Shown: positions 1 to 64,000, counted from the first letter of the stretch. The stretch: 64,000 nt of DNA from Seleniivibrio woodruffii (GCF_004339245.1 NZ_SMGG01000007.1:62001-126000), one strand, 5' to 3'. Numbers and translations: made by a program. Notes: a model not told the origin generated them from the letters alone.

Positions 1-21
1 AGACCCAAAACAATCCCAACT

Positions 22-876
22 CTATCCAACATCAGAGCAATTGTCGCTCATATTCCATATCGAACATGAAACAATGCGTCGATGAGCCTGCATATTCTTT
101 CGCACCTCTGTTACCCTGTCATTCTGCAAGTCATAAATAATCCGCGCTTCAACAGATCTCGCCAGCACATTCCCATCTGGAGAATGATGAAGAATGATAT
201 TCTCAAGTTTTTGAAGAACCGGCTCATCGATCTCAATCATCTTGGCAGCATTCTCTAACAATATCTTATGCGATGAAGAAACAGCACCGACATAAAGACC
301 TGTGTGCGTGACCTGAAAGCCTCGCTCTGTCATCCTGTAACACTTGGCTTTTCCAATATTAACAAGCATAATTCCCATGATGAGATGGTCATAATTTATA
401 TATTTTCCAATGCGATCCATCTTCGCAAATAGTTCTGCTGTCTCAAAAAGCTCGCAGGTATGAACCAGAAGACCGCCAATGTAATTATATTTACTGTCAT
501 TCGACTCCGGCGCATCTACAAACAACCTCATTAGCTTTCTGTCTCGATGAATCATGCGGAATAGCCTACTACACATGTCATCCTGCAGATTAAAACTGTA
601 ATCCACAAACTTCTGCATGTATTTTTCATAAAGCTTGTTCAGACCTATTCTTACTCTGGAAATGCTGATCCTACCGTTTTTCCTATTCTTAATCCTGACA
701 CCGTCGATACTGATTTCACTGTAATCAGCCAGAATACGAAGTGTGGCATCGATATTATCTTTGCAGTAGGCAACTTCTTGTCCTTTTGGACCAGAAACAT
801 GTAGTTTCAAACACCTGCCGTCAGAGTTGACAACTTCCTTATGTATGACTACAAACTCACCAAGATATTCAACCAT
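22..876 (-). CDS. Degenerate HD-domain protein (YhaM-like arrangement)
   Basis: A 284-residue soluble protein. The middle and end resemble the HD phosphohydrolase domain of YhaM-type exonucleases: GGLLVHT at about 134-140 matches the first metal-binding His, an HTG at 191 and an HH pair at 230-231 follow. The usual HD doublet before IGK is replaced by VN (172-176), so the metal site looks incomplete and the protein may not be catalytic. The N-terminal 120 residues are unplaced. HD-domain relaxases of the TraI_2/MobH kind are an alternative relative. It is divergent from the small regulator gene at 1001, with a long palindrome between them. Confidence 0.5.
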   Translation of the reverse strand: MVEYLGEFVVIHKEVVNSDGRCLKLHVSGPKGQEVAYCKDNIDATLRILADYSEISIDGVRIKNRKNGRISISRVRIGLNKLYEKYMQKFVDYSFNLQDDMCSRLFRMIHRDRKLMRLFVDAPESNDSKYNYIGGLLVHTCELFETAELFAKMDRIGKYINYDHLIMGIMLVNIGKAKCYRMTERGFQVTHTGLYVGAVSSSHKILLENAAKMIEIDEPVLQKLENIILHHSPDGNVLARSVEARIIYDLQNDRVTEVRKNMQAHRRIVSCSIWNMSDNCSDVG

Positions 877-906
877 CGCACACCGCCACTGTTCTCACAA
901 GAACAC

Positions 907-936
907 GTTTATTTTTAAACATGTTTAATAATAAAC
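907..936. promoter_or_regulatory. 30-bp near-perfect palindrome, likely operator
   Basis: GTTTATT-N-TTAAACATGTTTAA-N-AATAAAC is symmetric except for one position per arm and is centred on ACATGT. It lies between two divergent genes, where a repressor would control both. TGTTTAT half-sites recur just before the gene at 1001 and upstream of the XRE regulator (about 1788-1797), so the XRE protein is a possible binder. That link is inference. Confidence 0.45.
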
Positions 937-1000
937 ATTCAATTGCGTCATGTCAATGAAATAATTTGATTTTTACTCTTTTGATGTTTATTCTTGTTAT

Positions 1001-1207
1001 ATGGAAATAAGACTTAAACCCGAATATTTAGAAGAAATTAAAAAGAAGCACACAACCTATTCGCTTGGAAAAATACTAAGCAACCACCAGGCAATACGTA
1101 TTTTCAGCGGAGAGGCCAATATAACTCTCAAGTCATACTACGTTCTTTGCAAAGCAATGGGATGGGATTTTCCTGAGTATTTCAGTGTCAAAGATGACGC
1201 TGAATAG
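1001..1207 (+). CDS. Small helix-turn-helix-like protein
   Basis: A 68-residue protein that reads like a compact DNA-binding helical domain (KILSNHQAIRIFSGEANITL followed by a helix ending at GWDFPEYF), similar in shape to short XRE or Arc-type regulators found on mobile elements. I cannot name the family. No good Shine-Dalgarno precedes the ATG. It faces away from the HD-like gene across the 907-936 palindrome, which suggests an autoregulatory role. Confidence 0.4.
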   Translation: MEIRLKPEYLEEIKKKHTTYSLGKILSNHQAIRIFSGEANITLKSYYVLCKAMGWDFPEYFSVKDDAE

Positions 1208-1284
1208 ATTAGTCTTCTACATATTTTAGATTATTGACAATATATTTTTGTGATTTATAATATAGAGTACATAAGGAGGACACT

Positions 1285-1392
1285 ATGGAACTGATTACAT
1301 CACCAATCTTTATTTTCCTCATGATTGTCGGAGTACTTGGAATAGGCGCACAACTGCTGTTGAATAGCAGACATAAGCAAAAGAATAAATAA
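1285..1392 (+). CDS. 35-residue single-pass membrane peptide
   Basis: ATG at 1285 is preceded by a perfect AAGGAGG with 5-nt spacing, and the frame runs 35 codons to TAA. The peptide is one hydrophobic helix (about residues 4-26) followed by a Lys/His-rich tail ending in QKNK. A rho-independent terminator starts at the stop codon, so the gene looks like a real, self-contained unit. Function unknown. Small toxin peptides and phage-element membrane peptides have this shape. Confidence 0.5.
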   Translation: MELITSPIFIFLMIVGVLGIGAQLLLNSRHKQKNK

Positions 1393-1419
1393 GAGAAGGC
1401 TTCTGCTTTCTCTTTTTTT
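1392..1419 (+). terminator. Rho-independent terminator
   Basis: AGAGAAGGC-TTCT-GCTTTCTCT forms a 9-bp stem with one G.U pair and is followed by seven T. It ends the 35-residue peptide gene and lies against the stop codon of the convergent XRE gene, so it may serve both. Confidence 0.75.
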
Positions 1420-1765
1420 ATATCAGCTTATCGAGTTCAGAAAGTATTCCGGTAACCGCCGCCTTCTTCCCGCTGTCGGCAGTCTCAAGACTCTTCTGCA
1501 GCTTCTGCAACGTTTCATCAGCAAGAAAGTCAGTCTCAGGCATCAACAGCCTTTCAACGTTCACGCCCAATCTCTCGGACAGACTCAGAAGTATCGCAAC
1601 TGTGGGATTCGCTTTGCCGGTTTCCAGATGTGACACATAGGTGGGATGCAGCCCAGCAAGCTCAGCCAGCCTCTCCTGAGAGTAGCCCTTCGCCTTGCGC
1701 AGCTTCTTGATGTTTACAGCTAGAATTTCCATGAATTCAGTCATTTTGGCTTCGTTTATTTCCAT
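1418..1765 (-). CDS. XRE-family transcriptional regulator
   Basis: A 115-residue protein with a standard Cro/C1-type helix-turn-helix at about residues 17-70 (NIKKLRKAKGYSQERLAELA, then VSHLETGKANPT). A short C-terminal tail carries acidic and Lys-rich helices of the kind used for dimerisation. This is the usual repressor form on integrative elements. It faces the exported-protein gene at 1884, and the 64-bp gap contains a GATAAACA box similar to the 907-936 palindrome half-sites. Confidence 0.8.
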   Translation of the reverse strand: MEINEAKMTEFMEILAVNIKKLRKAKGYSQERLAELAGLHPTYVSHLETGKANPTVAILLSLSERLGVNVERLLMPETDFLADETLQKLQKSLETADSGKKAAVTGILSELDKLI

Positions 1766-1883
1766 ACGGAAATATATTATTTTTCCAAAACGATAAACAT
1801 AGATGATACTACATCATAATTGACTTTATTTGTCTGTTACTCTATATTTCTATTCATTCTATGTATTATATTACGAGGTGAAC

Positions 1884-2801
1884 ATGAAAAGGTTGCTTTT
1901 AGTCATGATACTATGTATCAGCTCAGCTCTCGCTTATGCTGAAGATGCAGTCACTCAATACGACCTCTCTTCAGAACTTGTCACAAAGAACATCCTTGTT
2001 CCGACCAAAGGATACGGGGATGTCGCATTTACACAGGGCGATATAGCCAATATGGTTGGTCAGAGGCTTGCCTCATACTCTTCGATGCAGAAGTTCTATA
2101 AGTTCATGTACAACGAGCATGTGGAGGGCTGGACAGGTGTGCGCGGGACTAAGTCTCCTGAAGGCAATTTCATTTCTCTGGCATACTTTGGCAATCAAGA
2201 CAAAAAGCCCATAGGAACTAACAGAACGGCTTACACAGAGGCAAAGCTGCCCTATTACATCCAGAACAACAAGATGGCATTGACACTGCCTAACAAGTTC
2301 GCAGAAGTGATGAGCAGAGGCTTTTCATTGTTTGGACCTAAGCCTCTGGATACATCCACCAACATCAAATACGACATCCAGAACGCATTTGATGCCCTTA
2401 AAGAGAATGACACCTACTGCGCTGTTTATACTCTCAAGGATTCATTCCAATACAACGGCAAGCTGGATAATCTGACAAGCCTCATCAGGAACTCCAACAA
2501 ATATGTAAACGTATTCAATGGCGAAAAAAGGGACAGCCTGAAATACATCATAACCTATATGTTCCCCACTCTTGAGCCTGAGCTTTATAAGCAGTGCATC
2601 GACAACACAGGCGACGACCCTGTGCTTATCAAACCCGATTACGTCGCTTATCAGTACAAGCTGGAAGCCTACCCCTACATGGCGGGTTACAGGATAACCT
2701 ACGAGCTTAAGATCCCATACTTCGTACAGGGCGACGGCAAACTTATCAATTCCGAGGTCATAGAGGAAACGAAGCAGATTATAAGGACCACTTTGAAATA
2801 G
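1884..2801 (+). CDS. Exported protein of unknown function
   Basis: The ATG at 1884 is preferred over the upstream in-frame start at 1830 because it has GAGGTG seven bases before it and begins a clear signal peptide (MKRLLLVMILCISSALAYA, cleavage after AYA). The mature protein is about 285 residues, rich in Tyr and Asn, with only two Cys and no repeat. No family recognised. It is followed at 9 bp by a lipoprotein gene, so the two probably form an envelope-acting operon of the element. Confidence 0.6.
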   Translation: MKRLLLVMILCISSALAYAEDAVTQYDLSSELVTKNILVPTKGYGDVAFTQGDIANMVGQRLASYSSMQKFYKFMYNEHVEGWTGVRGTKSPEGNFISLAYFGNQDKKPIGTNRTAYTEAKLPYYIQNNKMALTLPNKFAEVMSRGFSLFGPKPLDTSTNIKYDIQNAFDALKENDTYCAVYTLKDSFQYNGKLDNLTSLIRNSNKYVNVFNGEKRDSLKYIITYMFPTLEPELYKQCIDNTGDDPVLIKPDYVAYQYKLEAYPYMAGYRITYELKIPYFVQGDGKLINSEVIEETKQIIRTTLK

Positions 2802-2810
2802 GAGGATATC

Positions 2811-3200
2811 GTGAAAGTATTTATTATCTCGTTACTGCTTGGGACGATAGTGCTGTTTACCGGGTGTGCGGCGAAGACAGGCAACTCTAAACTTGCTGAA
2901 GCAACGAATGAGTCTGTCTCGCAGACAATCATTAAAGGAACATCCACGAAGGCTGATCTTCGCAGGAGCTTTGGTGAACCGCAGAAGGTTGACTTCACAG
3001 AATCGGGTCTTGAGAAATGGGAATACTCATTTATCAGGAAATCCCAGAAGGCTATCAACTTTGTACCGCTTGCCGGAGCATTTGTCGGCGGCACGAATGA
3101 CACAACGAAAACTCTGCTTGTAATCTTCAAAGGCGACGTTGTAGAAAACTATGCTCTGTCCACCGCACAGGGCGAAACAAAAGCAGGGCTGTTTCAGTAA
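2811..3200 (+). CDS. BamE/SmpA-like lipoprotein
   Basis: Starts with GTG after GGAGG. The N-terminus is a lipoprotein signal with lipobox FTGC (Cys at about 19). The mature part (GTSTKADLRRSFGEPQKVDF, then EKWEYSF) resembles the SmpA/OmlA fold, where a short helix and a GEP turn precede a WxY strand. Members of this fold sit in the outer membrane assembly machinery, and stand-alone copies are common on conjugative elements. A strong terminator follows 10 bp downstream. Confidence 0.65.
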   Translation: MKVFIISLLLGTIVLFTGCAAKTGNSKLAEATNESVSQTIIKGTSTKADLRRSFGEPQKVDFTESGLEKWEYSFIRKSQKAINFVPLAGAFVGGTNDTTKTLLVIFKGDVVENYALSTAQGETKAGLFQ

Positions 3201-3210
3201 AAATCAATTA

Positions 3211-3240
3211 GGCTCCGCTCAACGGCGGAGCCTTTTCTTT
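3211..3240 (+). terminator. Rho-independent terminator
   Basis: GGCTCCGC-TCAAC-GCGGAGCC type hairpin (8-bp stem) followed by TTTTCTTT, 10 bp after the lipoprotein stop. It closes the 1884-3200 operon. Confidence 0.85.
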
Positions 3241-3322
3241 AACCCTCTGATATCACACCCAAAACAATACAAGACGTTTATATATTTTCAGGCAGCTTTC
3301 AAGTTATCATCCCGATTATTTT

Positions 3323-3433
3323 ATGCGGGAGTTTGTTTTGATTGATGAGATACTGAAATCTATGAAAGCCTACCAAAAGGGAGACATGCCCCTTATCGCT
3401 GATACCATAGGTCTAGCAACAACAAAATGCTAA
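3323..3433 (+). CDS. Possible 36-residue peptide or gene remnant
   Basis: An open frame of 36 codons beginning ATGCGGGAGTTT, reading MREFVLIDEILKSMKAYQKG and continuing to LATTKC. The composition is protein-like, but no convincing Shine-Dalgarno precedes it and it ends abruptly, so it may be the 5' stump of a lost gene. The remaining bases to 3583 show nothing I can interpret. Confidence 0.2.
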   Translation: MREFVLIDEILKSMKAYQKGDMPLIADTIGLATTKC

Positions 3434-3583
3434 TGTAAGAATTAGATAATAATTAAGACATTTATTGTATCATTTATTTCTTAGGCAAGGTTCTAATACA
3501 ATTCAAATAATAAAAGCCTAATATGATTGCATCTTTTATTTAATATGTTATCATCTCTATAGTTTACAGTATGGAGAAACTAT

Positions 3584-4258
3584 ATGCCAGATGATAAATT
3601 ATATAATCTTGCGGAGAAAATATATTTTCATGAACTGGGACGTGTTGAGCACATAAGAAACAGACAACAATTACCCATGGCTGTCTTAATGGTGTTTATT
3701 AGCATATATGTTTTCTTCACCAATAAAGTAACTCTTGCACTGTCTGATGATAAGCATAAGATATTTTGCATATTATTATTTCTTAGTCTCATATGTTTTT
3801 TTGGAGCACTTTTTTATTTTATTAAAGTTTTTAAGTATAAAAATATAAAACATATGCCAACGGCAAAAGCTATAAGTGATTATAGAGATGAACTAGAAAA
3901 AAAGTCACTTGAACCAGAGGCAGACTGGAATGCTGAAGATGTTTTTAATGATTGGATGGTAAAACGGTTTAATGAAAACTCTTCGAAAAATTTCGTTACT
4001 AACCTTGAAAACTCTAAATCACTTGAAAAATGTAATCTTTTTATAATAATGAATGTATTTATTATTGTTATTCTATGTTTTCTGTATACATTCGGCTCTC
4101 TTGACAAGAAAGATAGTCGTAATGATCTAAAAATTCATTTCATTGGTAGTAACAGAGTTAACCTTTCATATAATGAGAAATCTTCAGGATTTATAATTGA
4201 AGTAGATAGCTTAAATAGAGGCATCACTGTTAAAGAGGACAATGATGCAAAGAATTAA
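3584..4258 (+). CDS. Three-helix membrane protein of unknown function
   Basis: A 224-residue protein with hydrophobic segments at about 29-46, 62-86 and 152-172, an Asn/Lys-rich cytoplasmic linker and a soluble C-terminal tail. The arrangement, two helices then a charged region with a third helix, is typical of small membrane effectors or sensors in defence cassettes, but I recognise no family. The region is AT-rich compared with the genes to its left. It overlaps the next gene by 17 bases, so the two are translationally coupled. Confidence 0.5.
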   Translation: MPDDKLYNLAEKIYFHELGRVEHIRNRQQLPMAVLMVFISIYVFFTNKVTLALSDDKHKIFCILLFLSLICFFGALFYFIKVFKYKNIKHMPTAKAISDYRDELEKKSLEPEADWNAEDVFNDWMVKRFNENSSKNFVTNLENSKSLEKCNLFIIMNVFIIVILCFLYTFGSLDKKDSRNDLKIHFIGSNRVNLSYNEKSSGFIIEVDSLNRGITVKEDNDAKN

Positions 4259-4778
4259 TATAGAGCAACTTATTGAACTTCTGAAATCATTAAATCAAGA
4301 ACAAGTTGATGAAAAGAATACTCCTCCGATAGGTCCAGATGATAATGATGTTCCTGGCAGATATAAAACAATAGGCGGTTTTAAGGTAATATCTAAGTCA
4401 TCACAAAAAAAAGCTAGAGAGAGGCATAGACAACATAGACAAACACTAAAAACACGTAAAGGCATCGCAAACTATGTGGGTTCACCTATACGTGAGAACC
4501 CTTCTGTGCAGAATAGAGGAGGAAAAGCGGGTAAAATCGCTAAACGTGGAGGCAAAGCAATCCCTTCATATAAGTATCATAATCTTAATGCTTATAGTAA
4601 GAAAAAACTACTTGATTCCATTATTAAGCATTTAGATATTGGTTGTGCTGTCCAATCAAGGGACATACCGGTAGAAATAGAAGTTAGATTAAATGAGAAG
4701 ACGTTAACAGTCACCAATCCTTGCGACGGGACAAAAACGCTATATCATATCATAAAAGGGATGTTAAGAAAAATTTGA
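4242..4778 (+). CDS. Basic protein partnered with the membrane protein
   Basis: A 178-residue protein whose middle third (about 50-110) is very rich in Lys and Arg with Gly (KKARERHRQHRQTLKTRKG, NRGGKAGKIAKRGGKA), a nucleic-acid-binding or disordered look. The C-terminal 60 residues look folded (DIPVEIEVRLNEKTLTVTN). ATG codons at 4242 and 4245 are both possible starts. It overlaps the membrane gene and shares its low GC, suggesting a two-gene unit. Function unknown. Confidence 0.45.
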   Translation: MMQRINIEQLIELLKSLNQEQVDEKNTPPIGPDDNDVPGRYKTIGGFKVISKSSQKKARERHRQHRQTLKTRKGIANYVGSPIRENPSVQNRGGKAGKIAKRGGKAIPSYKYHNLNAYSKKKLLDSIIKHLDIGCAVQSRDIPVEIEVRLNEKTLTVTNPCDGTKTLYHIIKGMLRKI

Positions 4779-4812
4779 TAGAATTATAACGAAGGTGGCG
4801 TCTGGAGCAGAA

Positions 4813-5166
4813 ATGATAATGTTCGTCTTGTGGATTATATGCGTAGCAACTGCTGCATATCTTGTTAAACAGTACCGCCGTTCATTCTGGTGGGTTCTGC
4901 TTGTTGCGATACTTCCGATAGCTGTTATTGTGCTACCCATGCTCGGACGCAGAGAAGGTTTAGGCGGATATAAAAAATGCAGTGAATGTCGTGAGCTTAT
5001 TAAGTATGATGCAGGTATATGTCCCCACTGTCACTCTGACCAGAACGCAGAGCCCAAAGGCTCAAAAAAGGGTATCGTCATCACCACAATAATCTGCCCC
5101 AAGTGCAAATCGGTGAATACTTCCGACAGCAAGACGTGCTATAATTGCGGGAAGAAGATGGCTTAG
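4813..5166 (+). CDS. Membrane protein with two zinc-ribbon motifs
   Basis: I place the start at ATG 4813 (GGAG seven bases upstream) rather than the GTG at 4795. Residues 1-20 and 27-44 are hydrophobic helices. The C-terminal half carries two zinc-ribbon knuckle pairs, CSEC...CPHC and CPKC...CYNC, as in the DZR/zinc-ribbon families. Such proteins are widespread and mostly uncharacterised. It converges on hsdS with a 4-base overlap of the two stop regions. Confidence 0.55.
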   Translation: MIMFVLWIICVATAAYLVKQYRRSFWWVLLVAILPIAVIVLPMLGRREGLGGYKKCSECRELIKYDAGICPHCHSDQNAEPKGSKKGIVITTIICPKCKSVNTSDSKTCYNCGKKMA

Positions 5167-6653
5167 TTTTTAGGCACTCCTATAACGTCTTCATTCATTA
5201 TTCTGATTGCCTCTTGTTCTTTATAGTATGCATCAGATCTAAGCTGATTTGCTTTTAATACAAGCGAATTAATTTCTTTCTGTTTATCTTGATTTTTAAG
5301 CAATGGGATACTGACATCACCAAGATGATTGCTGTCGATTTCATCAACAACAGCCCCATATGTATTTCTCGTTATGAGACTATAACCATATTCCGAATTA
5401 AGCCAACAGTATAAATATCCTGAAATATCCGAACTAAAAGGGAAAATTCTTAAAATATGTTCATTGGCAGCCCAATTTTCTAGATGTTTAGGGACAATAT
5501 TTGTTTTGCCTATTGTTCCACTACGGGTAACAAGGATACAATTCTCCTTTAACAATAGTTGTTCAGCTACTCTTTCTTTGTGTAAGGCTTTGGAAAGATA
5601 TTTCTCACAATTTGGAGATAGCTCTAATAGCTGTTTTCCGCCGAAAAAGGGGACTCCATTGTTTTTGTCAACATATACTCTTTTAAATCTTCCGGGGAGA
5701 ATAATTTTCTGTGATAAAGTGGGGTCTTTGAGCTTTTTAACATCTTTTGCATGTTTTTTTATATGGTCTTCAATAATATCAATTAAAGGCAGATGATAAC
5801 TTCCGTCAAATCGCATATTCAGTCTGCTTAATTTAACCTGAAAATTTCGTACATTATCAATATCTCGAAAATACGAAACTTTTAAATCGTCCAAAGAGGG
5901 CAAGGATAACTCTTCATATAAGATGTCTTCAGCTTTATCCATAAGTTCATTTGATTCGTCACGCAATTCGTATGAAGTCTCTATTAACCGATGAATTGTA
6001 TTCTTTATGTCTTCAGGTGCATTCGGAATCACAACATTCTGCAGATGCTCAGGCTCAATATGTTCAACAACAGCACCATAATTATTAGACTGTAGTATCT
6101 TTTGCCCTGTATCAGTCTTGAAAAATGTGTAAATGTATCCACCGTCATATTGCTCTTTTCCAGATATTCTTAATAAGTCATGGCTCAAAATGTTACCGTC
6201 CAAAGTAGAAGACACAAAAGATGATTTACCTATCGTCCCTGAAATGGTTAATAGAACCATGCCCTTTTTAACTTTTAATAGGTCAATATTTGTATCTGTT
6301 TTTTCAGAAATATATTGCTGTGCCTTGGGATAAATTTCTGATATTGCTGATGGTTGAAAGATAGGAAATGCGGACTTCTCTACGAATAATCGTTTAAAAC
6401 GTGGACGATGAAACGCATTAGCTACTAATCCATTATTACTCCATAAATAAACATAACCATATTTTGAATATTTAACTAAGTTAATCGCTGCCTTTGCTTC
6501 CAAATCAAAAGCACTCGCCTCAAATCTCATCTTATTATGAATAATATCATTCAGAGAAACCGATGTGCTTTTAGGCTTATCCGGTAAAAATGTATAGTCT
6601 TTTTCAGGTTTTTCTATGTCATGGATATGTCGTGGTGCTGTATTGCCTACCAT
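5163..6653 (-). CDS. hsdS: Type I-like restriction-modification specificity subunit
   Basis: A 496-residue DNA-recognition subunit with two target-recognition domains that repeat the same pattern: SGTIGKSS...NYGAVVEHIEPEHLQ...IP in the first half and SGTIGKTN...TYGAVVDEIDSNHLG...IP in the second, each followed by a helical spacer. This is the HsdS architecture and implies a bipartite target. The start at 6653 has AGGAAGGA six bases upstream and overlaps the methylase stop by 7 bases (ATGGTAG), so the pair is coupled. An in-frame ATG at 6677 is possible but has no ribosome site. No separate hsdR lies beside it. Confidence 0.85.
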   Translation of the reverse strand: MVGNTAPRHIHDIEKPEKDYTFLPDKPKSTSVSLNDIIHNKMRFEASAFDLEAKAAINLVKYSKYGYVYLWSNNGLVANAFHRPRFKRLFVEKSAFPIFQPSAISEIYPKAQQYISEKTDTNIDLLKVKKGMVLLTISGTIGKSSFVSSTLDGNILSHDLLRISGKEQYDGGYIYTFFKTDTGQKILQSNNYGAVVEHIEPEHLQNVVIPNAPEDIKNTIHRLIETSYELRDESNELMDKAEDILYEELSLPSLDDLKVSYFRDIDNVRNFQVKLSRLNMRFDGSYHLPLIDIIEDHIKKHAKDVKKLKDPTLSQKIILPGRFKRVYVDKNNGVPFFGGKQLLELSPNCEKYLSKALHKERVAEQLLLKENCILVTRSGTIGKTNIVPKHLENWAANEHILRIFPFSSDISGYLYCWLNSEYGYSLITRNTYGAVVDEIDSNHLGDVSIPLLKNQDKQKEINSLVLKANQLRSDAYYKEQEAIRIMNEDVIGVPKN

Positions 6654-8668
6654 GATATTCCTTCCTGTCTCTTCCATTCTGCAAATATTTCTGCAACATG
6701 AACAGTTTGATCATTCACAATTCTTTCCTGACTTATCTCTTTGCGATAAGTCATATTTCCGTCTCTGTCTCTTTCCTTAACCAGATTTTCTTGTTCGACT
6801 ATAACAAGATTTCCGTCTTCGTCTCTTTTATAAATTTTTGTCCCACGCTTATCATGTCCGATATGGTCTACCATAGTCATAAATATATTGTAGTCTGCCA
6901 TACATCCGTTCACTTCTTCTTCACGGATTTCCTCTGGTGTCTTCTTCTGTATAATTAAAACAGATGTTTGTGTCCCGTTTCTAGGTTGAAACGTATCCGC
7001 ATGTAAATCTATACTTGCTATCAACTTCACATTTTTAATAAGCCAGAACCTAATGTATTCTAATCCGGGAGCCCCAAGTATACTATCAGGCAAAACTATC
7101 GCAGCCCTTCCGCCCGGTTTAAGCAACTGAATTATTCGTTCGATAAAAAGTTGCTCCGGCGAAACACTACTTTGCAGTCTATCTGTTTTATTCCATGAGC
7201 CTTTTTTATCTTTTTGCCATATATATGCTATTTCAAACTGTTCAAGAATACTGTGGTCTTGAATTGGTATTTTTGAGCCGAAAGGAGGGTTCGTAACTAT
7301 TACATCGAACTGGTTTATATTGTTGTGATTGGTAATACTACCCTGCTTAATTTTAAGTGATTCACACAGTTGTTTTTTTACATCTTCTTCCCATTCGTGC
7401 GGAGGAAGCAGGGAGTTAAGTTTCAGAATATTGCCACTTCCGTCATTATTCATGACCATGTTCATTTTTGTTGCTTTCACAAGGGAAGGGTTTATATCAA
7501 AGCCATAAAAATTTTCACGAGCTATATCAGATATAGTTTTCTGATATATTGCATAAATATCAGTATTCCATTCATCTTTCAATTTCCCATGAGACGTTTC
7601 GAGCTTTTCAACGATAAGGTCAATTACTTTCTTCATCGCCACAACCAAGAAGCCGCCTGTACCACAACTGCTATCAAGTACCTTTTCGTTCATTTGCGGG
7701 TTAATCATATCTACAACCATATGCATCACGTTTCTTGGAGTAAAAAACTCGCCCCTGTCTCCACGGAGATTAGCTCCAACAAGCTCTTCATATGCCTTGC
7801 CTTTAATATCAATATCAGTTGTCAGCAGAGAGTACTTCTGCAGTTCTGCGACCAGATAGGTTACAGTAATAGATTTAAGCTGTATTTCATCATTTGCAGC
7901 AAAAATTTGAGAATGCTTTTTCTTAACTTGAGAGAATATGTTATTGATTCTTTTATTAACTGAAATTTGTCCATCACGGTAATTACGTTCTCTCGAGGTT
8001 ACATAAAACTCTATAGGATTAAAAAGTTCTCTCTCGTCATGGATTTTACAGAATATTATCTTCAGAAACTCAAAAAATGCTTCCTGCTTTTGGAAACCTT
8101 CATTTGCATAAATAATATTATGGCATGTTTTGAAAGTGAAAAGAAGGTTGTCTTCATATGCTTTTATTAGATTGCCACGCACTGGTCTTTCGTTTTCGTC
8201 TGATACACCGTCCGCAGAAGGTATGTCATTAAATTCAACGATTTGAGGTTTTTTACTTTCATCAATAACTCGACGATAAACAGTCTTATGAAGACCATTA
8301 GTCCACATTCCCCATTCACAATTAACACATGCTGCCATGTAGCTTTTTAATTGCTCTAATCCATTGTCTTTGTCGTCCGGCTTAACGTCTTCTTTTTTAC
8401 ATTCAATAATAATAGAAATATTGTGTTGGTCGTTTTGCTCTTCTGGAGAGAGGCTATTAGGAAAGATAACAATGTCCGCTCTTTTTTTACCAGACCCCAT
8501 TTGCATCGTATATTCAACCTTAATACGATCTTTTGAATATTTATGCTCATTGACCAAACGTTTTTCGACTGTTTGTCTTACATATTCTTCGGGAGTATCA
8601 TTTCTAAAAGTACCGTCTATATAGTCTTTAATCTTCCCTTCAGGGATAGAAATAACAAGATTACTCAT
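6647..8668 (-). CDS. N6-adenine methylase fused to an N-terminal PD-(D/E)XK nuclease-like domain
   Basis: A 673-residue protein. The C-terminal two thirds is an HsdM-type methylase: motif I DSSCGTGGF (332-340), motif IV NPPFG (460-464), and the LLKPGGRAAIVLPD strand. The first 100 residues instead resemble the N-terminal domain of HsdR: RADIVIF (Asp65) then IIIECK (89-91), which is the D-(X)n-ExK nuclease signature. With the adjacent HsdS and no hsdR, the pair looks like a BcgI-type enzyme, where one polypeptide cuts and methylates and a second recognises DNA. Whether the nuclease residues are active is inference. Confidence 0.8.
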   Translation of the reverse strand: MSNLVISIPEGKIKDYIDGTFRNDTPEEYVRQTVEKRLVNEHKYSKDRIKVEYTMQMGSGKKRADIVIFPNSLSPEEQNDQHNISIIIECKKEDVKPDDKDNGLEQLKSYMAACVNCEWGMWTNGLHKTVYRRVIDESKKPQIVEFNDIPSADGVSDENERPVRGNLIKAYEDNLLFTFKTCHNIIYANEGFQKQEAFFEFLKIIFCKIHDERELFNPIEFYVTSRERNYRDGQISVNKRINNIFSQVKKKHSQIFAANDEIQLKSITVTYLVAELQKYSLLTTDIDIKGKAYEELVGANLRGDRGEFFTPRNVMHMVVDMINPQMNEKVLDSSCGTGGFLVVAMKKVIDLIVEKLETSHGKLKDEWNTDIYAIYQKTISDIARENFYGFDINPSLVKATKMNMVMNNDGSGNILKLNSLLPPHEWEEDVKKQLCESLKIKQGSITNHNNINQFDVIVTNPPFGSKIPIQDHSILEQFEIAYIWQKDKKGSWNKTDRLQSSVSPEQLFIERIIQLLKPGGRAAIVLPDSILGAPGLEYIRFWLIKNVKLIASIDLHADTFQPRNGTQTSVLIIQKKTPEEIREEEVNGCMADYNIFMTMVDHIGHDKRGTKIYKRDEDGNLVIVEQENLVKERDRDGNMTYRKEISQERIVNDQTVHVAEIFAEWKRQEGISW

Positions 8669-8740
8669 TAATAAGACTCCGTTTTTAATAGTTAAGTTTT
8701 ATTATGACATTCGGCGTATTTATTGTAAAGATTAAATCAA

Positions 8741-8925
8741 TTATCCTGATGGCACAGCCTCAGTCAGCTTATTCATCAGATACCGATTGATTTCCTTCTG
8801 CGTTCCTTCCCAGAGCGCACCGTCCTTGATTGGGAAGTATAGTCTTGCCGGAAGCGCCACGCTCCTGTCTCTGCCCGCCTTTCCGCCGAACTGTTGTATA
8901 GCGGCGCAGAAAAGGGACTCCTCAA
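8741..8925 (-). pseudogene. C-terminal remnant of an unidentified gene
   Basis: A minus-strand frame ending with TAA at 8741-8743 reads as a protein tail (FGGKAGRDRSVALPARLYF, then an amphipathic helix ending EAVPSG). The GC content is higher than around it. It has no start and runs into an unrelated plus-strand methylase fragment near 8925, so it is a truncated gene at a recombination junction. The frame stays open to about 8980, so the exact break is uncertain. Family not recognised. Confidence 0.4.
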
Positions 8926-9415
8926 TTAGAAGAGGCTCTTGTATCGTTAGGAGATAGCACAGAGCAGCTTTATGATATTGTTAATAGTGCAAAAGAAAAT
9001 GAAATTGAATTTTCTCTTCTATTTACATCACCACCTTACTATTCAGTTACTAATTATCATGCTGATCAATGGTTGAGGTTATGGCTATTAGGTGAATCAA
9101 ATGGCCCACACAGTATAAATAATAAAACGATTCACACTGGTAGATTTGATGATAATAGAATATTACAATCTTCTCGATACAGTATTCATGAATTGCGCTA
9201 AAATCATGAAAGAAAAAAATACAGTATATGCAAGAACAGACAAAAGAGAATTTACATTTCAATCTACATTGGAAATTCTTAAGAAACATTTTCCTAAGCA
9301 TGCAGTTAATATAATTGAAAAACCATTATCTGAAAAAAGCAAAACACAAACAAAACTTTTTGGAGACAAAACACTAAAACCAGGAGAGGTTGACATAATA
9401 TTGACTAACGCTTAA
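8925..9415 (+). pseudogene. DNA methyltransferase fragment with frameshift
   Basis: Frame 1 reads into FTSPPYYSVTNYHADQWLRL, which contains the SPPY motif IV of a DNA amino-methyltransferase, then hits TAA at 9199. Frame 2 (from about 9146) continues the same protein: YNLLDTVFMNCAKIM, YARTDKREFTF, ending KPGEVDIILTNA, as in family members. The N-terminus, including the AdoMet-binding motif I, is missing. It is therefore 5'-truncated and frameshifted near 9145-9155. It may be a relic of an earlier restriction system at this site. Confidence 0.75.
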
Positions 9416-9534
9416 ATCAGCATTTAGGAATTTTTCCAACCTTAGCGAATTCTAATTGTGACGCAAATATGGCGCAAATGATTTTTTAATAACCTTATTT
9501 ACACAATATTACAAATATTATATAAAATAGCACA

Positions 9535-9582
9535 TTTGGATTCCTAATCCAGAGGCCGCATGTTCGAGTCATGCCGGGGGCG
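9535..9582 (+). other. 3' tRNA-Arg(CCU) fragment, probable attachment site
   Basis: The sequence folds as the 3' part of a tRNA: anticodon arm TTGGA-TTCCTAA-TCCAG (anticodon CCT), five-base variable loop, T arm GCATG-TTCGAGT-CATGC, then CGGGGGC and G73. No D arm or 5' acceptor strand precedes it; the upstream bases are AT-rich. A duplicated 3' tRNA end is the mark left by a tyrosine integrase at the distal end of an island. By that logic the element lies to the left (1-9582) and older sequence to the right. The intact tRNA should lie outside the window. Confidence 0.75.
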
Positions 9583-9597
9583 TTTGTTTTTTATCAA

Positions 9598-9623
9598 TAA
9601 CTTGCCTGATTATCAGCAAGTTA
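9598..9623. other. Hairpin beside the attachment site
   Basis: TAACTTG and CAAGTTA pair around an inner CTGA/TCAG stem with one bulged C. There is no T-run, so it is not a typical terminator. It might be a recombinase or accessory-protein site given the adjacent tRNA fragment. No other content is evident between 9583 and 9650. Confidence 0.35.
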
Positions 9624-9648
9624 TATAAGTTGTTTTAACAAACTAAAA

Positions 9649-9723
9649 TCGTTCAAAACCGTTCAATTTCGTTCAAAATTTGAAGCATTTGCTTCAAGAA
9701 TGCTTCAAGTGTTTGAAGCAGTG
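9649..9723. repeat. Cluster of 10-bp-phased GTTCAA / GCTTCAA repeats
   Basis: Three CGTTCAA copies occur at 10-bp spacing (TCGTTCAAAA, CCGTTCAATT, TCGTTCAAAA), directly followed by TTGAAGCA / TGCTTCAA units in alternating orientation. The phasing matches one helical turn. Lying 70-140 bp from the tRNA fragment, they could be arm-type integrase or directionality-factor sites. Nothing else is recognisable from 9724 to 9908. Confidence 0.5.
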
Positions 9724-9908
9724 GTTTTTTTCTAAGCCTATTCCAGACGCTCTATTTCCTGGCATCAAAGACAAGACAACATACTAATAATAAAGAATAA
9801 TCACGAAAACAACCTAATAAAAACCTTTGTTAACAAAATTGATACTTTCTCTATAATCAGGCAGAATCAGCAGAATAGCTTATATGCAAATTAGTTACAT
9901 CAATGTTC

Positions 9909-10880
9909 CTATATTTCTTTAAGCCTGTTCGCAATAACCAATAATGACTGCATAACACTTTGCTCATCAACTGGCTGTCCATAAACCAAGCCCATAAATT
10001 CATGCTCATAAGTATCTACAAGTTTTGTCCAGACCGTAACGGTATCTGAAAATATCAACGCTTCCTCAAAAGGATGTTCAAGCCATTCATTGTTGTTTCT
10101 GTAGCTTCTTTTATCATCCTCTCTAACTTTAAGCATCATCTCACGAAATTGGTCAGAATGCAGAAACTGTACGATTTCCTCCCTTTGTAAAAGCATATGG
10201 ATGTCATAGGTATGCCTGATCTTCATTTTCAAATCCTGATTTGGATCTGCACTGTATGAAAAACGAATCAGGCTCATGATTTTCTCGCAGAAGGTTCTTT
10301 CAAGACAAAGAGCATTAACAACAAATGGAGTCATTTCATACTCGGCAATCAATGCATCCTGCTGTCTGGCTTTCATCATCTGAGCAATATACGATTCAAT
10401 CTGTACTTCTGTTTTAGGTTCAAAGTAACCAAGCCAAGTGGCTTCTATTACTATATAATCCCTGACCTGCCCAAAATCTCCTTTCAATGTCTTGGGATAG
10501 GAGTGGCATGTTTTTCTGTTCATACCTCTTTTGACAGTAACACCATCGACATCAATTTCTTCAAGTATGCCGGATACTATATTACTGACTGCTCTTAGTT
10601 TTTTGTTTTTACTGTTATCCGACTCAGCCTCGTCATAACTTATAACCAGATCAATATCTTCCGAAAAACGCTCTATTACACCAAAACACTTGGATAAAGA
10701 TGTTCCACCTTTAAAAACAACATAGTCCTTCGCTTCAGCCGTGAATATAGCTTCAAGCACCAAAGTAACCCAGTAGTCTTTTTCTACATAGACTTCTCTA
10801 ATGCCCATCATTTGAGCTGTCGCCTGAATTGCTTGTCTGAAAAGAGTCGGATTATTATGCAGTTTCATTTTATATTCCAT
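9909..10880 (-). CDS. abiEii: AbiEii-type nucleotidyltransferase toxin
   Basis: A 323-residue protein of the AbiEii/AbiGii family, the toxin of a type IV toxin-antitoxin system that blocks phage spread by abortive infection. The nucleotidyltransferase signature is present: EKDYWV (33-38), FKGGTSLSK (57-64 region) and RFSEDIDLVI (71-80) with both catalytic acids. Length is normal. The start overlaps the antitoxin gene by 16 bases, the usual coupled arrangement. Family members modify tRNA 3' ends or other nucleotide substrates; the target here is unknown. Confidence 0.88.
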   Translation of the reverse strand: MEYKMKLHNNPTLFRQAIQATAQMMGIREVYVEKDYWVTLVLEAIFTAEAKDYVVFKGGTSLSKCFGVIERFSEDIDLVISYDEAESDNSKNKKLRAVSNIVSGILEEIDVDGVTVKRGMNRKTCHSYPKTLKGDFGQVRDYIVIEATWLGYFEPKTEVQIESYIAQMMKARQQDALIAEYEMTPFVVNALCLERTFCEKIMSLIRFSYSADPNQDLKMKIRHTYDIHMLLQREEIVQFLHSDQFREMMLKVREDDKRSYRNNNEWLEHPFEEALIFSDTVTVWTKLVDTYEHEFMGLVYGQPVDEQSVMQSLLVIANRLKEI

Positions 10881-11590
10881 TGAGCCGATGAAGTAAGGAT
10901 TTTAGCAGCTCCCTTATACTTATAAATTGTAACAGAGTTGAGTGAATCTTTTAACTTTACAGTTTTTTCCTCATAACCGATCTCACTCAATAATGCACCA
11001 AGTAAAGCTCTTGTTGATGGGGGATATTTCATCGCTAATCTTACTATATTATCAATATCCGATTTATTTAAGTCTCTTAGGATTGATTTCAAACGGACGC
11101 AGGACTTTTCAATGGAAGTATCAGGAATTTTCTTTATGTACCTGATTGAGTCCAATATCTGCAACAGGTAGATGTTATCTTTTGTAATGACATTCCTCTG
11201 TTTTACAAAGGATATTAAATAATTGCCCCTTTTTAACGATGCTCTGACTATGTTTTTACCTATCTGTATCACATTGCTCACCTGAGTGGTTAAACCAAGT
11301 TTATTATAACAACTCAGACCGGTGATATATCCGTCTATTTTCCCATTTGTCTCAAGCAGATCCTTTACTATCTGCTGCTGATTCGGTTCCAACTCTCCAA
11401 ATAAAGTTTTCTCCTGTTTATAAAACTTTCCTTTAGCCAGTTTTACTATTTTACCAGATGCGGCCATACGATTAAGAGCTTTTATTACAGCTTGACTGCT
11501 TGTCACATCATCAAGAAAATCATTATAGGTGAACACATATCCTTTAGGCAGCCTATCTATTTTATTATTTATTATTTCAGATGTTTTCAT
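10865..11590 (-). CDS. abiEi: AbiEi-type antitoxin/repressor
   Basis: A 241-residue protein of the AbiEi/DUF6088 family. The N-terminal 70 residues form a winged helix (VFTYNDFLDDVTSSQAVIKA, MAASGKIVKLAKGKFYK), and the rest is the antitoxin domain (GLTTQVSNVIQIG). Proteins of this family neutralise AbiEii without a stable complex and repress their own operon by binding inverted repeats. ATG 11590 is preferred over an upstream TTG at 11596. The 34-bp palindrome at 11618-11651 lies 28 bp upstream and is the obvious operator. Confidence 0.85.
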   Translation of the reverse strand: MKTSEIINNKIDRLPKGYVFTYNDFLDDVTSSQAVIKALNRMAASGKIVKLAKGKFYKQEKTLFGELEPNQQQIVKDLLETNGKIDGYITGLSCYNKLGLTTQVSNVIQIGKNIVRASLKRGNYLISFVKQRNVITKDNIYLLQILDSIRYIKKIPDTSIEKSCVRLKSILRDLNKSDIDNIVRLAMKYPPSTRALLGALLSEIGYEEKTVKLKDSLNSVTIYKYKGAAKILTSSAQWNIK

Positions 11591-11617
11591 AAGCAAAGAC
11601 TACATCTCTTATAAATA

Positions 11618-11651
11618 TTTGTCCAGTTTTTTAATTAAAAAACTGGACAAA
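11618..11651. promoter_or_regulatory. 34-bp perfect palindrome, probable AbiEi operator
   Basis: TTTGTCCAGTTTTTT is mirrored by AAAAAACTGGACAAA around a central AATT-containing core, perfect over 34 bp. It sits in the promoter region of abiEi-abiEii. AbiEi proteins are known to bind inverted repeats there, so autorepression is the expected role. Bases 11652-11853 otherwise show no gene. Confidence 0.65.
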
Positions 11652-11853
11652 CAAACACAAGCAATACAAAAACAAAATATTCAAGTTATACTAGATTATT
11701 ATCACTAACTCATATTCTGTTATCTCTGCGAAACAAATTCGTACAATATTCTTCTAAATTCAAAAACGACGAATCCTTTATAATAATAAAGTTTTAAGGC
11801 AAGATTAACCCAGAACTTAACACTATCGTCATTAGTAACTTAAAGAAACTCCT

Positions 11854-11882
11854 TTGCTGTTATGTTAATACCATGATAGAAT
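11854..11882 (+). promoter_or_regulatory. Sigma-70 promoter for the RT-associated RNA
   Basis: TTGCTG (11854-11859), a 17-base spacer, and TAGAAT (11877-11882). Position +1 would fall at about 11888, exactly where the 5' arm of the closing stem of the non-coding RNA begins. That coincidence supports both calls. Confidence 0.65.
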
Positions 11883-11887
11883 TATAT

Positions 11888-12013
11888 GTTTGGGGCTTAT
11901 TTATACATTGTATAAATAATTCCGAATAGGGATGAAGCTAATGTTAAAGGCATCAAAACCTTTCTAAAACTTGCTAGCAAGTGGAAAGTACCTGTAAATA
12001 TAAAGCCCCAAAC
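11888..12013 (+). ncRNA. Structured non-coding RNA upstream of SLATT-RT genes
   Basis: A 126-base segment closed by an 11-bp perfect inverted repeat, GTTTGGGGCTT (11888-11898) with AAGCCCCAAAC (12003-12013). Inside are three hairpins: TTATTTATAC-ATT-GTATAAATAA (11897-11919), AAAGG/CCTTT (11946-11963) and ACTTG-CTAG-CAAGT (11969-11982). It has no open frame of note. A promoter places the transcript start at the first base of the stem, and the SLATT ATG follows 13 bases after it. Defence reverse transcriptases commonly use such an adjacent RNA as template or cofactor; that role here is inference. Confidence 0.7.
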
Positions 12014-12026
12014 TCTTGAGGAAAAT

Positions 12027-12614
12027 ATGACAATTTCAAAAGAAGAAACTCTTGGGAAAATTCAAAATAAGATATATATAACAAGACTCTCAAGAATTCA
12101 AGCAAGTGAACGATTGCTAAACAATAAAAAATGGTCAGAATACCTTCTTGTATATTACTCTATCGTAAATATTGTATACTCTTATTTTTCTGTCACATCC
12201 ATATGCTCTAGTGTGTATTTAGAACATCTAAACATACTCCTTTCTATTATTCTCCTTATTATCTCCCTGATTGTTGCAAAAAACAGGTTTTCAGAGAGAT
12301 CTCATTTATTCCAAGACAACTATACAGCTTTAGACAATTTATACTATAAAGCATGCGAATCAAATGCCGATCCAATAGAAATAATGGATGAATATAGTCA
12401 ACTTCTAAATAACATTGAAAACCATCTTGCCCAAGACTATATTGTCATGAAAGTAAAAAGATTTCTTTCCGGAAATGCTATCAATAATGGGAAACCAACT
12501 GCATATGAATTCTACCAGTTTACAGAAATTTACATCACATCACAAATTATTGTCCCTATTCTATTTATAATTCCTATTTTAACCCCAATCATATTACATA
12601 AAACTTTAAGATGA
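12027..12614 (+). CDS. SLATT-domain two-helix membrane effector
   Basis: A 195-residue protein with the SLATT layout: an N-terminal amphipathic helix with conserved Arg (ITRLSRIQASERLL), two hydrophobic helices at about 40-58 and 65-85, a cytoplasmic helix pair (SERSHLFQDNYTALDNLYYKA), and here a third hydrophobic segment near the C-terminus. SLATT proteins are predicted pore-forming effectors in conflict systems that sense nucleotide or nucleic-acid signals. GAGGAAAAT precedes the ATG. It overlaps the RT gene by 4 bases, so both are made together. It is probably the killing arm of an RT-based defence system. Confidence 0.8.
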   Translation: MTISKEETLGKIQNKIYITRLSRIQASERLLNNKKWSEYLLVYYSIVNIVYSYFSVTSICSSVYLEHLNILLSIILLIISLIVAKNRFSERSHLFQDNYTALDNLYYKACESNADPIEIMDEYSQLLNNIENHLAQDYIVMKVKRFLSGNAINNGKPTAYEFYQFTEIYITSQIIVPILFIIPILTPIILHKTLR

Positions 12615-13966
12615 AAGCTTCAGAATTATTTAAGAAATCTTTTAAAAAAGAGAATATCATACATGTTTATAACGAGCACATAAGGCATTCAACTACAATT
12701 GGCTTGGATAGGGTCTCAATACGGACATTCGAAAAAAACTTAGATGAACATATTGATGTAATTCAAAGAAAATGTCTAAATGGACAATATGTATTTACAA
12801 AGTACAAGCTATTGTTAATTTCAAAAGGACCGGACAAGTATCCTCGAAAAATATCAATCCCAACGATAAGAGACCGAATTGTTTTAAAGGTTTTACAAAT
12901 ATTTATAAGTCAAGTCTTTAAAGATTCACTTAATATTACTTTACCGCAAACGACTATTTCTCATCTCAAAGATGCCATTACCAGTGGCATGTACACGCAC
13001 GTAATAAGAACAGATATAACTAACTATTATCCATCAATTAATCATAAAATTCTTTTCAAAATTATCCACTCTAAAATAAAAAAGAAGGAAGCTACCTCAC
13101 TTATCAAAAAAGCAATCTGTACTTGTAGTGTAACAAAATCTAATAAGTTAAATAATGTTGAAGAACAGTGCGGAGTTCCACAAGGCCTTTCTATTTCAAA
13201 TATATTAGCAGCATTATATTTACACAACTTTGATCAAAAATTTCAAAACAATCAAGAAATGGCATACTTCAGATATGTAGACGACATATTAGTCCTTAGC
13301 AACGACACAAATAAAGATCTAATAGCAAATACTATTCAGACTTTATTAAAAAGAGATAATAAACTTAAGATTCATGATTTTAATAAATCAGATAAATCTT
13401 CAATATCTTTAATTAATGAACCATTTAATTTTTTGGGTTATGTCTTTAATAGTGATATGGTTACAGTCAAATCAACTGCTAAAGAGAAACTTATTGAGAG
13501 TCTTATTAAAATACTTACTCAGTATAATTATTCTCGAGAGAAACGAAAAGAAATTGTGGAATGGAGGTTAAATTTACGTATCTCTGGATGCATATTTGAT
13601 AAGACACGCCGTGGCTGGGTATTTTACTATTCTCAAGTAAATGATGAAACAATGCTGCATCAATTGGACTATCTAGTAAAAAAACTTTTAGTTCGTTATG
13701 AGCTAGTTGGTAAAATTTCTGTAAAGTCTTTTGTTAGGACATATCACGAAATAATTAAAAACTTTCATAATACCAACTATATCCCAAATTTTGACAAATA
13801 CACCAACGAACAAATGGTTAAAACACTTAAGGAATATTTCCCAAGAAAATTTAACCAAGCCACGCTAAGCAGTATGACACCAATTGAAATTGAAAAAAAC
13901 TTTAGACGTCAAATAGGTTATATCATTAAAGATATTGAGCAGGACATAAAACCAGAATCATACTGA
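12611..13966 (+). CDS. Reverse transcriptase of a SLATT-associated defence system
   Basis: A 451-residue RT with all core motifs: PRKISIPTIRDRIVL (78-92), motif A RTDITNYYPSI (133-143, Asp135), motif B GVPQGLSIS (188-196), motif C YVDD (222-225) and FNFLGYVF in the palm end. The C-terminal 170 residues are helical with no intron maturase or integrase domain, so it is not a group II intron or a diversity-generating element. With the upstream structured RNA and SLATT gene it fits the unknown-group/DRT defence RTs. I recall SLATT genes beside the UG10/DRT10 group, but assignment needs a phylogeny. Confidence 0.85.
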   Translation: MKASELFKKSFKKENIIHVYNEHIRHSTTIGLDRVSIRTFEKNLDEHIDVIQRKCLNGQYVFTKYKLLLISKGPDKYPRKISIPTIRDRIVLKVLQIFISQVFKDSLNITLPQTTISHLKDAITSGMYTHVIRTDITNYYPSINHKILFKIIHSKIKKKEATSLIKKAICTCSVTKSNKLNNVEEQCGVPQGLSISNILAALYLHNFDQKFQNNQEMAYFRYVDDILVLSNDTNKDLIANTIQTLLKRDNKLKIHDFNKSDKSSISLINEPFNFLGYVFNSDMVTVKSTAKEKLIESLIKILTQYNYSREKRKEIVEWRLNLRISGCIFDKTRRGWVFYYSQVNDETMLHQLDYLVKKLLVRYELVGKISVKSFVRTYHEIIKNFHNTNYIPNFDKYTNEQMVKTLKEYFPRKFNQATLSSMTPIEIEKNFRRQIGYIIKDIEQDIKPESY

Positions 13967-14218
13967 TACAGTAAAATTTAATATATTTAATCCTACAATC
14001 TCTTTGAATACATAATCACGATTCTTACTTGAGAATACAATTCTATTTTATAGTTAATTCAAGTTACTGTCGTTTAAACTCTATGCGGTTCGATTCTATC
14101 ATATTTCCCTCATATATAATTTTAATCATAAGAAGTTTATAAGTAAACAGCTATTATCCCATCACACATTTAACCGTCTTCTCATTAATGAATCAGATAA
14201 CAACATGAGGAGGCTAAA

Positions 14219-14557
14219 ATGGCTTATCTGAATCAAACACATCTTTTAGGACGATTAACCACAGACCCTGAACTCAGATATATTCCAGGCAAAGATATTC
14301 CGGTATGCGTATTCACTCTCGCATCAAACAAACCAAAGAGTGATAACACTCTCTTCATAGAAATTGCCGTTTTCGGCGAATATGGTAAAGCCTGCCATGA
14401 ACACCTCAAAAAAGGCAGTCTTATCATTGTCTCCGGTGAGCTTGAATACAGAAAATGGGATAAAGGCTCAGAAAAGCACTCAAAACACACTATCAAAGCC
14501 AATGATATTCAGTTCATAGCTCTCGGCAAACCCGATGAAAAGGATACTGATAACTAA
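14219..14557 (+). CDS. ssb: Single-stranded DNA-binding protein (element copy)
   Basis: A 112-residue OB-fold SSB. It opens with NQTHLLGRLTTDPELRYIPG and has FTLASNKPKSDNTLFIEIAVFG and the GSLIIVSGELEYRKWDKGSE strands. It lacks the long acidic tail of chromosomal SSB. AGGAGG stands 5 bases before the ATG. It heads the conjugation cluster, as ssb genes often do on conjugative elements, where SSB protects entering single strands. The 252-bp gap upstream (13967-14218) should hold the operon promoter; I see no clear -35/-10 pair. Confidence 0.85.
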   Translation: MAYLNQTHLLGRLTTDPELRYIPGKDIPVCVFTLASNKPKSDNTLFIEIAVFGEYGKACHEHLKKGSLIIVSGELEYRKWDKGSEKHSKHTIKANDIQFIALGKPDEKDTDN

Positions 14558-14754
14558 TGTGCATAGAGGACAGTTATATCAGCATATTAGAACAACTGAA
14601 CGATGCCAAAAGCACTATCAACAGCATCAAAGACCTTGTTATGCGAGTCATCTCTGAGGAAGAGGATGAGAGGGACTACACAACTGCGTTCGATGAACTT
14701 TTCGGCATTTTAATGACAGATAGCAGCAGAGCGAGAACTGACATATGTGGCTGA
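14557..14754 (+). CDS. Small acidic protein
   Basis: A 65-residue protein, strongly acidic in the middle (VISEEEDERDYTTAFDELFG), mostly helical. It overlaps the ssb stop by one base and the next gene by 10 bases, so it is embedded in the operon. Function unknown. I see no domain. Confidence 0.45.
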   Translation: MCIEDSYISILEQLNDAKSTINSIKDLVMRVISEEEDERDYTTAFDELFGILMTDSSRARTDICG

Positions 14755-15428
14755 AAGCATATATTGCCGAAATCTCAGAAATATATGGAATAAGCTCTGC
14801 TGAGGTTCAGAATGTCATTATTGAAACGGCAGAACAGTTCTATACTCATCTTCTACGCCATCCTGTTGTCTGCGAAATGACAAAAGACGGTATAACCATC
14901 AGAAAGTATAGTTTCAACGCTTTTGCTGTTTCTGAAGACACCGTCACACTGCAATCACACGACTTTAAAAGTTTGTCTGCAAGCCTTAAAGACCGTTTTG
15001 AGACCATTATGCTGTACAGAAAGCACAAATATTTATCAGGATACATTGGCAAGGCAATCAGGTGCACATTCTTAAAATATGATGATGGTGCATTTTGTTT
15101 TACCGAAGACGGCGGAGCGGGCAAAATACATGCAGTATGTTCAGACCGCAACATACCTCCGAAAGAAAGAAACAGATACTCATCTGGACAAAACCTATGG
15201 TTCATCGCATCAGGATTAATACAAATAAACGATCAGATTCTTTTCCGATTATCACGCACAGCCATGACTCTTGTTGATGAATTATTCAAGCTCAACGGCT
15301 CAAATGTGAAATGCATAAAGCGAATTCCGGGTGCCAAGAGTTACGTTCACGCAAAAAAGCACATTCCCAAGAAGCAGATTGTCTCCGTTGCCGGTGAACT
15401 CAATGAACGAATTATTGTGGAGTTCTGA
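14745..15428 (+). CDS. NusA-like S1/KH protein in the transfer operon
   Basis: A 227-residue protein. The C-terminal half recalls NusA: a small S1-like stretch with RNIPPKERNRYSSGQNLWFI, then the linker FRLSRTAMTLVDELFKLNG, comparable to the LSRT...LFELEVPEI stretch of NusA, followed by a KH1-like RIPGAKSYVHAKK. The N-terminal 80 residues parallel the NusA N-domain that touches RNA polymerase. I infer an RNA-binding antitermination or elongation factor for the long tra operon. The match is by eye and weak in places. It abuts the coupling-protein ATG (TGAATG). Confidence 0.45.
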   Translation: MWLKAYIAEISEIYGISSAEVQNVIIETAEQFYTHLLRHPVVCEMTKDGITIRKYSFNAFAVSEDTVTLQSHDFKSLSASLKDRFETIMLYRKHKYLSGYIGKAIRCTFLKYDDGAFCFTEDGGAGKIHAVCSDRNIPPKERNRYSSGQNLWFIASGLIQINDQILFRLSRTAMTLVDELFKLNGSNVKCIKRIPGAKSYVHAKKHIPKKQIVSVAGELNERIIVEF

Positions 15429-16736
15429 ATGCAGACAGTTGTCGGAACAGGACATAGAATAAAAGATAGAAGTAAAAAAGCAGCCCTGTCCATAAGCGAT
15501 GCTGATCTCTCAGGGCACTCATGGGTTTTCGGAACAACAAGGGTGGGTAAAACCAGACTTATCGAGAATATTCTGGAACAGTCTATCAATAAGGGATACA
15601 GCACAGTCATCATTGACCCGAAAGGCGATGTTGAACTTTTCAGCAAAATAACACAGGTCGCACTGGAGGCTGGAAGAAAAGATGATTTAATGCTGATATC
15701 CCCAATATTTCCACAATACAGTCTCAAGATTAATCCCCTCGAATACTACTACATGCCTGAGGAGCTTGTCGGACACCTTGTATCCGGTATTGAGGTTGGT
15801 AAAGAACCTTTCTTTTACAATGTAGCATATGAAACCAGCCTGATGATTGTTCAGGCGTTTATGCTGATTACAAAGAAGACTTATGGGGAACGCTTCAATT
15901 TCAATGATGTCAAAGATGTTGTTTCCCATCATGACATCGAATCACTTCAAAAACAGATAGAATCAATAGGCGGCGATGATGCCACCGTTCAGCTTGCGGC
16001 AGATCTCAAAAAAATCGTTGATTCCGGAATAGACTATTACAACAAGGTATCATCATCACTCCGAGTAGCCCTTATGGAACTCACGCAGGGCAATATCGGT
16101 GAGATTATAGGCAAAGCCCGAGGGAATGCCGTTATCGAACGTCTGGAAGCCGGCAAAGGCGTTATCCTTGTTGCCCAGATAGGTTCGCTAATAACAAGAA
16201 AGGCCGCATTCACTGTAGGCAAGGTACTTCTCTCAATGCTCCAGTCATATGTCGGGCGTGTTTTCTCAAGCGGCAAAAAAGTACACCCAACACTTCAGAT
16301 TCACATGGATGAAGCACAGAACGTCCTATACAAAGGCATTGATGATTTTTTCGCAAAAGCGGGCGGAGCAAGTGTTCAGCTTTTTGGATACAGCCAGAGC
16401 GTAAACCAGATTTATGCCGCTCTTAACGATATCTTTTATGGCAACACCATACTTGATAACACCAACAATAAAATGTTTTTCAAAGCTCCTGACTCAGAAA
16501 CGGCTGAATACGTCTGCCGACATTTCGGCGTTGAAAAGCAGATGACTAGCATGATGAGCACATCGGGCGTTTTAAATATCAGAGAAACAGAAAACGATGT
16601 TCTCCAACCTCAGGATATTCTCGGATTATCCAGAAGAGAATTTTTCATGCTCAATTATGACGGCACATTTTTCGGCAAAACAAACAACGTCAGCGAGCTT
16701 TATGTTGATGTCGTGTATCCGGAGGCAACAGTATGA
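15429..16736 (+). CDS. traD: TraD-type type IV coupling protein (short form)
   Basis: A 435-residue ATPase that links the relaxosome to the secretion channel. Walker A is GTTRVGKT (35-42), followed by VIIDPKGDVELF; Walker B and the coupling-protein block LQIHMDEAQNVLYKG lie at about 288-302, and the C-terminal TraD block (FGYSQSVNQIYAAL, GNTILDNTNNKMFFK) is intact. The N-terminal membrane segments of full-length TraD (about 600 residues in SXT-type elements) are absent, so it is a soluble or peripheral form. Another protein may supply the membrane anchor. Confidence 0.8.
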   Translation: MQTVVGTGHRIKDRSKKAALSISDADLSGHSWVFGTTRVGKTRLIENILEQSINKGYSTVIIDPKGDVELFSKITQVALEAGRKDDLMLISPIFPQYSLKINPLEYYYMPEELVGHLVSGIEVGKEPFFYNVAYETSLMIVQAFMLITKKTYGERFNFNDVKDVVSHHDIESLQKQIESIGGDDATVQLAADLKKIVDSGIDYYNKVSSSLRVALMELTQGNIGEIIGKARGNAVIERLEAGKGVILVAQIGSLITRKAAFTVGKVLLSMLQSYVGRVFSSGKKVHPTLQIHMDEAQNVLYKGIDDFFAKAGGASVQLFGYSQSVNQIYAALNDIFYGNTILDNTNNKMFFKAPDSETAEYVCRHFGVEKQMTSMMSTSGVLNIRETENDVLQPQDILGLSRREFFMLNYDGTFFGKTNNVSELYVDVVYPEATV

Positions 16737-18313
16737 AGTGGAAAACCCATATAGCAATCGGTCTTTCATATGCCGCTGCATCCGGTAGATTTGAGATGCT
16801 TCCGGCAACGATGCTGGCAACCGGTGCAGTTCTTCCTGACATAATTGACAGGTCAATCTCATTTGGAATCGAATCCGTCTGGCAGAAGGTACACAGAAAC
16901 ATCAGCCACTGGTGGTTTATATACTTTGCACTAACCCTATCATGTATCTTCACAGGCATGCAGATGCCCTACTATCTTTTTATTGGCTGTATGCTGCATA
17001 TATATGCAGACTCTCTCACCGTATCAGGTGTCCCATTTTTAAACCCTTTTGAAGCTGGTTATGGGCTAAGGAAAGCGAAAACCGGAAACTTATCTGAATA
17101 TATTCTGGCTGGAATAATGGTGGGATTCATGTTTCTGATTGGATTCCTGCCAGTGCCAATATGGATGACTCTTACAGCAATTTTCATTCTCTCTGCCATA
17201 TTTAACCACAAAGAACAAAACCCAATGCAACATGATAAAAAGCAAATCGCTTTATCTGAGCTGTCAAAACTATGGACAAAATACAATATAGACATTGCCC
17301 CCAATCAGAATGCCACAGCATTGGATAACCCACATTTCAGTAACAATCTGATAAATGAGTTTTATCAAGCCAACACCAAAGATATTCCGGAAACCCAGCT
17401 CAGCATAATCATTGAAATCCTGAACTACCTCGATGAACATGGAGATATATCCTCTGTATCAACCAATATAAAAGATATTTCGGCATACAATGAACCAGCA
17501 CTCAGGCAAACTCTCTCAAAAGTCACATTGTTGCAGCACAGTATAAATACAGCCAATGAAATAATTTCTCGAAACAGAAAGCTCAACGCATTTTATAAAG
17601 GAGATATACTTATAGCGGCACTGGCACATGATATAGGAAAAATCTCAGCCGCAGACAAAATAAATATAGGAGAGCATCCTAAAGCATCCGTACTGTTTCT
17701 TAACAGCATTAACGGTTTTAAAGAACTTTCCCAAAAAACTGCAATAGAAGAGGCAATTCTTAACCACGACAGCACCGGCGGCGGCGAACTCGCCGAAAAG
17801 CTCAGAATTGCCAACACCGAAGCCAGAAAAAAAGAAGCCGCAACAAATAACCCTAATCAAGTCAAGAACACCATACTTGACGAAATAGACGCTGGCACTC
17901 TCATAGAAACACTAAGAGCCCGTATCAATGTCGCAAACGGCATTAAATTCGATGCTTTCAGCTTCGGAAGTGTTGTCTACTTTAAAACTGATGCATTCTG
18001 GAAAGCTGTTGCCAAAAGTATTCAAATATCGCCCGATACAAACTTTGAGGATGCTGAATACCGCAAGACTCATCTCCTCGAAGCCGTAAAAATACTCAAT
18101 AAAACCGGATTCATAGATAACGACCTGCTTACTCCGGAAACATTTACCCAAATGTTTTCTATCACTTTTAAAGACGGCAGCACCCAAAAGATCTATGCAA
18201 CTCCATTAAAACTTAAATCTTTCAACAACCCAGCAGAACTCGAAAACAACAAAACAGGAATACTTTCAGAAATTACTGCAGTTACACCTCTTTATCAGGA
18301 GAAAGGTAAATGA
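16733..18313 (+). CDS. Fusion of YdjM-type membrane hydrolase and HD phosphohydrolase domain
   Basis: A 526-residue protein. Residues 1-165 match the YdjM/DUF457 membrane metal-hydrolase family: THIAIG, LPDIIDRS, VHRNISHWW and HIYADSLTVSGVPFLNPF, with several hydrophobic helices. Residues 255-390 carry an HD domain: LLQHSINTANEI, ALAHDIGK and ILNHDSTGG, all metal ligands present. The C-terminal part (VYFKTDAFWKAVAKSIQISP) resembles the TraI_2/MobH type of protein, in which an HD domain belongs to the relaxase. It overlaps traD and traN by 4 bases. It is a possible relaxase-related or regulatory hydrolase. Confidence 0.65.
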   Translation: MKWKTHIAIGLSYAAASGRFEMLPATMLATGAVLPDIIDRSISFGIESVWQKVHRNISHWWFIYFALTLSCIFTGMQMPYYLFIGCMLHIYADSLTVSGVPFLNPFEAGYGLRKAKTGNLSEYILAGIMVGFMFLIGFLPVPIWMTLTAIFILSAIFNHKEQNPMQHDKKQIALSELSKLWTKYNIDIAPNQNATALDNPHFSNNLINEFYQANTKDIPETQLSIIIEILNYLDEHGDISSVSTNIKDISAYNEPALRQTLSKVTLLQHSINTANEIISRNRKLNAFYKGDILIAALAHDIGKISAADKINIGEHPKASVLFLNSINGFKELSQKTAIEEAILNHDSTGGGELAEKLRIANTEARKKEAATNNPNQVKNTILDEIDAGTLIETLRARINVANGIKFDAFSFGSVVYFKTDAFWKAVAKSIQISPDTNFEDAEYRKTHLLEAVKILNKTGFIDNDLLTPETFTQMFSITFKDGSTQKIYATPLKLKSFNNPAELENNKTGILSEITAVTPLYQEKGK

Positions 18314-21285
18314 GATTGCTTCTTTTGCTGTTGATGCTTCCAATCAATCTTCTGGCGGCTCCGTATATCTGCGGCGACTCAGGTTTGATATATGATTCGC
18401 AAGGTTTCTGCAGCTCGGCATGTACAAACTGTACCGCTTTGATTTCTTCTGAAACATGCAGTTCAAATTATAAAAACTATGTCTATGATGAAACAAGAAA
18501 TATCACCTATGCGGTTTCAGTCTCTTCCGGCAGATGGACATCATTTACATCCTCTGCAATTGTCAGAGACAGCTCTGCTAATGCAGTACTCAAAAGCATA
18601 ACCAATTACAGTGGATTGGCGGCAGCGTGGATAGGACTGTATGACCCAGATAAATCCCAGAACCTCGGCTCATCTGACGATACAAGGTTTAAATGGCGTG
18701 ACGGCAGCCTCTTAAATTATAGAAACTGGGCTTCTGGTCAGCCAGATAACGCATTTGAAAGTGCCGATATCGGAACTGTATCCGTATACGGAGAGCATTG
18801 GGTAATCATGGGTAATAACGGTCAATGGAGTGATGTCGGAGAACACTCAGGGCAAACATTATCATACCCAGCTCTTGTAGAATTCTCAGGACAGCTGGGC
18901 TGTGTAAAAGGAACTATCCCATCACAGGAAACAGCACCTGAAGACATTATCACTTCTTACTGTGCTACAAACCCGGATAAATGTTATCTCTGCACAGACA
19001 CAACCGACATATATCAATGTACTGCCGGAACATCAGGTGGGTATCTTTGCCCAAAATCACAAATTGCCTGTGACGCTCAATGGGCAAATTCAAGTTGCTC
19101 ATCGGGCGGCGTATTAAATCCGGCAACCGATAAATGTGAACTGAGTAGGAATGTAACTTGCCCAACAGGAATGTCTTTTGACACTAATCTTGAAGTATGT
19201 GTTTTAGCCGCTTCATGTTCTTCAGGCGGCGTATTAAACACCATAACAAACCTTTGTGAAATAACACTTTCATCGTCCTCGTGTCCGACAGGCTACGTTT
19301 ATGATGCGGTCAATAACGGATGTACGAAAACACCAGACTGTTCCTCAGGATCTTATATCGCAGCAAATGACAGGTGTGAATTCTCCGTAACTTATACATG
19401 CCCGTCAGGTTACTCATATAACAGCGGGCTTGGAATATGCGAGGCTGCACCTGTCTGTACTAACGGGACCTACAACACGGCATATAATAAATGCCTGACC
19501 TCTGCAACGCTTTCCTGTCCTGTCGGGTATACCCAGAACGGAGCAATATGCCAAGCCGTTCCTTCGTGCACAAGCGGAAGCTACAATACCGTCACAAACC
19601 GGTGCGAAAGCGGCAATAATTACACGTGCTCACTCGGCGGTAGCTACAGCGATTCTGCCAGCTGCTCGACATCATGCAACTCGACTATTAATGCAACGGC
19701 TACATCCACCTACAAATGGATATTGACCTTTCCTGCTTATGACACTGTATGGGGTGATTATAACTCTGCCACATACAAAACTTGTACTGTTGATTTAAAA
19801 ACCTGCTGGACATATGGACCAATGACAAGAGGCGGTGCATACTTCATACGAGACCGCTACTGGGCGACTGCTTACAAGAATGATGGCAGCATATATCTGT
19901 GCCTTGATATGAACGGAACATACAACTACACATGCTCAACCACAGTTGCAACTTACTATCCAGAAGGCACATCGTACTCTTGCCCATATGGTTGGTCAAT
20001 TACGGGCTATAATGGCGACTTGTGCTATAAAACTGGCATATGCACTGTCGGTTCATGCCCATCAGGCACAACGGCTTCTGGTTCGCTTTGTGTGTCGTCT
20101 CCAAATTGCCCCAGTGGCGGTATTTTGAATACATCAACAGATAAATGCGAAATAGCAACTATCAACAACTGCCCTTCAGGAATGACATGGGACAGTGCTT
20201 TAAATTACTGTGTTGCCTCTCCCGTGTGCCTCAATTCAGGCACGCTCAATACTGTTACAGACAAATGTAATCTTAGTGTTACCACCAGCTGTCCTTCAGG
20301 CTACAACATTTCAGGTTCAGTTTGTTACTCTGCACCAATTTGCTCTTCAGGCAGCTATAACAGTACTCTGAATCTATGCCTATATTCCGCATCAAATCTA
20401 TGCCCTGCTGGTTATAGTTTTGACTCAGCAACGGATAAATGTAGAATATCCCCGTACTGCTCTGTTGGCTCTTACAGCACAACGATTGATAAGTGTTCTG
20501 TTCTGCCAACAATATCCTGCTCAGGGGTTTACAGCTATAATTCGGCTTCCAAAATATGTCAGTCAGATCCGTCATGCAGCAGCGGAATATACAACACGAA
20601 CCAAAACCAGTGTTTCACAGGCTATGCTTGCCCTTTCACCGGTCAGCCGTGCATAGAATTGAACAGTCAATGGCTCTGCAGTAAATACGGGTGTTACGAT
20701 GCAAATGACCAGAGCAACTACGCCGAAGATGATACTGAGGAGGGGACAAACGATGTCCTTGCCGATGGCGAAAAGGATAACTCAGGAAACTGCATCGGTA
20801 CGATTTATATTTTTAACGGAAATGATAGAAGGTGCCGTAAATCAGGTGTGCAAACCGGATTTTCAGACTGCTGTAAAAAGAAAAAAGATTGGTTCGGATT
20901 GGCAAAATGTAACCCAACGGAGCAATTATTATCTACTCTCAGAAACTGGGGAGAGCTGGACGGGCAATGCCATGAAATCGGCGAATATTGCTCCTCAAAA
21001 TTCCTCGGTGTATGTGTGCAAAAGAAAAAGACTTACTGCTGTTTCGGTAGCCCATTGGCAAGGATTATACAGGAACAGGGAAGACCACAACTCAATGTTG
21101 GCTGGGGAGATCCAAAATCGCCTAACTGCAGCGGCTTTACCCCTGAAGAGTTTCAAAAGCTGGACTTCAGCAAAATCAGCTTCGATGAATGGATAAATGA
21201 ATATGTAGCACCTGAGCTCACAGAGAGCATTACAGACAATATCAAAGAAACATTTGAAAACATCACGTTACCTGAAAACAATTAA
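18310..21285 (+). CDS. traN: TraN-type mating-pair stabilisation adhesin with C-type lectin domain
   Basis: A 991-residue outer-membrane adhesin. It has a signal peptide (cleavage near LLAA), then a C-type lectin-like domain at about 45-195 (WRDGSLLNYRNWASGQPDNA, NGQWSDV, ALVEFSG). Next come about a dozen Cys-rich repeats of the form CPSGY...CxxxPxCSSGxYNxxTxxC, and finally the TraN C-terminal block (DCCKKKKDWFGLAKC, YCCFGSPLARIIQEQGRPQL, CSGFTPEEFQKLDFSKI). TraN binds surface receptors on the recipient. The lectin domain suggests glycan recognition, an inference. DsbC-like and TrbC genes downstream fit the need for disulfides. Confidence 0.85.
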   Translation: MRLLLLLLMLPINLLAAPYICGDSGLIYDSQGFCSSACTNCTALISSETCSSNYKNYVYDETRNITYAVSVSSGRWTSFTSSAIVRDSSANAVLKSITNYSGLAAAWIGLYDPDKSQNLGSSDDTRFKWRDGSLLNYRNWASGQPDNAFESADIGTVSVYGEHWVIMGNNGQWSDVGEHSGQTLSYPALVEFSGQLGCVKGTIPSQETAPEDIITSYCATNPDKCYLCTDTTDIYQCTAGTSGGYLCPKSQIACDAQWANSSCSSGGVLNPATDKCELSRNVTCPTGMSFDTNLEVCVLAASCSSGGVLNTITNLCEITLSSSSCPTGYVYDAVNNGCTKTPDCSSGSYIAANDRCEFSVTYTCPSGYSYNSGLGICEAAPVCTNGTYNTAYNKCLTSATLSCPVGYTQNGAICQAVPSCTSGSYNTVTNRCESGNNYTCSLGGSYSDSASCSTSCNSTINATATSTYKWILTFPAYDTVWGDYNSATYKTCTVDLKTCWTYGPMTRGGAYFIRDRYWATAYKNDGSIYLCLDMNGTYNYTCSTTVATYYPEGTSYSCPYGWSITGYNGDLCYKTGICTVGSCPSGTTASGSLCVSSPNCPSGGILNTSTDKCEIATINNCPSGMTWDSALNYCVASPVCLNSGTLNTVTDKCNLSVTTSCPSGYNISGSVCYSAPICSSGSYNSTLNLCLYSASNLCPAGYSFDSATDKCRISPYCSVGSYSTTIDKCSVLPTISCSGVYSYNSASKICQSDPSCSSGIYNTNQNQCFTGYACPFTGQPCIELNSQWLCSKYGCYDANDQSNYAEDDTEEGTNDVLADGEKDNSGNCIGTIYIFNGNDRRCRKSGVQTGFSDCCKKKKDWFGLAKCNPTEQLLSTLRNWGELDGQCHEIGEYCSSKFLGVCVQKKKTYCCFGSPLARIIQEQGRPQLNVGWGDPKSPNCSGFTPEEFQKLDFSKISFDEWINEYVAPELTESITDNIKETFENITLPENN

Positions 21286-21431
21286 AAACTTTCTTGTAGC
21301 ATGCTAAATCTCAGACTATGCATGCCACAAGATCATTTTTACAGAAGGTGCTGCCAACATAACAAATAGAGATACTTTTTTGGCATAATAAAAAAGTTAC
21401 TATTTGAAAAATCAACAGTGACGTATAGCGT

Positions 21432-21452
21432 TTGAAAGACTCAGTCTTTCAA
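21432..21452. terminator. Hairpin, possible traN terminator
   Basis: TTGAAAGACT-C-AGTCTTTCAA is a 10-bp perfect stem with a one-base centre, followed by CTTTTAC. It lies 147 bp after traN. The T-run is short, so termination would be weak. Confidence 0.45.
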
Positions 21453-21701
21453 CTTTTACACGCCATCTAGTCTACCAGTCTCAATGCAGATTGTTTTATG
21501 CCACAACTAATTTACATCGAGAACTTAGCTTATAGACCACCCATAATAAAGAGGGCTTCCAATAAAACACCTCCTCTGCTACAGCTTTACTTGCAGCATC
21601 TTAAATATTTTAATAGCAATATACATGCCAATTTTCTATTTGTCAAGTTTTACCATAATTCTATGAAGACGATCGCAATCACACGTAGTTATTAACCCCT
21701 A

Positions 21702-21728
21702 CCTCATTCTCTAACAAAGAGAATGAGG
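21702..21728 (+). promoter_or_regulatory. Hairpin sequestering the traF ribosome site
   Basis: CCTCATTCTCT-AACAA-AGAGAATGAGG is an 11-bp perfect stem. Its 3' arm contains the GAGG that serves as Shine-Dalgarno 7 bases before the traF GTG start at 21736. In the folded form the ribosome site is paired. There is no T-run, so this looks like translational control rather than a terminator. Confidence 0.55.
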
Positions 21729-21735
21729 CATCTTT

Positions 21736-22194
21736 GTGCAAAAAAGAAAACTTCTGACAATATGTTTGGCTGTTGCTATTTGCATGGTCATCATAGTATT
21801 AACTTGTCGCAATATCGGGGTAAACATCTCTGAATCTGTACCATTTCGGGTATACTCCATCGATAAAACGGATAAGCACTTCTCCTGCGGATCTTACGCA
21901 CTCTTCTATTTGACAAAAGATCCTCTGAACATCCTGCCTGACAAAGTTAAGCTCGTAAAAAGGATTGCCTGTGCTCCGGGCATGAGTCTGAACTCATCTA
22001 AAGAAGAATTCACGTGCGATGGCAAACTCATTGCCATCCGCAGGGACAAAGCGAATATGAAATTCTCGTTTAATGGAACAGTACCAAAAGGCATGTATTT
22101 TATGTCCGGAGACCATTTCCGCAGTTATGACTCAAGAATCTGGGGGTTCCTCAATGAAAAAGATATTATTGCCGTTGTTCATCCTATTTTTTAA
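21736..22194 (+). CDS. traF: Conjugative transfer signal peptidase TraF (S26 family)
   Basis: A 152-residue signal-peptidase-like protease that matures pilin subunits. It has an N-terminal membrane helix (7-26), the catalytic Ser in ISESVPFRVY (about 35), the Lys in VKRIACAPG (about 73), and the C-terminal GDHFRSYDSRIWG box. Length is normal for conjugative TraF/S26C peptidases. The start is GTG, with its ribosome site inside a hairpin. It overlaps trbC by 41 bases. Confidence 0.82.
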   Translation: MQKRKLLTICLAVAICMVIIVLTCRNIGVNISESVPFRVYSIDKTDKHFSCGSYALFYLTKDPLNILPDKVKLVKRIACAPGMSLNSSKEEFTCDGKLIAIRRDKANMKFSFNGTVPKGMYFMSGDHFRSYDSRIWGFLNEKDIIAVVHPIF

Positions 22195-22918
22195 CTGTGC
22201 GGTTTATGCCGAAACAGTGCAAAACCTGAACCATGAGTTGGTAAACAAACTGCATGAGCTTAATCAAACCAAACAGGCACAGACAGAAGTAATAAAGAAT
22301 ACTGACATGAGCAAACGTGTAACTGATTTTGGCAATAATGATATGTCTAATCTACTGAACAGAGTTCAGGAATATAAAGGAAAGCTCTCATCCGATTTCG
22401 GGTATGAAGATGACTCAGAAAAGACATGCTACGAAAAACGTGAGCTTGGCGAAATCAGTCTTTATGTTTTTATCAGCTCCTCTATTCCGGAAGAAACCTT
22501 AAAGACATATGCTGCAGACCTCAAAAAACTCCCCGGTGCGGTGATGGTTCTCAACGGTGTTATCGGAGGAGCCAGCAAGATAATGCCCACCGTTGACCTT
22601 ATTTCCAGAATCTCTTGCGGTAAAAATGTGAGTGAGCTTAAAACAGAAAACTCTGACTGCACTATGGCACGCACTGACATCAATCCATATCTCTTCAGGG
22701 CATTCGGAATAGATAAGGTTCCGGCTTTTGTGATGGCTGACTTCCCATACAGCCAGATAATGATGTCTGCATCGCAGGGGCAAAATATCCCTGACAACAG
22801 TTTTCTGAAAATATCCGGAGATCCAACACTGGAATATGTTCTGGAACATTTCAATTCCGCTGGAAACAAAGATGCAGCTGATCTGCTTATTCGGCTTCGG
22901 AGCGGATACTATGATTAA
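22154..22918 (+). CDS. trbC: F-type pilus assembly protein TrbC
   Basis: A 254-residue periplasmic protein starting at ATG 22154 (GGGGG upstream, then signal peptide MKKILLPLFILFFNCAVYA). The TrbC block is clear: SLYVFISSSIPEETLKTYA, PGAVMVLNGVIGG, DINPYLFRAFGIDKVPAFV, a thioredoxin-like fold as in TraW/TrbC. A helical N-terminal domain rich in Gln and Lys precedes it. TrbC acts with TraW in pilus assembly of F-like type IV secretion; no traW is in this window. Confidence 0.85.
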   Translation: MKKILLPLFILFFNCAVYAETVQNLNHELVNKLHELNQTKQAQTEVIKNTDMSKRVTDFGNNDMSNLLNRVQEYKGKLSSDFGYEDDSEKTCYEKRELGEISLYVFISSSIPEETLKTYAADLKKLPGAVMVLNGVIGGASKIMPTVDLISRISCGKNVSELKTENSDCTMARTDINPYLFRAFGIDKVPAFVMADFPYSQIMMSASQGQNIPDNSFLKISGDPTLEYVLEHFNSAGNKDAADLLIRLRSGYYD

Positions 22919-25082
22919 GATAATATTCACAATCCTCATCATCTCAGCCTGTGCATATGCCGACAATAAATCTGACGCTCAAACGAGAGCAAACACGCTA
23001 GGAACATCGCTTTCCGGCACATATTCAGACACCGGAAACATCAAGAATAAACTGTATAATCCAGTCACCTCTGACACAAAAATGCAAACACTGAATCAGT
23101 CATGGAAGTGTGCTGATAAATCCACCCCATATGAAAGTCAATCAGCCTGCAATGACTCCTGTTCAACACCGTGCACAGTATATTCCTTCGATGCGAAGCT
23201 CCAATGCTCATCGTCCACTGAAGCCATTATTATTACTCCATACAGCTTTTCATCCGGTGGTGAAGTCTCTCTTAAAATCCAGTACGACACCGACCTTGAC
23301 TGGAGCATAGACAGCTCTTTTACGACATCGAACATATCAGGTTTCTGCTCCAACGGATATGTATCCTGCACTCCGGGCACGTTCAATAACTGCAAATATT
23401 ATGAATTCGGGATTAAGCATAAATGCGGAACAACAGAATATAACACTTATAGAGAATGCGATGCCGCATGCTCTGGCGTGTGTAAGCCATCGGACAACAA
23501 GGTTCTGGCATTTCAAAGAAGTGTCTCTGAAATGAAGTATTCTGGAGGATGCTTCTGTTCCAACTCTTCATGCGGTTCCAGCTTTAACGGTGTATTTCAG
23601 AATGCATTGAGCTATTTTGGGGGAGGCATAACCGCACATGCCATGAAGGAATTAGGATTTGCTCTGATTGACACCGACATAGATTCATCGACACTTTCAG
23701 TCAAATACTACGCTGCAAATGCGGCATCATGCCTCGATTCTTCAGATGATAAAACTGACACATTAAAGAGCTTTTATCAGGTAGGCAGCATACATTATGA
23801 CGAAGAGCTAACAGAGCAAATGACGGACAGCGAGAGCCTTTATAATACCGTAACGGCACAGAGCAACAAAACCGCAAAAACAAGCAGTTGCAGTGTCACA
23901 AATACTCCGGCGGCAATTAACTCCACACCCAGCCAGACGCTTCTCATAACCGCTGGGCAGGTCGGCAACAACTACTGGTGCTCGTCATGCTCCATGCACT
24001 CAATAACAAATGAATTCACCATTGCAGACAAAAACAATGTCACTGAATTCAAACTTACATCGGTAAAATTTGATGACTGGATTAAGATAACGCTGAACGG
24101 TTATGTGGTTTATGTTGGACCTTATGGTGGTGACAGGCTGAGCATTGTTGATGGCCATGTGCAGTATTCAGCCACCGGAACCGGAAGCTGTGAGCTCGGA
24201 ACCAGCTGGAGCAAATCGCCAAACGTTGACTTCAAGAATTATCTCGTAAACGGCACCAACACACTTAGAACCGATGTCGTTGTAGCAGGTTGCGGAGAGG
24301 GTTATGCATATTTTCAGGGAGTAGAGGTCGGTAGCGATAATCTCGGAGTTACCAGACACAACAGTTGCTCCATATATGAACAGGATTCAAACTGCAGACT
24401 ATACAGCGAGACAGTCAACGGCACATATGAAACAGTCGTAAACTATACTTCCACAGGAATTATCCCAGGCAGTACGTGCACAACAGTGCAGGGTTCTTCC
24501 GGAACATATGTGGTATGCGATTACGGAGACAGAATAGATCAGGTTTCATCAAAGAAAAATGTACCTCTTCTCACAGGAGGCACCGGCGTTGTCACCAGCA
24601 ATACTCCTGTAACTATCTCCTCACAAAATAACGGTAAGGATTGGTTCTTAATCTCCAGAACATACATCTGTCAGGATGGCTCATCATATAACTTTACTGA
24701 AGCAAAAAAGCAGGCTGACCTTGTCGGTTCAACTATCAACAGGGATACCGGAGATTTCAGCTACTATTCTGACAGCGGTATATCCTCAGGCAACGCAAAA
24801 ATAGACACTATGTCATATGACACCTGTTCTTATACCTGCACTGTTCAAACAGGCAATCAGGACACAACACTGTTCCCTGACCAAACCACCAGAAACACCA
24901 CAACTGCCGTTGTTAAAGAACAGCGTCCATGCGGAAGAGAAAAGATATGCCCGTATGACTCTGCCAGTGAAACATTAATTTCAGACTGTACCTGCACAAA
25001 CTCATTCAACGAAGTCATATCGTTATTCAGCTCGGTGAATGATGCGGTACACGACATGATTTGCAGTAGCACACCTAATTAG
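22911..25082 (+). CDS. Large Cys-rich exported conjugation protein (TraN-like part)
   Basis: A 723-residue protein starting at ATG 22911, overlapping trbC by 8 bases, with signal peptide (MIKIIFTILIISACAYA). It contains over 40 Cys and a jelly-roll-like stretch (FDDWIKITLNGYVVYVGPYG, GTNTLRTDVVVAGCGEGYAYF) like that found in the large TraN proteins of SXT/IncA-type elements. It lacks the TraN C-terminal block, which the 18310 gene carries. I infer that the functions of one long TraN are split across two genes here. Confidence 0.6.
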   Translation: MIKIIFTILIISACAYADNKSDAQTRANTLGTSLSGTYSDTGNIKNKLYNPVTSDTKMQTLNQSWKCADKSTPYESQSACNDSCSTPCTVYSFDAKLQCSSSTEAIIITPYSFSSGGEVSLKIQYDTDLDWSIDSSFTTSNISGFCSNGYVSCTPGTFNNCKYYEFGIKHKCGTTEYNTYRECDAACSGVCKPSDNKVLAFQRSVSEMKYSGGCFCSNSSCGSSFNGVFQNALSYFGGGITAHAMKELGFALIDTDIDSSTLSVKYYAANAASCLDSSDDKTDTLKSFYQVGSIHYDEELTEQMTDSESLYNTVTAQSNKTAKTSSCSVTNTPAAINSTPSQTLLITAGQVGNNYWCSSCSMHSITNEFTIADKNNVTEFKLTSVKFDDWIKITLNGYVVYVGPYGGDRLSIVDGHVQYSATGTGSCELGTSWSKSPNVDFKNYLVNGTNTLRTDVVVAGCGEGYAYFQGVEVGSDNLGVTRHNSCSIYEQDSNCRLYSETVNGTYETVVNYTSTGIIPGSTCTTVQGSSGTYVVCDYGDRIDQVSSKKNVPLLTGGTGVVTSNTPVTISSQNNGKDWFLISRTYICQDGSSYNFTEAKKQADLVGSTINRDTGDFSYYSDSGISSGNAKIDTMSYDTCSYTCTVQTGNQDTTLFPDQTTRNTTTAVVKEQRPCGREKICPYDSASETLISDCTCTNSFNEVISLFSSVNDAVHDMICSSTPN

Positions 25083-25092
25083 AGGGATATAA

Positions 25093-25299
25093 ATGATAGA
25101 ACTATATCAGAAAATTACATACTTCATCCTTTCAATGTTTTCAGGACGACTGGCAGAAGCCATCAGTATAACTCTGCTTGTCTCTGCCGGTTGGATATCA
25201 ATTAAAAGAAAGTCATTCAGGTTTGCCACCATACTGATATTTCTTTCAGCACTCATATCTTTCGGATCAACTTTATTTGCGTTTTTCAGGGGGCAATAA
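25093..25299 (+). CDS. Small two-helix membrane protein
   Basis: A 68-residue protein with two hydrophobic helices (about 17-33 and 41-62) separated by a basic turn (SIKRKSFRF). This is the size and shape of TrbC/VirB2-type pilin cores or of TraA/TraL-like proteins, but there is no signal peptide and no decisive motif. It shares a TAATG junction with the next gene, so both are co-translated. Confidence 0.45.
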   Translation: MIELYQKITYFILSMFSGRLAEAISITLLVSAGWISIKRKSFRFATILIFLSALISFGSTLFAFFRGQ

Positions 25300-26000
25300 T
25301 GGCAGAGCAAGTAATTCCCATGGATACTGAAGGCACAAGAAAAAAGCCTGTAGGGCTTCTTGAGGCTGTGAGTGAAATCCAGCTGTATTATGTTGCAGAG
25401 TCTGGCGGCAGTGAGCTACCGGAACACTACGTCACACTGGAAAGGCAGATGGAATATTTTGTGATAGGTTTCAAAAGCGTCCTGCATGGCGGGCTTTTCA
25501 CAATCCTGTTTATGCCTCTGCTCATAGGCGTGCTTGATGACAAAATACATATCTTCGGACACGTCCACAGAACCATGCTCGACAATGTTTACATGTTTGC
25601 GATGACACTGCTGTTTTCTCTGTCATACGCATTCTTCTATGTGTATTCATCAGGCTTCAATGCCGGTGCAGTCACCAGAAAAATGATATTGAACCTTTAC
25701 GGCGGCGTAACCTTTGGCAGCATACTGAAAGCAATCGTATCTATCATTGTTTACCACATCTTCTATTTCTATGTCGTCACGGACAGAAATGTATTTGTTG
25801 TTCTTCAGAACCTCAGGTTTATCCGTGCACACGTGCGGAATGACATCTTTTACTGGATTCACGACACCAAGGATGTCCTCATCAGCAGCTCCATGTGGGT
25901 GTTCTTCACATCCTTGTGCACAGTCATAATGTGCTGGATTGCATATTTTGTTTCAGAAAATAGAAAAAAATCGAAGGAGAAAGAATATGGCTGGAAATAG
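25299..26000 (+). CDS. Four-helix membrane protein of the tra operon
   Basis: A 233-residue protein with a cytoplasmic N-terminus of about 60 residues and four predicted membrane helices (about 64-85, 98-120, 138-160, 195-220). No family recognised. The position inside the conjugation operon suggests a role in the mating channel or entry exclusion. A C-terminal Lys-rich tail (ENRKKSKEKEYGWK) overlaps the start of the next gene. Confidence 0.5.
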   Translation: MAEQVIPMDTEGTRKKPVGLLEAVSEIQLYYVAESGGSELPEHYVTLERQMEYFVIGFKSVLHGGLFTILFMPLLIGVLDDKIHIFGHVHRTMLDNVYMFAMTLLFSLSYAFFYVYSSGFNAGAVTRKMILNLYGGVTFGSILKAIVSIIVYHIFYFYVVTDRNVFVVLQNLRFIRAHVRNDIFYWIHDTKDVLISSSMWVFFTSLCTVIMCWIAYFVSENRKKSKEKEYGWK

Positions 26001-26289
26001 TAAAGGCAGCGAATATCTGAACCGTAAGCTGGAGCTTGCCGGAAGACCGGACAGCAAAGTGGTTATGACCAGAACGCCGGAAAGCCACATCCTCTATCTG
26101 ATTATGTCGCAGGCGGATATTGGGATAAGCACCCTGAAAATGAGATTGTTCCAGGAAGGATATTCTGCCGATGAGGTGGAATCGTTGATAAAAGAGTTTT
26201 ACGCCAAGTGCAGGGAGCTTGAAAAGGTGGTCGAGAAAATTAATACAAAATGCGGATTCAAATACAAAAAAGCAAAGGAGCTAGCATGA
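25987..26289 (+). CDS. Small helical cytoplasmic protein
   Basis: A 100-residue protein beginning MAGNSKGSEYLNRKLELAGR. The ATG at 25987 has AAGGAGAA seven bases upstream. The body is helical and basic at the end. The phrase ILYLIMSQADIGISTLKMRL recalls small regulatory proteins. Family unknown. It overlaps both neighbours by a few bases. Confidence 0.45.
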   Translation: MAGNSKGSEYLNRKLELAGRPDSKVVMTRTPESHILYLIMSQADIGISTLKMRLFQEGYSADEVESLIKEFYAKCRELEKVVEKINTKCGFKYKKAKELA

Positions 26290-26984
26290 AAAAAATTATC
26301 TGTATCGCCCTGTTTCTGTTCAGTTCAATGTCTCTTTATGCGGAGGAGAACATTAATCCTGATGAAATCAGAGCAAACATCGGCAAGGCATTTGCAAATA
26401 TGCCGGTGGGAGAGATCAGAGAGTCCGAGATATCCGGTTTGTTTGAAATAGAAACCGGCAACAACATCATCTATTCTGACGGCAAATATCTCATGATGGG
26501 GCATATGTTCGATTTCTTAGGTAAAGACCTTACACAAGAAAAAATCAACAGCCTGATGACAAAGAAAGCCTCTGAGATTGATAAAACACTGGCGATTAAA
26601 GTCGGTAACGGCAAAAAAGAAGTAGTTGAGTTTACAGATCCGGAGTGCCCGTATTGCCTCAAAGCTGAGGAATTTTTCAAAGGAGCCAATGTAACAAGAC
26701 TTCTGCTCTTTATGCCGCTGCCCTTTCATAAAAACGCCGAACGGCTCGCCGTACACATCCTCTGTTCATCGACACCGGCGACAGAGTATCAGAAAGTGCT
26801 AAAAGAAGTGTCAGCAGGCAACGCCGACAACTTTAAAACAATCAGCTGCGATGCCGGAAATGAACGTCTTCAAAAGATGGTTGAAACAGCCCAGAATCTT
26901 GGTGTTCGTGGAACGCCATTTTTCATCATAGATGGCAAAGCTGTCAGCGGTGCAGATCCAGCTATACAGCAAATGATAAAATGA
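26286..26984 (+). CDS. dsbC: DsbC-like periplasmic disulfide isomerase
   Basis: A 232-residue exported protein (signal peptide MKKIICIALFLFSSMSLYA). It has an N-terminal dimerisation domain (YSDGKYLMMG) and a thioredoxin domain with active site CPYC (DPECPYCLKAE) and cis-Pro turn RGTPFFI near the end. DsbC-type proteins shuffle wrong disulfides. On conjugative elements they (TrbB/DsbC) are needed for Cys-rich tra products, here the two large Cys-rich proteins just upstream. AAGGAG precedes the ATG at 26286. Confidence 0.85.
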   Translation: MKKIICIALFLFSSMSLYAEENINPDEIRANIGKAFANMPVGEIRESEISGLFEIETGNNIIYSDGKYLMMGHMFDFLGKDLTQEKINSLMTKKASEIDKTLAIKVGNGKKEVVEFTDPECPYCLKAEEFFKGANVTRLLLFMPLPFHKNAERLAVHILCSSTPATEYQKVLKEVSAGNADNFKTISCDAGNERLQKMVETAQNLGVRGTPFFIIDGKAVSGADPAIQQMIK

Positions 26985-27478
26985 AAAGGATTATCTTGAT
27001 TGTAATCATACTTTTGGCCTGTGGAATATCACAGGCCTCTGTCTCACCTGAAATTCTGTCTGCAACAAAATACGCCTCAAAGAGAACAGGTATTCCGGAG
27101 TGGCTTATTCTTTCTATTGCTCATGTGGAGAGCGGGTTCAATCCATATGCGGTCAATGTGGCAGGGAAAAGTTATCAGCCAAAAACAAAAGAAGAGGCAT
27201 ACGCTATTATCAGAAATGCCGCTTCAGCTGGGAAAAGTTTTGACGTTGGGGTTATGCAGGTGAACAGCTTCTGGTTCAAGAAATTCAACATCCCATATCA
27301 CTATGGTCTGGATCTCCAGAACAGCTTTGTCATGGGTGCCGAAATCCTCAGAGAAGAAATCCTCCGCAATGGCAACAACTGGCTGTCAGTGGGGTATTAT
27401 CATAGTAAAAATGTTAATTTAGCCGTTAAATATTTTCAAAAGATTAAGTATCAATCGGAAAATTACAATTTGAGATAG
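26981..27478 (+). CDS. Lytic transglycosylase (VirB1/TraL type)
   Basis: A 165-residue exported muramidase-fold enzyme. The signal peptide ends near SQA, then comes the SLT domain with catalytic Glu in AHVESGFNPYAVN and the GVMQVNSFWF and GAEILREEI motifs. It opens peptidoglycan for the secretion channel. It overlaps dsbC by 4 bases and ends the plus-strand conjugation cluster. The next gene runs the other way. Confidence 0.85.
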   Translation: MKRIILIVIILLACGISQASVSPEILSATKYASKRTGIPEWLILSIAHVESGFNPYAVNVAGKSYQPKTKEEAYAIIRNAASAGKSFDVGVMQVNSFWFKKFNIPYHYGLDLQNSFVMGAEILREEILRNGNNWLSVGYYHSKNVNLAVKYFQKIKYQSENYNLR

Positions 27479-27525
27479 AATTTAATTATCTCAGTAAGTT
27501 ACCATACAAGAAAATGTGCATTCTG

Positions 27526-27557
27526 TTAAAAAATGAGACCGCAAAATAGCGGTCTCA
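27526..27557 (-). terminator. Rho-independent terminator of the selenoprotein operon
   Basis: On the minus strand TGAGACCGC and GCGGTCTCA form a 9-bp stem with a six-base loop, followed by a run of T (the AAAAAA at 27528-27533). It lies 17 bp past the selenoprotein stop and also separates the block from the convergent tra cluster. Confidence 0.85.
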
Positions 27558-27573
27558 ACAATGGTATTGCTCA

Positions 27574-27801
27574 TCAGAACCCTTTGCAAAGAGAAACTAT
27601 TTCGCCCTCTTCGGGGTAGCGTTTTCTTACCAGTCTCGAAAAAACAACTGCACCGTCGACAGTCACGGCAAACTCACTCTTCTTTGGTCCCGGCTCATAT
27701 GTAATATCTGCATTTGGGAAACTCTCCTGAAGTTCTGCGGCGAGACCCGCCGCCAATGGTTCGTGGCCTCAGCTGGGGCAATAGATTATTTCAATTCTCA
27801 T
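27574..27801 (-). CDS. Selenoprotein W-like (Rdx family) protein with in-frame UGA (Sec)
   Basis: Reading from ATG at 27801 gives MRIEIIYCPS, then TGA (27769-27771), then GHEPLAAGLA and an unbroken frame to 27574: 75 residues in all. CPSU-G fits the CxxC/U-G redox motif of the SelW/SelT/Rdx thioredoxin-like family, and the rest matches that family (FEVxVDGxxVFS, FPEEGEI). GAGGAG precedes the ATG by 8 bases. A SECIS hairpin lies 15 bases after the UGA. Automatic calling would start at an internal TTG and lose the active site. It follows trxB by 14 bp, so thioredoxin reductase may recycle it. Confidence 0.9.
27737..27753 (-). promoter_or_regulatory. Bacterial SECIS element
   Basis: GCGGCG-GGTCT-CGCCGC: a 6-bp perfect stem with loop GGUCU, starting 15 bases after the UGA. 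The loop has the GGUCU seen in the Escherichia coli fdhF SECIS and the distance is right for SelB binding. It is inside the coding frame, as bacterial SECIS elements are. Confidence 0.88.
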
Positions 27802-27815
27802 CTGTTTCTCTCCTC

Positions 27816-28781
<966 letters not shown>

Positions 28782-29102
28782 TTAAAAATTCATAACTCTG
28801 TCGGACACAAGCACCATATCGTATAAGTCTTTCATAGTCGAAATTGAGCAGATGCCTTTATCATCAAGTTCTCTGAGCTTCATACAGGTTCCGCATGCAA
28901 GTATTTGCCCGCCTCCGCTATTAAAAGCGGTTATCTGTCCCCTGATGTCAAAATCAGGTTCATCGAGCCTAATTGCTTCCACACCTTCAGCTGTTAAAAA
29001 CACTGTGACATTATCTTCCTTTCCAAGGGCAAAGTTTGCAAACCTGAAAGCGGTGAAAACCTGTTCAGGATTTTTCTGAGTTATAACTACGGTAATCTTC
29101 AT
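28782..29102 (-). CDS. DsrE-family sulfur-relay-like protein
   Basis: A 106-residue DsrE/YchN-fold protein (KITVVITQKNPEQVFTAFRF, FLTAEGVEAIRL, GGQILACGTCMKLREL). The CGTC pair matches the active Cys region of stand-alone DsrE proteins, which bind or pass persulfide sulfur. ATG 29102 has GAGGTG upstream and is better than GTG 29114. It lies 22 bp after the arsR gene and 12 bp before trxB. A sulfur or selenium trafficking role is inference from the company it keeps. Confidence 0.8.
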   Translation of the reverse strand: MKITVVITQKNPEQVFTAFRFANFALGKEDNVTVFLTAEGVEAIRLDEPDFDIRGQITAFNSGGGQILACGTCMKLRELDDKGICSISTMKDLYDMVLVSDRVMNF

Positions 29103-29124
29103 AAAACACCTCACATATTGAACA

Positions 29125-29448
29125 TCAGGGGCGGATACAGCACTTGCTCTCCTTCTTTTCGTTATCTTTCGGGTCGTTTTTCAGCAGTTTAAGTATCCCG
29201 CCGACAAGCTCGGGACAGCGCACAAAATAACATCTCTGTGCACCGCTTTGTGTGAAGTCGACTATCCCGGCACTGCGCAGAACTGTAAGATGCTGTGAAA
29301 TGTTAGCCTGAGAAACAGGTAAAATTTCCTGAATATCGGTTACGCATTTTGTGCCGTGTTCAAGCAGTTCGATAACTATCTTAAGACGTGTGCCGTGTCC
29401 AAGCGCCTTTAGTATCTCAACCCATTCTTTATTAAAATATGCCTGCAT
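29125..29448 (-). CDS. ArsR-family transcriptional regulator
   Basis: A 107-residue winged-helix regulator (VEILKALGHGTRLKIVIELL, VSQANISQHLTVLRSAGIV, SGAQRCYFV). The C-terminus carries a Cys pair (ESKCCIRP), which with Cys at about 34 and 70 could sense metal, arsenite or sulfur species. It is the first gene of the redox operon and probably represses it. The upstream gap 29449-29535 would hold the promoter. Confidence 0.88.
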   Translation of the reverse strand: MQAYFNKEWVEILKALGHGTRLKIVIELLEHGTKCVTDIQEILPVSQANISQHLTVLRSAGIVDFTQSGAQRCYFVRCPELVGGILKLLKNDPKDNEKKESKCCIRP

Positions 29449-29535
29449 ATCAAATCCTTAAATCATATTCGAATATTCTTATATCATGTATTAAAAAAAA
29501 TTGCATTAAAATTTTCAGCATATTTCCATTATGGA

Positions 29536-29560
29536 AGCAGGGGAGAAATTCTCCCCTGCT
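29536..29560 (-). terminator. Strong hairpin after the cytochrome gene
   Basis: AGCAGGGGAGAA and TTCTCCCCTGCT form a 12-bp stem with a one-base centre, 18 bp past the cytochrome stop. No T-run follows on either strand, so it may stabilise the mRNA 3' end as much as terminate. Confidence 0.6.
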
Positions 29561-29577
29561 CCGGTTTGATCAATTAT

Positions 29578-31167
29578 TTATTTCTTTTTGTAGCCCATTT
29601 CCCACAGATCTTTAAACATAGGGCTTCCGGGAAGCTGCCAACCCATGATTTCAGCCTGTTGGTCTTTTGCCCCCTGTATCTGTCTGACATAGTCGTCATG
29701 CTGCGGCGGGAAATCCTTAGCCGTCTTGTTCACATACTCATCTTTGGTCTTATCCCATTCGTTCCACATCTCCCACTGCTCTTTCGAGATAATTCCTTTG
29801 CTGTATATAAATTCGACATTTTTTCTCACGCTTTCCCAGTAGCCGGGTTTTTTATACCAGTAGTTATTGGTGAGAGCGATGTTTGATTTACCCCAGATAG
29901 AGCCGCCGTAGTCAAACCACGGGAAGAACCAGACTTTATCCTTTGAATTCTCATGCGCCCATTTTTCTGCCTCGGGAATACCCTTTTCGGCAGCCATCTC
30001 GATGAGTTCATATGTCTGATAAGTCATCGGACTGTAGCCGTAGGCTTCGTTCTTATTAGGGCCAAAGTGCATAAGCGAAGCTCTGTAGACCCTACCCGTG
30101 TCGTGCCATACTTCCCTGAGAATGATATCAAACGGGTCGTCATCATCATTTTCGCTGGTAAGCGCACCCTTTTCATTCATAGATCCTCTCAGTTTCGCAA
30201 AGACTTTAAATACCTCGTTAAACTGATAGACTCCCAGGTCGGTAGCAAGGAAAAGCCTCTTGGTAAATGATTCTGCATGGCACTGAACGCAGACTTTCTC
30301 CATACGTTCTCTTTTAACCTGCCAGTTTTCATCATTCCATTTACTTCTGAAAGAAATAGGTGAAGCGAGTCTCCAGCTGCTCCGCTCGCTTACGTTGTGT
30401 GTTGCTTTAAGTCCGGGCGCACCGCTCATATGGCATGTTGCACAGACAGGTGCATCAAAAGGAACGACTTTTTCGCCGGAAGCATAATTCCAGTTCCATT
30501 TTGAGCCTTTGTCAAAATATACAAGACCGTGTTTTGAGTTCTGATATGATTCCCAGTTTCCATGATCCATACCCTCGTGACAGCGTTTACATGTCTCGGG
30601 CTTTCTGACCTGTTCAAGAGAGAAATCATGCTTGTTATGGCACTGTGTGCAGTCTCCCAGTGTTTTATCCGGCCAGTAGTTGCCCATACCCGCATGACAA
30701 CTTGAACAGCCCATTGTTTTTCCGTAGATGGGCGGTTTTCTCCAGTTCATGTTAGGGTCGAGACCCTGTCCGTGTGTACCGAGGATGGCGTGACGGCTCT
30801 TGAGAAACTCTTCATTCTGTTTCGGGTGACATTTTGCACAGTCAGCTGCATTGGGTGTCTGCGCAACGGTGTAGCCGTTGTGATCCATTGCATCATAATC
30901 CTTTTCTCCCGCTTTGTGGCAGGACATACACCCAACTTCAGCTTTGCTGTGCATACTGTTTTTCCACTGCCTCACCATGCCGGGATTGTTTTCCCCGTGG
31001 CATTCGATACAGTCTTTGTCCGCCTTTGTCAGACCGATCTTTTTAGATGGTTTTCTGGCATCGGCATGAGCAGAGCTGAAAGAACCGGACATGCCGAGAA
31101 ATACTGAAACCATCACAAATAAGACCATCAGACTGATCCACTGTGACTTTTCACTTCTGTGACTCAT
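29578..31167 (-). CDS. Octahaem c-type cytochrome, hydroxylamine oxidoreductase-like
   Basis: A 529-residue exported cytochrome. A signal/anchor helix at 10-30 ends at AHA; CXXCH motifs begin at residues 53, 80, 110, 154, 173, 193, 242 and 293: eight haems. The order and the block CATCHMSGAPGLKATHNVSE plus SSWRLASPISF match the HAO superfamily (epsilon-type HAO, octahaem nitrite/tetrathionate reductases). It could reduce a nitrogen or sulfur oxyanion, or pass electrons to the TtrA-like enzyme. A sigma-54 promoter and an upstream site shared with the reductase operon precede it. Confidence 0.85.
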   Translation of the reverse strand: MSHRSEKSQWISLMVLFVMVSVFLGMSGSFSSAHADARKPSKKIGLTKADKDCIECHGENNPGMVRQWKNSMHSKAEVGCMSCHKAGEKDYDAMDHNGYTVAQTPNAADCAKCHPKQNEEFLKSRHAILGTHGQGLDPNMNWRKPPIYGKTMGCSSCHAGMGNYWPDKTLGDCTQCHNKHDFSLEQVRKPETCKRCHEGMDHGNWESYQNSKHGLVYFDKGSKWNWNYASGEKVVPFDAPVCATCHMSGAPGLKATHNVSERSSWRLASPISFRSKWNDENWQVKRERMEKVCVQCHAESFTKRLFLATDLGVYQFNEVFKVFAKLRGSMNEKGALTSENDDDDPFDIILREVWHDTGRVYRASLMHFGPNKNEAYGYSPMTYQTYELIEMAAEKGIPEAEKWAHENSKDKVWFFPWFDYGGSIWGKSNIALTNNYWYKKPGYWESVRKNVEFIYSKGIISKEQWEMWNEWDKTKDEYVNKTAKDFPPQHDDYVRQIQGAKDQQAEIMGWQLPGSPMFKDLWEMGYKKK

Positions 31168-31215
31168 AAAGTCCTCCTGAATAAATTCTTACGAGACAAG
31201 CTCTGCTTTATTCAA

Positions 31216-31231
31216 AGCAACATAAATGCCA
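31216..31231 (-). promoter_or_regulatory. Sigma-54 promoter of the octahaem cytochrome gene
   Basis: Minus strand TGGCATTTATGTTGCT: GG-N10-GC spacing, a near-consensus -24/-12 element 49 bp before the ATG. It fits control by the NtrC-type regulator encoded immediately upstream. Confidence 0.8.
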
Positions 31232-31303
31232 CACAATTCATAAGTGCCAGCACATTGGTAATAAAAGAAAATACAAGAAGCAACCGTTATCGATAAAAAG
31301 GAA

Positions 31304-31330
31304 TTGTTACAAACTGAAACATGATGAAAC
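31304..31330. promoter_or_regulatory. Upstream activator site of the cytochrome promoter
   Basis: TTGTTACA-AAC-TGAAACA (plus strand) is an imperfect palindrome, and a second TGAAAC starts exactly 10 bp after the first (31315, 31325). The same pair occurs before the reductase operon. It lies 75-100 bp upstream of the -24 box, right for an enhancer-binding protein. A further ATGTTGC/GCAACAT inverted repeat stands at 31335-31354. Confidence 0.65.
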
Positions 31331-31377
31331 CGAAATGTTGCTGTAATGCAACATGAGAGGAATTGAAGATACTGAAT

Positions 31378-32736
31378 CTATGCTCTTTCTATACCCAGCT
31401 CCTTCATTTTTCTCCAGAGAGTTGCCCGGCTGATTCCGAGATATTTAGCAGCCTCACTTTTACGCCATAAAAATCTGTTAAGAGCGTCAAGGATGGTTGA
31501 TTTCTCTATCTCTTTGATATTGTAATCAAGCTGGCTGTTCCCAACCGTATCGACTGTCCTGTCATGCCTGTTTAAAATGTCAGAGGGAATATTTCTGACA
31601 AAAACAGTGCCACCATCACAAAAAGTGATGATATTCTCCATCAGGTGCTTCAGTTCACGGATATTGCCCGGAAAATCGTAGCCGGACAGAAACTCTTTAA
31701 ATTCCTCTGAAAAATCCGGAACGGATTTTCCGAGTTTTTTGCTGAACTCTGTAGCGTAATGTTCAGCAATTGTGAGGATATCCTCCCGCCTGTCTCTGAG
31801 CGGAGGAAGTGATATCGTCAGCACGTTTATCCGATAAAAAAGATCCTCGCGAAAACGTCCGGCAGAGATAAGCTCTGAAATATTCATTCTCGTAGCAAAG
31901 ACAAACCTTGTATCAATATAAATTTCCTTGTTGCCGCCAAGACGTTCAAAGGATTTATTTTCAATTATCCTCAGCAGCTTCGTCTGCATGTTGAAAGGCA
32001 TATCTCCTATTTCGTCAAAGAAAAACGTACCTTCATGCGCCAATTCCAGCTTTCCTTTTTTCTGTTGAAAAGCTCCTGTGAAAGCACCTTTTTCATAACC
32101 GCACAGTTCTGCCTCAAGCAGTTCTTCAGGAATAGAAGCACTGTTTATTTTGATTATATTGCTGTCGCACCTTTTACTCATAAGGTGGATTGCATTTGCA
32201 ACAAGTTCTTTACCAGTGCCGCTTTCACCAAAAATCATCACGGATGAATCAGATTTCGCAGAAGCTGATATAAAATCAAAAATTCTGCCGACAGCCCTGC
32301 TTTGTCCTAAAATACCGAAGTTGCCGGAAGACGGCTGTTTTCCGGCATCGCAGCAGGTACTCTTGTTCGACTTGTGCGTACCGCTCAGAAACCTGTCTAT
32401 CATTTCTATAAGTTTGGACGGATCAAGCGGTTTCTGAATATAATCAAAAGCTCCCAGCTTTATTGCTTTCACGGCATTTTCTATCTCGGCAAATGCCGTA
32501 ATCACGATTACACAGGTTGACGGGCTGATTTCCTTAACTTTTTCCAGTATCTCGATACCGTTATACCCCGGCAGGCGGAAATCGGTGACGATAACGTCAA
32601 AGACTTCCCTGCTGATAATATCCATGCCCTGTTCGCCGGTTTCGGCAACACATACATCATAGCCTGCATCCTCAAGGGTAAACCGAAGCCCCAGCCTCAT
32701 GGAAAGTTCGTCTTCTATTATCAGAATTCTATTCAT
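31378..32736 (-). CDS. NtrC-family sigma-54-dependent response regulator
   Basis: A 452-residue regulator from ATG 32736 (the frame extends to 32760, but MNRILIIEDE is the natural receiver start). It has a receiver domain with phosphoacceptor Asp in VIVTDFRLPG, an AAA+ domain with Walker A GESGTGKE and the sigma-54 loop GAFTGA, and a Fis-type HTH at the end (KYLGISRATLWRKMKEL). It activates -24/-12 promoters, two of which flank this gene set. It overlaps the kinase gene by 8 bases. Confidence 0.93.
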   Translation of the reverse strand: MNRILIIEDELSMRLGLRFTLEDAGYDVCVAETGEQGMDIISREVFDVIVTDFRLPGYNGIEILEKVKEISPSTCVIVITAFAEIENAVKAIKLGAFDYIQKPLDPSKLIEMIDRFLSGTHKSNKSTCCDAGKQPSSGNFGILGQSRAVGRIFDFISASAKSDSSVMIFGESGTGKELVANAIHLMSKRCDSNIIKINSASIPEELLEAELCGYEKGAFTGAFQQKKGKLELAHEGTFFFDEIGDMPFNMQTKLLRIIENKSFERLGGNKEIYIDTRFVFATRMNISELISAGRFREDLFYRINVLTISLPPLRDRREDILTIAEHYATEFSKKLGKSVPDFSEEFKEFLSGYDFPGNIRELKHLMENIITFCDGGTVFVRNIPSDILNRHDRTVDTVGNSQLDYNIKEIEKSTILDALNRFLWRKSEAAKYLGISRATLWRKMKELGIERA

Positions 32737-34243
32737 CTGTATCCCCGTTTTTGCAGTCAAGAGGCAGGGTGATTATAAACTCACACCCCTTTCCCGCCTC
32801 AGTTTTAACCTCTATGCTGCCGCCGTGCTGGTCGATAATTCCCTTGCTGACAGAAAGCCCGAGCCCGGTTCCCTGACCATTCTTTGTGGAAAAGAAAGGA
32901 TCGAAAATATACGGCAGTATGTCATCGCTGATCCCGCTTCCGGTATCTTTAAGAGATATGCGGCACTTCCCATCCAGTTTTCTGGTTTTAATATTAAACG
33001 TTCCTCCTTCAGGCATGGACTGAAAGGCGTTTATCGCAATATTCATAATAACCTGTGATATTTTATTTTCACTCAGTTCTATCCTGCCAAGATCCGGATC
33101 AAATTCACAGGTTATTTTTACATTACGTCTTTGGGCTTCATAGCCTACCAATACGAGCAAATTTTCAATCAGTGCGTTCACATCGGCATATTTCTTTTCA
33201 GCTTTTGCAGAACGCGAAAAATCCAGCAACTGCTCGACTATATGCTTCATTTTTTTCAAACTGTCGTCAATGCCGAAAACCAGCTGTTCTGTCTCTGTAT
33301 TTACAGCGGTATATTTCTGGAGCCTGTTAAAGCATAGCATTACACCGCCAAGAGGATTGTTAATTTCGTGAGCAACACCGGCGGACAGATACCCCAGCGA
33401 CACCAGTTTTTCATTCTGAATAAACTGTTCAAATGTTCTTTCCTTCTCCTCGTCAAGTTCTTTAAGCCTCCGGATAAGCCAGTAAAAACTGTGTTCAAGC
33501 TCTCCTATTTCATCACGTCTTCCTTTTGCAACAGTAATGTTCATGTCCTCATGATTCTTTATTCTGTTCATGGTTCCTGAAAGTTTTATGATAGGTTTTG
33601 ACAAATGCTTTGCAAACGCTTTCACTATTATCATAGCGAAAAGAACCAGCAGAACAGCAAGAACTATGATTTCCTGTTTCAGCACATCAATTCTCTGATG
33701 CATCTCCTCCAGCGAAAGCGAAATTCTTATAGCTCCCCACTGCTTTGTGCTGACGTTCAGCGGAGCTGTAATCACAAGAATCTTATCATTTTTATCCGAT
33801 GTTCTGATTACGGGCTTATTCTCTTTCATTGCAGATATAAATTCCCTATCATGATAGCGTTTGTTCAGCGAATTTATATCTTTATGTGTGATAACCTTTC
33901 CGTGCGTATCCAGAATTGCGATACATTTTATGCGGGGATCCTTTTCTGACAGATTCAGAATATAATAATCGAAATAATCGATCATATCCTGATTGTCCAT
34001 TATTTTAAGTTCGTTATATACCATAATGTTTGTAAGGGTCAGTCTGCTGGTTTCAGTTAAAACGTTTGCCTGCTGATATGCGTTGGCTATGTATAATTTC
34101 TCCTCACGGTCAAATATCCACCAGCTAGCAACCGCAATGGTAAGGATTATGCAACTCACAGCGGTAATGGTAAATTTTCCTTCCAGAGTCACAGGCCATC
34201 TGAACAAAAAGTATTTGAGCTTGTTAATGAAGGATAATACCAT
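32729..34243 (-). CDS. Membrane sensor histidine kinase
   Basis: A 504-residue kinase: membrane helix at about 22-43, a periplasmic Cache-like sensor (44-190), a second helix at about 192-212, HAMP, then HisKA with phosphorylated His in AGVAHEINNPLGG. The ATPase boxes follow: NIAINAFQSMPEGG, DTGSGIS and GTGLGLS. It pairs with the downstream regulator. The PhnD-like binding protein just upstream overlaps its start by 20 bases and may present the ligand; in TtrS kinases a PhnD-like domain is fused to the kinase, so this looks like a split version. Confidence 0.92.
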   Translation of the reverse strand: MVLSFINKLKYFLFRWPVTLEGKFTITAVSCIILTIAVASWWIFDREEKLYIANAYQQANVLTETSRLTLTNIMVYNELKIMDNQDMIDYFDYYILNLSEKDPRIKCIAILDTHGKVITHKDINSLNKRYHDREFISAMKENKPVIRTSDKNDKILVITAPLNVSTKQWGAIRISLSLEEMHQRIDVLKQEIIVLAVLLVLFAMIIVKAFAKHLSKPIIKLSGTMNRIKNHEDMNITVAKGRRDEIGELEHSFYWLIRRLKELDEEKERTFEQFIQNEKLVSLGYLSAGVAHEINNPLGGVMLCFNRLQKYTAVNTETEQLVFGIDDSLKKMKHIVEQLLDFSRSAKAEKKYADVNALIENLLVLVGYEAQRRNVKITCEFDPDLGRIELSENKISQVIMNIAINAFQSMPEGGTFNIKTRKLDGKCRISLKDTGSGISDDILPYIFDPFFSTKNGQGTGLGLSVSKGIIDQHGGSIEVKTEAGKGCEFIITLPLDCKNGDTDE

Positions 34244-35105
34244 TCTGTTCCATCTCTTTTATCATACCTCTGATCGTGTTATAGTCAGAATCTTTTGCTT
34301 CGGCAAAACCGAATTTAAGCTCTTCATCCCATGTACTCATTATTTTTCTGTCCGCCGGTTTGCTGTAGTCAAGTTTCAGCAGAGCAGCCTTAACTTCATT
34401 GATAAATTTAGGATCCGCATCCTCTCTGACAACAATGGGAAGTCCCGGAATAGGCTCCGAACGCCATATTACTTTCAGACCCTCGTGGCTGTATTGATAG
34501 GCAACGGCGTCTATAAGCGCACCCGCATCATAATTGCCCTTCTGAACCTCTCTTGCCACAGAATCATGGTATCTGAGGTTCTTGTAGCTACGAAGTTCGT
34601 TAAGATAAATATGTTTCTTCATGAGGTTGTATACGGGAACAAGAAAGCCTGATGTGGAAAGCTCCGAAGGAAATACGATGCTTTTACAGCATAACTGGTC
34701 GATGGAATTTATCGGAGAATTCTTCCTTACAACTATAGTACTCCTGTAAAACACTTCCCCTTTTGAATTTTTTGGTTTCAGTATCGGAATTACAGGTGTA
34801 GTTTCTCTCGCTTTAACATATGTGGTTCCTCCAAGCAGAACCAGATTAACCTCTTTGTTTGCAAGATATTCTATGACTTTTCTGTAGTCCTTATTCAGTT
34901 TCAGTTCAAATTTATATGAAGTATTTCTGGTCAGATAATCCATCATAGGCTGATATTTCTGGTACATGACAATTGGATGATACAAAGTAATAGCACTGAA
35001 ATATACTGTCGGTTTAACAACCGCAGATCCGGACGCACTCCATGATATACCGGAGCAAAACATCACAGCAAAAGCAATCAGAAATATCCTGTATAATGAT
35101 TTCAT
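34224..35105 (-). CDS. PhnD-like periplasmic substrate-binding protein
   Basis: A 293-residue exported binding protein (signal peptide ending SWSA). PhnD/phosphonate-binding fold landmarks: VYFSAITLYHPIVMYQKYQP, NLVLLGGTTYVKARE, FPSELSTSGFLVPVYNL, NYDAGALIDAVAYQY and GLPIVVRED. No transporter genes are next to it; it is wedged between a methyltransferase and a sensor kinase with overlaps of 4 and 20 bases. I infer it is a ligand-presenting subunit of the sensor, for an oxyanion respired by the reductase. Confidence 0.85.
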   Translation of the reverse strand: MKSLYRIFLIAFAVMFCSGISWSASGSAVVKPTVYFSAITLYHPIVMYQKYQPMMDYLTRNTSYKFELKLNKDYRKVIEYLANKEVNLVLLGGTTYVKARETTPVIPILKPKNSKGEVFYRSTIVVRKNSPINSIDQLCCKSIVFPSELSTSGFLVPVYNLMKKHIYLNELRSYKNLRYHDSVAREVQKGNYDAGALIDAVAYQYSHEGLKVIWRSEPIPGLPIVVREDADPKFINEVKAALLKLDYSKPADRKIMSTWDEELKFGFAEAKDSDYNTIRGMIKEMEQNGIILH

Positions 35106-35695
35106 TTTTCTGCCTTTATCACAGTAAAATAATATCCGCTACCGAATGCCTCATCTGAAATTCCGGATATGGATATTCCTGTAAATCCGAATTTGCCCAG
35201 CATCTCTATAACCTCATCGGCAGAATAAAAATGCGCATTTCTGTAAAAACGGCTTTTTTCTTTCTTTGCCAGATATTTTTGCCCGAGTCCGGAATCCTTG
35301 TCCACAAATCCAATGATAAGACAACCTCTTTCACTCAAAACACGTCTGACCTCTTCAAGAGCTTTCATAGGATTTTCAATAAAGCACAGCACAGTTATCA
35401 TATATACTGCACCGAAACTGCCGTCAGCAAAAGGTATGTCCCCGGCGTATCCCCTCACAGTGCAGATTCCCCTTCTCAATGCGTATTGTGCCATATTGGA
35501 TGACGGCTCAAGACCATATTCAATTCCAAGCGGTAATGCAAATCTGCCGGTACCGACCCCTATTTCGAGTTTCGGGGTTTCAGAGGCGCACACATTTTTA
35601 AGAAGATCAAGTTCCGCAAGAAAAACTTCCGTATTTTCATCAAACCAAATATCATATTCAGCGTGGAAGCTGTCAAAGGGGTCTGTATTGTCCAT
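35102..35695 (-). CDS. Class I SAM-dependent methyltransferase
   Basis: A 197-residue methyltransferase. Motif I is LEIGVGTGRFALPLG (about 42-56), followed by GLEPSSNM and the DIPFADGSFGAVYMITVL segment, typical of Methyltransf_11. Substrate unknown. In a locus for oxyanion respiration it might methylate an element such as selenium or arsenic, but nothing in the sequence proves that. First gene of the sensor operon, overlapping the binding-protein gene by 4 bases. Confidence 0.75.
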   Translation of the reverse strand: MDNTDPFDSFHAEYDIWFDENTEVFLAELDLLKNVCASETPKLEIGVGTGRFALPLGIEYGLEPSSNMAQYALRRGICTVRGYAGDIPFADGSFGAVYMITVLCFIENPMKALEEVRRVLSERGCLIIGFVDKDSGLGQKYLAKKEKSRFYRNAHFYSADEVIEMLGKFGFTGISISGISDEAFGSGYYFTVIKAEK

Positions 35696-35755
35696 ATTCC
35701 ACCTCGGATATAATATAAGGCATGAGTTTATTTAAAGGAATCACATAATTCAGAA

Positions 35756-35782
35756 TGCCGGTGCGGATTAACCGCACCGGCA
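35756..35782 (-). terminator. Hairpin between the reductase and sensor genes
   Basis: TGCCGGTGCGG and CCGCACCGGCA form an 11-bp GC-rich stem with a five-base loop, 29 bp after the reductase stop. Only a weak T tract follows, so partial read-through into the sensor operon is possible. Confidence 0.65.
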
Positions 35783-35810
35783 GATGTCCCCTCCCCTGAG
35801 GTTGTTAAGG

Positions 35811-38800
35811 TCAGAGACGAATCACTTTAACACGGGTGCTGCTGAAGTCCGGAGTCCCCCCCACTACATCAACCATGGGGGTATTTCCGAAGTCCTCGTC
35901 CAGTCGTGCGACATTATTGAACTGCAGCCCTGAACCGAGTTTTTTGTTCCCTATCAGCCTGTCTTTTTCCGCAACAGCTTTACCGCCGTAAAACACTTCC
36001 CGGGCTTTTGAAATGGGCAGATCGGAGGCTCCCATCTGTGTATGCCCGTAGTGGTTGGAAATTCCAAGACAGCCTTTACGAACCAGTTTTGTAACTTTAA
36101 CTTTTCCGGTAATTCCGTCTTTATTGCTTGCTGAAATCAGCCGGACAGAATCCATATCCCTTATTCCCAGTGTAGCGGCATCTTTGTCGTTCATTTCAAT
36201 ATAGTTTTCCGGAAACAGTTCCATAGACCATTTGTGGAAGTGAGTTCTGGACTGAGCATGAACGTTCATTTTGTATGTTATAACGCTGAACGGGTATTCC
36301 TTATCGATTTCATCGATATTCCTTCCTTTCGGCGTAACCGGCTGCACATATTTCAGAGTCCCGCTGAAGTTTTCTCCGGTGATGGAGTTTTTCGTTAACG
36401 CCAGTTCCTCACTGTAAAGCAGGATCTCTTTAATTCCAAATTTGTGATTCTCGCCAGTGAAAACATCATTGTAAGACGTGTTGAATACACCGCCGCGGGC
36501 AAGTGCATAGCACACTTTTTTCCACTCGGATGCACTAAGCATGTTTTTAAATCCGGCAACGGGATAGTTCTTTTCGACAAAAGCCGTCTCTTCATCCGAT
36601 GCTTCAGGCACTTTTGCGCTGTCGGCAAGGTTTGATATCGCCCTAAGATAAAAGTCCTCAGCTTTTTTCAGCGGGAACATATTTCCGTTTTTATCTTTTA
36701 TGGCATTTTCGCCGAATCCCGGCAGACCGGAGGCAATGGCAAGGTCAATAAGAAATGTTTCTTCGGAAAAATGTCTTCCGTCTTTTGTTTTGCCTGTAAC
36801 CGGCTCAACCGCAGGAGTTCTTATTCCCGTGAATCTTGAAGCCGGAGCATGAGGAGTAAGGAATCCGTAATGTCCCTCGGAATATACCACATCGGGAACT
36901 ATGTAATCGGCAAAAATATTAGACTCGTTCACGGTTATATCTATGGAAACGTGAAGCGGTACTTTTTCAGTGTCACTCAGTGTCTCTTTGTATCTGTACC
37001 CGCCGGGTATTGAATATACCGGATTGAAGAAGTAGGTCATCAGTATCTTGCACGGGTAAGGATACTTCTGGTCTATACCGCTCATTGCTTCAACACAGAG
37101 ACCGCCAACCGACATGGGAAACCATGGTCTTTTTGCAGGATATCCGTTCTTTTTGAATTCCGTAGTTTTTTCGTAAGCAAATTTCTCACGCGAGATAACC
37201 GGTCCGGAAGGTTTTCTTGCTCCTTCAAATAATGCAAGATCATATATTCCGGTATTCCATTTTCCGGCACCGCCGCCAGCTTTCATATAACCGCCTTTCC
37301 TGTCCACACTGCCTACCAGCGCATTAAGAACTGCCACTGCATAAGCGGCATACGTTCCGCCGATATAGTTTCCGGCACCGTGATACTGTGTTACTGCTGA
37401 TTTTGTACCGTTGGAAGTAAATCTGTCCGCCAGCTTAACTATATCCGCAGTTTTTACTCCGGCTTTTTCAGCATACTCATCAACTGTAAATTTAAAAACA
37501 CCCTCTCTCATGAGAACGAATGCCGATTTTACGGAAACTGATTTTCCTGAAGAATCTTTAACGGTGCCTGAAAACAGCAGATTTGCTTTTTCTGTTTTTA
37601 ATGCTGAAGCGAACATACCGGCGGAATCTGCCACAACAGGGTCTTTACTCTCTTTTTCATCTGCATTTGCATTGATATCGGCAACTCTGAGAAATTTTCT
37701 GTAATTTTTATGCGCCGGATCGGTAATAACAAGATAGGAAGCATTTGTAAAACAGGCAAAACCCGCCTTTGAGGCTGCTTCGGTATTCGGGGCAGCAAGA
37801 AACGCCCCGTTGTATCTGTTATTATCAATTATCCATCTGAGCATCCCCATAGCTAATGCACCGTCTCTGGTGGGCTGAACCGCAATCCAGTCTTCCGAAT
37901 GAACTGACGCATTGGTTGCTCTGGGGTCTACAATTATAAAACGTACTTCACCTTTTGAATTCCTGTTTGCGACCGTCGCACCGTAAGTGTTTATCCCGGG
38001 CTGAAGAGCCTCATATATATTTGCGCCGAAAACCGCAATAAATTCAGAATTAACTGGATCCGCCTTGAACTCCACTTCTTTCTTGTTGCTCATAATCCAG
38101 TTGCCCATTCTGAAACCTATGCCGCAGATATCTGTATGACCGATACGGTTGCACGAACCAAGCGCGCCTTTCACAAATCTGTCTGAAAACTCTTTTCTGG
38201 CATTCTGGTCACGTCCGCCGATAAATATGAACCCGTTTCTGACTGTTCCAAGCTCAGGAGCACCCGCATCTATCAGCTTATCAGAATTAAGGGCTTTAAC
38301 ACCTTCAATCATACGCTTCTCACCGATGTGTTCAAAAAGAGCTCCGCCTTCAGCTATCTCTTTTATCATTTGCTCCCACTCAATGGGTTCAAACTTGCCG
38401 GAGCCTCTAGGACCGGATCTTTTCAAAGGTTTTATAAGCCTGTAAGGGTTATATGCATAGTTCCTTGATTCTTTGGATTTTCCGCAGACACTGCCGCTGT
38501 GTAAAAGCGACTCTTTAACCGGCATATCATAGGCGATGGGCGCAAACCTCGTATTATAAGGATGGTATGGGTTTCCATAATTACCTATCAGCCTACCGTC
38601 TTTGGTAAGGACTCGGGTACCGCATCTTGCATTGCATCCCAGACAAACGGAATGAACAACTTTTACGTTTTTATCTTTAAGCGTTTCTGCAATGTCCTGT
38701 ACATCACGCGGGCTTGTGAATTTCTCAGAAGCTTCTGCTTCTGGGGAAGAAAAACCGACGACAGCCGCACCCGCTGCTCCCGCTGCCATTGCCGCTGCGT

Positions 38801-38852
38801 TCTTTACAAAAGAACGTCTGGACATTTTAAGTTCTTTATCTTTTCCGCTCAT
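35811..38852 (-). CDS. Molybdopterin oxidoreductase, TtrA/SrdA/ArrA-like catalytic subunit
   Basis: A 1013-residue Tat-exported enzyme of the DMSO reductase superfamily (MSRRSFVKNAAA, twin Arg at 12-13). The [4Fe-4S] site is C70-x2-C73-x3-C77 with Cys123 in SVCGKS. The likely Mo-ligand region is GHTDICGIGFRMGN with Cys. Length and these blocks resemble tetrathionate reductase TtrA and its selenate/arsenate relatives more than the shorter ArrA. It lies 10 bp after its Fe-S partner gene. Substrate cannot be fixed from sequence; the PhnD-like sensor favours a sulfur or selenium oxyanion. Confidence 0.82.
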   Translation of the reverse strand: MSGKDKELKMSRRSFVKNAAAMAAGAAGAAVVGFSSPEAEASEKFTSPRDVQDIAETLKDKNVKVVHSVCLGCNARCGTRVLTKDGRLIGNYGNPYHPYNTRFAPIAYDMPVKESLLHSGSVCGKSKESRNYAYNPYRLIKPLKRSGPRGSGKFEPIEWEQMIKEIAEGGALFEHIGEKRMIEGVKALNSDKLIDAGAPELGTVRNGFIFIGGRDQNARKEFSDRFVKGALGSCNRIGHTDICGIGFRMGNWIMSNKKEVEFKADPVNSEFIAVFGANIYEALQPGINTYGATVANRNSKGEVRFIIVDPRATNASVHSEDWIAVQPTRDGALAMGMLRWIIDNNRYNGAFLAAPNTEAASKAGFACFTNASYLVITDPAHKNYRKFLRVADINANADEKESKDPVVADSAGMFASALKTEKANLLFSGTVKDSSGKSVSVKSAFVLMREGVFKFTVDEYAEKAGVKTADIVKLADRFTSNGTKSAVTQYHGAGNYIGGTYAAYAVAVLNALVGSVDRKGGYMKAGGGAGKWNTGIYDLALFEGARKPSGPVISREKFAYEKTTEFKKNGYPAKRPWFPMSVGGLCVEAMSGIDQKYPYPCKILMTYFFNPVYSIPGGYRYKETLSDTEKVPLHVSIDITVNESNIFADYIVPDVVYSEGHYGFLTPHAPASRFTGIRTPAVEPVTGKTKDGRHFSEETFLIDLAIASGLPGFGENAIKDKNGNMFPLKKAEDFYLRAISNLADSAKVPEASDEETAFVEKNYPVAGFKNMLSASEWKKVCYALARGGVFNTSYNDVFTGENHKFGIKEILLYSEELALTKNSITGENFSGTLKYVQPVTPKGRNIDEIDKEYPFSVITYKMNVHAQSRTHFHKWSMELFPENYIEMNDKDAATLGIRDMDSVRLISASNKDGITGKVKVTKLVRKGCLGISNHYGHTQMGASDLPISKAREVFYGGKAVAEKDRLIGNKKLGSGLQFNNVARLDEDFGNTPMVDVVGGTPDFSSTRVKVIRL

Positions 38853-38862
38853 GTTTACCCCC

Positions 38863-39519
38863 TCAGTTCTTTCTGCTTTTCTTATATTTAAGGCTTGTTT
38901 CTATGCGCAATTCAGGGAATCGGGAAATCAGTTTATCTTTTTCAAGATATTTGGCAAATTCACCTGAAGGCATCTTCGCATTACCGAACAATCTTGCTCC
39001 TGAAGGGCAGGTTTCAACGCAGGCAGGCATAAGACCTTTTGACAATCTTGATATGCAGAAATCGCATTTGTCAACTTTGCTGCCCGCTTTGCCTTTGTAC
39101 CTGTCATCAAAAAATCTCGCATTATAAGGACATGCTCCCACACATTCGCCTATTCCGTCGCATTTCTCCCAATCGGTTACGACGATACCGTTCGAAAGTT
39201 TAAATGTTGCATCAACAGGACACGCAGCAACACACATCGGTTCTTCACAGTGGTTGCATTGAACCGGAGTAAAAACAGCTGCCTTATCAGAAATTTCCTC
39301 TTTCAACACTCTGGTATTGAAATTATCCTGAAATGTGTCGTTCTCTGCTTTGCACGCTATTGAACAAGCCTGGCAGCCCGTACATCTGTTTTGGTCTATA
39401 ACCATCATGTACTTCACATCGGGCATACTGCTTATCACGGTTTTTTTGGCACACGCCGAAGCCGCAACGGCAACAGTAAGCACCAGACCGCTCTTGAGGA
39501 ACAATCGCCTCGAATTCAT
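38863..39519 (-). CDS. TtrB-like ferredoxin-type electron-transfer subunit with an altered cluster
   Basis: A 218-residue exported Fe-S protein with a Tat-like start (NSRRLFLKSG) and a possible acylated Cys at 23. Four ferredoxin-like groups: C46-C49-C52-C56, C88-C91-C96-C100, C120-[Ile123]-C126-C130 and C152-C155-C167-C171. The third lacks one expected Cys, so that cluster may be [3Fe-4S] or have another ligand. No NrfD/TtrC-type membrane subunit is beside it, so the quinol link is missing or replaced by the octahaem cytochrome. First gene of the operon, behind a sigma-54-like promoter. Confidence 0.85.
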   Translation of the reverse strand: MNSRRLFLKSGLVLTVAVAASACAKKTVISSMPDVKYMMVIDQNRCTGCQACSIACKAENDTFQDNFNTRVLKEEISDKAAVFTPVQCNHCEEPMCVAACPVDATFKLSNGIVVTDWEKCDGIGECVGACPYNARFFDDRYKGKAGSKVDKCDFCISRLSKGLMPACVETCPSGARLFGNAKMPSGEFAKYLEKDKLISRFPELRIETSLKYKKSRKN

Positions 39520-39561
39520 AATGATTCCTCCTTTATTAGGTTGTTTCGCCGATTAACATTA

Positions 39562-39577
39562 ATCAAAACCGATGCCA
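39562..39577 (-). promoter_or_regulatory. Sigma-54-like promoter of the reductase operon
   Basis: Minus strand TGGCATCGGTTTTGAT: GG-N10-GA, one base off the -12 GC, sharing TGGCAT with the cytochrome promoter. It lies 43 bp before the ttrB-like ATG. Confidence 0.6.
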
Positions 39578-39648
39578 AACGACAAACGGAAGAATACTGT
39601 GCAGTATGAGTATATTATCTGAGAGCAAATATCATGATGAAGCAATAC

Positions 39649-39688
39649 TGAAACAACGTGAAACGTTTTTGTTTCATATTTGAAACAA
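39649..39688. promoter_or_regulatory. Upstream activator sites of the reductase operon
   Basis: Plus strand TGAAAC at 39649 and 39659 (10 bp apart) followed by a perfect palindrome TTGTTTCA-TATT-TGAAACAA (39669-39688). The same TGAAAC pair with 10-bp phase precedes the cytochrome promoter. Bases 39689-39887 show no gene. Confidence 0.7.
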
Positions 39689-39887
39689 AATGATTTAAGT
39701 TAAAGCCATATAGATTTTCAAGAGTTAATTTATGATTCCGCACCTAGCCATACATACGAATTATTTAGAAATATTAGCCACATTTTACACCATAGTTTAC
39801 AGATCATTCTTCAAAATATAAAAAGTGGATCACAGTTACTTTTTCAATTGTTATCCACTTATCTCTCCGTGCTCTACTAAAGATAAA

Positions 39888-39917
39888 AAAAGCCCTGCCA
39901 AAATTGGCAAGGCTTTT
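39888..39917. terminator. Bidirectional rho-independent terminator
   Basis: AAAAGCC-C-TGCCA-AAAT-TGGCA-A-GGCTTTT: a stem with one internal mismatch, flanked by A and T runs. It ends the minus-strand maintenance operon 13 bp after its last gene and insulates it from the respiration block. Confidence 0.8.
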
Positions 39918-39930
39918 AGGTGACTATATG

Positions 39931-40356
39931 CTAATCCTCATCGGGCAGCATAACAGTAAACACAGGATCCGGAGTATCTCCTGGACCTAACACACATTTC
40001 AATCGAATAACTTTTGATTCATCAGCGTCATCACCGCCGGATTCAATCTGCCTTACGGTAACTGAAAACACTATTTCAGACCCGCTCGTGCCCTTTTTAA
40101 TAGCAAAATACAGACACATGAGAACATCCCAGAATCTTCCGGAAATGCTCTGAATCCCAGAATAATTTTCAGGCAAGCCAACAGCCTCAAAATATGCCGT
40201 TCTGGTAAATGCCATAGGATATTTAAAGCCAGCCTGCTTAAGCATAGGTATGTTTTCATTTTCCGGCTTATACTCGGTCATATCAACCAGTATGCCGTCT
40301 TCTATTGCCTGCTTACGTGAATAAGCATACAAGACTTCGCCAAAAATATTATCCAT
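39931..40356 (-). CDS. DUF6573-like element protein
   Basis: A 141-residue protein beginning with FGEVLYAYSRKQAIEDGIL, like the DUF6573 family found on plasmids and conjugative elements. It then has FKYPMAFTRTAYFEAVGLP and a strand-rich C-terminus (IVFSVTVRQIE, VIRLKCVLGPGD). Function unknown. Last gene of the minus-strand maintenance operon, 12 bp after the ArdC-like gene. Confidence 0.65.
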   Translation of the reverse strand: MDNIFGEVLYAYSRKQAIEDGILVDMTEYKPENENIPMLKQAGFKYPMAFTRTAYFEAVGLPENYSGIQSISGRFWDVLMCLYFAIKKGTSGSEIVFSVTVRQIESGGDDADESKVIRLKCVLGPGDTPDPVFTVMLPDED

Positions 40357-40368
40357 ATCGGCACCGCC

Positions 40369-41205
40369 TCAGGACGCTTTTGGCAGCGACATAGCCGCCT
40401 CTAACTGAGCAATAATGCTATTTGCCATGTCATAAGCAACAGTTAAAGCTTCTTTCACCTCAGAGATGTCTCCATCACTCCATCCGGCAAGATACCCGAA
40501 TGAATAGCATGATGAATCCACGCCAAAATGTCCGGACACGATAAATGATGTTATCTCTGCCTCAAGCTCTTTAACGGCTCTGCTTTTTGACTTTTCTTTA
40601 AAGTGATTCAGCTCACCGTGGGCTACCTCATGAATCAAGGTTTTCAGACGTTGCTCTTCGCTCTTGTTGGCGTTAAGAGTGATTGTATTATCACTTGTCA
40701 GAAAACCACCAAGATCCGGTTCCAGAGGCTCGTGTTTCACGCCATATTTGTATCCGAATACACTTATAAACTTGCTCAGAAGTTCCGTTTCGCCGCCAAA
40801 GTCGTGACAAATATCAGCCTCTTCAGGAAGCTCCTTCCCTTCTGTCTGGCTCACGTCATAAACACAGACTGCTCTGAAGCCCTGCAAAAGCTGCACGTGC
40901 CTTTCAGACTCACTTACGGCTTCGCAATCAACTTCTATATCTATGACTTTCTTTATCAGAGGGGCGAATATCATTATTGCCTTTTCACCTTTTTTCACCC
41001 TTCTTCCCAGCTTGTTCCACTGCTTCAGCCCTGCCACCATGGTGGCGTGTCTGCATGCACAGAATATCAAAAGGGAATTCATTGGTGAATACTTGTGAAA
41101 CTTTGAATGGAAAGCCAGAAATTCTGCAAATTTACCATCGGCGATTATTTTCTTTAAACCATCTTCAATAAGAGCAGAAAGCTCCTGTAAACTTTTACTT
41201 TGCAT
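40369..41205 (-). CDS. ardC: ArdC-like antirestriction protein with zinc-peptidase motif
   Basis: A 278-residue protein from ATG 41205 (AAGGAG upstream). The N-terminal half matches the ArdC/DUF1738 ssDNA-binding domain (FHKYSPMNSLLIFCACRHAT, WNKLGRRVKKGEKAI). The C-terminal half has the peptidase signature HEVAHGELNH. ArdC proteins coat incoming single strands and shield them from host restriction. The downstream helix ESKSRAVKELEAEI resembles the third-ligand region. A copy of the switch-like RNA precedes it; its alternative pairing would cover the ribosome site. Confidence 0.85.
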   Translation of the reverse strand: MQSKSLQELSALIEDGLKKIIADGKFAEFLAFHSKFHKYSPMNSLLIFCACRHATMVAGLKQWNKLGRRVKKGEKAIMIFAPLIKKVIDIEVDCEAVSESERHVQLLQGFRAVCVYDVSQTEGKELPEEADICHDFGGETELLSKFISVFGYKYGVKHEPLEPDLGGFLTSDNTITLNANKSEEQRLKTLIHEVAHGELNHFKEKSKSRAVKELEAEITSFIVSGHFGVDSSCYSFGYLAGWSDGDISEVKEALTVAYDMANSIIAQLEAAMSLPKAS

Positions 41206-41223
41206 TGTGTTCTCCTTAAAAAA

Positions 41224-41268
41224 GGGGGGACACAAATCCCAGAGGGGAATTGCATCCCCTCAAGGGTT
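41224..41268 (-). ncRNA. Pseudoknot switch RNA, copy A (before ardC-like)
   Basis: Minus strand: outer CCC/GGG, inner AGGGGA/TCCCCT hairpin with loop TGCAAT, then a 3' arm TTGTGTCC (41228-41235). The arm can pair with the loop (two G.U pairs, the weakest copy) or with ACACAA plus GG at the ribosome site and start of the ArdC gene (six perfect pairs plus CC/GG). The element begins at the stop codon of the upstream gene. Confidence 0.6.
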
Positions 41269-41764
41269 ATTTTTCAAAAACTACTTCTATTGCGTTATCG
41301 ATAACATCCCAGTTAATCCCTATCGTTGCGTCATGTGCTTCCTCGATAAGCTTTGCCACTTTTTTACAGTTTTCAAAGGTGGGTTCAATATCTGCATAGC
41401 CCTCATCAATCCTCATTTTTATATCAGCCAAGGACCAATGAACGTCTATCTCAATATCTTCCCATGCATAACTGAACTGTTTAACGTTTGGCAGTTCATC
41501 CGGTTCCCCTTGAGACTCAAAAACTATCGTAGCAAACGCTCTTATCAATTCTTCACAAGCATCTGTATCAAGAGGCTCTGTCTGAGCCTTGAAAGGGTCT
41601 TTCTCGCTGAACAGTGATATCAACGCCATAACAGCCGTATCAAAGTTCATAAAGATTTTTATCCGTTCATTCAGCTCATCAACTTTTGAATCCAATTCAC
41701 GCACCACAGAGCGAAGGCGTGTTATCTCTCGCATACGTTCTTCAGCTATCTCTTCATATGTCAT
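41267..41764 (-). CDS. Coiled-coil protein of the maintenance operon
   Basis: A 165-residue acidic protein. Residues 1-45 form a heptad-rich coiled coil (ERMREITRLRSVVRELDSKV) and the rest is helical with many Asp/Glu. No family recognised. RNA copy B lies upstream and copy A directly downstream, in step with the spacing of this operon. Confidence 0.5.
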   Translation of the reverse strand: MTYEEIAEERMREITRLRSVVRELDSKVDELNERIKIFMNFDTAVMALISLFSEKDPFKAQTEPLDTDACEELIRAFATIVFESQGEPDELPNVKQFSYAWEDIEIDVHWSLADIKMRIDEGYADIEPTFENCKKVAKLIEEAHDATIGINWDVIDNAIEVVFEK

Positions 41765-41785
41765 TTTGCATCCTCCGCTGGCAGA

Positions 41786-41827
41786 GGAGCATACCCTGAT
41801 AGGGGATATGCATCCCCTGTCAGGATT
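41786..41827 (-). ncRNA. Pseudoknot switch RNA, copy B
   Basis: Minus strand: outer CCTGA/TCAGG, inner AGGGGA/TCCCCT-type hairpin with loop containing GCATA, and 3' arm TATGC followed by TCCTC. GCATA pairs perfectly with TATGC. Alternatively TGC-TCCTCT pairs with GGAGGA-T-GCA over the ribosome site of the gene starting at 41764 (nine pairs, one bulge). Confidence 0.65.
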
Positions 41828-41859
41828 TTTAACTATTGATTACGGGCATCAGAAATCGC

Positions 41860-42081
41860 TTATTTCAGCTTTTCCCAGTACCAGTAATTCTCAACAAACT
41901 TGTTTATCAAGGATAAGCCGGAGCCGCTTGCCAACAAGCGTCCTTTTGTGTCGGTTATCCTTATCCTGCCTCTCTTCATCTCAACCTTAACATTTGTGGG
42001 TTCGCCCCTTAAGTTAAGGATTTCTCCTGTCTCAGATAAGTCTGAGCCGTACTCTTTCAGAACATTTTTGATTGATTCCAT
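41860..42081 (-). CDS. Small protein of the maintenance operon
   Basis: A 73-residue protein starting MESIKNVLKEYG; ATG 42081 has GGAG seven bases upstream and is better than 42099. The end repeats a small-domain look (RGRIRITDTKGRLLASGSGL, VENYWYWEKLK). Function unknown. It follows ssb closely without an RNA element, so it is probably translated with ssb. Confidence 0.5.
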   Translation of the reverse strand: MESIKNVLKEYGSDLSETGEILNLRGEPTNVKVEMKRGRIRITDTKGRLLASGSGLSLINKFVENYWYWEKLK

Positions 42082-42105
42082 ATTGTGCTCCATTCTCATA
42101 AAATA

Positions 42106-42486
42106 TCAGAATGGAATATCATCGGAGTCTTCTTCCGGAGTGTGCGGCGGCATATCATCCGACTGCTTCTTCCATGCAAGCAGCTGGATTGAGTTTGCTA
42201 CAACAAGCACCCTGTAACGGTTTTTGCCTTCTGATTCCCATTTATCCTGTTTGAGCTTGCCCTCTATCAGGACAGGAGAACCCTTTGATACAAAGTTTTT
42301 GACAAACTCGGCTCTATAACCGAATGTTCTGATGTCGAAGAAACTTGTCTCCTCTTTAAGCTCTCCGTTTTTATCTCTGTATTTCTTGGTAACAGCGACA
42401 GAGGCTTCGGCGACAAGAGTTCCGTTTGGCAGTGTACGTATTTCAGGTTCTTTTGTGATGTTTCCTTTCAGGATTACGATGTTCAT
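42106..42486 (-). CDS. ssb: Single-stranded DNA-binding protein (second element copy)
   Basis: A 126-residue OB-fold SSB: VILKGNITKEPEIRTLPNGT, EETSFFDIRTFGYRAEFV, GSPVLIEGKLKQDKWES, ending in the acidic SSB tail with DIPF that recruits replication proteins. It differs clearly from the 14219 copy, which has no such tail. Two SSBs in one element may serve different stages, for example host replication partners versus transfer. RNA copy C precedes it. Confidence 0.9.
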   Translation of the reverse strand: MNIVILKGNITKEPEIRTLPNGTLVAEASVAVTKKYRDKNGELKEETSFFDIRTFGYRAEFVKNFVSKGSPVLIEGKLKQDKWESEGKNRYRVLVVANSIQLLAWKKQSDDMPPHTPEEDSDDIPF

Positions 42487-42517
42487 AATACTCTCCTTAG
42501 ATTTGATATTTTAAGAG

Positions 42518-42557
42518 AGAGCATTCCCCATAAGGGGATATGCCCCCTCATAGGGTT
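42518..42557 (-). ncRNA. Pseudoknot switch RNA, copy C (before ssb)
   Basis: Minus strand: outer CCC/GGG, inner AGGGG/CCCCT with loop GCATAT, and 3' arm AATGCTCTC (42517-42525). GCAT pairs with ATGC. The same arm can pair with GAGAGTATT over the ribosome site and start of ssb (nine pairs, one G.U). Confidence 0.65.
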
Positions 42558-42568
42558 AAAACTTGTTT

Positions 42569-42901
42569 TCAGAGTGTAGTTATTATGTATTCAACAATCA
42601 GATCCCATGATGCCGTCGGATCTGCTTCAGACTCATAGAAATACCTTTCCTGAACAGCCGTGAAATATTCATCTAGAGACTGCTCATCAACAGGCAGTTT
42701 GAGTCTTTCTGCAATTACTCTGACATCATCTCTCGTTAACCTCAGGCAGAAAAACTCAGCAGAGTATTCGCCTTCGTCCATGAGGATTGAGCCTTTTGAA
42801 TACAATATTTTTACTTTTTGCTCTGCCTCGGCAGCAGATTCAGCATCTACGGTAACTTTCAGAACAGATTTTTCAGTGATTATGACGGTGTACTCACTCA
42901 T
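42569..42901 (-). CDS. DpnD/PcfM-like small protein
   Basis: A 110-residue protein starting MSEYTVIITEKSVLKVTVDA, followed by EAEQKVKILYSKGS. This matches the DpnD/PcfM pattern (short strand, then the SxxEA helix) seen on conjugative elements. The upstream frame to 42985 is not needed. It overlaps the preceding gene by 8 bases. The C-terminal half is helical. Function unknown in all members. Confidence 0.6.
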   Translation of the reverse strand: MSEYTVIITEKSVLKVTVDAESAAEAEQKVKILYSKGSILMDEGEYSAEFFCLRLTRDDVRVIAERLKLPVDEQSLDEYFTAVQERYFYESEADPTASWDLIVEYIITTL

Positions 42902-43214
42902 AATAAGCACCATCCTTTTCAGACAGGACAAATTCATTCCCTCTTGCAACAATCTGAGGAAAATCAAAGTCCCAATCCTCTTCATCTATTTCAATGAAGT
43001 CTGCATCACCAAACTGAAGCGGTTTTATAAAGATTACCGTGTTGCAGAAATTCACGAACACACTTTTCTCAATGGTAACAGGTGTGACCCAGTCGCCATC
43101 ATCATCGTGTCTGGTTTCATAAAAGAACAGCTGCCTTCCGGCTAGTTTTTCTATCTGTTCCTTTTCTGCTGATTTGAGTCTGCCGTCATAATAGGCATAA
43201 AGATTATTAAACAT
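42894..43214 (-). CDS. Acidic protein of the maintenance operon
   Basis: A 106-residue protein from ATG 43214 (GGAGG nine bases upstream). Begins FNNLYAYYDGRLKSAEKEQI, then strand-rich with many Asp (DEEDWDFDFPQIV). Unknown family. Its ribosome site is the target of the alternative pairing of RNA copy D. Confidence 0.5.
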   Translation of the reverse strand: MFNNLYAYYDGRLKSAEKEQIEKLAGRQLFFYETRHDDDGDWVTPVTIEKSVFVNFCNTVIFIKPLQFGDADFIEIDEEDWDFDFPQIVARGNEFVLSEKDGAYYE

Positions 43215-43237
43215 GATGTGCCTCCGCATAGATTACC

Positions 43238-43283
43238 GGAAACACTTTTACCCTATCCGGGGTAGTGTCCCCGGCGTTGGGTT
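43238..43283 (-). ncRNA. Pseudoknot switch RNA, copy D
   Basis: Minus strand: outer ACCC/GGGT, inner CCGGGG/CCCCGG with loop ACACTA, and 3' arm AGTGTTTCC. ACACT pairs perfectly with AGTGT. The same arm, as GTGTTTCC, pairs with GGAGGCAC over the ribosome site of the gene at 43214 (eight pairs, two G.U). It starts right at the upstream stop codon. Confidence 0.7.
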
Positions 43284-43673
43284 TTACATAATTTCTGAAA
43301 TACTGATGGTCTCGCTTCTCAGATCCTCTGCATGATACTTCAATGACAGCATCAACTGGAAAGTCGTCCTGCCAACAAGCACGTATCCGCAGCTTGTTTC
43401 TGCATAAGCATCACCGCAGTTGTAGCCGTAATCAAAATCAATCTCTCCAGTGTCCTCATCAACTTTTCCTGACTCAACAGGATGGAAGAAAGAGGCTTCA
43501 AAGAGACCTTTTGATGTTACAAACTCAGCTGTTTCGCATATCTTCAGAATACTTTCTTTGCTGATAACAGTTGAAAAACCATCATCGCAGTCCATGTATT
43601 CCAGATCAGAAAACAGCTTGCCGGTAATTGAAACGCTGCCATCAGCTCTTTTTTCAATAACATAATTTTCCAT
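43284..43673 (-). CDS. Unknown protein of the maintenance operon
   Basis: A 129-residue protein (YVIEKRADGSVSITGKLFSD, DIDFDYGYNCGDAYAETSCG, VGRTTFQLMLSLKYHAEDLR) with mixed strands and a C-terminal helix. No family recognised. It follows the first gene of the operon by 9 bp with no RNA element between them. Confidence 0.5.
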   Translation of the reverse strand: MENYVIEKRADGSVSITGKLFSDLEYMDCDDGFSTVISKESILKICETAEFVTSKGLFEASFFHPVESGKVDEDTGEIDFDYGYNCGDAYAETSCGYVLVGRTTFQLMLSLKYHAEDLRSETISISEIM

Positions 43674-43682
43674 ACGACACCT

Positions 43683-44399
43683 TTAAGCCGATTTCATGTC
43701 GGATTTCTTTGAAGCAGGGTACATGTTGTTGATGTAATTGCCACCCTTCGGAGAGGCATAATAGTACACCGAAACATATTCCCCTTTTTTCAATCTGACA
43801 TTATCGTCCACAACGGACTTATCAGTTCTGTTAAACCACTCGGAACCGATACGGATTGCCTTATCAGCATTTACCGCAGCGATATAGCCTGTGATTTTCA
43901 GATTATGCTCATAAGTCTTTACATCAACAGCAGCAGGCACAACATTATCAGTTACTGTCTGTTTAAAGCTATTAATGTACTTTCTGCCTTTCGTTGTCAC
44001 ATAGACAACGGCATCAACTGTCATTCCTATTTCAGGTTCAATATCCATAACGGTATGTTTTGAGAAAAGATATTCCTCTCCGTTAAGGCTGAGACTGTTT
44101 TCGGAAATGGCAGTAATGTCGGCGGCAAAAAGCTCTTTCAGTGGATTTTCGGCACTAACACCGGCGAGATTTACTCGGTTCAGATAGAGCGAGTTTTTAT
44201 TAGGGCTCAGATAAGCATAAAGGTCTACCTTCATCCCTTTTGAAAACTTCTCAAATCCGACTCTGACAGTCTTTTCCGATGTGACAAAGGTGTAGCCGTT
44301 GATAACAACACCCTTAAAAGTCAGGGTATCGACAACAGCATTTTCAAGATTAACATAGATTGCATTGGAAACAGTTTGATCGTTTGACTTGTCTTGCAT
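43683..44399 (-). CDS. Protein with three OB-like repeats, first gene of the maintenance operon
   Basis: A 238-residue protein made of about three similar strand-rich units, each with a residue pattern like KGMKVDLYAYLSPNKNSLYL, IGMTVDAVVYVTTKGRKYIN and KGEYVSVYYYASPKGGNYIN. The pattern of a short G-turn, an alternating strand, then NSxYLN/KYIN recurs at residues 52-75, 121-143 and 205-228. This suggests OB- or S1-like folds that bind nucleic acid. RNA copy E precedes it, with alternative pairing that includes its start codon. Confidence 0.55.
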   Translation of the reverse strand: MQDKSNDQTVSNAIYVNLENAVVDTLTFKGVVINGYTFVTSEKTVRVGFEKFSKGMKVDLYAYLSPNKNSLYLNRVNLAGVSAENPLKELFAADITAISENSLSLNGEEYLFSKHTVMDIEPEIGMTVDAVVYVTTKGRKYINSFKQTVTDNVVPAAVDVKTYEHNLKITGYIAAVNADKAIRIGSEWFNRTDKSVVDDNVRLKKGEYVSVYYYASPKGGNYINNMYPASKKSDMKSA

Positions 44400-44440
44400 A
44401 GCGTTCTCCTTCGTTTGAAATATTTATTTCCGAACGTAGG

Positions 44441-44486
44441 CACACTATGCTCCCTCTAACGGGGTAGTATGCCCCGTGGGGATTTT
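44441..44486 (-). ncRNA. Pseudoknot switch RNA, copy E (operon leader)
   Basis: Minus strand: outer TCCC/GGGA, inner ACGGGG/CCCCGT with loop CATACTA, and 3' arm GCATAGTGTG. CATACTA pairs with TAGTGTG (seven pairs, one G.U). The same arm, as GCATAGTGT, pairs with ACGCTATGC, which contains the ATG of the gene at 44399 (nine pairs, one G.U). This copy is in the leader of the first gene, so it does not depend on an upstream gene. Confidence 0.7.
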
Positions 44487-44524
44487 GTGACATGTGCTGC
44501 ATATCAACTATGCAACAAAAACTA

Positions 44525-44580
44525 TGACCGGTGGTGTCCCGGTTTGACCGCTGGTGTTGCGGGTCATCATGAAATGATGA
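44525..44580. repeat. 20-bp tandem repeat and inverted repeat in the operon promoter region
   Basis: TGACCGGTGGTGT at 44525 and TGACCGCTGGTGT at 44545 are spaced 20 bp apart, each followed by a C/G-rich end. A TCATCAT-GAA-ATGATGA inverted repeat follows (44564-44580). It lies upstream of the maintenance operon and downstream of the convergent-free end of the defence island, so it may be the operator or an oriT-like site. The rest of 44487-44635 is AT-rich with nothing definite. Confidence 0.5.
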
Positions 44581-44635
44581 AGAAATATAAATAATTATTC
44601 AATAAAATTGCTTCAAATGCAACAGTATTAACTTT

Positions 44636-45430
44636 TCAATTGTTAGTTTTAACGCAATTGTCTAATTTCCTATGTAGCAAAGAAATCAGCGTTAAATAGT
44701 CTGCCGCATCATCATCTCCAGACCACAGAATCTTTGGCTCATGAGCCAGAGGATTTCTGATCGCTGCGAAACACCCTTTCAACAACATAGCAAATCCTTT
44801 ATGCTCAGATTTTTCAGTTTCGGTCTGTAAAGTATTTAAAGCAAGAATTGGCTTGTCTATTGCAAATACAGCCTCAACCAAAGCCGCTCCATCAAGCTCA
44901 AGACCAGACATCACTCTTAATCTTTGAGCTAATCCTTTTGCAGCTTCAAAAACTGCATGAAAATAATTTTCCTGCATAAGCTCCTGATTACAATATTTAA
45001 TCAGCTCAGGATGCATGCTCCTGTCTTTGAATTTTGCACGAATTGTCTGGACTCTCCGTTCTGCTTCTTCCAAAGTAGAGGCTTTATCGCAGGTTTTAAT
45101 TTTACCATCTTTACCCAATTCAAAACCTGCAAATATAAGTATTCTGTTCAAAGCCTCCCTTTTCTCTTCAAATTCACCACTGCGTCCTATATATCTAGCA
45201 GGATTGAAAAATGCCTGTAGAAAATCTAATATTTTATTGGAGCATTTATACTGTCTCTGAGAATCAGAAAATACCCAATATAGCCTTTTCCATTTTGTAG
45301 ATTCCCCAGATTGATCTTTTATGCCACGATCATCTAAAAGTCTTGTGATTTCGCTACCACTTCCGCACTCTCCCAAAAACTTTGCCAGTGTTTCGATTTG
45401 ACCATTTGACATTACAGGCAATGCACTCAT
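44636..45430 (-). CDS. TIGR02391/Ymh-type defence-associated protein
   Basis: A 264-residue protein. The C-terminal half has the TIGR02391 (Ymh) core: ENYFHAVFEAAKGLAQRLR, then RNPLAHEP with a conserved His-Glu, then DYLTLISLLHRKLD. An N-terminal 100 residues contains a WxxLYxVF-type segment. Such proteins are frequent beside restriction or abortive-infection genes, and the RNxxAHE motif is shared with HEPN-like nucleases. It overlaps res by 4 bases and ends the island. Confidence 0.75.
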   Translation of the reverse strand: MSALPVMSNGQIETLAKFLGECGSGSEITRLLDDRGIKDQSGESTKWKRLYWVFSDSQRQYKCSNKILDFLQAFFNPARYIGRSGEFEEKREALNRILIFAGFELGKDGKIKTCDKASTLEEAERRVQTIRAKFKDRSMHPELIKYCNQELMQENYFHAVFEAAKGLAQRLRVMSGLELDGAALVEAVFAIDKPILALNTLQTETEKSEHKGFAMLLKGCFAAIRNPLAHEPKILWSGDDDAADYLTLISLLHRKLDNCVKTNN

Positions 45431-48400
45431 ACATATTTACCTGTGAAATCTTCATAAGAAGTGGCAACTGTGAAAGCGACATCGGTTTCGAGAGCCTTGA
45501 AATGTTCTTTCCCGCAGTTTATCTTTGCGTTTTCTTTTGCTCTTCTTTCTTCAGACATGTGGGTGTCTTTTGTTTCAACAACAAAGTATAGTTTTTCTTT
45601 TCCATCTGCTTCAACAAGAACAGCCCAGTCTGGGTTATATCCGCCAAGTGGTGTTGGAATTTTAAACCAGCTAGGCAATTTTGTATAAAGCTTAATATCA
45701 GCACTTTTTTCAAATTGCTCAGCAAACTTAAGTTCAACATCTGAATCATATACAACGTACTCATGAATTGACTTTGCAACACTCAACATATTCTTGTGCA
45801 GATATCCAAAGAGTTGCATATCATCTTTTTCAAAAAGCTCTTGAGCATAAAATTCAGTATCTCCAATTTTCTGGTATTTAACTCCATTCACCTGCATCAG
45901 CTGCATTTTAGTATTAATAATGTTTGCAACCTGCTCAATGTATTTTTGAGGATTTCTTTTGAATGCGTCCAGTCGATCACTTTCAGCAATAATCTGAACA
46001 ATAGTCTTTCTCGTAAGGTTAGTAGTATTTTGCAGATATGTTATTAAATCAGGTAGTTCAAACGCTGTCGATTCATAACTGCTGGCACTTTCATGTGGTG
46101 TTCCGACATGAACGCCGCCTCTGTCAATTTCTGCAACTGCTTTTCTATAGATAAATCTTGCTTTACCAACATTAAGGTTATTTTTAATCTCTTGGACACA
46201 GTCTTCGACAAGCCTATCAACGTCAAAATTAACTCTGTATGTCGTCTTAAACTTGATTTTATCCCAGAGAATCTTAAACTCTTCGCTCATAAATACTGCT
46301 TTATTAAGAACTATGTGTTTTTTGTCATCTCTATTGTTGATATTCAGTTTTCCTGCAACTTTCTTGAGAATGTTCTCGATCTGGGCTCTTTGCGGTTCGT
46401 ATTTTGCAGAAAGTTTCATATCACCATTCTTAAGTGCAGCTTTCAGGCTATCCTGAACCTTCCCTTTAACATCAACATAGGCATTTTCCTTCAGCTCTTT
46501 AAAAAGCATTTTGGATGCCTCTGAGCCAAGGTATTCTATTTCTTCATCTTCAATAGACACTGCTATGCCTGCAAAAAGATGATCCTCTACAACACCAAAC
46601 TTAATACCTTCTTCTCTCTCAATTTCGTTTTGAAGCCCTTCTGCAAACTTCTCATAAGACTCATTTGCCATAACAGTGAGGGTATTCACCTCAAAGCCAT
46701 GAACTCTCTCACCATCCTGGTTAACTGCGATACGAAGTCCCCTGCCTATTTCCTGTCTTTTTTTGATTTCTGAGTTGGTTTCGTTCAGAGTGCAAATCTG
46801 GAATACGTTTGGATTGTCCCAACCTTCTTTAAGAGCAGAGTGAGAAAAGATGAATTTCAGCTTTGAGCTGAAACTCAAGAGTTTTTCTTTATCCTTCATA
46901 ATAAGATTGTACGCACTCTCATCAAAAGCAGATGTTGCAGGCTTATCATCATTTGTATATTTAGATTCCTTAAACATATCTTCGCCTTTTGTATCTTTCT
47001 TCTTATCTATGGCGAAATAACCGTTATGAACTTCTGCGGCAACAACTTCAGGAGTTTTTCCATCTAGCAGAGTTTGATATTGGGGTTTTCTGACAGCTCT
47101 GACAAATTCTTCCTCAAACATTACCGCAAACTTGCCTTTCTGCGGATTTCCGTCAGCATCATAAGAACGGTAGTTTGATACTTTATCAATAAAGAACAAA
47201 CTTAAAACCTTTATTTGCTTCTCTTTCAGCCTTAATTCTTTGTCCAAATGCTCTTCAATGGTTTTTCTTATCTGAAGTCTTTTATATTCATCGGGATCAA
47301 CCTCACCAACTGCCTGTCCTATTCTGATAATATCCGGCTTGCTAGTAAAGCTGATATATTCCTCACCTTTTTTACAGTATATAGTTTCAATGATGTAGCC
47401 TTCATAAATATCACGCCCATTGCTGTATTTGTTTTCCAGCAGGTCTGAATTTTCCTGAACGGTAACAACCTTTCGCTCTATACTTCCATCCTTTTTACGT
47501 GCATCTATTTCAACTTTCGCTGTAATTGGACTCTTCTTATTATCAACGCTCACCAATTTGATATACGCCTTGTTGTGTCCGTCAATAACATCTATTCCGG
47601 CGACTTCAATTTGTTTGACCAACTTTTGTTCATAGGCATCTACAGAGTCCAGCTTATAAAGCATATGGTGTTTGTCAACATGAGTGGCTGAATACCTGAG
47701 CGTACATAAAGGATTCAAAGAAGCAATAGCCTCTTTGCTCTTATCTGTTCTGTCTACACTTTGTGGCTCATCAACAATTACAATAGGATTTGTGTCCTTT
47801 ATAAATTCAATAGGTTTTGCACCATCCATTCGGTCATGTGCCCTATGGATAATATTTGCTTTATTTTCTTTCTCAGGGTCTGCAAAACTCTTTCTGAAAG
47901 CATCAATATTGATAACCATGATTTGGATATCAGGACTTGTTGCAAAGTCTCTGACTTCAGGCAGACGGTTTGAGTCATATATAAAGTAATTAAAGGGAAC
48001 ATTCTCATAAAGCTCTTTGAAATGAGTTTCTGTCATCTGAAGCGATTTATAGACTCCTTCTTTCACAGCTATCGAAGGAACAACGATAATGAACTTTGTG
48101 AAGCCATATTTGCTGTTCAGCTCAAAAATTGTGCGAAGATATACATATGTTTTCCCAGTCCCTGTTTCCATCTCAACTGTAAAGTTGAATGAGTCCAGCT
48201 TTTCTGAAGGTGCGAGTCCATTTTTCAGCTGAATTTTGCGGACATTTCTCAGGATATCATCATCCAACAATTTAAGGCGGTTACCGATACCAAGATTACT
48301 TTCAGTAACAGGGGCGACATTTGCAGCGGTATATGTCAGCGGAGCAACAGTGAAGTTGGTCTGACACATCTCCTGTCCTTCAAAAATATCGACAATAGAA

Positions 48401-48450
48401 TCTATCGCCTGCCTCTGATAATCAAGATGCGGATCAAACTGTATTTTCAT
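45427..48450 (-). CDS. res: Type III restriction enzyme Res subunit
   Basis: A 1007-residue DEAD-like helicase-nuclease. Walker A is ETGTGKTYVYL (about 93-103), motif II DEPQ, motif III YSATH, motif VI QEIGRGLRIAVN, and the C-terminal PD-(D/E)XK nuclease PDWAVLVEADG...FVVETKD. This is the EcoP-type Res order and length. It travels with Mod at 1-bp spacing. It cuts after translocating between two unmethylated sites in opposite orientation. Confidence 0.95.
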   Translation of the reverse strand: MKIQFDPHLDYQRQAIDSIVDIFEGQEMCQTNFTVAPLTYTAANVAPVTESNLGIGNRLKLLDDDILRNVRKIQLKNGLAPSEKLDSFNFTVEMETGTGKTYVYLRTIFELNSKYGFTKFIIVVPSIAVKEGVYKSLQMTETHFKELYENVPFNYFIYDSNRLPEVRDFATSPDIQIMVINIDAFRKSFADPEKENKANIIHRAHDRMDGAKPIEFIKDTNPIVIVDEPQSVDRTDKSKEAIASLNPLCTLRYSATHVDKHHMLYKLDSVDAYEQKLVKQIEVAGIDVIDGHNKAYIKLVSVDNKKSPITAKVEIDARKKDGSIERKVVTVQENSDLLENKYSNGRDIYEGYIIETIYCKKGEEYISFTSKPDIIRIGQAVGEVDPDEYKRLQIRKTIEEHLDKELRLKEKQIKVLSLFFIDKVSNYRSYDADGNPQKGKFAVMFEEEFVRAVRKPQYQTLLDGKTPEVVAAEVHNGYFAIDKKKDTKGEDMFKESKYTNDDKPATSAFDESAYNLIMKDKEKLLSFSSKLKFIFSHSALKEGWDNPNVFQICTLNETNSEIKKRQEIGRGLRIAVNQDGERVHGFEVNTLTVMANESYEKFAEGLQNEIEREEGIKFGVVEDHLFAGIAVSIEDEEIEYLGSEASKMLFKELKENAYVDVKGKVQDSLKAALKNGDMKLSAKYEPQRAQIENILKKVAGKLNINNRDDKKHIVLNKAVFMSEEFKILWDKIKFKTTYRVNFDVDRLVEDCVQEIKNNLNVGKARFIYRKAVAEIDRGGVHVGTPHESASSYESTAFELPDLITYLQNTTNLTRKTIVQIIAESDRLDAFKRNPQKYIEQVANIINTKMQLMQVNGVKYQKIGDTEFYAQELFEKDDMQLFGYLHKNMLSVAKSIHEYVVYDSDVELKFAEQFEKSADIKLYTKLPSWFKIPTPLGGYNPDWAVLVEADGKEKLYFVVETKDTHMSEERRAKENAKINCGKEHFKALETDVAFTVATSYEDFTGKYV

Positions 48451-48451
48451 G

Positions 48452-50305
48452 TTACAGGCTCCTCACATCTTCAATACCGGCATCTTTTAAGATATGGATA
48501 ATATTTGCTTTTACAACATTGGCATCCAACTCTTTGTCGCCAAATCCTGAGTCTTTTAAAACTACTCGCATGATCTCTGGTTTGAGTTGTTCTTTTAGTG
48601 AAACGATGCCTTCTGCTACATTGATAGTAATATTATCAGACAGGCACACCATGAGTGCCCCCATACCGATATCATAGACTTTCTGTCCATCTATCATGTG
48701 CTCAGTGATTGGAAGAGTAAGGTCAAGTCCAAATTTAAGTAACACTTCATAAAGGATGTCGTGCTCATTACGGTCATCTTTGATGTTAGAGATATAGTCT
48801 TCCAGCTCTCGCTGAGTCAGATCAAAATCTACTTCCCACGGCTTTATATTGGTTGAATCGAGTTTAAATACCTTGAAGCCAAGGTCACCAGCATAATTTT
48901 CAATAGATGTTCTTAGCTTGTAGCTCACGCCATTAAGACGCCTTTTCCCGATATCAACAATTGATTTAAACCCTGCAGCGAACGCTTCGGAATCCTGGTT
49001 AATAAGTTCAGGAATTTGAACTAATAGAACCTTTCTATTTGAGGACTGTTCAGCATTTAATTCAAAAACAGCCTGCGCTGTAGTACATGACCCTGCAAAG
49101 AAATCGACTATGAGATCATCTTCATCTGAAAATGTGGCGGTCAGATATTTGAGTAATAGAACAGGTTTTACTGTATCTAAGCCATGCTTATTACCAACAA
49201 TTTCGTTTAGGTCTGATTTACCTGTTTCTGCCGTCCCAGTGAGTTCAGGCTCCATAAAGCAATAAATCGGATACAACGGATCTTGCTCTTCGTGCTCATA
49301 TTTCTTTTCTTGGGGAACACCATCATCATTAAGCAAGATTCGATTATTTTGGAATAAGTTATCTATTGTTTGTTTGCCAGCTTTCCATCGGAAGTCCTCG
49401 TCAGGCTGATACCCACCTGATGCAAATCGCATAGTTTCCCTTCGAAATGTCCCGCGATTAGACGTCAGAATTGTAGTTGTTCTATATTTGCCGTCGGCAT
49501 CTTCATGCGGATATGTTCTTGTTTTTGCAGGAACAACATTAAACTTCAACTCATCTCCAGCGCGTCTACCATATACTAAAATGTATTCGGCTACTTTTTG
49601 CGGCCGGAACTTAGCATCACCGGCATTGGTTGGTTTAGCACGCGACTTCCAAGTAAAAATAGCAACGCGATTTTCTTCACCAAAAATTTCATTCATTATA
49701 GACGTTAAGTTTGAAAGCTCTGCATCTCCAATAGAAACAAGGATCACTCCGTCATCATGAAGCATATTTCTGGCAAGTTTTAAGCGCGGGTACATCATAT
49801 TTAGCCAGTTAGTATGATAGCGACCATTCGTTTCTGGGTTGTTTGAAATATTATGCCCCTCACCATCTACCTGACCAGTTATTTTCTTATAATTTTTGAT
49901 ATTATCTTTAAAGTCATCCTTATAAACAAAATCCTTTCCAGTGTTGTATGGTGGATCAATATAGATCATTTTCACTTTTCTGTAATAGCTTTTCTGAAGG
50001 AGTTTCAAAACTTCAAGGTTATCTCCTTCTATGAATATGTTTTTAGTGTTTTCCCAGTCCAATGATTCTTCTGGACATGGACGTATAGTTCCCGTGCTTG
50101 GGGTTTGTGCAATAAGCTTTGCCTGTCTCTTACCATTCCAGTTAAAGCTGTAACGTTCTTCTCTGTCATCTATAAAATCGCCAAGTTCTTCTTTCAGCTT
50201 GTCACAATCCAGCTTCCCTTCTGTAAAAACTTCCGGAAAAATTTCCTTCAGCTTATTTATATTTTCCTGCACTATATCTAATGTCTTTCCGTCCATTTTA
50301 TCCAT
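48452..50305 (-). CDS. mod: Type III DNA methyltransferase Mod subunit
   Basis: A 617-residue N6-adenine methyltransferase (start ATG 50305 with AAGGA upstream; the frame allows 50314). Motif IV is YIDPPYNTGKDF, followed by a long target-recognition segment, then motif I DFFAGSCTTAQAVFEL, the beta-class order of type III Mod. It provides both methylation and site recognition for Res. It is inside a larger gene set with a helicase and three accessory proteins upstream. Confidence 0.95.
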   Translation of the reverse strand: MDKMDGKTLDIVQENINKLKEIFPEVFTEGKLDCDKLKEELGDFIDDREERYSFNWNGKRQAKLIAQTPSTGTIRPCPEESLDWENTKNIFIEGDNLEVLKLLQKSYYRKVKMIYIDPPYNTGKDFVYKDDFKDNIKNYKKITGQVDGEGHNISNNPETNGRYHTNWLNMMYPRLKLARNMLHDDGVILVSIGDAELSNLTSIMNEIFGEENRVAIFTWKSRAKPTNAGDAKFRPQKVAEYILVYGRRAGDELKFNVVPAKTRTYPHEDADGKYRTTTILTSNRGTFRRETMRFASGGYQPDEDFRWKAGKQTIDNLFQNNRILLNDDGVPQEKKYEHEEQDPLYPIYCFMEPELTGTAETGKSDLNEIVGNKHGLDTVKPVLLLKYLTATFSDEDDLIVDFFAGSCTTAQAVFELNAEQSSNRKVLLVQIPELINQDSEAFAAGFKSIVDIGKRRLNGVSYKLRTSIENYAGDLGFKVFKLDSTNIKPWEVDFDLTQRELEDYISNIKDDRNEHDILYEVLLKFGLDLTLPITEHMIDGQKVYDIGMGALMVCLSDNITINVAEGIVSLKEQLKPEIMRVVLKDSGFGDKELDANVVKANIIHILKDAGIEDVRSL

Positions 50306-50331
50306 AATATACATCCTTATTATTTTTTAGT

Positions 50332-50928
50332 TTAAGCCTTAGATTGTTTCTCCCAGTGGTCAATAATATCTTGAATGTTTGAGTTAATTGATTTTAATGC
50401 TTTCAAAATTGCATAGAATGTCACAAAAAAATACGAAAATGCAAATGTACTAATCAATTGAATTTCTATAGCTTTGAAACAACCAACTTGCTGATAAAAC
50501 GTCTTATCTCCAATCATTTCGTAAAGATATAAATTATTAAAACCTTTTGGCATCGTTTGAAAAAAGGAAAAAAGAAAGAAAATAACTACAGCCACAAGGC
50601 TAAATAATGTAATTTTTGCAAGGTCAGAATCAAGCGTCTTTAGGGGATCATAAAGTTCTTTTTTATATGCTCCTTCTTCTTGTGCCTGTTTTACATGCTG
50701 TTGGTATGCGGGGTTACCATAAATGACCTCATGAAGCTTAAAAGTAATAAATGTTCTGGCTGTAAAAAGAAAACCTACAAGCGCAAGGAAACCTGAGAAA
50801 ATTGTATCAATAGATATTTTTGTGTTTACAAATAACCCCATCGGCGTTGCCATAAAGAGAATGACAAATATAATAACAAAAATTTTGATATGAGGAATTA
50901 TTTGAAATGATTGTATTGTCTTATTCAT
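50332..50928 (-). CDS. Four-helix membrane protein of the restriction island
   Basis: A 198-residue protein with helices at about 13-32, 40-62, 105-125 and 150-172, and a charged loop (QQHVKQAQEEGAYKKEL). It lies 1 bp from the 315-residue gene and 17 bp from mod. Together the pair resembles, in size and layout only, the Kiwa-type pair of a four-helix KwaA and a ~315-residue KwaB, but I see no sequence signature that proves it. Confidence 0.5.
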   Translation of the reverse strand: MNKTIQSFQIIPHIKIFVIIFVILFMATPMGLFVNTKISIDTIFSGFLALVGFLFTARTFITFKLHEVIYGNPAYQQHVKQAQEEGAYKKELYDPLKTLDSDLAKITLFSLVAVVIFFLFSFFQTMPKGFNNLYLYEMIGDKTFYQQVGCFKAIEIQLISTFAFSYFFVTFYAILKALKSINSNIQDIIDHWEKQSKA

Positions 50929-50929
50929 T

Positions 50930-51877
50930 TTAGTTAGCCGGTTTAAAAACTATTTTTTCATCCATCTGTTTTATCATCTCTTTCACCAAATTATGAGACA
51001 ATAGATTTTCAGTGTCAAATGTTCCCAAATCATCATAATCAAAACCAAGATAATCATCCATTGTATCAGTGAAATTTATGGTAATCTCTTGGTCATCATT
51101 AGTAGTGCCAACTACTGATCCAGAATACACTGTTTTACCCGATTTAAGTCCACGGGCTGTTTTGTTGCGTAAGCTTTTAATCCAGTTAAAAATAGCATTA
51201 TCTGATTGGCCTTCTAATCTAAAAACCTGATGTACCGATTTTAGATTATTAGAAAGTGATGAATTCTCCTTGTCTGCCCCTTCTAATTCATACGTCGTAG
51301 CCCGTACTTCTGATATAGTCTGTAGCTTCCCTATTAAGTCTTCAAACTCCCCAGGAGTGAAAAGTGGACCATAGTTCTTTATACCTCTAATAGTAAATCG
51401 TTTGTTGACGTCTTCTGTTGTGCTAGATTGATCAGCCTCTGCTTTCTTTTGCTTTACAAACTCAAGATAAGTACTCCACAGTTCGCTTAAGAATAGATTA
51501 AAGGCATAAGAGCTCATATAGTGAGAATAGATTCCTTTCATACTGTCTTTTCGAACACAGAAAAAATTAATTTCCACAGGAGGATTTCCATCTACAGGTT
51601 TTGCTTCGATAGTAACTTTTCCATTTTCGTCTTTTTTGACAAAATGATGAAATATATTTGTCTTCGAGGAAATAATCAGACCAGCAATATGTTTATCATT
51701 GTCATTTAGATATAATCTTCTGGTAAATGGCGGATTTTTTTCGAGTTTATAATAAGGCCAGTCACGATCAATATTATCGATATTTTTAAGCCAATCAAAA
51801 AATTTAAGTATACTAACTGATTTTTCCTGTAGCCCTGTATTAAAATAAAATGACGAACCTTTTATTGTTACAGACAT
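50930..51877 (-). CDS. Soluble protein of the restriction island
   Basis: A 315-residue protein with no signal peptide or membrane helix: SSFYFNTGLQEKSVSILKFF, EINFFCVRKDSMKGIYSHYM, and a C-terminal part rich in Asp (DTMDDYLGFDYDDLG). I do not recognise the family. It pairs with the four-helix membrane protein downstream. In a defence setting a soluble sensor with a membrane partner is common. Its presence between DUF4391 and mod is unusual for a type III restriction locus. Confidence 0.5.
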   Translation of the reverse strand: MSVTIKGSSFYFNTGLQEKSVSILKFFDWLKNIDNIDRDWPYYKLEKNPPFTRRLYLNDNDKHIAGLIISSKTNIFHHFVKKDENGKVTIEAKPVDGNPPVEINFFCVRKDSMKGIYSHYMSSYAFNLFLSELWSTYLEFVKQKKAEADQSSTTEDVNKRFTIRGIKNYGPLFTPGEFEDLIGKLQTISEVRATTYELEGADKENSSLSNNLKSVHQVFRLEGQSDNAIFNWIKSLRNKTARGLKSGKTVYSGSVVGTTNDDQEITINFTDTMDDYLGFDYDDLGTFDTENLLSHNLVKEMIKQMDEKIVFKPAN

Positions 51878-51903
51878 GATGAACTCCTAAAGTGACTTAT
51901 TTA

Positions 51904-52656
51904 TTATATATTTTGAGCAAGCTTTTTAAGTTCTTGTTCAAACTTCTTGATTTTTGTATTGAGCTCCACCTGCCGGTTGAAATCTGCGCCTTTGATCTGT
52001 GATCTCAGCTCAGCAATTTTTTGTTCAATCTCTCTTGTCCTATCTAACATTTCTGAACGACTGTTTCTGTCGCCCAGTTTAAATTCTCCGTTGAGTTTAC
52101 CACATTCATAACCGATAAAACAATCCTGCCATGAGCAGTAAAGCGTATAAAAGTTATGCAGTTTTTGCTTATCCAAGCTTAATGAATCAATGAATGCTTT
52201 TTCAAAGTCCATCAGAGTTGATTTTTTAATCCATTCAGTAGTATAAAACTGCTCCGAAACATAAGCTCCTTTTTCTGCCTGACTGAAGCGTTTATGAGCA
52301 AAACTCAGAGCTATGTTGTCATTATTATCGCTGAACCCAAGTAATAAAGGATATGGAATCATCCTGTGTATTATCTCTGCAATCCTTTTATAACCTTTTG
52401 GTTTGACCAGCTCAACTTCTAATATCGCAATTTCAAGATATTCTCTAACATCATCTTTGTATGGCATTATGGTACAAGTTGAAGTCTTAAGCGTATATGC
52501 CCAATAGATATTCTTAACATTATCTTTTATAAGTTTTTTATCTGCCGCAGTGAGACTGTCACTCTCCAAAAAGAGTTTCTTTGCGACTCTACTTCCCAAA
52601 ATTGTACTATCTGGGAATGATATTTTATCCCATACCGTTTTTAACACCTCAACCAT
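51904..52656 (-). CDS. DUF4391-like protein
   Basis: A 250-residue protein from ATG 52656 (AAGGA eight bases upstream). It shows the DUF4391 pattern: FPDSTILGSRVAKKLFLE, KDNVKNIYWAYTLKTSTCTI, MIPYPLLLG and FSQAEKGAYVSEQFYTTEWI, with a C-terminal coiled coil. DUF4391 genes often accompany a large helicase next to Mod/Res genes. Overlaps the helicase gene stop, so they are co-translated. Confidence 0.7.
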   Translation of the reverse strand: MVEVLKTVWDKISFPDSTILGSRVAKKLFLESDSLTAADKKLIKDNVKNIYWAYTLKTSTCTIMPYKDDVREYLEIAILEVELVKPKGYKRIAEIIHRMIPYPLLLGFSDNNDNIALSFAHKRFSQAEKGAYVSEQFYTTEWIKKSTLMDFEKAFIDSLSLDKQKLHNFYTLYCSWQDCFIGYECGKLNGEFKLGDRNSRSEMLDRTREIEQKIAELRSQIKGADFNRQVELNTKIKKFEQELKKLAQNI

Positions 52657-52660
52657 CTTT

Positions 52661-55600
52661 TCAGTCCTTCTTACCAAGAAGGATCAGAAAACTAACAACC
52701 TCGAAATCATCTATTCCTTTGAAGCTATTTTTGCTCATTACAGTTCCTCCGGGAGAAAACAGACTCTCAACTCCCTTTTCCTCCGCTGCACCAGTCAATG
52801 CCTGAATAGCTTTGCCAAGCAGATTTTGATAATGACTCATATCATTACCGTTCTTTGTCTTTTTGTTGAGCCTGTCTATTGCATTTTCAGATATTGATTT
52901 GCCAGAATTAGCCGTTTTCTTAAGAATATCCAGAATTTTTTTAACCTGTGTAAACTGAAGCACTACACTGCCTTCATCTGATACATAAACAAGATAATAA
53001 GGCGATAATGCATAAGTTGAATCAGAAACCGCATGACTGCCTTCATTTTTTAAACAAAAAATTACACCTGGTAATAGTTCGTTGTTGTCAGCAGATAGTT
53101 CGACAACAGAATAAGCCCCGTAAGGCATCTTTGAGAGCAAATCTTCATGTTCTTTGAAATAATCGCCTAAGTCCATGCGGAAATCATTCAGAGTGAGATC
53201 TGTAATTGATATCCCACCTTCAATGTCTTCGATATCAACGACCTCATCCTGTAGTCTTTCGAGCTGTTTTCTTCTATACTCAAGATCGTTCATCTTTCCA
53301 GAGTCAGAAAACTCAATGACGTTTTCTTCACCTGTTGCAGAAATATCCAGAAGCACCATACGTCCAGAGACACGTGCTTCCAGATTGATATACTCATCAA
53401 GCTCCATATTTGGCCAGAAGTTTACAAGCTGAATTCTATCGTTTTTTGAACCAAGCCTGTCTACTCGCCCGAACCTCTGAATAATTCTTACAGGGTTCCA
53501 ATGTATGTCATAGTTTATCAGGTAATCACAATCCTGCAGGTTCTGTCCTTCTGAAATACAATCTGTGGCTATCAACAGATCAATCTCATCTGTCAAATTT
53601 GAATCTATTTTTGATCTTTCTTTTGAAACTGGTGAAAATGATGTAAGTATTGATGCTAAATCTTTTCTGATTCCCGGCATCTCTGTTTTGTTGTCTCCTG
53701 TGCCTGTAACAAGAGCAGAGTATATTCCAAGCTCTTTAAAAGCCCACTTTGACAGGTTTTCATAAAGATACTTTGCGGTATCAGCAAAAGCGGTAAAAAT
53801 AATAACTTTTTTGTTTCCTGCGTTAATAGGATTGTTGACTTTATTTTGGATAAGCTGCTTTATTTGTCGCAATTTCTCATCTTCTGGGGACTTTATACCC
53901 TGAGCTGGTTGTATGAGATTTTTCAGAATCTCTTTATCTTCTTCAAGTTCCTGAGACCACCGAATCAGATCCATATCCTTAATCAGCACCTTAACCTTTT
54001 TGCCGACAACGAAAGGGGCAAATTCATAGTCATCGACCTCTATGTCTTCTATATCCAGCTCTTCAATGGAATCATTTGCGTCATGCTCTTGAATCTTTTT
54101 AAGCAGGTCTTCAACTTCTTCTAAAAGCTTTTCGAGCGTCATTGAAAAAGAGTGAATTGAACTCTCCATCCTTTTGAAAAGGTTAACTCGCATCAAATGG
54201 ATCAAACTCTGCTCTCGGTCAACTTGCCTGAAAACTGAGCCGCCAGCAACTTCCTTGTCATATTTCCTGCTGTACTCTTCAACCTTTTGCGGCAAAACAT
54301 ATTTTAATGGTGCATATGCACTGAGATTCAGCAGCCTGATGTCTCGATTTATTTTATCCAGTGAAGGGAATTTTTCATGTATGTCGATACCAGTCTTTAT
54401 GTTTAAAGGCTTTAACCTTTCAGGAAACTTTCCAACTTCTGAAGTATCATAATATTTTTCAATGTGCTTTCTTGAACGTGCAATAGTTAATAAATCCAAT
54501 AACTTAAAGTAATCAAAATTGAGTCTTTCAAGAAGTGTCGCCGTAGTTCTATCCTGACTCTCAAGTTTGAGCCATGCATTGAAACGAGTCTGAGCCATCT
54601 TAAGAGTATGCTCTATACTTCCTATACCGTTATCTTTTAGAGCTTCGTCATTGCCTTCTACAATAAATGCTACCTGATTTTTTAAATCATTCATTCTGTT
54701 ATTTACCGGCGTTGCAGACAACATCAATACCTTTGTTTTCACCCCGGCCTTTATTATCTCATTCATAAGTTTAGAATAACGTGTAACACTATAATCTTTT
54801 CTTGTCGGACTGTTTCTGAAATTATGAGATTCATCAATCACAACTAAGTCATAATTGCCCCAGTTGAGAGTGTTTAGATTGATTTCACCTGAATAGCCAT
54901 GAGAACGAGTCAGGTCGGTATGATTTAAAACATCATAATTAAATCTATCAGATGCAAAAATATTACGTTTATCGTTAACAGTATATAACGTCCAGTTTTC
55001 ACGAAGCTTTTTGGGACACAGGACAAGCACTCTATCATTGCGAAGTTCATAATATTTGATGATAGCAAGAGCTTCAAATGTTTTACCCAAACCGACACTA
55101 TCTGCAATAATGCAACCGTTGAATCTTTCAATTTTTGATATTGCACCAAGAACACCATCTCTTTGGAACTTATACAGCTTCTGCCATATACGAGTGCTTT
55201 TTATACCTGTCTGTGTTTTGATAATTTTGTCTTCGTCAAGATCAGACACTAGATCTTTAAATATGTTATATAAAGTTAAAAAATATATTTCTTTTGCAGA
55301 CTTCTCTGAAAAAAATAATCGCAGATAATGAAGTATATTTTGCTTAATTTCTCCAGATTTATTACTCGCATCCCAAAGACTATCAAACCAGTTCTGTAAA
55401 GAATCTACTTTGTCGTTGTCACTGAAACAAGTGTTCATATGATGATCTGATGAAGCAGATACTCCAAGTCCCGCTGTGGAAAATGGTGAACTGCCCATTA
55501 TGCAACTATTTAAAGCCTCTCTACTCCCTACTAAGAACATATTCTGATTAATTAACGAATTCTGCTCTCGAATCTTGCATTTGTTTTCAAGCCACTCGTA

Positions 55601-55876
55601 AAATTCTTGAGCCACCCTTTTGGTAGCAAGTTTATTTCTTAAATACCGATCTTCTATTCCTCCACACATCTCGCTATAAAATGACTCCTGAGCAGTATCA
55701 TATAATAAAATATGGGTATCACTCATCTTTTGAAGATATCTCTTTAACTCTTGAAAAGCAAAGATTGACAATTTGTTAGAAATAATTTTTATTTGCCCAT
55801 TATCTTCTAAATGAAGTTTAAGCTCATCTATAACTTTACCAAAATTCCTATTATCCAGAATCTTAACTGCATCCAT
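52661..55876 (-). CDS. SNF2-type helicase with N-terminal PLD-like domain
   Basis: A 1071-residue protein. The N-terminal 140 residues resemble a phospholipase D-like domain without a clear HKD. The SNF2/RapA-type helicase follows: SVGLGKTFEAL (Walker A, about 258-268), DESHNFRNS (II), LSATPVNNRMNDLKNQ (III), DCISEGQNLQDCDYLIN (V) and QRFGRVDRLGSK (VI). It is the first gene of the defence island and sets the transcript for DUF4391, the two unknowns, mod, res and the Ymh gene. Confidence 0.85.
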   Translation of the reverse strand: MDAVKILDNRNFGKVIDELKLHLEDNGQIKIISNKLSIFAFQELKRYLQKMSDTHILLYDTAQESFYSEMCGGIEDRYLRNKLATKRVAQEFYEWLENKCKIREQNSLINQNMFLVGSREALNSCIMGSSPFSTAGLGVSASSDHHMNTCFSDNDKVDSLQNWFDSLWDASNKSGEIKQNILHYLRLFFSEKSAKEIYFLTLYNIFKDLVSDLDEDKIIKTQTGIKSTRIWQKLYKFQRDGVLGAISKIERFNGCIIADSVGLGKTFEALAIIKYYELRNDRVLVLCPKKLRENWTLYTVNDKRNIFASDRFNYDVLNHTDLTRSHGYSGEINLNTLNWGNYDLVVIDESHNFRNSPTRKDYSVTRYSKLMNEIIKAGVKTKVLMLSATPVNNRMNDLKNQVAFIVEGNDEALKDNGIGSIEHTLKMAQTRFNAWLKLESQDRTTATLLERLNFDYFKLLDLLTIARSRKHIEKYYDTSEVGKFPERLKPLNIKTGIDIHEKFPSLDKINRDIRLLNLSAYAPLKYVLPQKVEEYSRKYDKEVAGGSVFRQVDREQSLIHLMRVNLFKRMESSIHSFSMTLEKLLEEVEDLLKKIQEHDANDSIEELDIEDIEVDDYEFAPFVVGKKVKVLIKDMDLIRWSQELEEDKEILKNLIQPAQGIKSPEDEKLRQIKQLIQNKVNNPINAGNKKVIIFTAFADTAKYLYENLSKWAFKELGIYSALVTGTGDNKTEMPGIRKDLASILTSFSPVSKERSKIDSNLTDEIDLLIATDCISEGQNLQDCDYLINYDIHWNPVRIIQRFGRVDRLGSKNDRIQLVNFWPNMELDEYINLEARVSGRMVLLDISATGEENVIEFSDSGKMNDLEYRRKQLERLQDEVVDIEDIEGGISITDLTLNDFRMDLGDYFKEHEDLLSKMPYGAYSVVELSADNNELLPGVIFCLKNEGSHAVSDSTYALSPYYLVYVSDEGSVVLQFTQVKKILDILKKTANSGKSISENAIDRLNKKTKNGNDMSHYQNLLGKAIQALTGAAEEKGVESLFSPGGTVMSKNSFKGIDDFEVVSFLILLGKKD

Positions 55877-55957
55877 TAATTAAAAAACCTCTTATATAAT
55901 TCTATTTCATATCAATAGAATTTTGCACCATAAGAATAACTTTAACAACATGAAATT

Positions 55958-55985
55958 AGGTGCTGCTTTGCAAAAAACAGCACCT
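55958..55985. terminator. Hairpin after the conjugation lipoprotein
   Basis: AGGTGCTG-N12-CAGCACCT, an 8-bp perfect stem in the 117-bp gap between the lipoprotein and the helicase operon. It probably ends the minus-strand lipoprotein transcript. T-run weak. Confidence 0.6.
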
Positions 55986-55993
55986 TTGACTGG

Positions 55994-56398
55994 TTATTCT
56001 GAAGACTTTGCGTTCTCAGGTTGTTCTTTCTTTTGCTCCTCAAACTTAACAGGTGTAAAGCTACATTTTTTCTCCAATGCCACAAGCTGAAGACGCTCAA
56101 TCCTCATCTTGTATGACTCCAACTCAGTTTTCTCTGCACCACTCAGATCCATGAAAAACAGCGGTACGATAAGAAATGCTCCAGTAACTCCAAGAGCCAC
56201 GTTTTTGCCTGTGCGATCGTTAACTTCGCCGTTTTTTTCGTTAATCTTGTTGTGGTAATAAGAAACTTCACTGAGCAAAGAGTCACAGCTTCTGTTCTCA
56301 TCTCCTGGCTGATACGCCATGATTGTATGTGGTTCTCTTTTGGCACAGCTGGCACACATCAGAGCCAGCAACATGATTGATACAGTCTTCTTCAGCAT
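55994..56398 (-). CDS. Putative lipoprotein
   Basis: A 134-residue protein with lipoprotein signal MLKKTVSIMLLALMCASC (Cys 18), a helical middle, a second hydrophobic stretch (GVTGAFLIVPLFFMDLSG) and a charged tail. Unknown family. Its place before traG and traH suggests a mating-channel accessory or exclusion protein. Confidence 0.55.
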   Translation of the reverse strand: MLKKTVSIMLLALMCASCAKREPHTIMAYQPGDENRSCDSLLSEVSYYHNKINEKNGEVNDRTGKNVALGVTGAFLIVPLFFMDLSGAEKTELESYKMRIERLQLVALEKKCSFTPVKFEEQKKEQPENAKSSE

Positions 56399-56548
56399 AG
56401 ATGCCTCCTTTATCCATGCTAAATATTAAATTAAACAAACGTCAGATATTGTCGTTTGTATTTTTAATTGTGTTTATTTTCACGGATTGGTTTTTCTATT
56501 TAGATTGCCATGTCAGAAAAATGGACTATAGTTGAACTAGGAGTTTTT

Positions 56549-56737
56549 ATGTTTGGATTTGGAACATTTCACATAGTTTTTATTTTAGTGCTTCTTGCTG
56601 TTGTGATTCTTGTCCGTATTTCCATGAATAAAGCCAACAAAAGCGGAAATCAAGATGACAATGGACTTGATTTCACCAGAAACGACAACCTAGACCCTTC
56701 CAAAAGCTGGTCAGGCACAAACCTATTCAATGATTAG
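56549..56737 (+). CDS. Small membrane protein
   Basis: I prefer ATG 56549 (AGGAG six bases upstream) to 56510. The 62-residue product has a membrane helix (about 8-28) followed by a polar Asn/Asp-rich tail ending SGTNLFND. It is the only plus-strand gene here, convergent with traG at 8 bp. Function unknown. Confidence 0.45.
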   Translation: MFGFGTFHIVFILVLLAVVILVRISMNKANKSGNQDDNGLDFTRNDNLDPSKSWSGTNLFND

Positions 56738-56745
56738 AATGGTGG

Positions 56746-59700
56746 TTATTTTTTGCTGGCAATATCATAGTTAGTCGCTGTTTCGTTCAGTTTCTTTGAA
56801 TATCCGCTGATAAATTTGCCCTCATCTATCGAACCGTCCGCTTTTTTAGACAAAGCTATAGCACTAATATGGTCACTCTGAATTGTTTTATAAATTTTAT
56901 CCGAGCTATAAGAAGATTGTTGCTTGTTTTCCCATCCAATTTCTGATTTTGCATATCCTTGCACCTCTGATCCAACACCAGTTAAGGTTTTTACAGCTCC
57001 CGGAGTTCCTGCACTGATAGTTCCTTGGACTCCACTTGCAATTTTTCCATAAACAGTATTGCTGCTACTGTAGCTACTTTTTACAAACCCGCCGATGGTT
57101 CTGTTCATATCGTCTGTTTGCTGCCTGATTTCAGACGCAAGATTCTTCTCAAATGTCTTCCAGTTTATATGTCTCTTACCAGTTGTAGGACTCGTTATCC
57201 ATGATGAATCTTTATTATATGCCGCAGCCCATGCAGCCTGAGCAAGGTTTTCAGACTCTTTTTTATCCAGACCACCCTGAAATACATTTTTGTAGTTATT
57301 GCCGGAATCATAATCGCTTCCTTTGCGAGTCTTATCCTGATCTACATTATAATTTACATTATCGTGACCGGTGTAGTAGGTATCTCGGAAATCCTGTTTA
57401 ACACCATCAACAATATTTTTTGATGAATCGTAAGTATATTTATCAAGAACGGCCACATCGTTTCCTGTTTGGGTCTGATTGACAGTATTAACTTTCTTAC
57501 CACCGGTATAAATGTCTGAGACATTCACTTGCGATGACTTATCAACATCAGATTTATTCTGCGATGTCTTATCAAATACAAAACCTCCTTTATCATCAAA
57601 ATGACCAGTACCAATGAAGCTCTTTGATTTCCCTTTCTCCTGCCCTGTAATGCTCCATGTTCCATTCTCGTTATGCAGCTTTGCTCCTGTTATTGAATGC
57701 TTCTTGCCGTCTGCAAAAACGTTGAGTCTGTCTCTGTTGGAATCCTCTGTTCTGCTGACAACACTCATAAAGCCATTTCCACGCCCATCTGAATTAGCCT
57801 CAACATTACCATATCCAAAGAGCTCAACTTTATTGCCATTTTTATCGATGCCGGATACTTTCAACCCGTTTCCCTCTTCAGATACAGAAGCACCTTTCAG
57901 AGCCCATGTCTTGCCTGTTTTCTTATCATCCAGCATCAACTCATTGTATTTACCAACTGCGGATTTCCCGTAATCGACATGCTGAAAAACAACATTGCTG
58001 TCCTTGTCAAATGATACCTGATAATCACCGGCACCAGATTTAAAACCAGCAGTCTTTGCCTGTTCCTCATTAAGACTCAACGCAAACTTGTTGCTCCCTG
58101 CTTTGTATAGCTCAGACACATCCATGCCCATTGAGTTAGCGGCTGTTTTGGCATTCTGAAATCTAAAATACTCCTGCATGCCGGAACCGGTTTTCATATC
58201 CTTTACGACATCGTCATAGCTTCTGCCAGTCACCTGCGACATAACCATAGCCGCATCCGACTGCCCCTTTTCTGATAGCAGGTTAAACTTCGCAGCCTGC
58301 TTTACTGTTTCTCCGTTAACACGACCATTTTTGAATTCTTCCCATAGTCCTGCTTTCTCCATGGTGTCTTTAAACCCTTTGGCTCCTTCAAGGTCTTTTA
58401 TACCGACTCCAGCCTCTGAAGCAGCTTTAAGCATACTCTGCGAATAACCAATCTCTTTTAGACTTGATACTGACTTAGCATCTGCTACTGCACCTCCTGC
58501 CGTGTTCCAGTCCCCACCAAAAGCTTTCATCATATTTTTTGAGTGCTGAACATCAGCGGTCTTCTCCATTGCCGCTCTATATGAATCAGGGGCTGTTGTG
58601 CTGACTGAACTCAGCCTCGCCTGTGTCATGCCTGTCGTGGACGCACTGTACATATCATTATAGTGATTGGCTCTATCCATAGGAGTAGCCATGTCCTTTG
58701 CCGCAGTGTATGCTGAAGCCTGATAGTTATGAGCCATACGGTTGGTAAAGTTACTGAATACAGAACTCCCCTGAATGCCAAAAAGAGCCGTTCCAAAAAG
58801 GCTCGAAATCCCTATACCAACCCACCGTGCGTCACCGTATTGTTCAAGCATTTTTATTGAACTCATTCCAAGATCAAACTGAGTCGCCAAGCCCATCCCG
58901 CACTCTTTGATTATTCTGAACTGTTCCACTGCGTGAGACTGGACATAGCTGTTCATCATCGTATCAACAATAATCCAAAGCATTAACCACGCCCACAAGC
59001 CCATATAGAGCTTTATAGCAGGCAGCGGACTGACAAACATAAACAGGATAACCACGATGAACATTGTGATAAAAATAGTCGCAAGCATTGACTGAATCTG
59101 TGGGATGTATTTTGACATGCCAGTGCTTGTCCAGTTTGCCGCCTGTGCAAGTTTATCAGCCTGCCTGACAGCCATATATACTCCACCGTCAAGCCCAGGT
59201 TGTAGATACCTTCGAGCTATGAATGATGACGCAACAAACGTATTCAGATCAAACGATCCGTTTGTGGCAAAATTCTGAACCAATCCTGAAAATTTGGTCT
59301 TACAGACGTTGAACTCACTCGCATCAGTTGAGTCGTATCCCACCCTATCGCAAAAGTCTTTCATAACTTTGTCGGTAAATAGAGTACTCTTTACCCTTGT
59401 ATTGATGTTCGCCCACGCATCAGCACATTCCATCAGTGAGCCCTTGGGATTTGCATCTGTATAAACATCTGTGTAGAAGACTCTGTAATCGAGTTTGATA
59501 GCATCAACTAAATCTGAATTTGACTCTAAATCGCCAATGGTTATATCTCTTGAGGCTATAGCCTGATCGAGGCAGTTATACATGTATTTGTCGATTGTCT
59601 CAGATAACAATGGATCTGCCGATGACGCAGCATTGCCGATTGCCGCCGATGCTGTCAGCATCTCAAAACCATCGCCAAAGCCGATCTCATTTATCGACAT

Positions 59701-60090
59701 GATGGGATTAAAAACAGTTTCAATAACATCCACAACAGACCTCGCCATGGTGTTGCTTATACCTGCAAAAGCGGCAAGCCCTATCGGAACCCCACCGACA
59801 GCTTCATATTTGTTTCTGACAGGGTCATAAACATGAACTGTTGCAGTGCTGCCAGTCAATGCAGTCACAAGGACAAATGCCATCAGTGTCTTTTTCAGAA
59901 TGTAGTTTATGTCTGTTCTGCCGCCTGTCGCCATATCTGAAACGGCATATATCACGCCAAAGAACACACTGGTAACAATTGAGATGTATAACAGCTGAGA
60001 AAAAAAGGACATGCTGAACGCTGCGGCAACGCCTTTAAAAGCCATCACCATTGATTTGAAATCACCATAGACATAGTATTCAAAATTCAT
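56746..60090 (-). CDS. traG: TraG mating-pair formation protein
   Basis: A 1114-residue protein. The first 470 residues are the TraG N-terminal membrane domain with several hydrophobic helices (AFSMSFFSQLLYISIVTSVF, MLATIFITMFIVVILFMFV). The rest is a long periplasmic or cytoplasmic region with repeated KGA/GNGLKVSG-type strands, ending near YKTIQSDHISAIALSKK. In F-type transfer TraG acts in pilus assembly and, through its C-terminal part, in mating-pair stabilisation and entry exclusion. It abuts traH by one base. Confidence 0.85.
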   Translation of the reverse strand: MNFEYYVYGDFKSMVMAFKGVAAAFSMSFFSQLLYISIVTSVFFGVIYAVSDMATGGRTDINYILKKTLMAFVLVTALTGSTATVHVYDPVRNKYEAVGGVPIGLAAFAGISNTMARSVVDVIETVFNPIMSINEIGFGDGFEMLTASAAIGNAASSADPLLSETIDKYMYNCLDQAIASRDITIGDLESNSDLVDAIKLDYRVFYTDVYTDANPKGSLMECADAWANINTRVKSTLFTDKVMKDFCDRVGYDSTDASEFNVCKTKFSGLVQNFATNGSFDLNTFVASSFIARRYLQPGLDGGVYMAVRQADKLAQAANWTSTGMSKYIPQIQSMLATIFITMFIVVILFMFVSPLPAIKLYMGLWAWLMLWIIVDTMMNSYVQSHAVEQFRIIKECGMGLATQFDLGMSSIKMLEQYGDARWVGIGISSLFGTALFGIQGSSVFSNFTNRMAHNYQASAYTAAKDMATPMDRANHYNDMYSASTTGMTQARLSSVSTTAPDSYRAAMEKTADVQHSKNMMKAFGGDWNTAGGAVADAKSVSSLKEIGYSQSMLKAASEAGVGIKDLEGAKGFKDTMEKAGLWEEFKNGRVNGETVKQAAKFNLLSEKGQSDAAMVMSQVTGRSYDDVVKDMKTGSGMQEYFRFQNAKTAANSMGMDVSELYKAGSNKFALSLNEEQAKTAGFKSGAGDYQVSFDKDSNVVFQHVDYGKSAVGKYNELMLDDKKTGKTWALKGASVSEEGNGLKVSGIDKNGNKVELFGYGNVEANSDGRGNGFMSVVSRTEDSNRDRLNVFADGKKHSITGAKLHNENGTWSITGQEKGKSKSFIGTGHFDDKGGFVFDKTSQNKSDVDKSSQVNVSDIYTGGKKVNTVNQTQTGNDVAVLDKYTYDSSKNIVDGVKQDFRDTYYTGHDNVNYNVDQDKTRKGSDYDSGNNYKNVFQGGLDKKESENLAQAAWAAAYNKDSSWITSPTTGKRHINWKTFEKNLASEIRQQTDDMNRTIGGFVKSSYSSSNTVYGKIASGVQGTISAGTPGAVKTLTGVGSEVQGYAKSEIGWENKQQSSYSSDKIYKTIQSDHISAIALSKKADGSIDEGKFISGYSKKLNETATNYDIASKK

Positions 60091-61466
60091 CAGAATACTC
60101 TGCCCATTGCATATTTACTGTCGTTTATTATACTGTCTATTTCATTCTGCTGCTGCTTATAGGTATCCAGAACATCATATAAATGGTTCATATCTCCTAT
60201 GGATGCCTGATAGTGCTCAAACGCTTCCGACCTCACCTCTTTTGCCCTCTCCAAAAGCGTCTTAATAGCCTCTCTGTGGGAAGTGGTAAACTCATCGCCG
60301 GTACATGTCGCAAGATACTCTTCATACTTTTTTGCAGCATCGGTAACGTTCCTAACCATTTCAATAAACATATAGAAAGCATATGCCTTTGCAGCTATGG
60401 GTTTGATTTCTTCTGAAGCCTCCTGAAGCTGTGTTTCACCATATTTGGATGCAGTGTTTAGGATGTAGACGACAGGAATTACAGCTTTTCCTATGTAATC
60501 TTTTTCAGTGTTGGTATATGGGGAAGTTTTGTCATTCATTATTTTCTGAGCTATGCCGTCTATATTAGTGTTCACATACTCCTGAATAGTGTTGCCGCCT
60601 GTCTGTGTGCATGATGCGGAAGTACCCGCACCTTTTTTATATGGAGTTTTATCAATCAGAGCATCATAAGTCGCTTCTGCACAATTGCCGATTGGAGTGA
60701 ATCTGTACTCGCCTGAATAGCTGATATCTATATCACCGATAAGAGCTCTCATCTGTGCGATTCTAGTAGTGGTTATACCCATTTTCGCTCCGATGCTGTT
60801 AAGCAGCGAGCCTTCTTTCAATAATTCCGATTTTCCTGCAGAGCTCATCGAACTGCTATTAATACTGGATTTAACCTTACCACCGGGGTCATCAGTAAAT
60901 CCCTGCTTAGCCTCTTTCCAGAGGCTGTCAGCACCTTGAATTAGTCCGGAACTTATTGTGTCCAGAGCCGCATCACTGTTGCCCGATGCCCACTGCTTTG
61001 CAGAAACTACCAGAGCTTTTGCTGATTTACACTCGTCCATCTGAAGGCTGTTCAGAGCATTAATGATATTCTCTGCTCTATCTTTTATGGTTGCTACGGT
61101 GGTAGATAATTCATTGAGAGCCATATCAAAAGCCACATATGGAGCTACACGAATCATCTTTTCAGCTTTTTCCACAAGGTAGTCAGGATTAAGAAAGCTG
61201 AACCCGCCCATGAAGATATCGATACCGCCGCACCCGACATTGATATGGGGCTTGGATATTGTTAATAAGCTGTCAGTATGGGTTTTTAGTCTGCCGTTGA
61301 AACTGCCTAGCGTTGCATAGGTTCTCTGCTGGGATTCAAATACTCCAGGCTGAGTCGTAACAGCTGCGTCAAACCAGTCATCAACCCAGTTAGCCTCTGC
61401 ATGTGCTGTCGCAACCGCTGTAGTCATAAGGACCGCAGTTAATCCTGTTTTCAGAATTTTGGACAT
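60090..61466 (-). CDS. traH: TraH pilus assembly protein
   Basis: A 458-residue exported protein (signal peptide ending AHA). The TraH family blocks are present: VGCGGIDIFMGGFSFLNPDY, CAEATYDALIDKTPY, and a helical C-terminus with DEFTTSHREAIKTLL. TraH is part of the F-type mating channel in the outer envelope. traH-traG is the usual neighbour order. The rest of an F-type set (traB, traC, traK, traE, traU, traW) is not in this window. Confidence 0.9.
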   Translation of the reverse strand: MSKILKTGLTAVLMTTAVATAHAEANWVDDWFDAAVTTQPGVFESQQRTYATLGSFNGRLKTHTDSLLTISKPHINVGCGGIDIFMGGFSFLNPDYLVEKAEKMIRVAPYVAFDMALNELSTTVATIKDRAENIINALNSLQMDECKSAKALVVSAKQWASGNSDAALDTISSGLIQGADSLWKEAKQGFTDDPGGKVKSSINSSSMSSAGKSELLKEGSLLNSIGAKMGITTTRIAQMRALIGDIDISYSGEYRFTPIGNCAEATYDALIDKTPYKKGAGTSASCTQTGGNTIQEYVNTNIDGIAQKIMNDKTSPYTNTEKDYIGKAVIPVVYILNTASKYGETQLQEASEEIKPIAAKAYAFYMFIEMVRNVTDAAKKYEEYLATCTGDEFTTSHREAIKTLLERAKEVRSEAFEHYQASIGDMNHLYDVLDTYKQQQNEIDSIINDSKYAMGRVF

Positions 61467-61623
61467 ACCTCCACCTCACTGAATTACTCAGTTATGAAAT
61501 GAAGTAAAGGTGAAAGCACCGAATCATCTATAATCAACCATCAGTATTACAAGACACGGCACAGGTTATATTGAAAATATCAACACCCTATGTTAAATTA
61601 TTGAAAATTACGATGGCGGCGTT

Positions 61624-62355
61624 GTGAAAACAATAACAATCAATAACTTCAAACAATTCCATGCAAAAGTAGAAAGATATAATGACAACATGAGATTTCG
61701 TGGTGTAGCTGATAAAAATTTTGGACTTATTCCTAAAATTGGTAGACATGAGTTTACAACTAACTATAATAAATCAGGGATATATCAAGATCTGATTGAT
61801 TATGAAGAATATCTTATGTTGGAATTCAAAAAGTATGCCCCACAACATTTAACTTATTCCCCACAAAGTGAATGGGAATGGTGGGCAATAGCACAACATC
61901 ATGGGCTTGCAACAAGACTGCTTGACTGGACGGACAACCCGCTTGTTGCCGCATACTTTGCCGTTTCTGATTTACATTCTAAAGCTGATGCGGCAATATA
62001 TGTAACCGATTGTACAATGTTTAATTCTAATATTGAGGATGTTGACTCACCTCTAGAAGTTGATGAAGTATATATCTATTATCCACCACATATTAACCAG
62101 AGAATAGTTGCTCAGAAAGGGATGTTTACTGTACATTACGACCCAACTTGTGCCATAATAGATAAACATAAAAATAAAAGTGGAGATAAATATTTCCTAG
62201 AAAAGATTACTATTCCGAACGAATGTAAAATGGATTTTAAACGCATTTTAAATTTATATGGAATAAACGCTTCCACAATTTATCCAGGGCTAGACGGCAT
62301 CACAAGCTATCTCGAATGGAAAACTCTTCACGCTTCTAGAAAAGGTGCTGAATAA
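61624..62355 (+). CDS. FRG-domain protein
   Basis: A 243-residue protein with the FRG core: FRGVADKNFGLIPKIGRHEF, then WEWWAIAQHHGLATRLLDWTDNPLVAAYFAV. FRG domains occur in many defence and signalling genes. GTG start at 61624. It shares a TAATG junction with the next gene. It probably acts with the beta-family and sce7726 proteins as a defence cassette. Confidence 0.85.
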   Translation: MKTITINNFKQFHAKVERYNDNMRFRGVADKNFGLIPKIGRHEFTTNYNKSGIYQDLIDYEEYLMLEFKKYAPQHLTYSPQSEWEWWAIAQHHGLATRLLDWTDNPLVAAYFAVSDLHSKADAAIYVTDCTMFNSNIEDVDSPLEVDEVYIYYPPHINQRIVAQKGMFTVHYDPTCAIIDKHKNKSGDKYFLEKITIPNECKMDFKRILNLYGINASTIYPGLDGITSYLEWKTLHASRKGAE

Positions 62356-63404
62356 TGAAATTGTATATGCCTATCCTCAAAAACAGAACCATAGAACTTT
62401 CTGTATTAAAGGAACTTATTGAAGTGAAGTTGTGTAACAATATATTCCCTATGCTTGAAATAATCCAAGAGAAAACAAGAAGTAATTCAAAAACAACCTA
62501 TATAGAAGAACTTAAGGAACTGTTGGAAAATCATAACAATTATGTATTTGTTGACTTTCCAAAATTAACACTGTCAAAATCTATAGCAGATCCGGTAAAA
62601 GATTTTCTAACTTCCGTAAATAGAGATAATAACTTTGTATTAGAGCAATATAAGCTCTGTTCAGATATAAAAAATATTATTCCAGTAATTTCATTTAATC
62701 AAAAAGAATCACCAAGTGAAAAAGATATTAAAGATTATATGAGGCCCCTTTTACAAAATTATCAGAGAATTGCATTCAGATTGTCACCACAACAGTACAG
62801 CAGTTGTGAATCATTTCTAGGTTTATATATAAATAATAATTTCTTACTCTTAGATATTGACGACAAAGGCCATACCAATCCAGCTTTCAAAAAAATCTTT
62901 AAAAGTATTAAGGAACTTAAAAAAACTTATTCTTTTTATAGTATTATATTAAACTCAAATCGATCTGCACAGTTTTATAATAAGAATATTGAAGATGGAG
63001 AACCAATCGAAGAAATTGATAATAGCTTAAAAGAAGTATTTAATGCCACTTCATATAGCTTTGACGGGTTTGGAGATTATGCTTGTGTCTCAAGAGACCT
63101 GCCAACATCAGGAGGAGCTATTAGTCCTGCTGGTGTTTTTTATTCCAAAGAAAGTAATTTCTTTGTCGGTTTTAAAGGAAGACTCGCAGCATTATCAGAG
63201 TTCAAAAACTATATTGCACCAGCTATTGTGAAATCTGAATATTGGCTAGAGTTTGACAAAGTACATCAAAAAAAGTGTCCAGGATGTAAAAAAATACTTG
63301 ATATATATAACGGTAAAAAAACAGGAATGAATCAAGGGATGTGGAAAGGAATTACAATGGGACATTACATCTACACAATCTCAGAAGAATTCTGTGAAGA
63401 ATAA
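62355..63404 (+). CDS. Beta-family protein
   Basis: A 349-residue protein of the beta protein family (MKLYMPILKNRTIELSVLKE, FPMLEIIQEKTRS, DSLKEVFNATSYSFDGFGDY), often encoded beside FRG and sce7726 genes in defence islands. A CPGCKK zinc-like motif lies near the C-terminus. Biochemical role unknown. Confidence 0.75.
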   Translation: MKLYMPILKNRTIELSVLKELIEVKLCNNIFPMLEIIQEKTRSNSKTTYIEELKELLENHNNYVFVDFPKLTLSKSIADPVKDFLTSVNRDNNFVLEQYKLCSDIKNIIPVISFNQKESPSEKDIKDYMRPLLQNYQRIAFRLSPQQYSSCESFLGLYINNNFLLLDIDDKGHTNPAFKKIFKSIKELKKTYSFYSIILNSNRSAQFYNKNIEDGEPIEEIDNSLKEVFNATSYSFDGFGDYACVSRDLPTSGGAISPAGVFYSKESNFFVGFKGRLAALSEFKNYIAPAIVKSEYWLEFDKVHQKKCPGCKKILDIYNGKKTGMNQGMWKGITMGHYIYTISEEFCEE

Positions 63405-63406
63405 AG

Positions 63407-64000
63407 TTAGCCCTTAAAGTAAAGCTTATCTGGTGTTATACATGTGTTAATGAATGAACCATAATCAATAGGCAAAGCATCTTTGTGAATTATCTTGAAA
63501 TCTTCCCAATTTTGTTGATATTTTTTCTTCAAATATCTTTTGAATCTTGAATTGATTGTCTTATCTGAATATGTATCCACTACATACCTGAATATGTCTT
63601 CTTTGTCGTGAGAATTAATTTTAATTTTAAAAGATTTGTTTAATTCATCTAGAGGTATTTGTCGAATTTGAGCCATTGGATTTATAAGTTTACTTCGTAT
63701 TGCTTTCCTAACTACACGAATTCCTTCAAATTGAAGATCTGGCACTAACACACCACAAAAAAAAGGAACTTCAGCAATTATTTTATCAATAAACTTATCA
63801 GCTACAAAAACGTAAGTATATTCAAACAATAAAGAATAATCTTCTAATTGTTTTGAAAGTCTTTTTAATGAATCAAATTCCGATTTAATTTCATAGGCAT
63901 AAGAACTACCATTTATTCTACATAAATCTAACCTACTATTAAGCATAGACATTTCAAAAGCAACCACGTTATCCTTATCTACAAGGTCATTTATTAACAG
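63407..64000 (-). CDS. sce7726-family protein (cut by window end)
   Basis: Open to the window edge, so the N-terminus is missing; about 198 residues are visible. The sce7726 pattern is clear: SRLDLCRINGSSYAYEIKSE then LKRLSKQLEDYSLLFEYTYV, a PD-(D/E)XK-type nuclease fold with Asp and E-x-K. It converges on the beta-family gene with a 2-bp gap. Probably the nuclease part of the FRG/beta cassette. Confidence 0.75.
   Translation of the reverse strand: MLINDLVDKDNVVAFEMSMLNSRLDLCRINGSSYAYEIKSEFDSLKRLSKQLEDYSLLFEYTYVFVADKFIDKIIAEVPFFCGVLVPDLQFEGIRVVRKAIRSKLINPMAQIRQIPLDELNKSFKIKINSHDKEDIFRYVVDTYSDKTINSRFKRYLKKKYQQNWEDFKIIHKDALPIDYGSFINTCITPDKLYFKG

Follow-up and report, generated by a model that had tools for sequence, protein, structure and literature searches.

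A repeated pseudoknot-capable RNA element before the independently translated genes of a Seleniivibrio woodruffii operon: a candidate translational operator

Pseudoknot translational switches are a known kind of regulator. The SAM-II, SAM-V, SAM/SAH and preQ1 riboswitches carry a short leader pseudoknot adjoining the Shine-Dalgarno sequence, and the ligand-stabilised pseudoknot usually occupies that sequence. In the IncIα plasmid ColIb-P9, repZ translation requires a pseudoknot located 5' of the ribosome site (PMC8383071). The gp32 protein of phage T4 represses its own gene, which encodes a single-strand-binding protein (SSB), through a 5' pseudoknot of about 28 nt ahead of the ribosome-binding site (RBS) and a downstream part of more than 40 nt, unstructured and with UUAAA repeats (PMC535899). 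In the F plasmid, the leading-region ssb genes are driven by single-stranded DNA (ssDNA) hairpins, the Frpo type of promoter, so that ssb and other genes are under hairpin control early in the recipient (PMC9849209). Herein, we describe an RNA element that shares features with each of these systems. A hairpin loop that would compete with the ribosome site for one arm, repeated per translation unit, is a variant that we could not place among them.

The window analysed, a 64-kb stretch of DNA, comes from a genome of 2.9 Mb belonging to the same family as Denitrovibrio acetiphilus. It contains an operon (39931..44399, minus strand) with nine products: a DUF5666-like protein, an unknown protein, LPD28, a DpnD/PcfM-like protein, SSB, unknown proteins of 79 aa and 165 aa, an ArdC-like protein that carries an ArdC N-terminal and a metallopeptidase domain, and DUF6573. 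F-type transfer genes (TraN-like) and defence genes are found in the neighbourhood. Given this gene content, we infer that the operon is part of an integrated conjugative-type element (ICE).

An RNA fold of about 45 bases lies in front of each independently translated gene of the operon (n = 5). All five copies, c1 to c5, were located where the original prediction had placed them, before the genes starting at 44399, 43214 (LPD28), 42486 (SSB), 41764 and 41205 (ArdC-like), and these five are the starts with a clear gap to the preceding gene. No element precedes the starts at 43673, 42904 and 40356, which overlap the upstream stop codon or lie no more than about a dozen bases from it, or the 79-aa frame close behind ssb. 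As judged from gene spacing, this placement is compatible with one operator per translation unit. The distance from the upstream stop codon to the element is 0, 2, 13, 24 or 35 nt, a variation that does not suggest ribosome coupling, and a common ribosome-coupling model was not adopted; in IncIα repZ, the leader peptide ends at a set distance. The conjugative setting and the loop-to-distal-arm complementarity before the RBS are shared with repZ, but repZ is a single copy that serves replication control and is set by an antisense RNA, whereas five copies occur here in one operon. Since the loops differ between copies, one antisense RNA cannot fit all five.

Read from 5' to 3', the element consists of CCC (CCT in c4), a short variable stretch, the GGGG of the inner stem, a loop of 6-8 bases, CCCC, a second short variable stretch, GGG (AGG in c4), 0-5 bases, the arm and the Shine-Dalgarno sequence, with 30-52 bases between the outer stem and the start codon. 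The GGGG/CCCC hairpin, the CCC/GGG outer stem (CCTGA/TCAGG in c4) and the 3' arm are present in all five copies, each of them on the minus strand. In c1, the double stem (44451..44482) has outer strands TCCC/GGGA and an inner hairpin CGGGG-CATACTA-CCCCG; the arm GCATAGTGTG (44441..44450) pairs through TAGTGTG with the loop CATACTA and through GCATAGTGT with ACGCTATGC across the start codon, and the ribosome site and start, AGGAGAACGCTATGC, occupy 44396..44410. The double stem of c2 (43250..43282; outer ACCC/GGGT, inner CCGGGG-ACACTA-CCCCGG) is followed by the arm AGTGTTTCCG (43237..43246), in which AGTGT pairs with the loop ACACT and GTGTTTCCG with CGGAGGCAC; the ribosome site and start of the LPD28 gene are at 43212..43226. 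Before the SSB gene, c3 has its double stem at 42527..42555 (outer CCC/GGG, inner AGGGG-GCATAT-CCCCT) and the arm AATGCTCTCT at 42516..42525, of which ATGC pairs with the loop GCAT and the entire arm with GGAGAGTATT (ribosome site and start, 42484..42496). For c4, the double stem (41795..41825; outer CCTGA/TCAGG, inner AGGGGA-TGCATA-TCCCCT) precedes the arm TATGCTCCTC (41784..41793), where TATGC pairs with the loop GCATA and TGC-TCCTC with GAGGA-t-GCA, leaving a one-base bulge; the ribosome site and start are at 41762..41776. In c5, ahead of the ArdC-like gene, the double stem at 41238..41267 (outer CCC/GGG, inner AGGGGA-TGCAAT-TCCCCT) is followed by the arm TTTGTGT (41230..41236), which pairs through TTGTGT with ACACAA (ribosome site and start, 41203..41216) and only weakly with its loop, as TGCAA/TTGTG with two wobble pairs. 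The loop/arm pairs of c1 to c4 agree with those first described, which included none for c5, and so does the pairing of the arm with the ribosome site or start of the following gene, found in all five copies, with the bulge in c4.

Several simpler identities were considered. A CsrA site was dropped because the loops lack GGA, and a G-quadruplex because each element has just two long G runs. The stem and coding-strand U tract of an intrinsic-terminator attenuator are absent at c1 to c4, and a possible one occurs only at c5.

A descriptor demanding the inner stem, the outer stem, the loop-arm pairing and the arm-RBS pairing matched the five copies and nothing else in the 64-kb window, while dinucleotide shuffles of the window (n = 200) gave a mean of 0.01 matches per window. 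Applied at that threshold to 548 kb of real sequence from elsewhere, the descriptor gave six scattered matches, none of them in an array of uncoupled starts. Pairing scores were then summed over seven copies, the five in the window and two (d1 and d2) in D. acetiphilus. The arm-RBS score was 135, compared with 80.7 ± 6.3 for shuffled arms (maximum 108; z = 8.6), and the loop-arm score was 84, compared with 48.3 ± 8.0 (maximum 71; z = 4.5); both lie above all 2000 shuffles. Shuffling the loops instead gave the same answer for the loop-arm score (52.7 ± 7.1, maximum 76). Arms paired better with their own partner than with that of another copy (permutation p of 0.0002 for arm-RBS and 0.011 for loop-arm), and an arm-RBS score of at least 19 was reached by 1.9% of background-gene windows and by six of the seven copies. 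Copy by copy, the p values are weaker, ranging from 0.0035 to 0.21 for loop-arm and from 0.001 to 0.21 for arm-RBS, with d1 and c5 the weakest. The arm-RBS pairing is the strongest signal; the loop-arm pairing is weaker yet beyond all shuffles. Since the two pairings overlap within the arm (in c4 via the bulged extension) and share its bases, they are mutually exclusive.

The main rival explanation is that simple hairpins sequester the RBS until ribosomes, temperature or an RNA chaperone open them, that the stem-loop beside them is an unrelated stabilising structure, and that loop and arm are complementary without any function. The arm-RBS pairing is indeed much stronger than the loop-arm pairing, which has p > 0.05 in four of the seven copies. 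However, a summed loop-arm score above every shuffle, whether of arms or of loops, would not be expected of it, nor would the fixed place of the double stem just 5' of the arm or the retention of loop-arm pairing in the diverged copies of a second element. We consider this explanation rather improbable, though it deserves to be kept in view.

The absence of homologues with compensatory changes had been named beforehand as a finding that would refute the prediction, and two such homologues, d1 and d2, were found in a second element. D. acetiphilus has an ArdC relative, 48% identical, in the same type of operon, and the TraN there is 51% identical. Its two copies were identified in the leaders by eye and with the descriptor: d1 precedes the first gene of the operon (ACCCTGTGCAGGGCATTTTCTAACCCTGCAGCGGGACAGAAATATGCC...GGAGGTATATTATG) and d2 precedes the ArdC gene (ACCCAGACGGGGACACTACACCCGTCATGGGCTATCAGTGTGCC...GGAGGCACACAATG). 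Both are at uncoupled starts, and the element-free genes of that operon are closely spaced. Relative to the first-gene and ardC copies of the window, loop, arm and ribosome site are all altered, and both pairings are kept.

The double stem covaries, with two-sided changes in four pairs, and loop and arm change together, as first described. Over nine stem pairs in the seven copies, 98.4% of the cells were paired, compared with 83.5% after shuffling, and the stem covariation score was 0.413, compared with 0.119 for shuffles (0 of 500 as high), on rows that had been trimmed manually to the stems and whose alignment therefore presupposes them, and with seven copies, too few for R-scape-type statistics. 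When the partner was slid by one column, the score dropped to 0.04-0.08. A covariance model built from c4 and c5 recovered c3 to c5 only, because MAFFT left the inner stems unaligned.

Alignment of ArdC against genome contigs yielded only a locus of Denitrovibrio sp. BM701, whose ArdC leader is without the element. The viral contigs and plasmids searched held distant relatives of ArdC, DUF6573 or LPD28, all without the element, and no close relatives of the first-gene, 129-aa and TraN proteins. Strong ArdC relatives were present in only two other genomes among 51 of the phylum. Among the sequence searched, the RNA is known only from two elements in one bacterial family.

In the minimum-energy fold, the Shine-Dalgarno sequence was paired in all seven leaders; c5 favoured a rearranged hairpin. 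With an energy model that treats neither pseudoknots nor proteins, the calculated cost of opening the RBS was 5.2-13.9 kcal/mol; it was 3.9-8.9 kcal/mol with the loop-pairing segment of the arm held, a reduction of only 1.2-5.8, and 0.6-6.1 kcal/mol with the entire arm held. Opening is still costly with the segment held because the 3' half of the arm or other strands pair with the Shine-Dalgarno sequence. The loop-arm duplex itself is worth -2.4 to -6.2 kcal/mol before any pseudoknot penalty, and holding that segment costs 3.7 to 11.5. Shuffling the arm lowered the opening cost in c1 to c4 and d1 (0-3 of 60 shuffles as high), and the effect was less clear in c5 and d2. Given that the calculated energies favour the arm:RBS hairpin, this would be the more stable state and the default would be OFF. 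Since holding the loop-pairing segment rarely frees the Shine-Dalgarno sequence, the pseudoknot alone may not switch translation on. The original prediction of a translational switch, with the pseudoknot holding the arm in the ON state, is supported as regards a structured, covarying cis element whose arm has two exclusive partners, but not as regards the sign: the energies favour OFF, and the Shine-Dalgarno sequence is mostly still paired with the segment held.

Geometry also bears on the two states. With a spacer of only 0-5 bases between the outer stem and the arm, the loop, which caps the opposite end of the double stem, is hardly within reach of the arm, and the pseudoknot is probably incompatible with full stacking of the double stem. 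With the outer stem open, the strand crossing the inner stem would have 7-11 bases, the inner stem 5-6 bp and the loop-arm helix 4-7 bp; a crossing strand of 7-11 bases is normal H-type pseudoknot geometry. We infer that the outer stem with the arm:RBS hairpin forms the OFF state and that the inner stem with the pseudoknot forms the competing state.

Our preferred model, to which we give an even chance, is that each element is a cis-acting, default-OFF, bistable translational operator, one per translation unit, acting operon-wide. The arm:RBS hairpin would be the predicted ground state, with translation OFF, and the loop of 6-10 nt would compete for the arm: once the CCC/GGG outer stem opens, loop and arm could pair in an H-type pseudoknot. 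The competing state may raise translation early in transcription, because loop and arm would emerge before the RBS does, or upon its stabilisation by a factor. With an operator at every uncoupled start, one signal could control translation throughout the operon. As the factor, the likeliest candidate would be a single-strand-binding protein that the operon itself encodes (SSB, the ArdC-like protein or the first-gene product), which would provide feedback on proteins handling incoming single-stranded DNA. The AlphaFold model of the first-gene protein has a pLDDT of 30, and an OB fold is not claimed for it.

A protein of this kind might instead act with the opposite sign to that first predicted, as an autogenous repressor on the T4 gene 32 pattern: a single-strand-binding protein would nucleate on the pseudoknot, and translation would be OFF while it is bound. 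The operon does encode SSB and a protein with an ArdC N-terminal domain, and the pseudoknot ahead of the RBS of an SSB gene resembles T4. However, in T4 the part downstream of the pseudoknot has UUAAA repeats and no structure, whereas here the Shine-Dalgarno sequence lies in a predicted hairpin in seven of seven copies, and this hairpin competes for the arm. A repressor would be redundant here because the RBS itself sits in that hairpin. The element is also found before non-SSB genes, unlike in T4. We regard such a repressor site as unlikely.

The likeness to Frpo, with ssb genes driven by ssDNA hairpins, would suit a DNA-level element, either hairpins in ssDNA that serve transfer or promoters formed by a single strand. 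Against this, the copies have a single orientation, always stand 30-52 nt before a start codon and are complementary to their own gene's ribosome site; Frpo is an ssDNA promoter that does not act at each gene's ribosome site, and promoters of its type would not require a copy per gene within an operon. A DNA-level role is thus very improbable. Least probable of all, to the point of being barely credible, is a small-molecule riboswitch. Pseudoknot riboswitches of similar size, such as SAM-V and SAM/SAH, control translation, but the seven copies have no conserved unpaired core, their linkers and internal loops differing freely from copy to copy. None of the Rfam riboswitch models matches, the genes of the operon are not metabolic ones, and H-type pseudoknot riboswitches usually sequester the Shine-Dalgarno sequence, whereas here the loop would compete it free. 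Where a ligand, a protein or an ssDNA-linked signal had been proposed to set the switch, the ligand part is disfavoured by the lack of conserved unpaired nucleotides for a small-molecule pocket.

At the gathering threshold, none of the 4227 families of Rfam 15 matched in the window, and a sub-threshold search of both loci gave only chance-level matches (best freshwater-2, which scored 23.3 bits where 49.9 are required). No description of this RNA was found in the literature searched, in keeping with the original statement that no published family was recognised. It is conceivable, though doubtful, that the bistable operator represents an RNA class of its own: multi-copy, operon-wide operators carried by conjugative elements, whose loop mimics the ribosome-binding site in competing for the arm and through which a single element-encoded signal, perhaps ssDNA status, switches all establishment proteins together.

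If real, the element would be an unclassified structured RNA repeated at all the independently translated starts of a single operon, and the operon-wide translational switch could be tested directly with a few reporter fusions; the seven short copies with natural compensatory changes offer a ready set for mechanism studies. SSB and anti-restriction genes meet immediate needs of an incoming conjugative element in a new cell. That ssDNA promoters drive ssb early in the recipient cell (PMC9849209) shows why control over when such genes are expressed could be important. A shared RNA operator would constitute a post-transcriptional layer timing establishment, distinct from the known ssDNA promoters.

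The leader of copy c5, which stands before the ArdC-like gene, can according to structure prediction refold as GGGGATGCAA...TTGTGTCCCC, then CCTTTTTT, and it is the only one of the leaders that can do so. The predicted rearrangement (41215-41262, minus strand) would place a terminator-like hairpin ahead of the ArdC gene. The mobile element also carries another SSB gene (14219-14557, plus strand), distinct from the first. Its ribosome site lies inside a predicted hairpin, as in the element-bearing leaders, and its own leader is without the RNA element.

The first gene of the window operon (43683-44399, minus strand) encodes a protein with a weak match to DUF5666. A motif ending in KGxxYIN recurs within this protein and is shared with the first-gene protein of Denitrovibrio acetiphilus, in which it is C-terminal. 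At locus L059 (G007:C1:603640-605877), the match with the TraN-like gene of D. acetiphilus contains one internal TGA.

Defence genes carried as cargo are densely packed in two stretches of the window, 5163-11596 and 44636-55876, which hold type I/II-like methylase and specificity genes, AbiEi/AbiEii, a type III restriction-modification system with a PD-Lambda-3_B-like gene, and an HKD+Snf2 helicase.

In the window operon and in the D. acetiphilus operon alike, small hairpins with the loop RACACCA lie a short distance upstream of the first RNA element (window 44525-44570, minus strand; locus L042, 8735-8755, minus strand). Their stems vary between copies (CCGC/GCGG, ACCGG/CCGGT and TCGG/CCGA). 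The contig of the window holds a further cluster of about four, at a distance of 35 kb and close to a group II intron (locus L075, 15360-15465, corresponding to G000:C7:141360-141465). These hairpins are possibly operator, origin or RNA sites.
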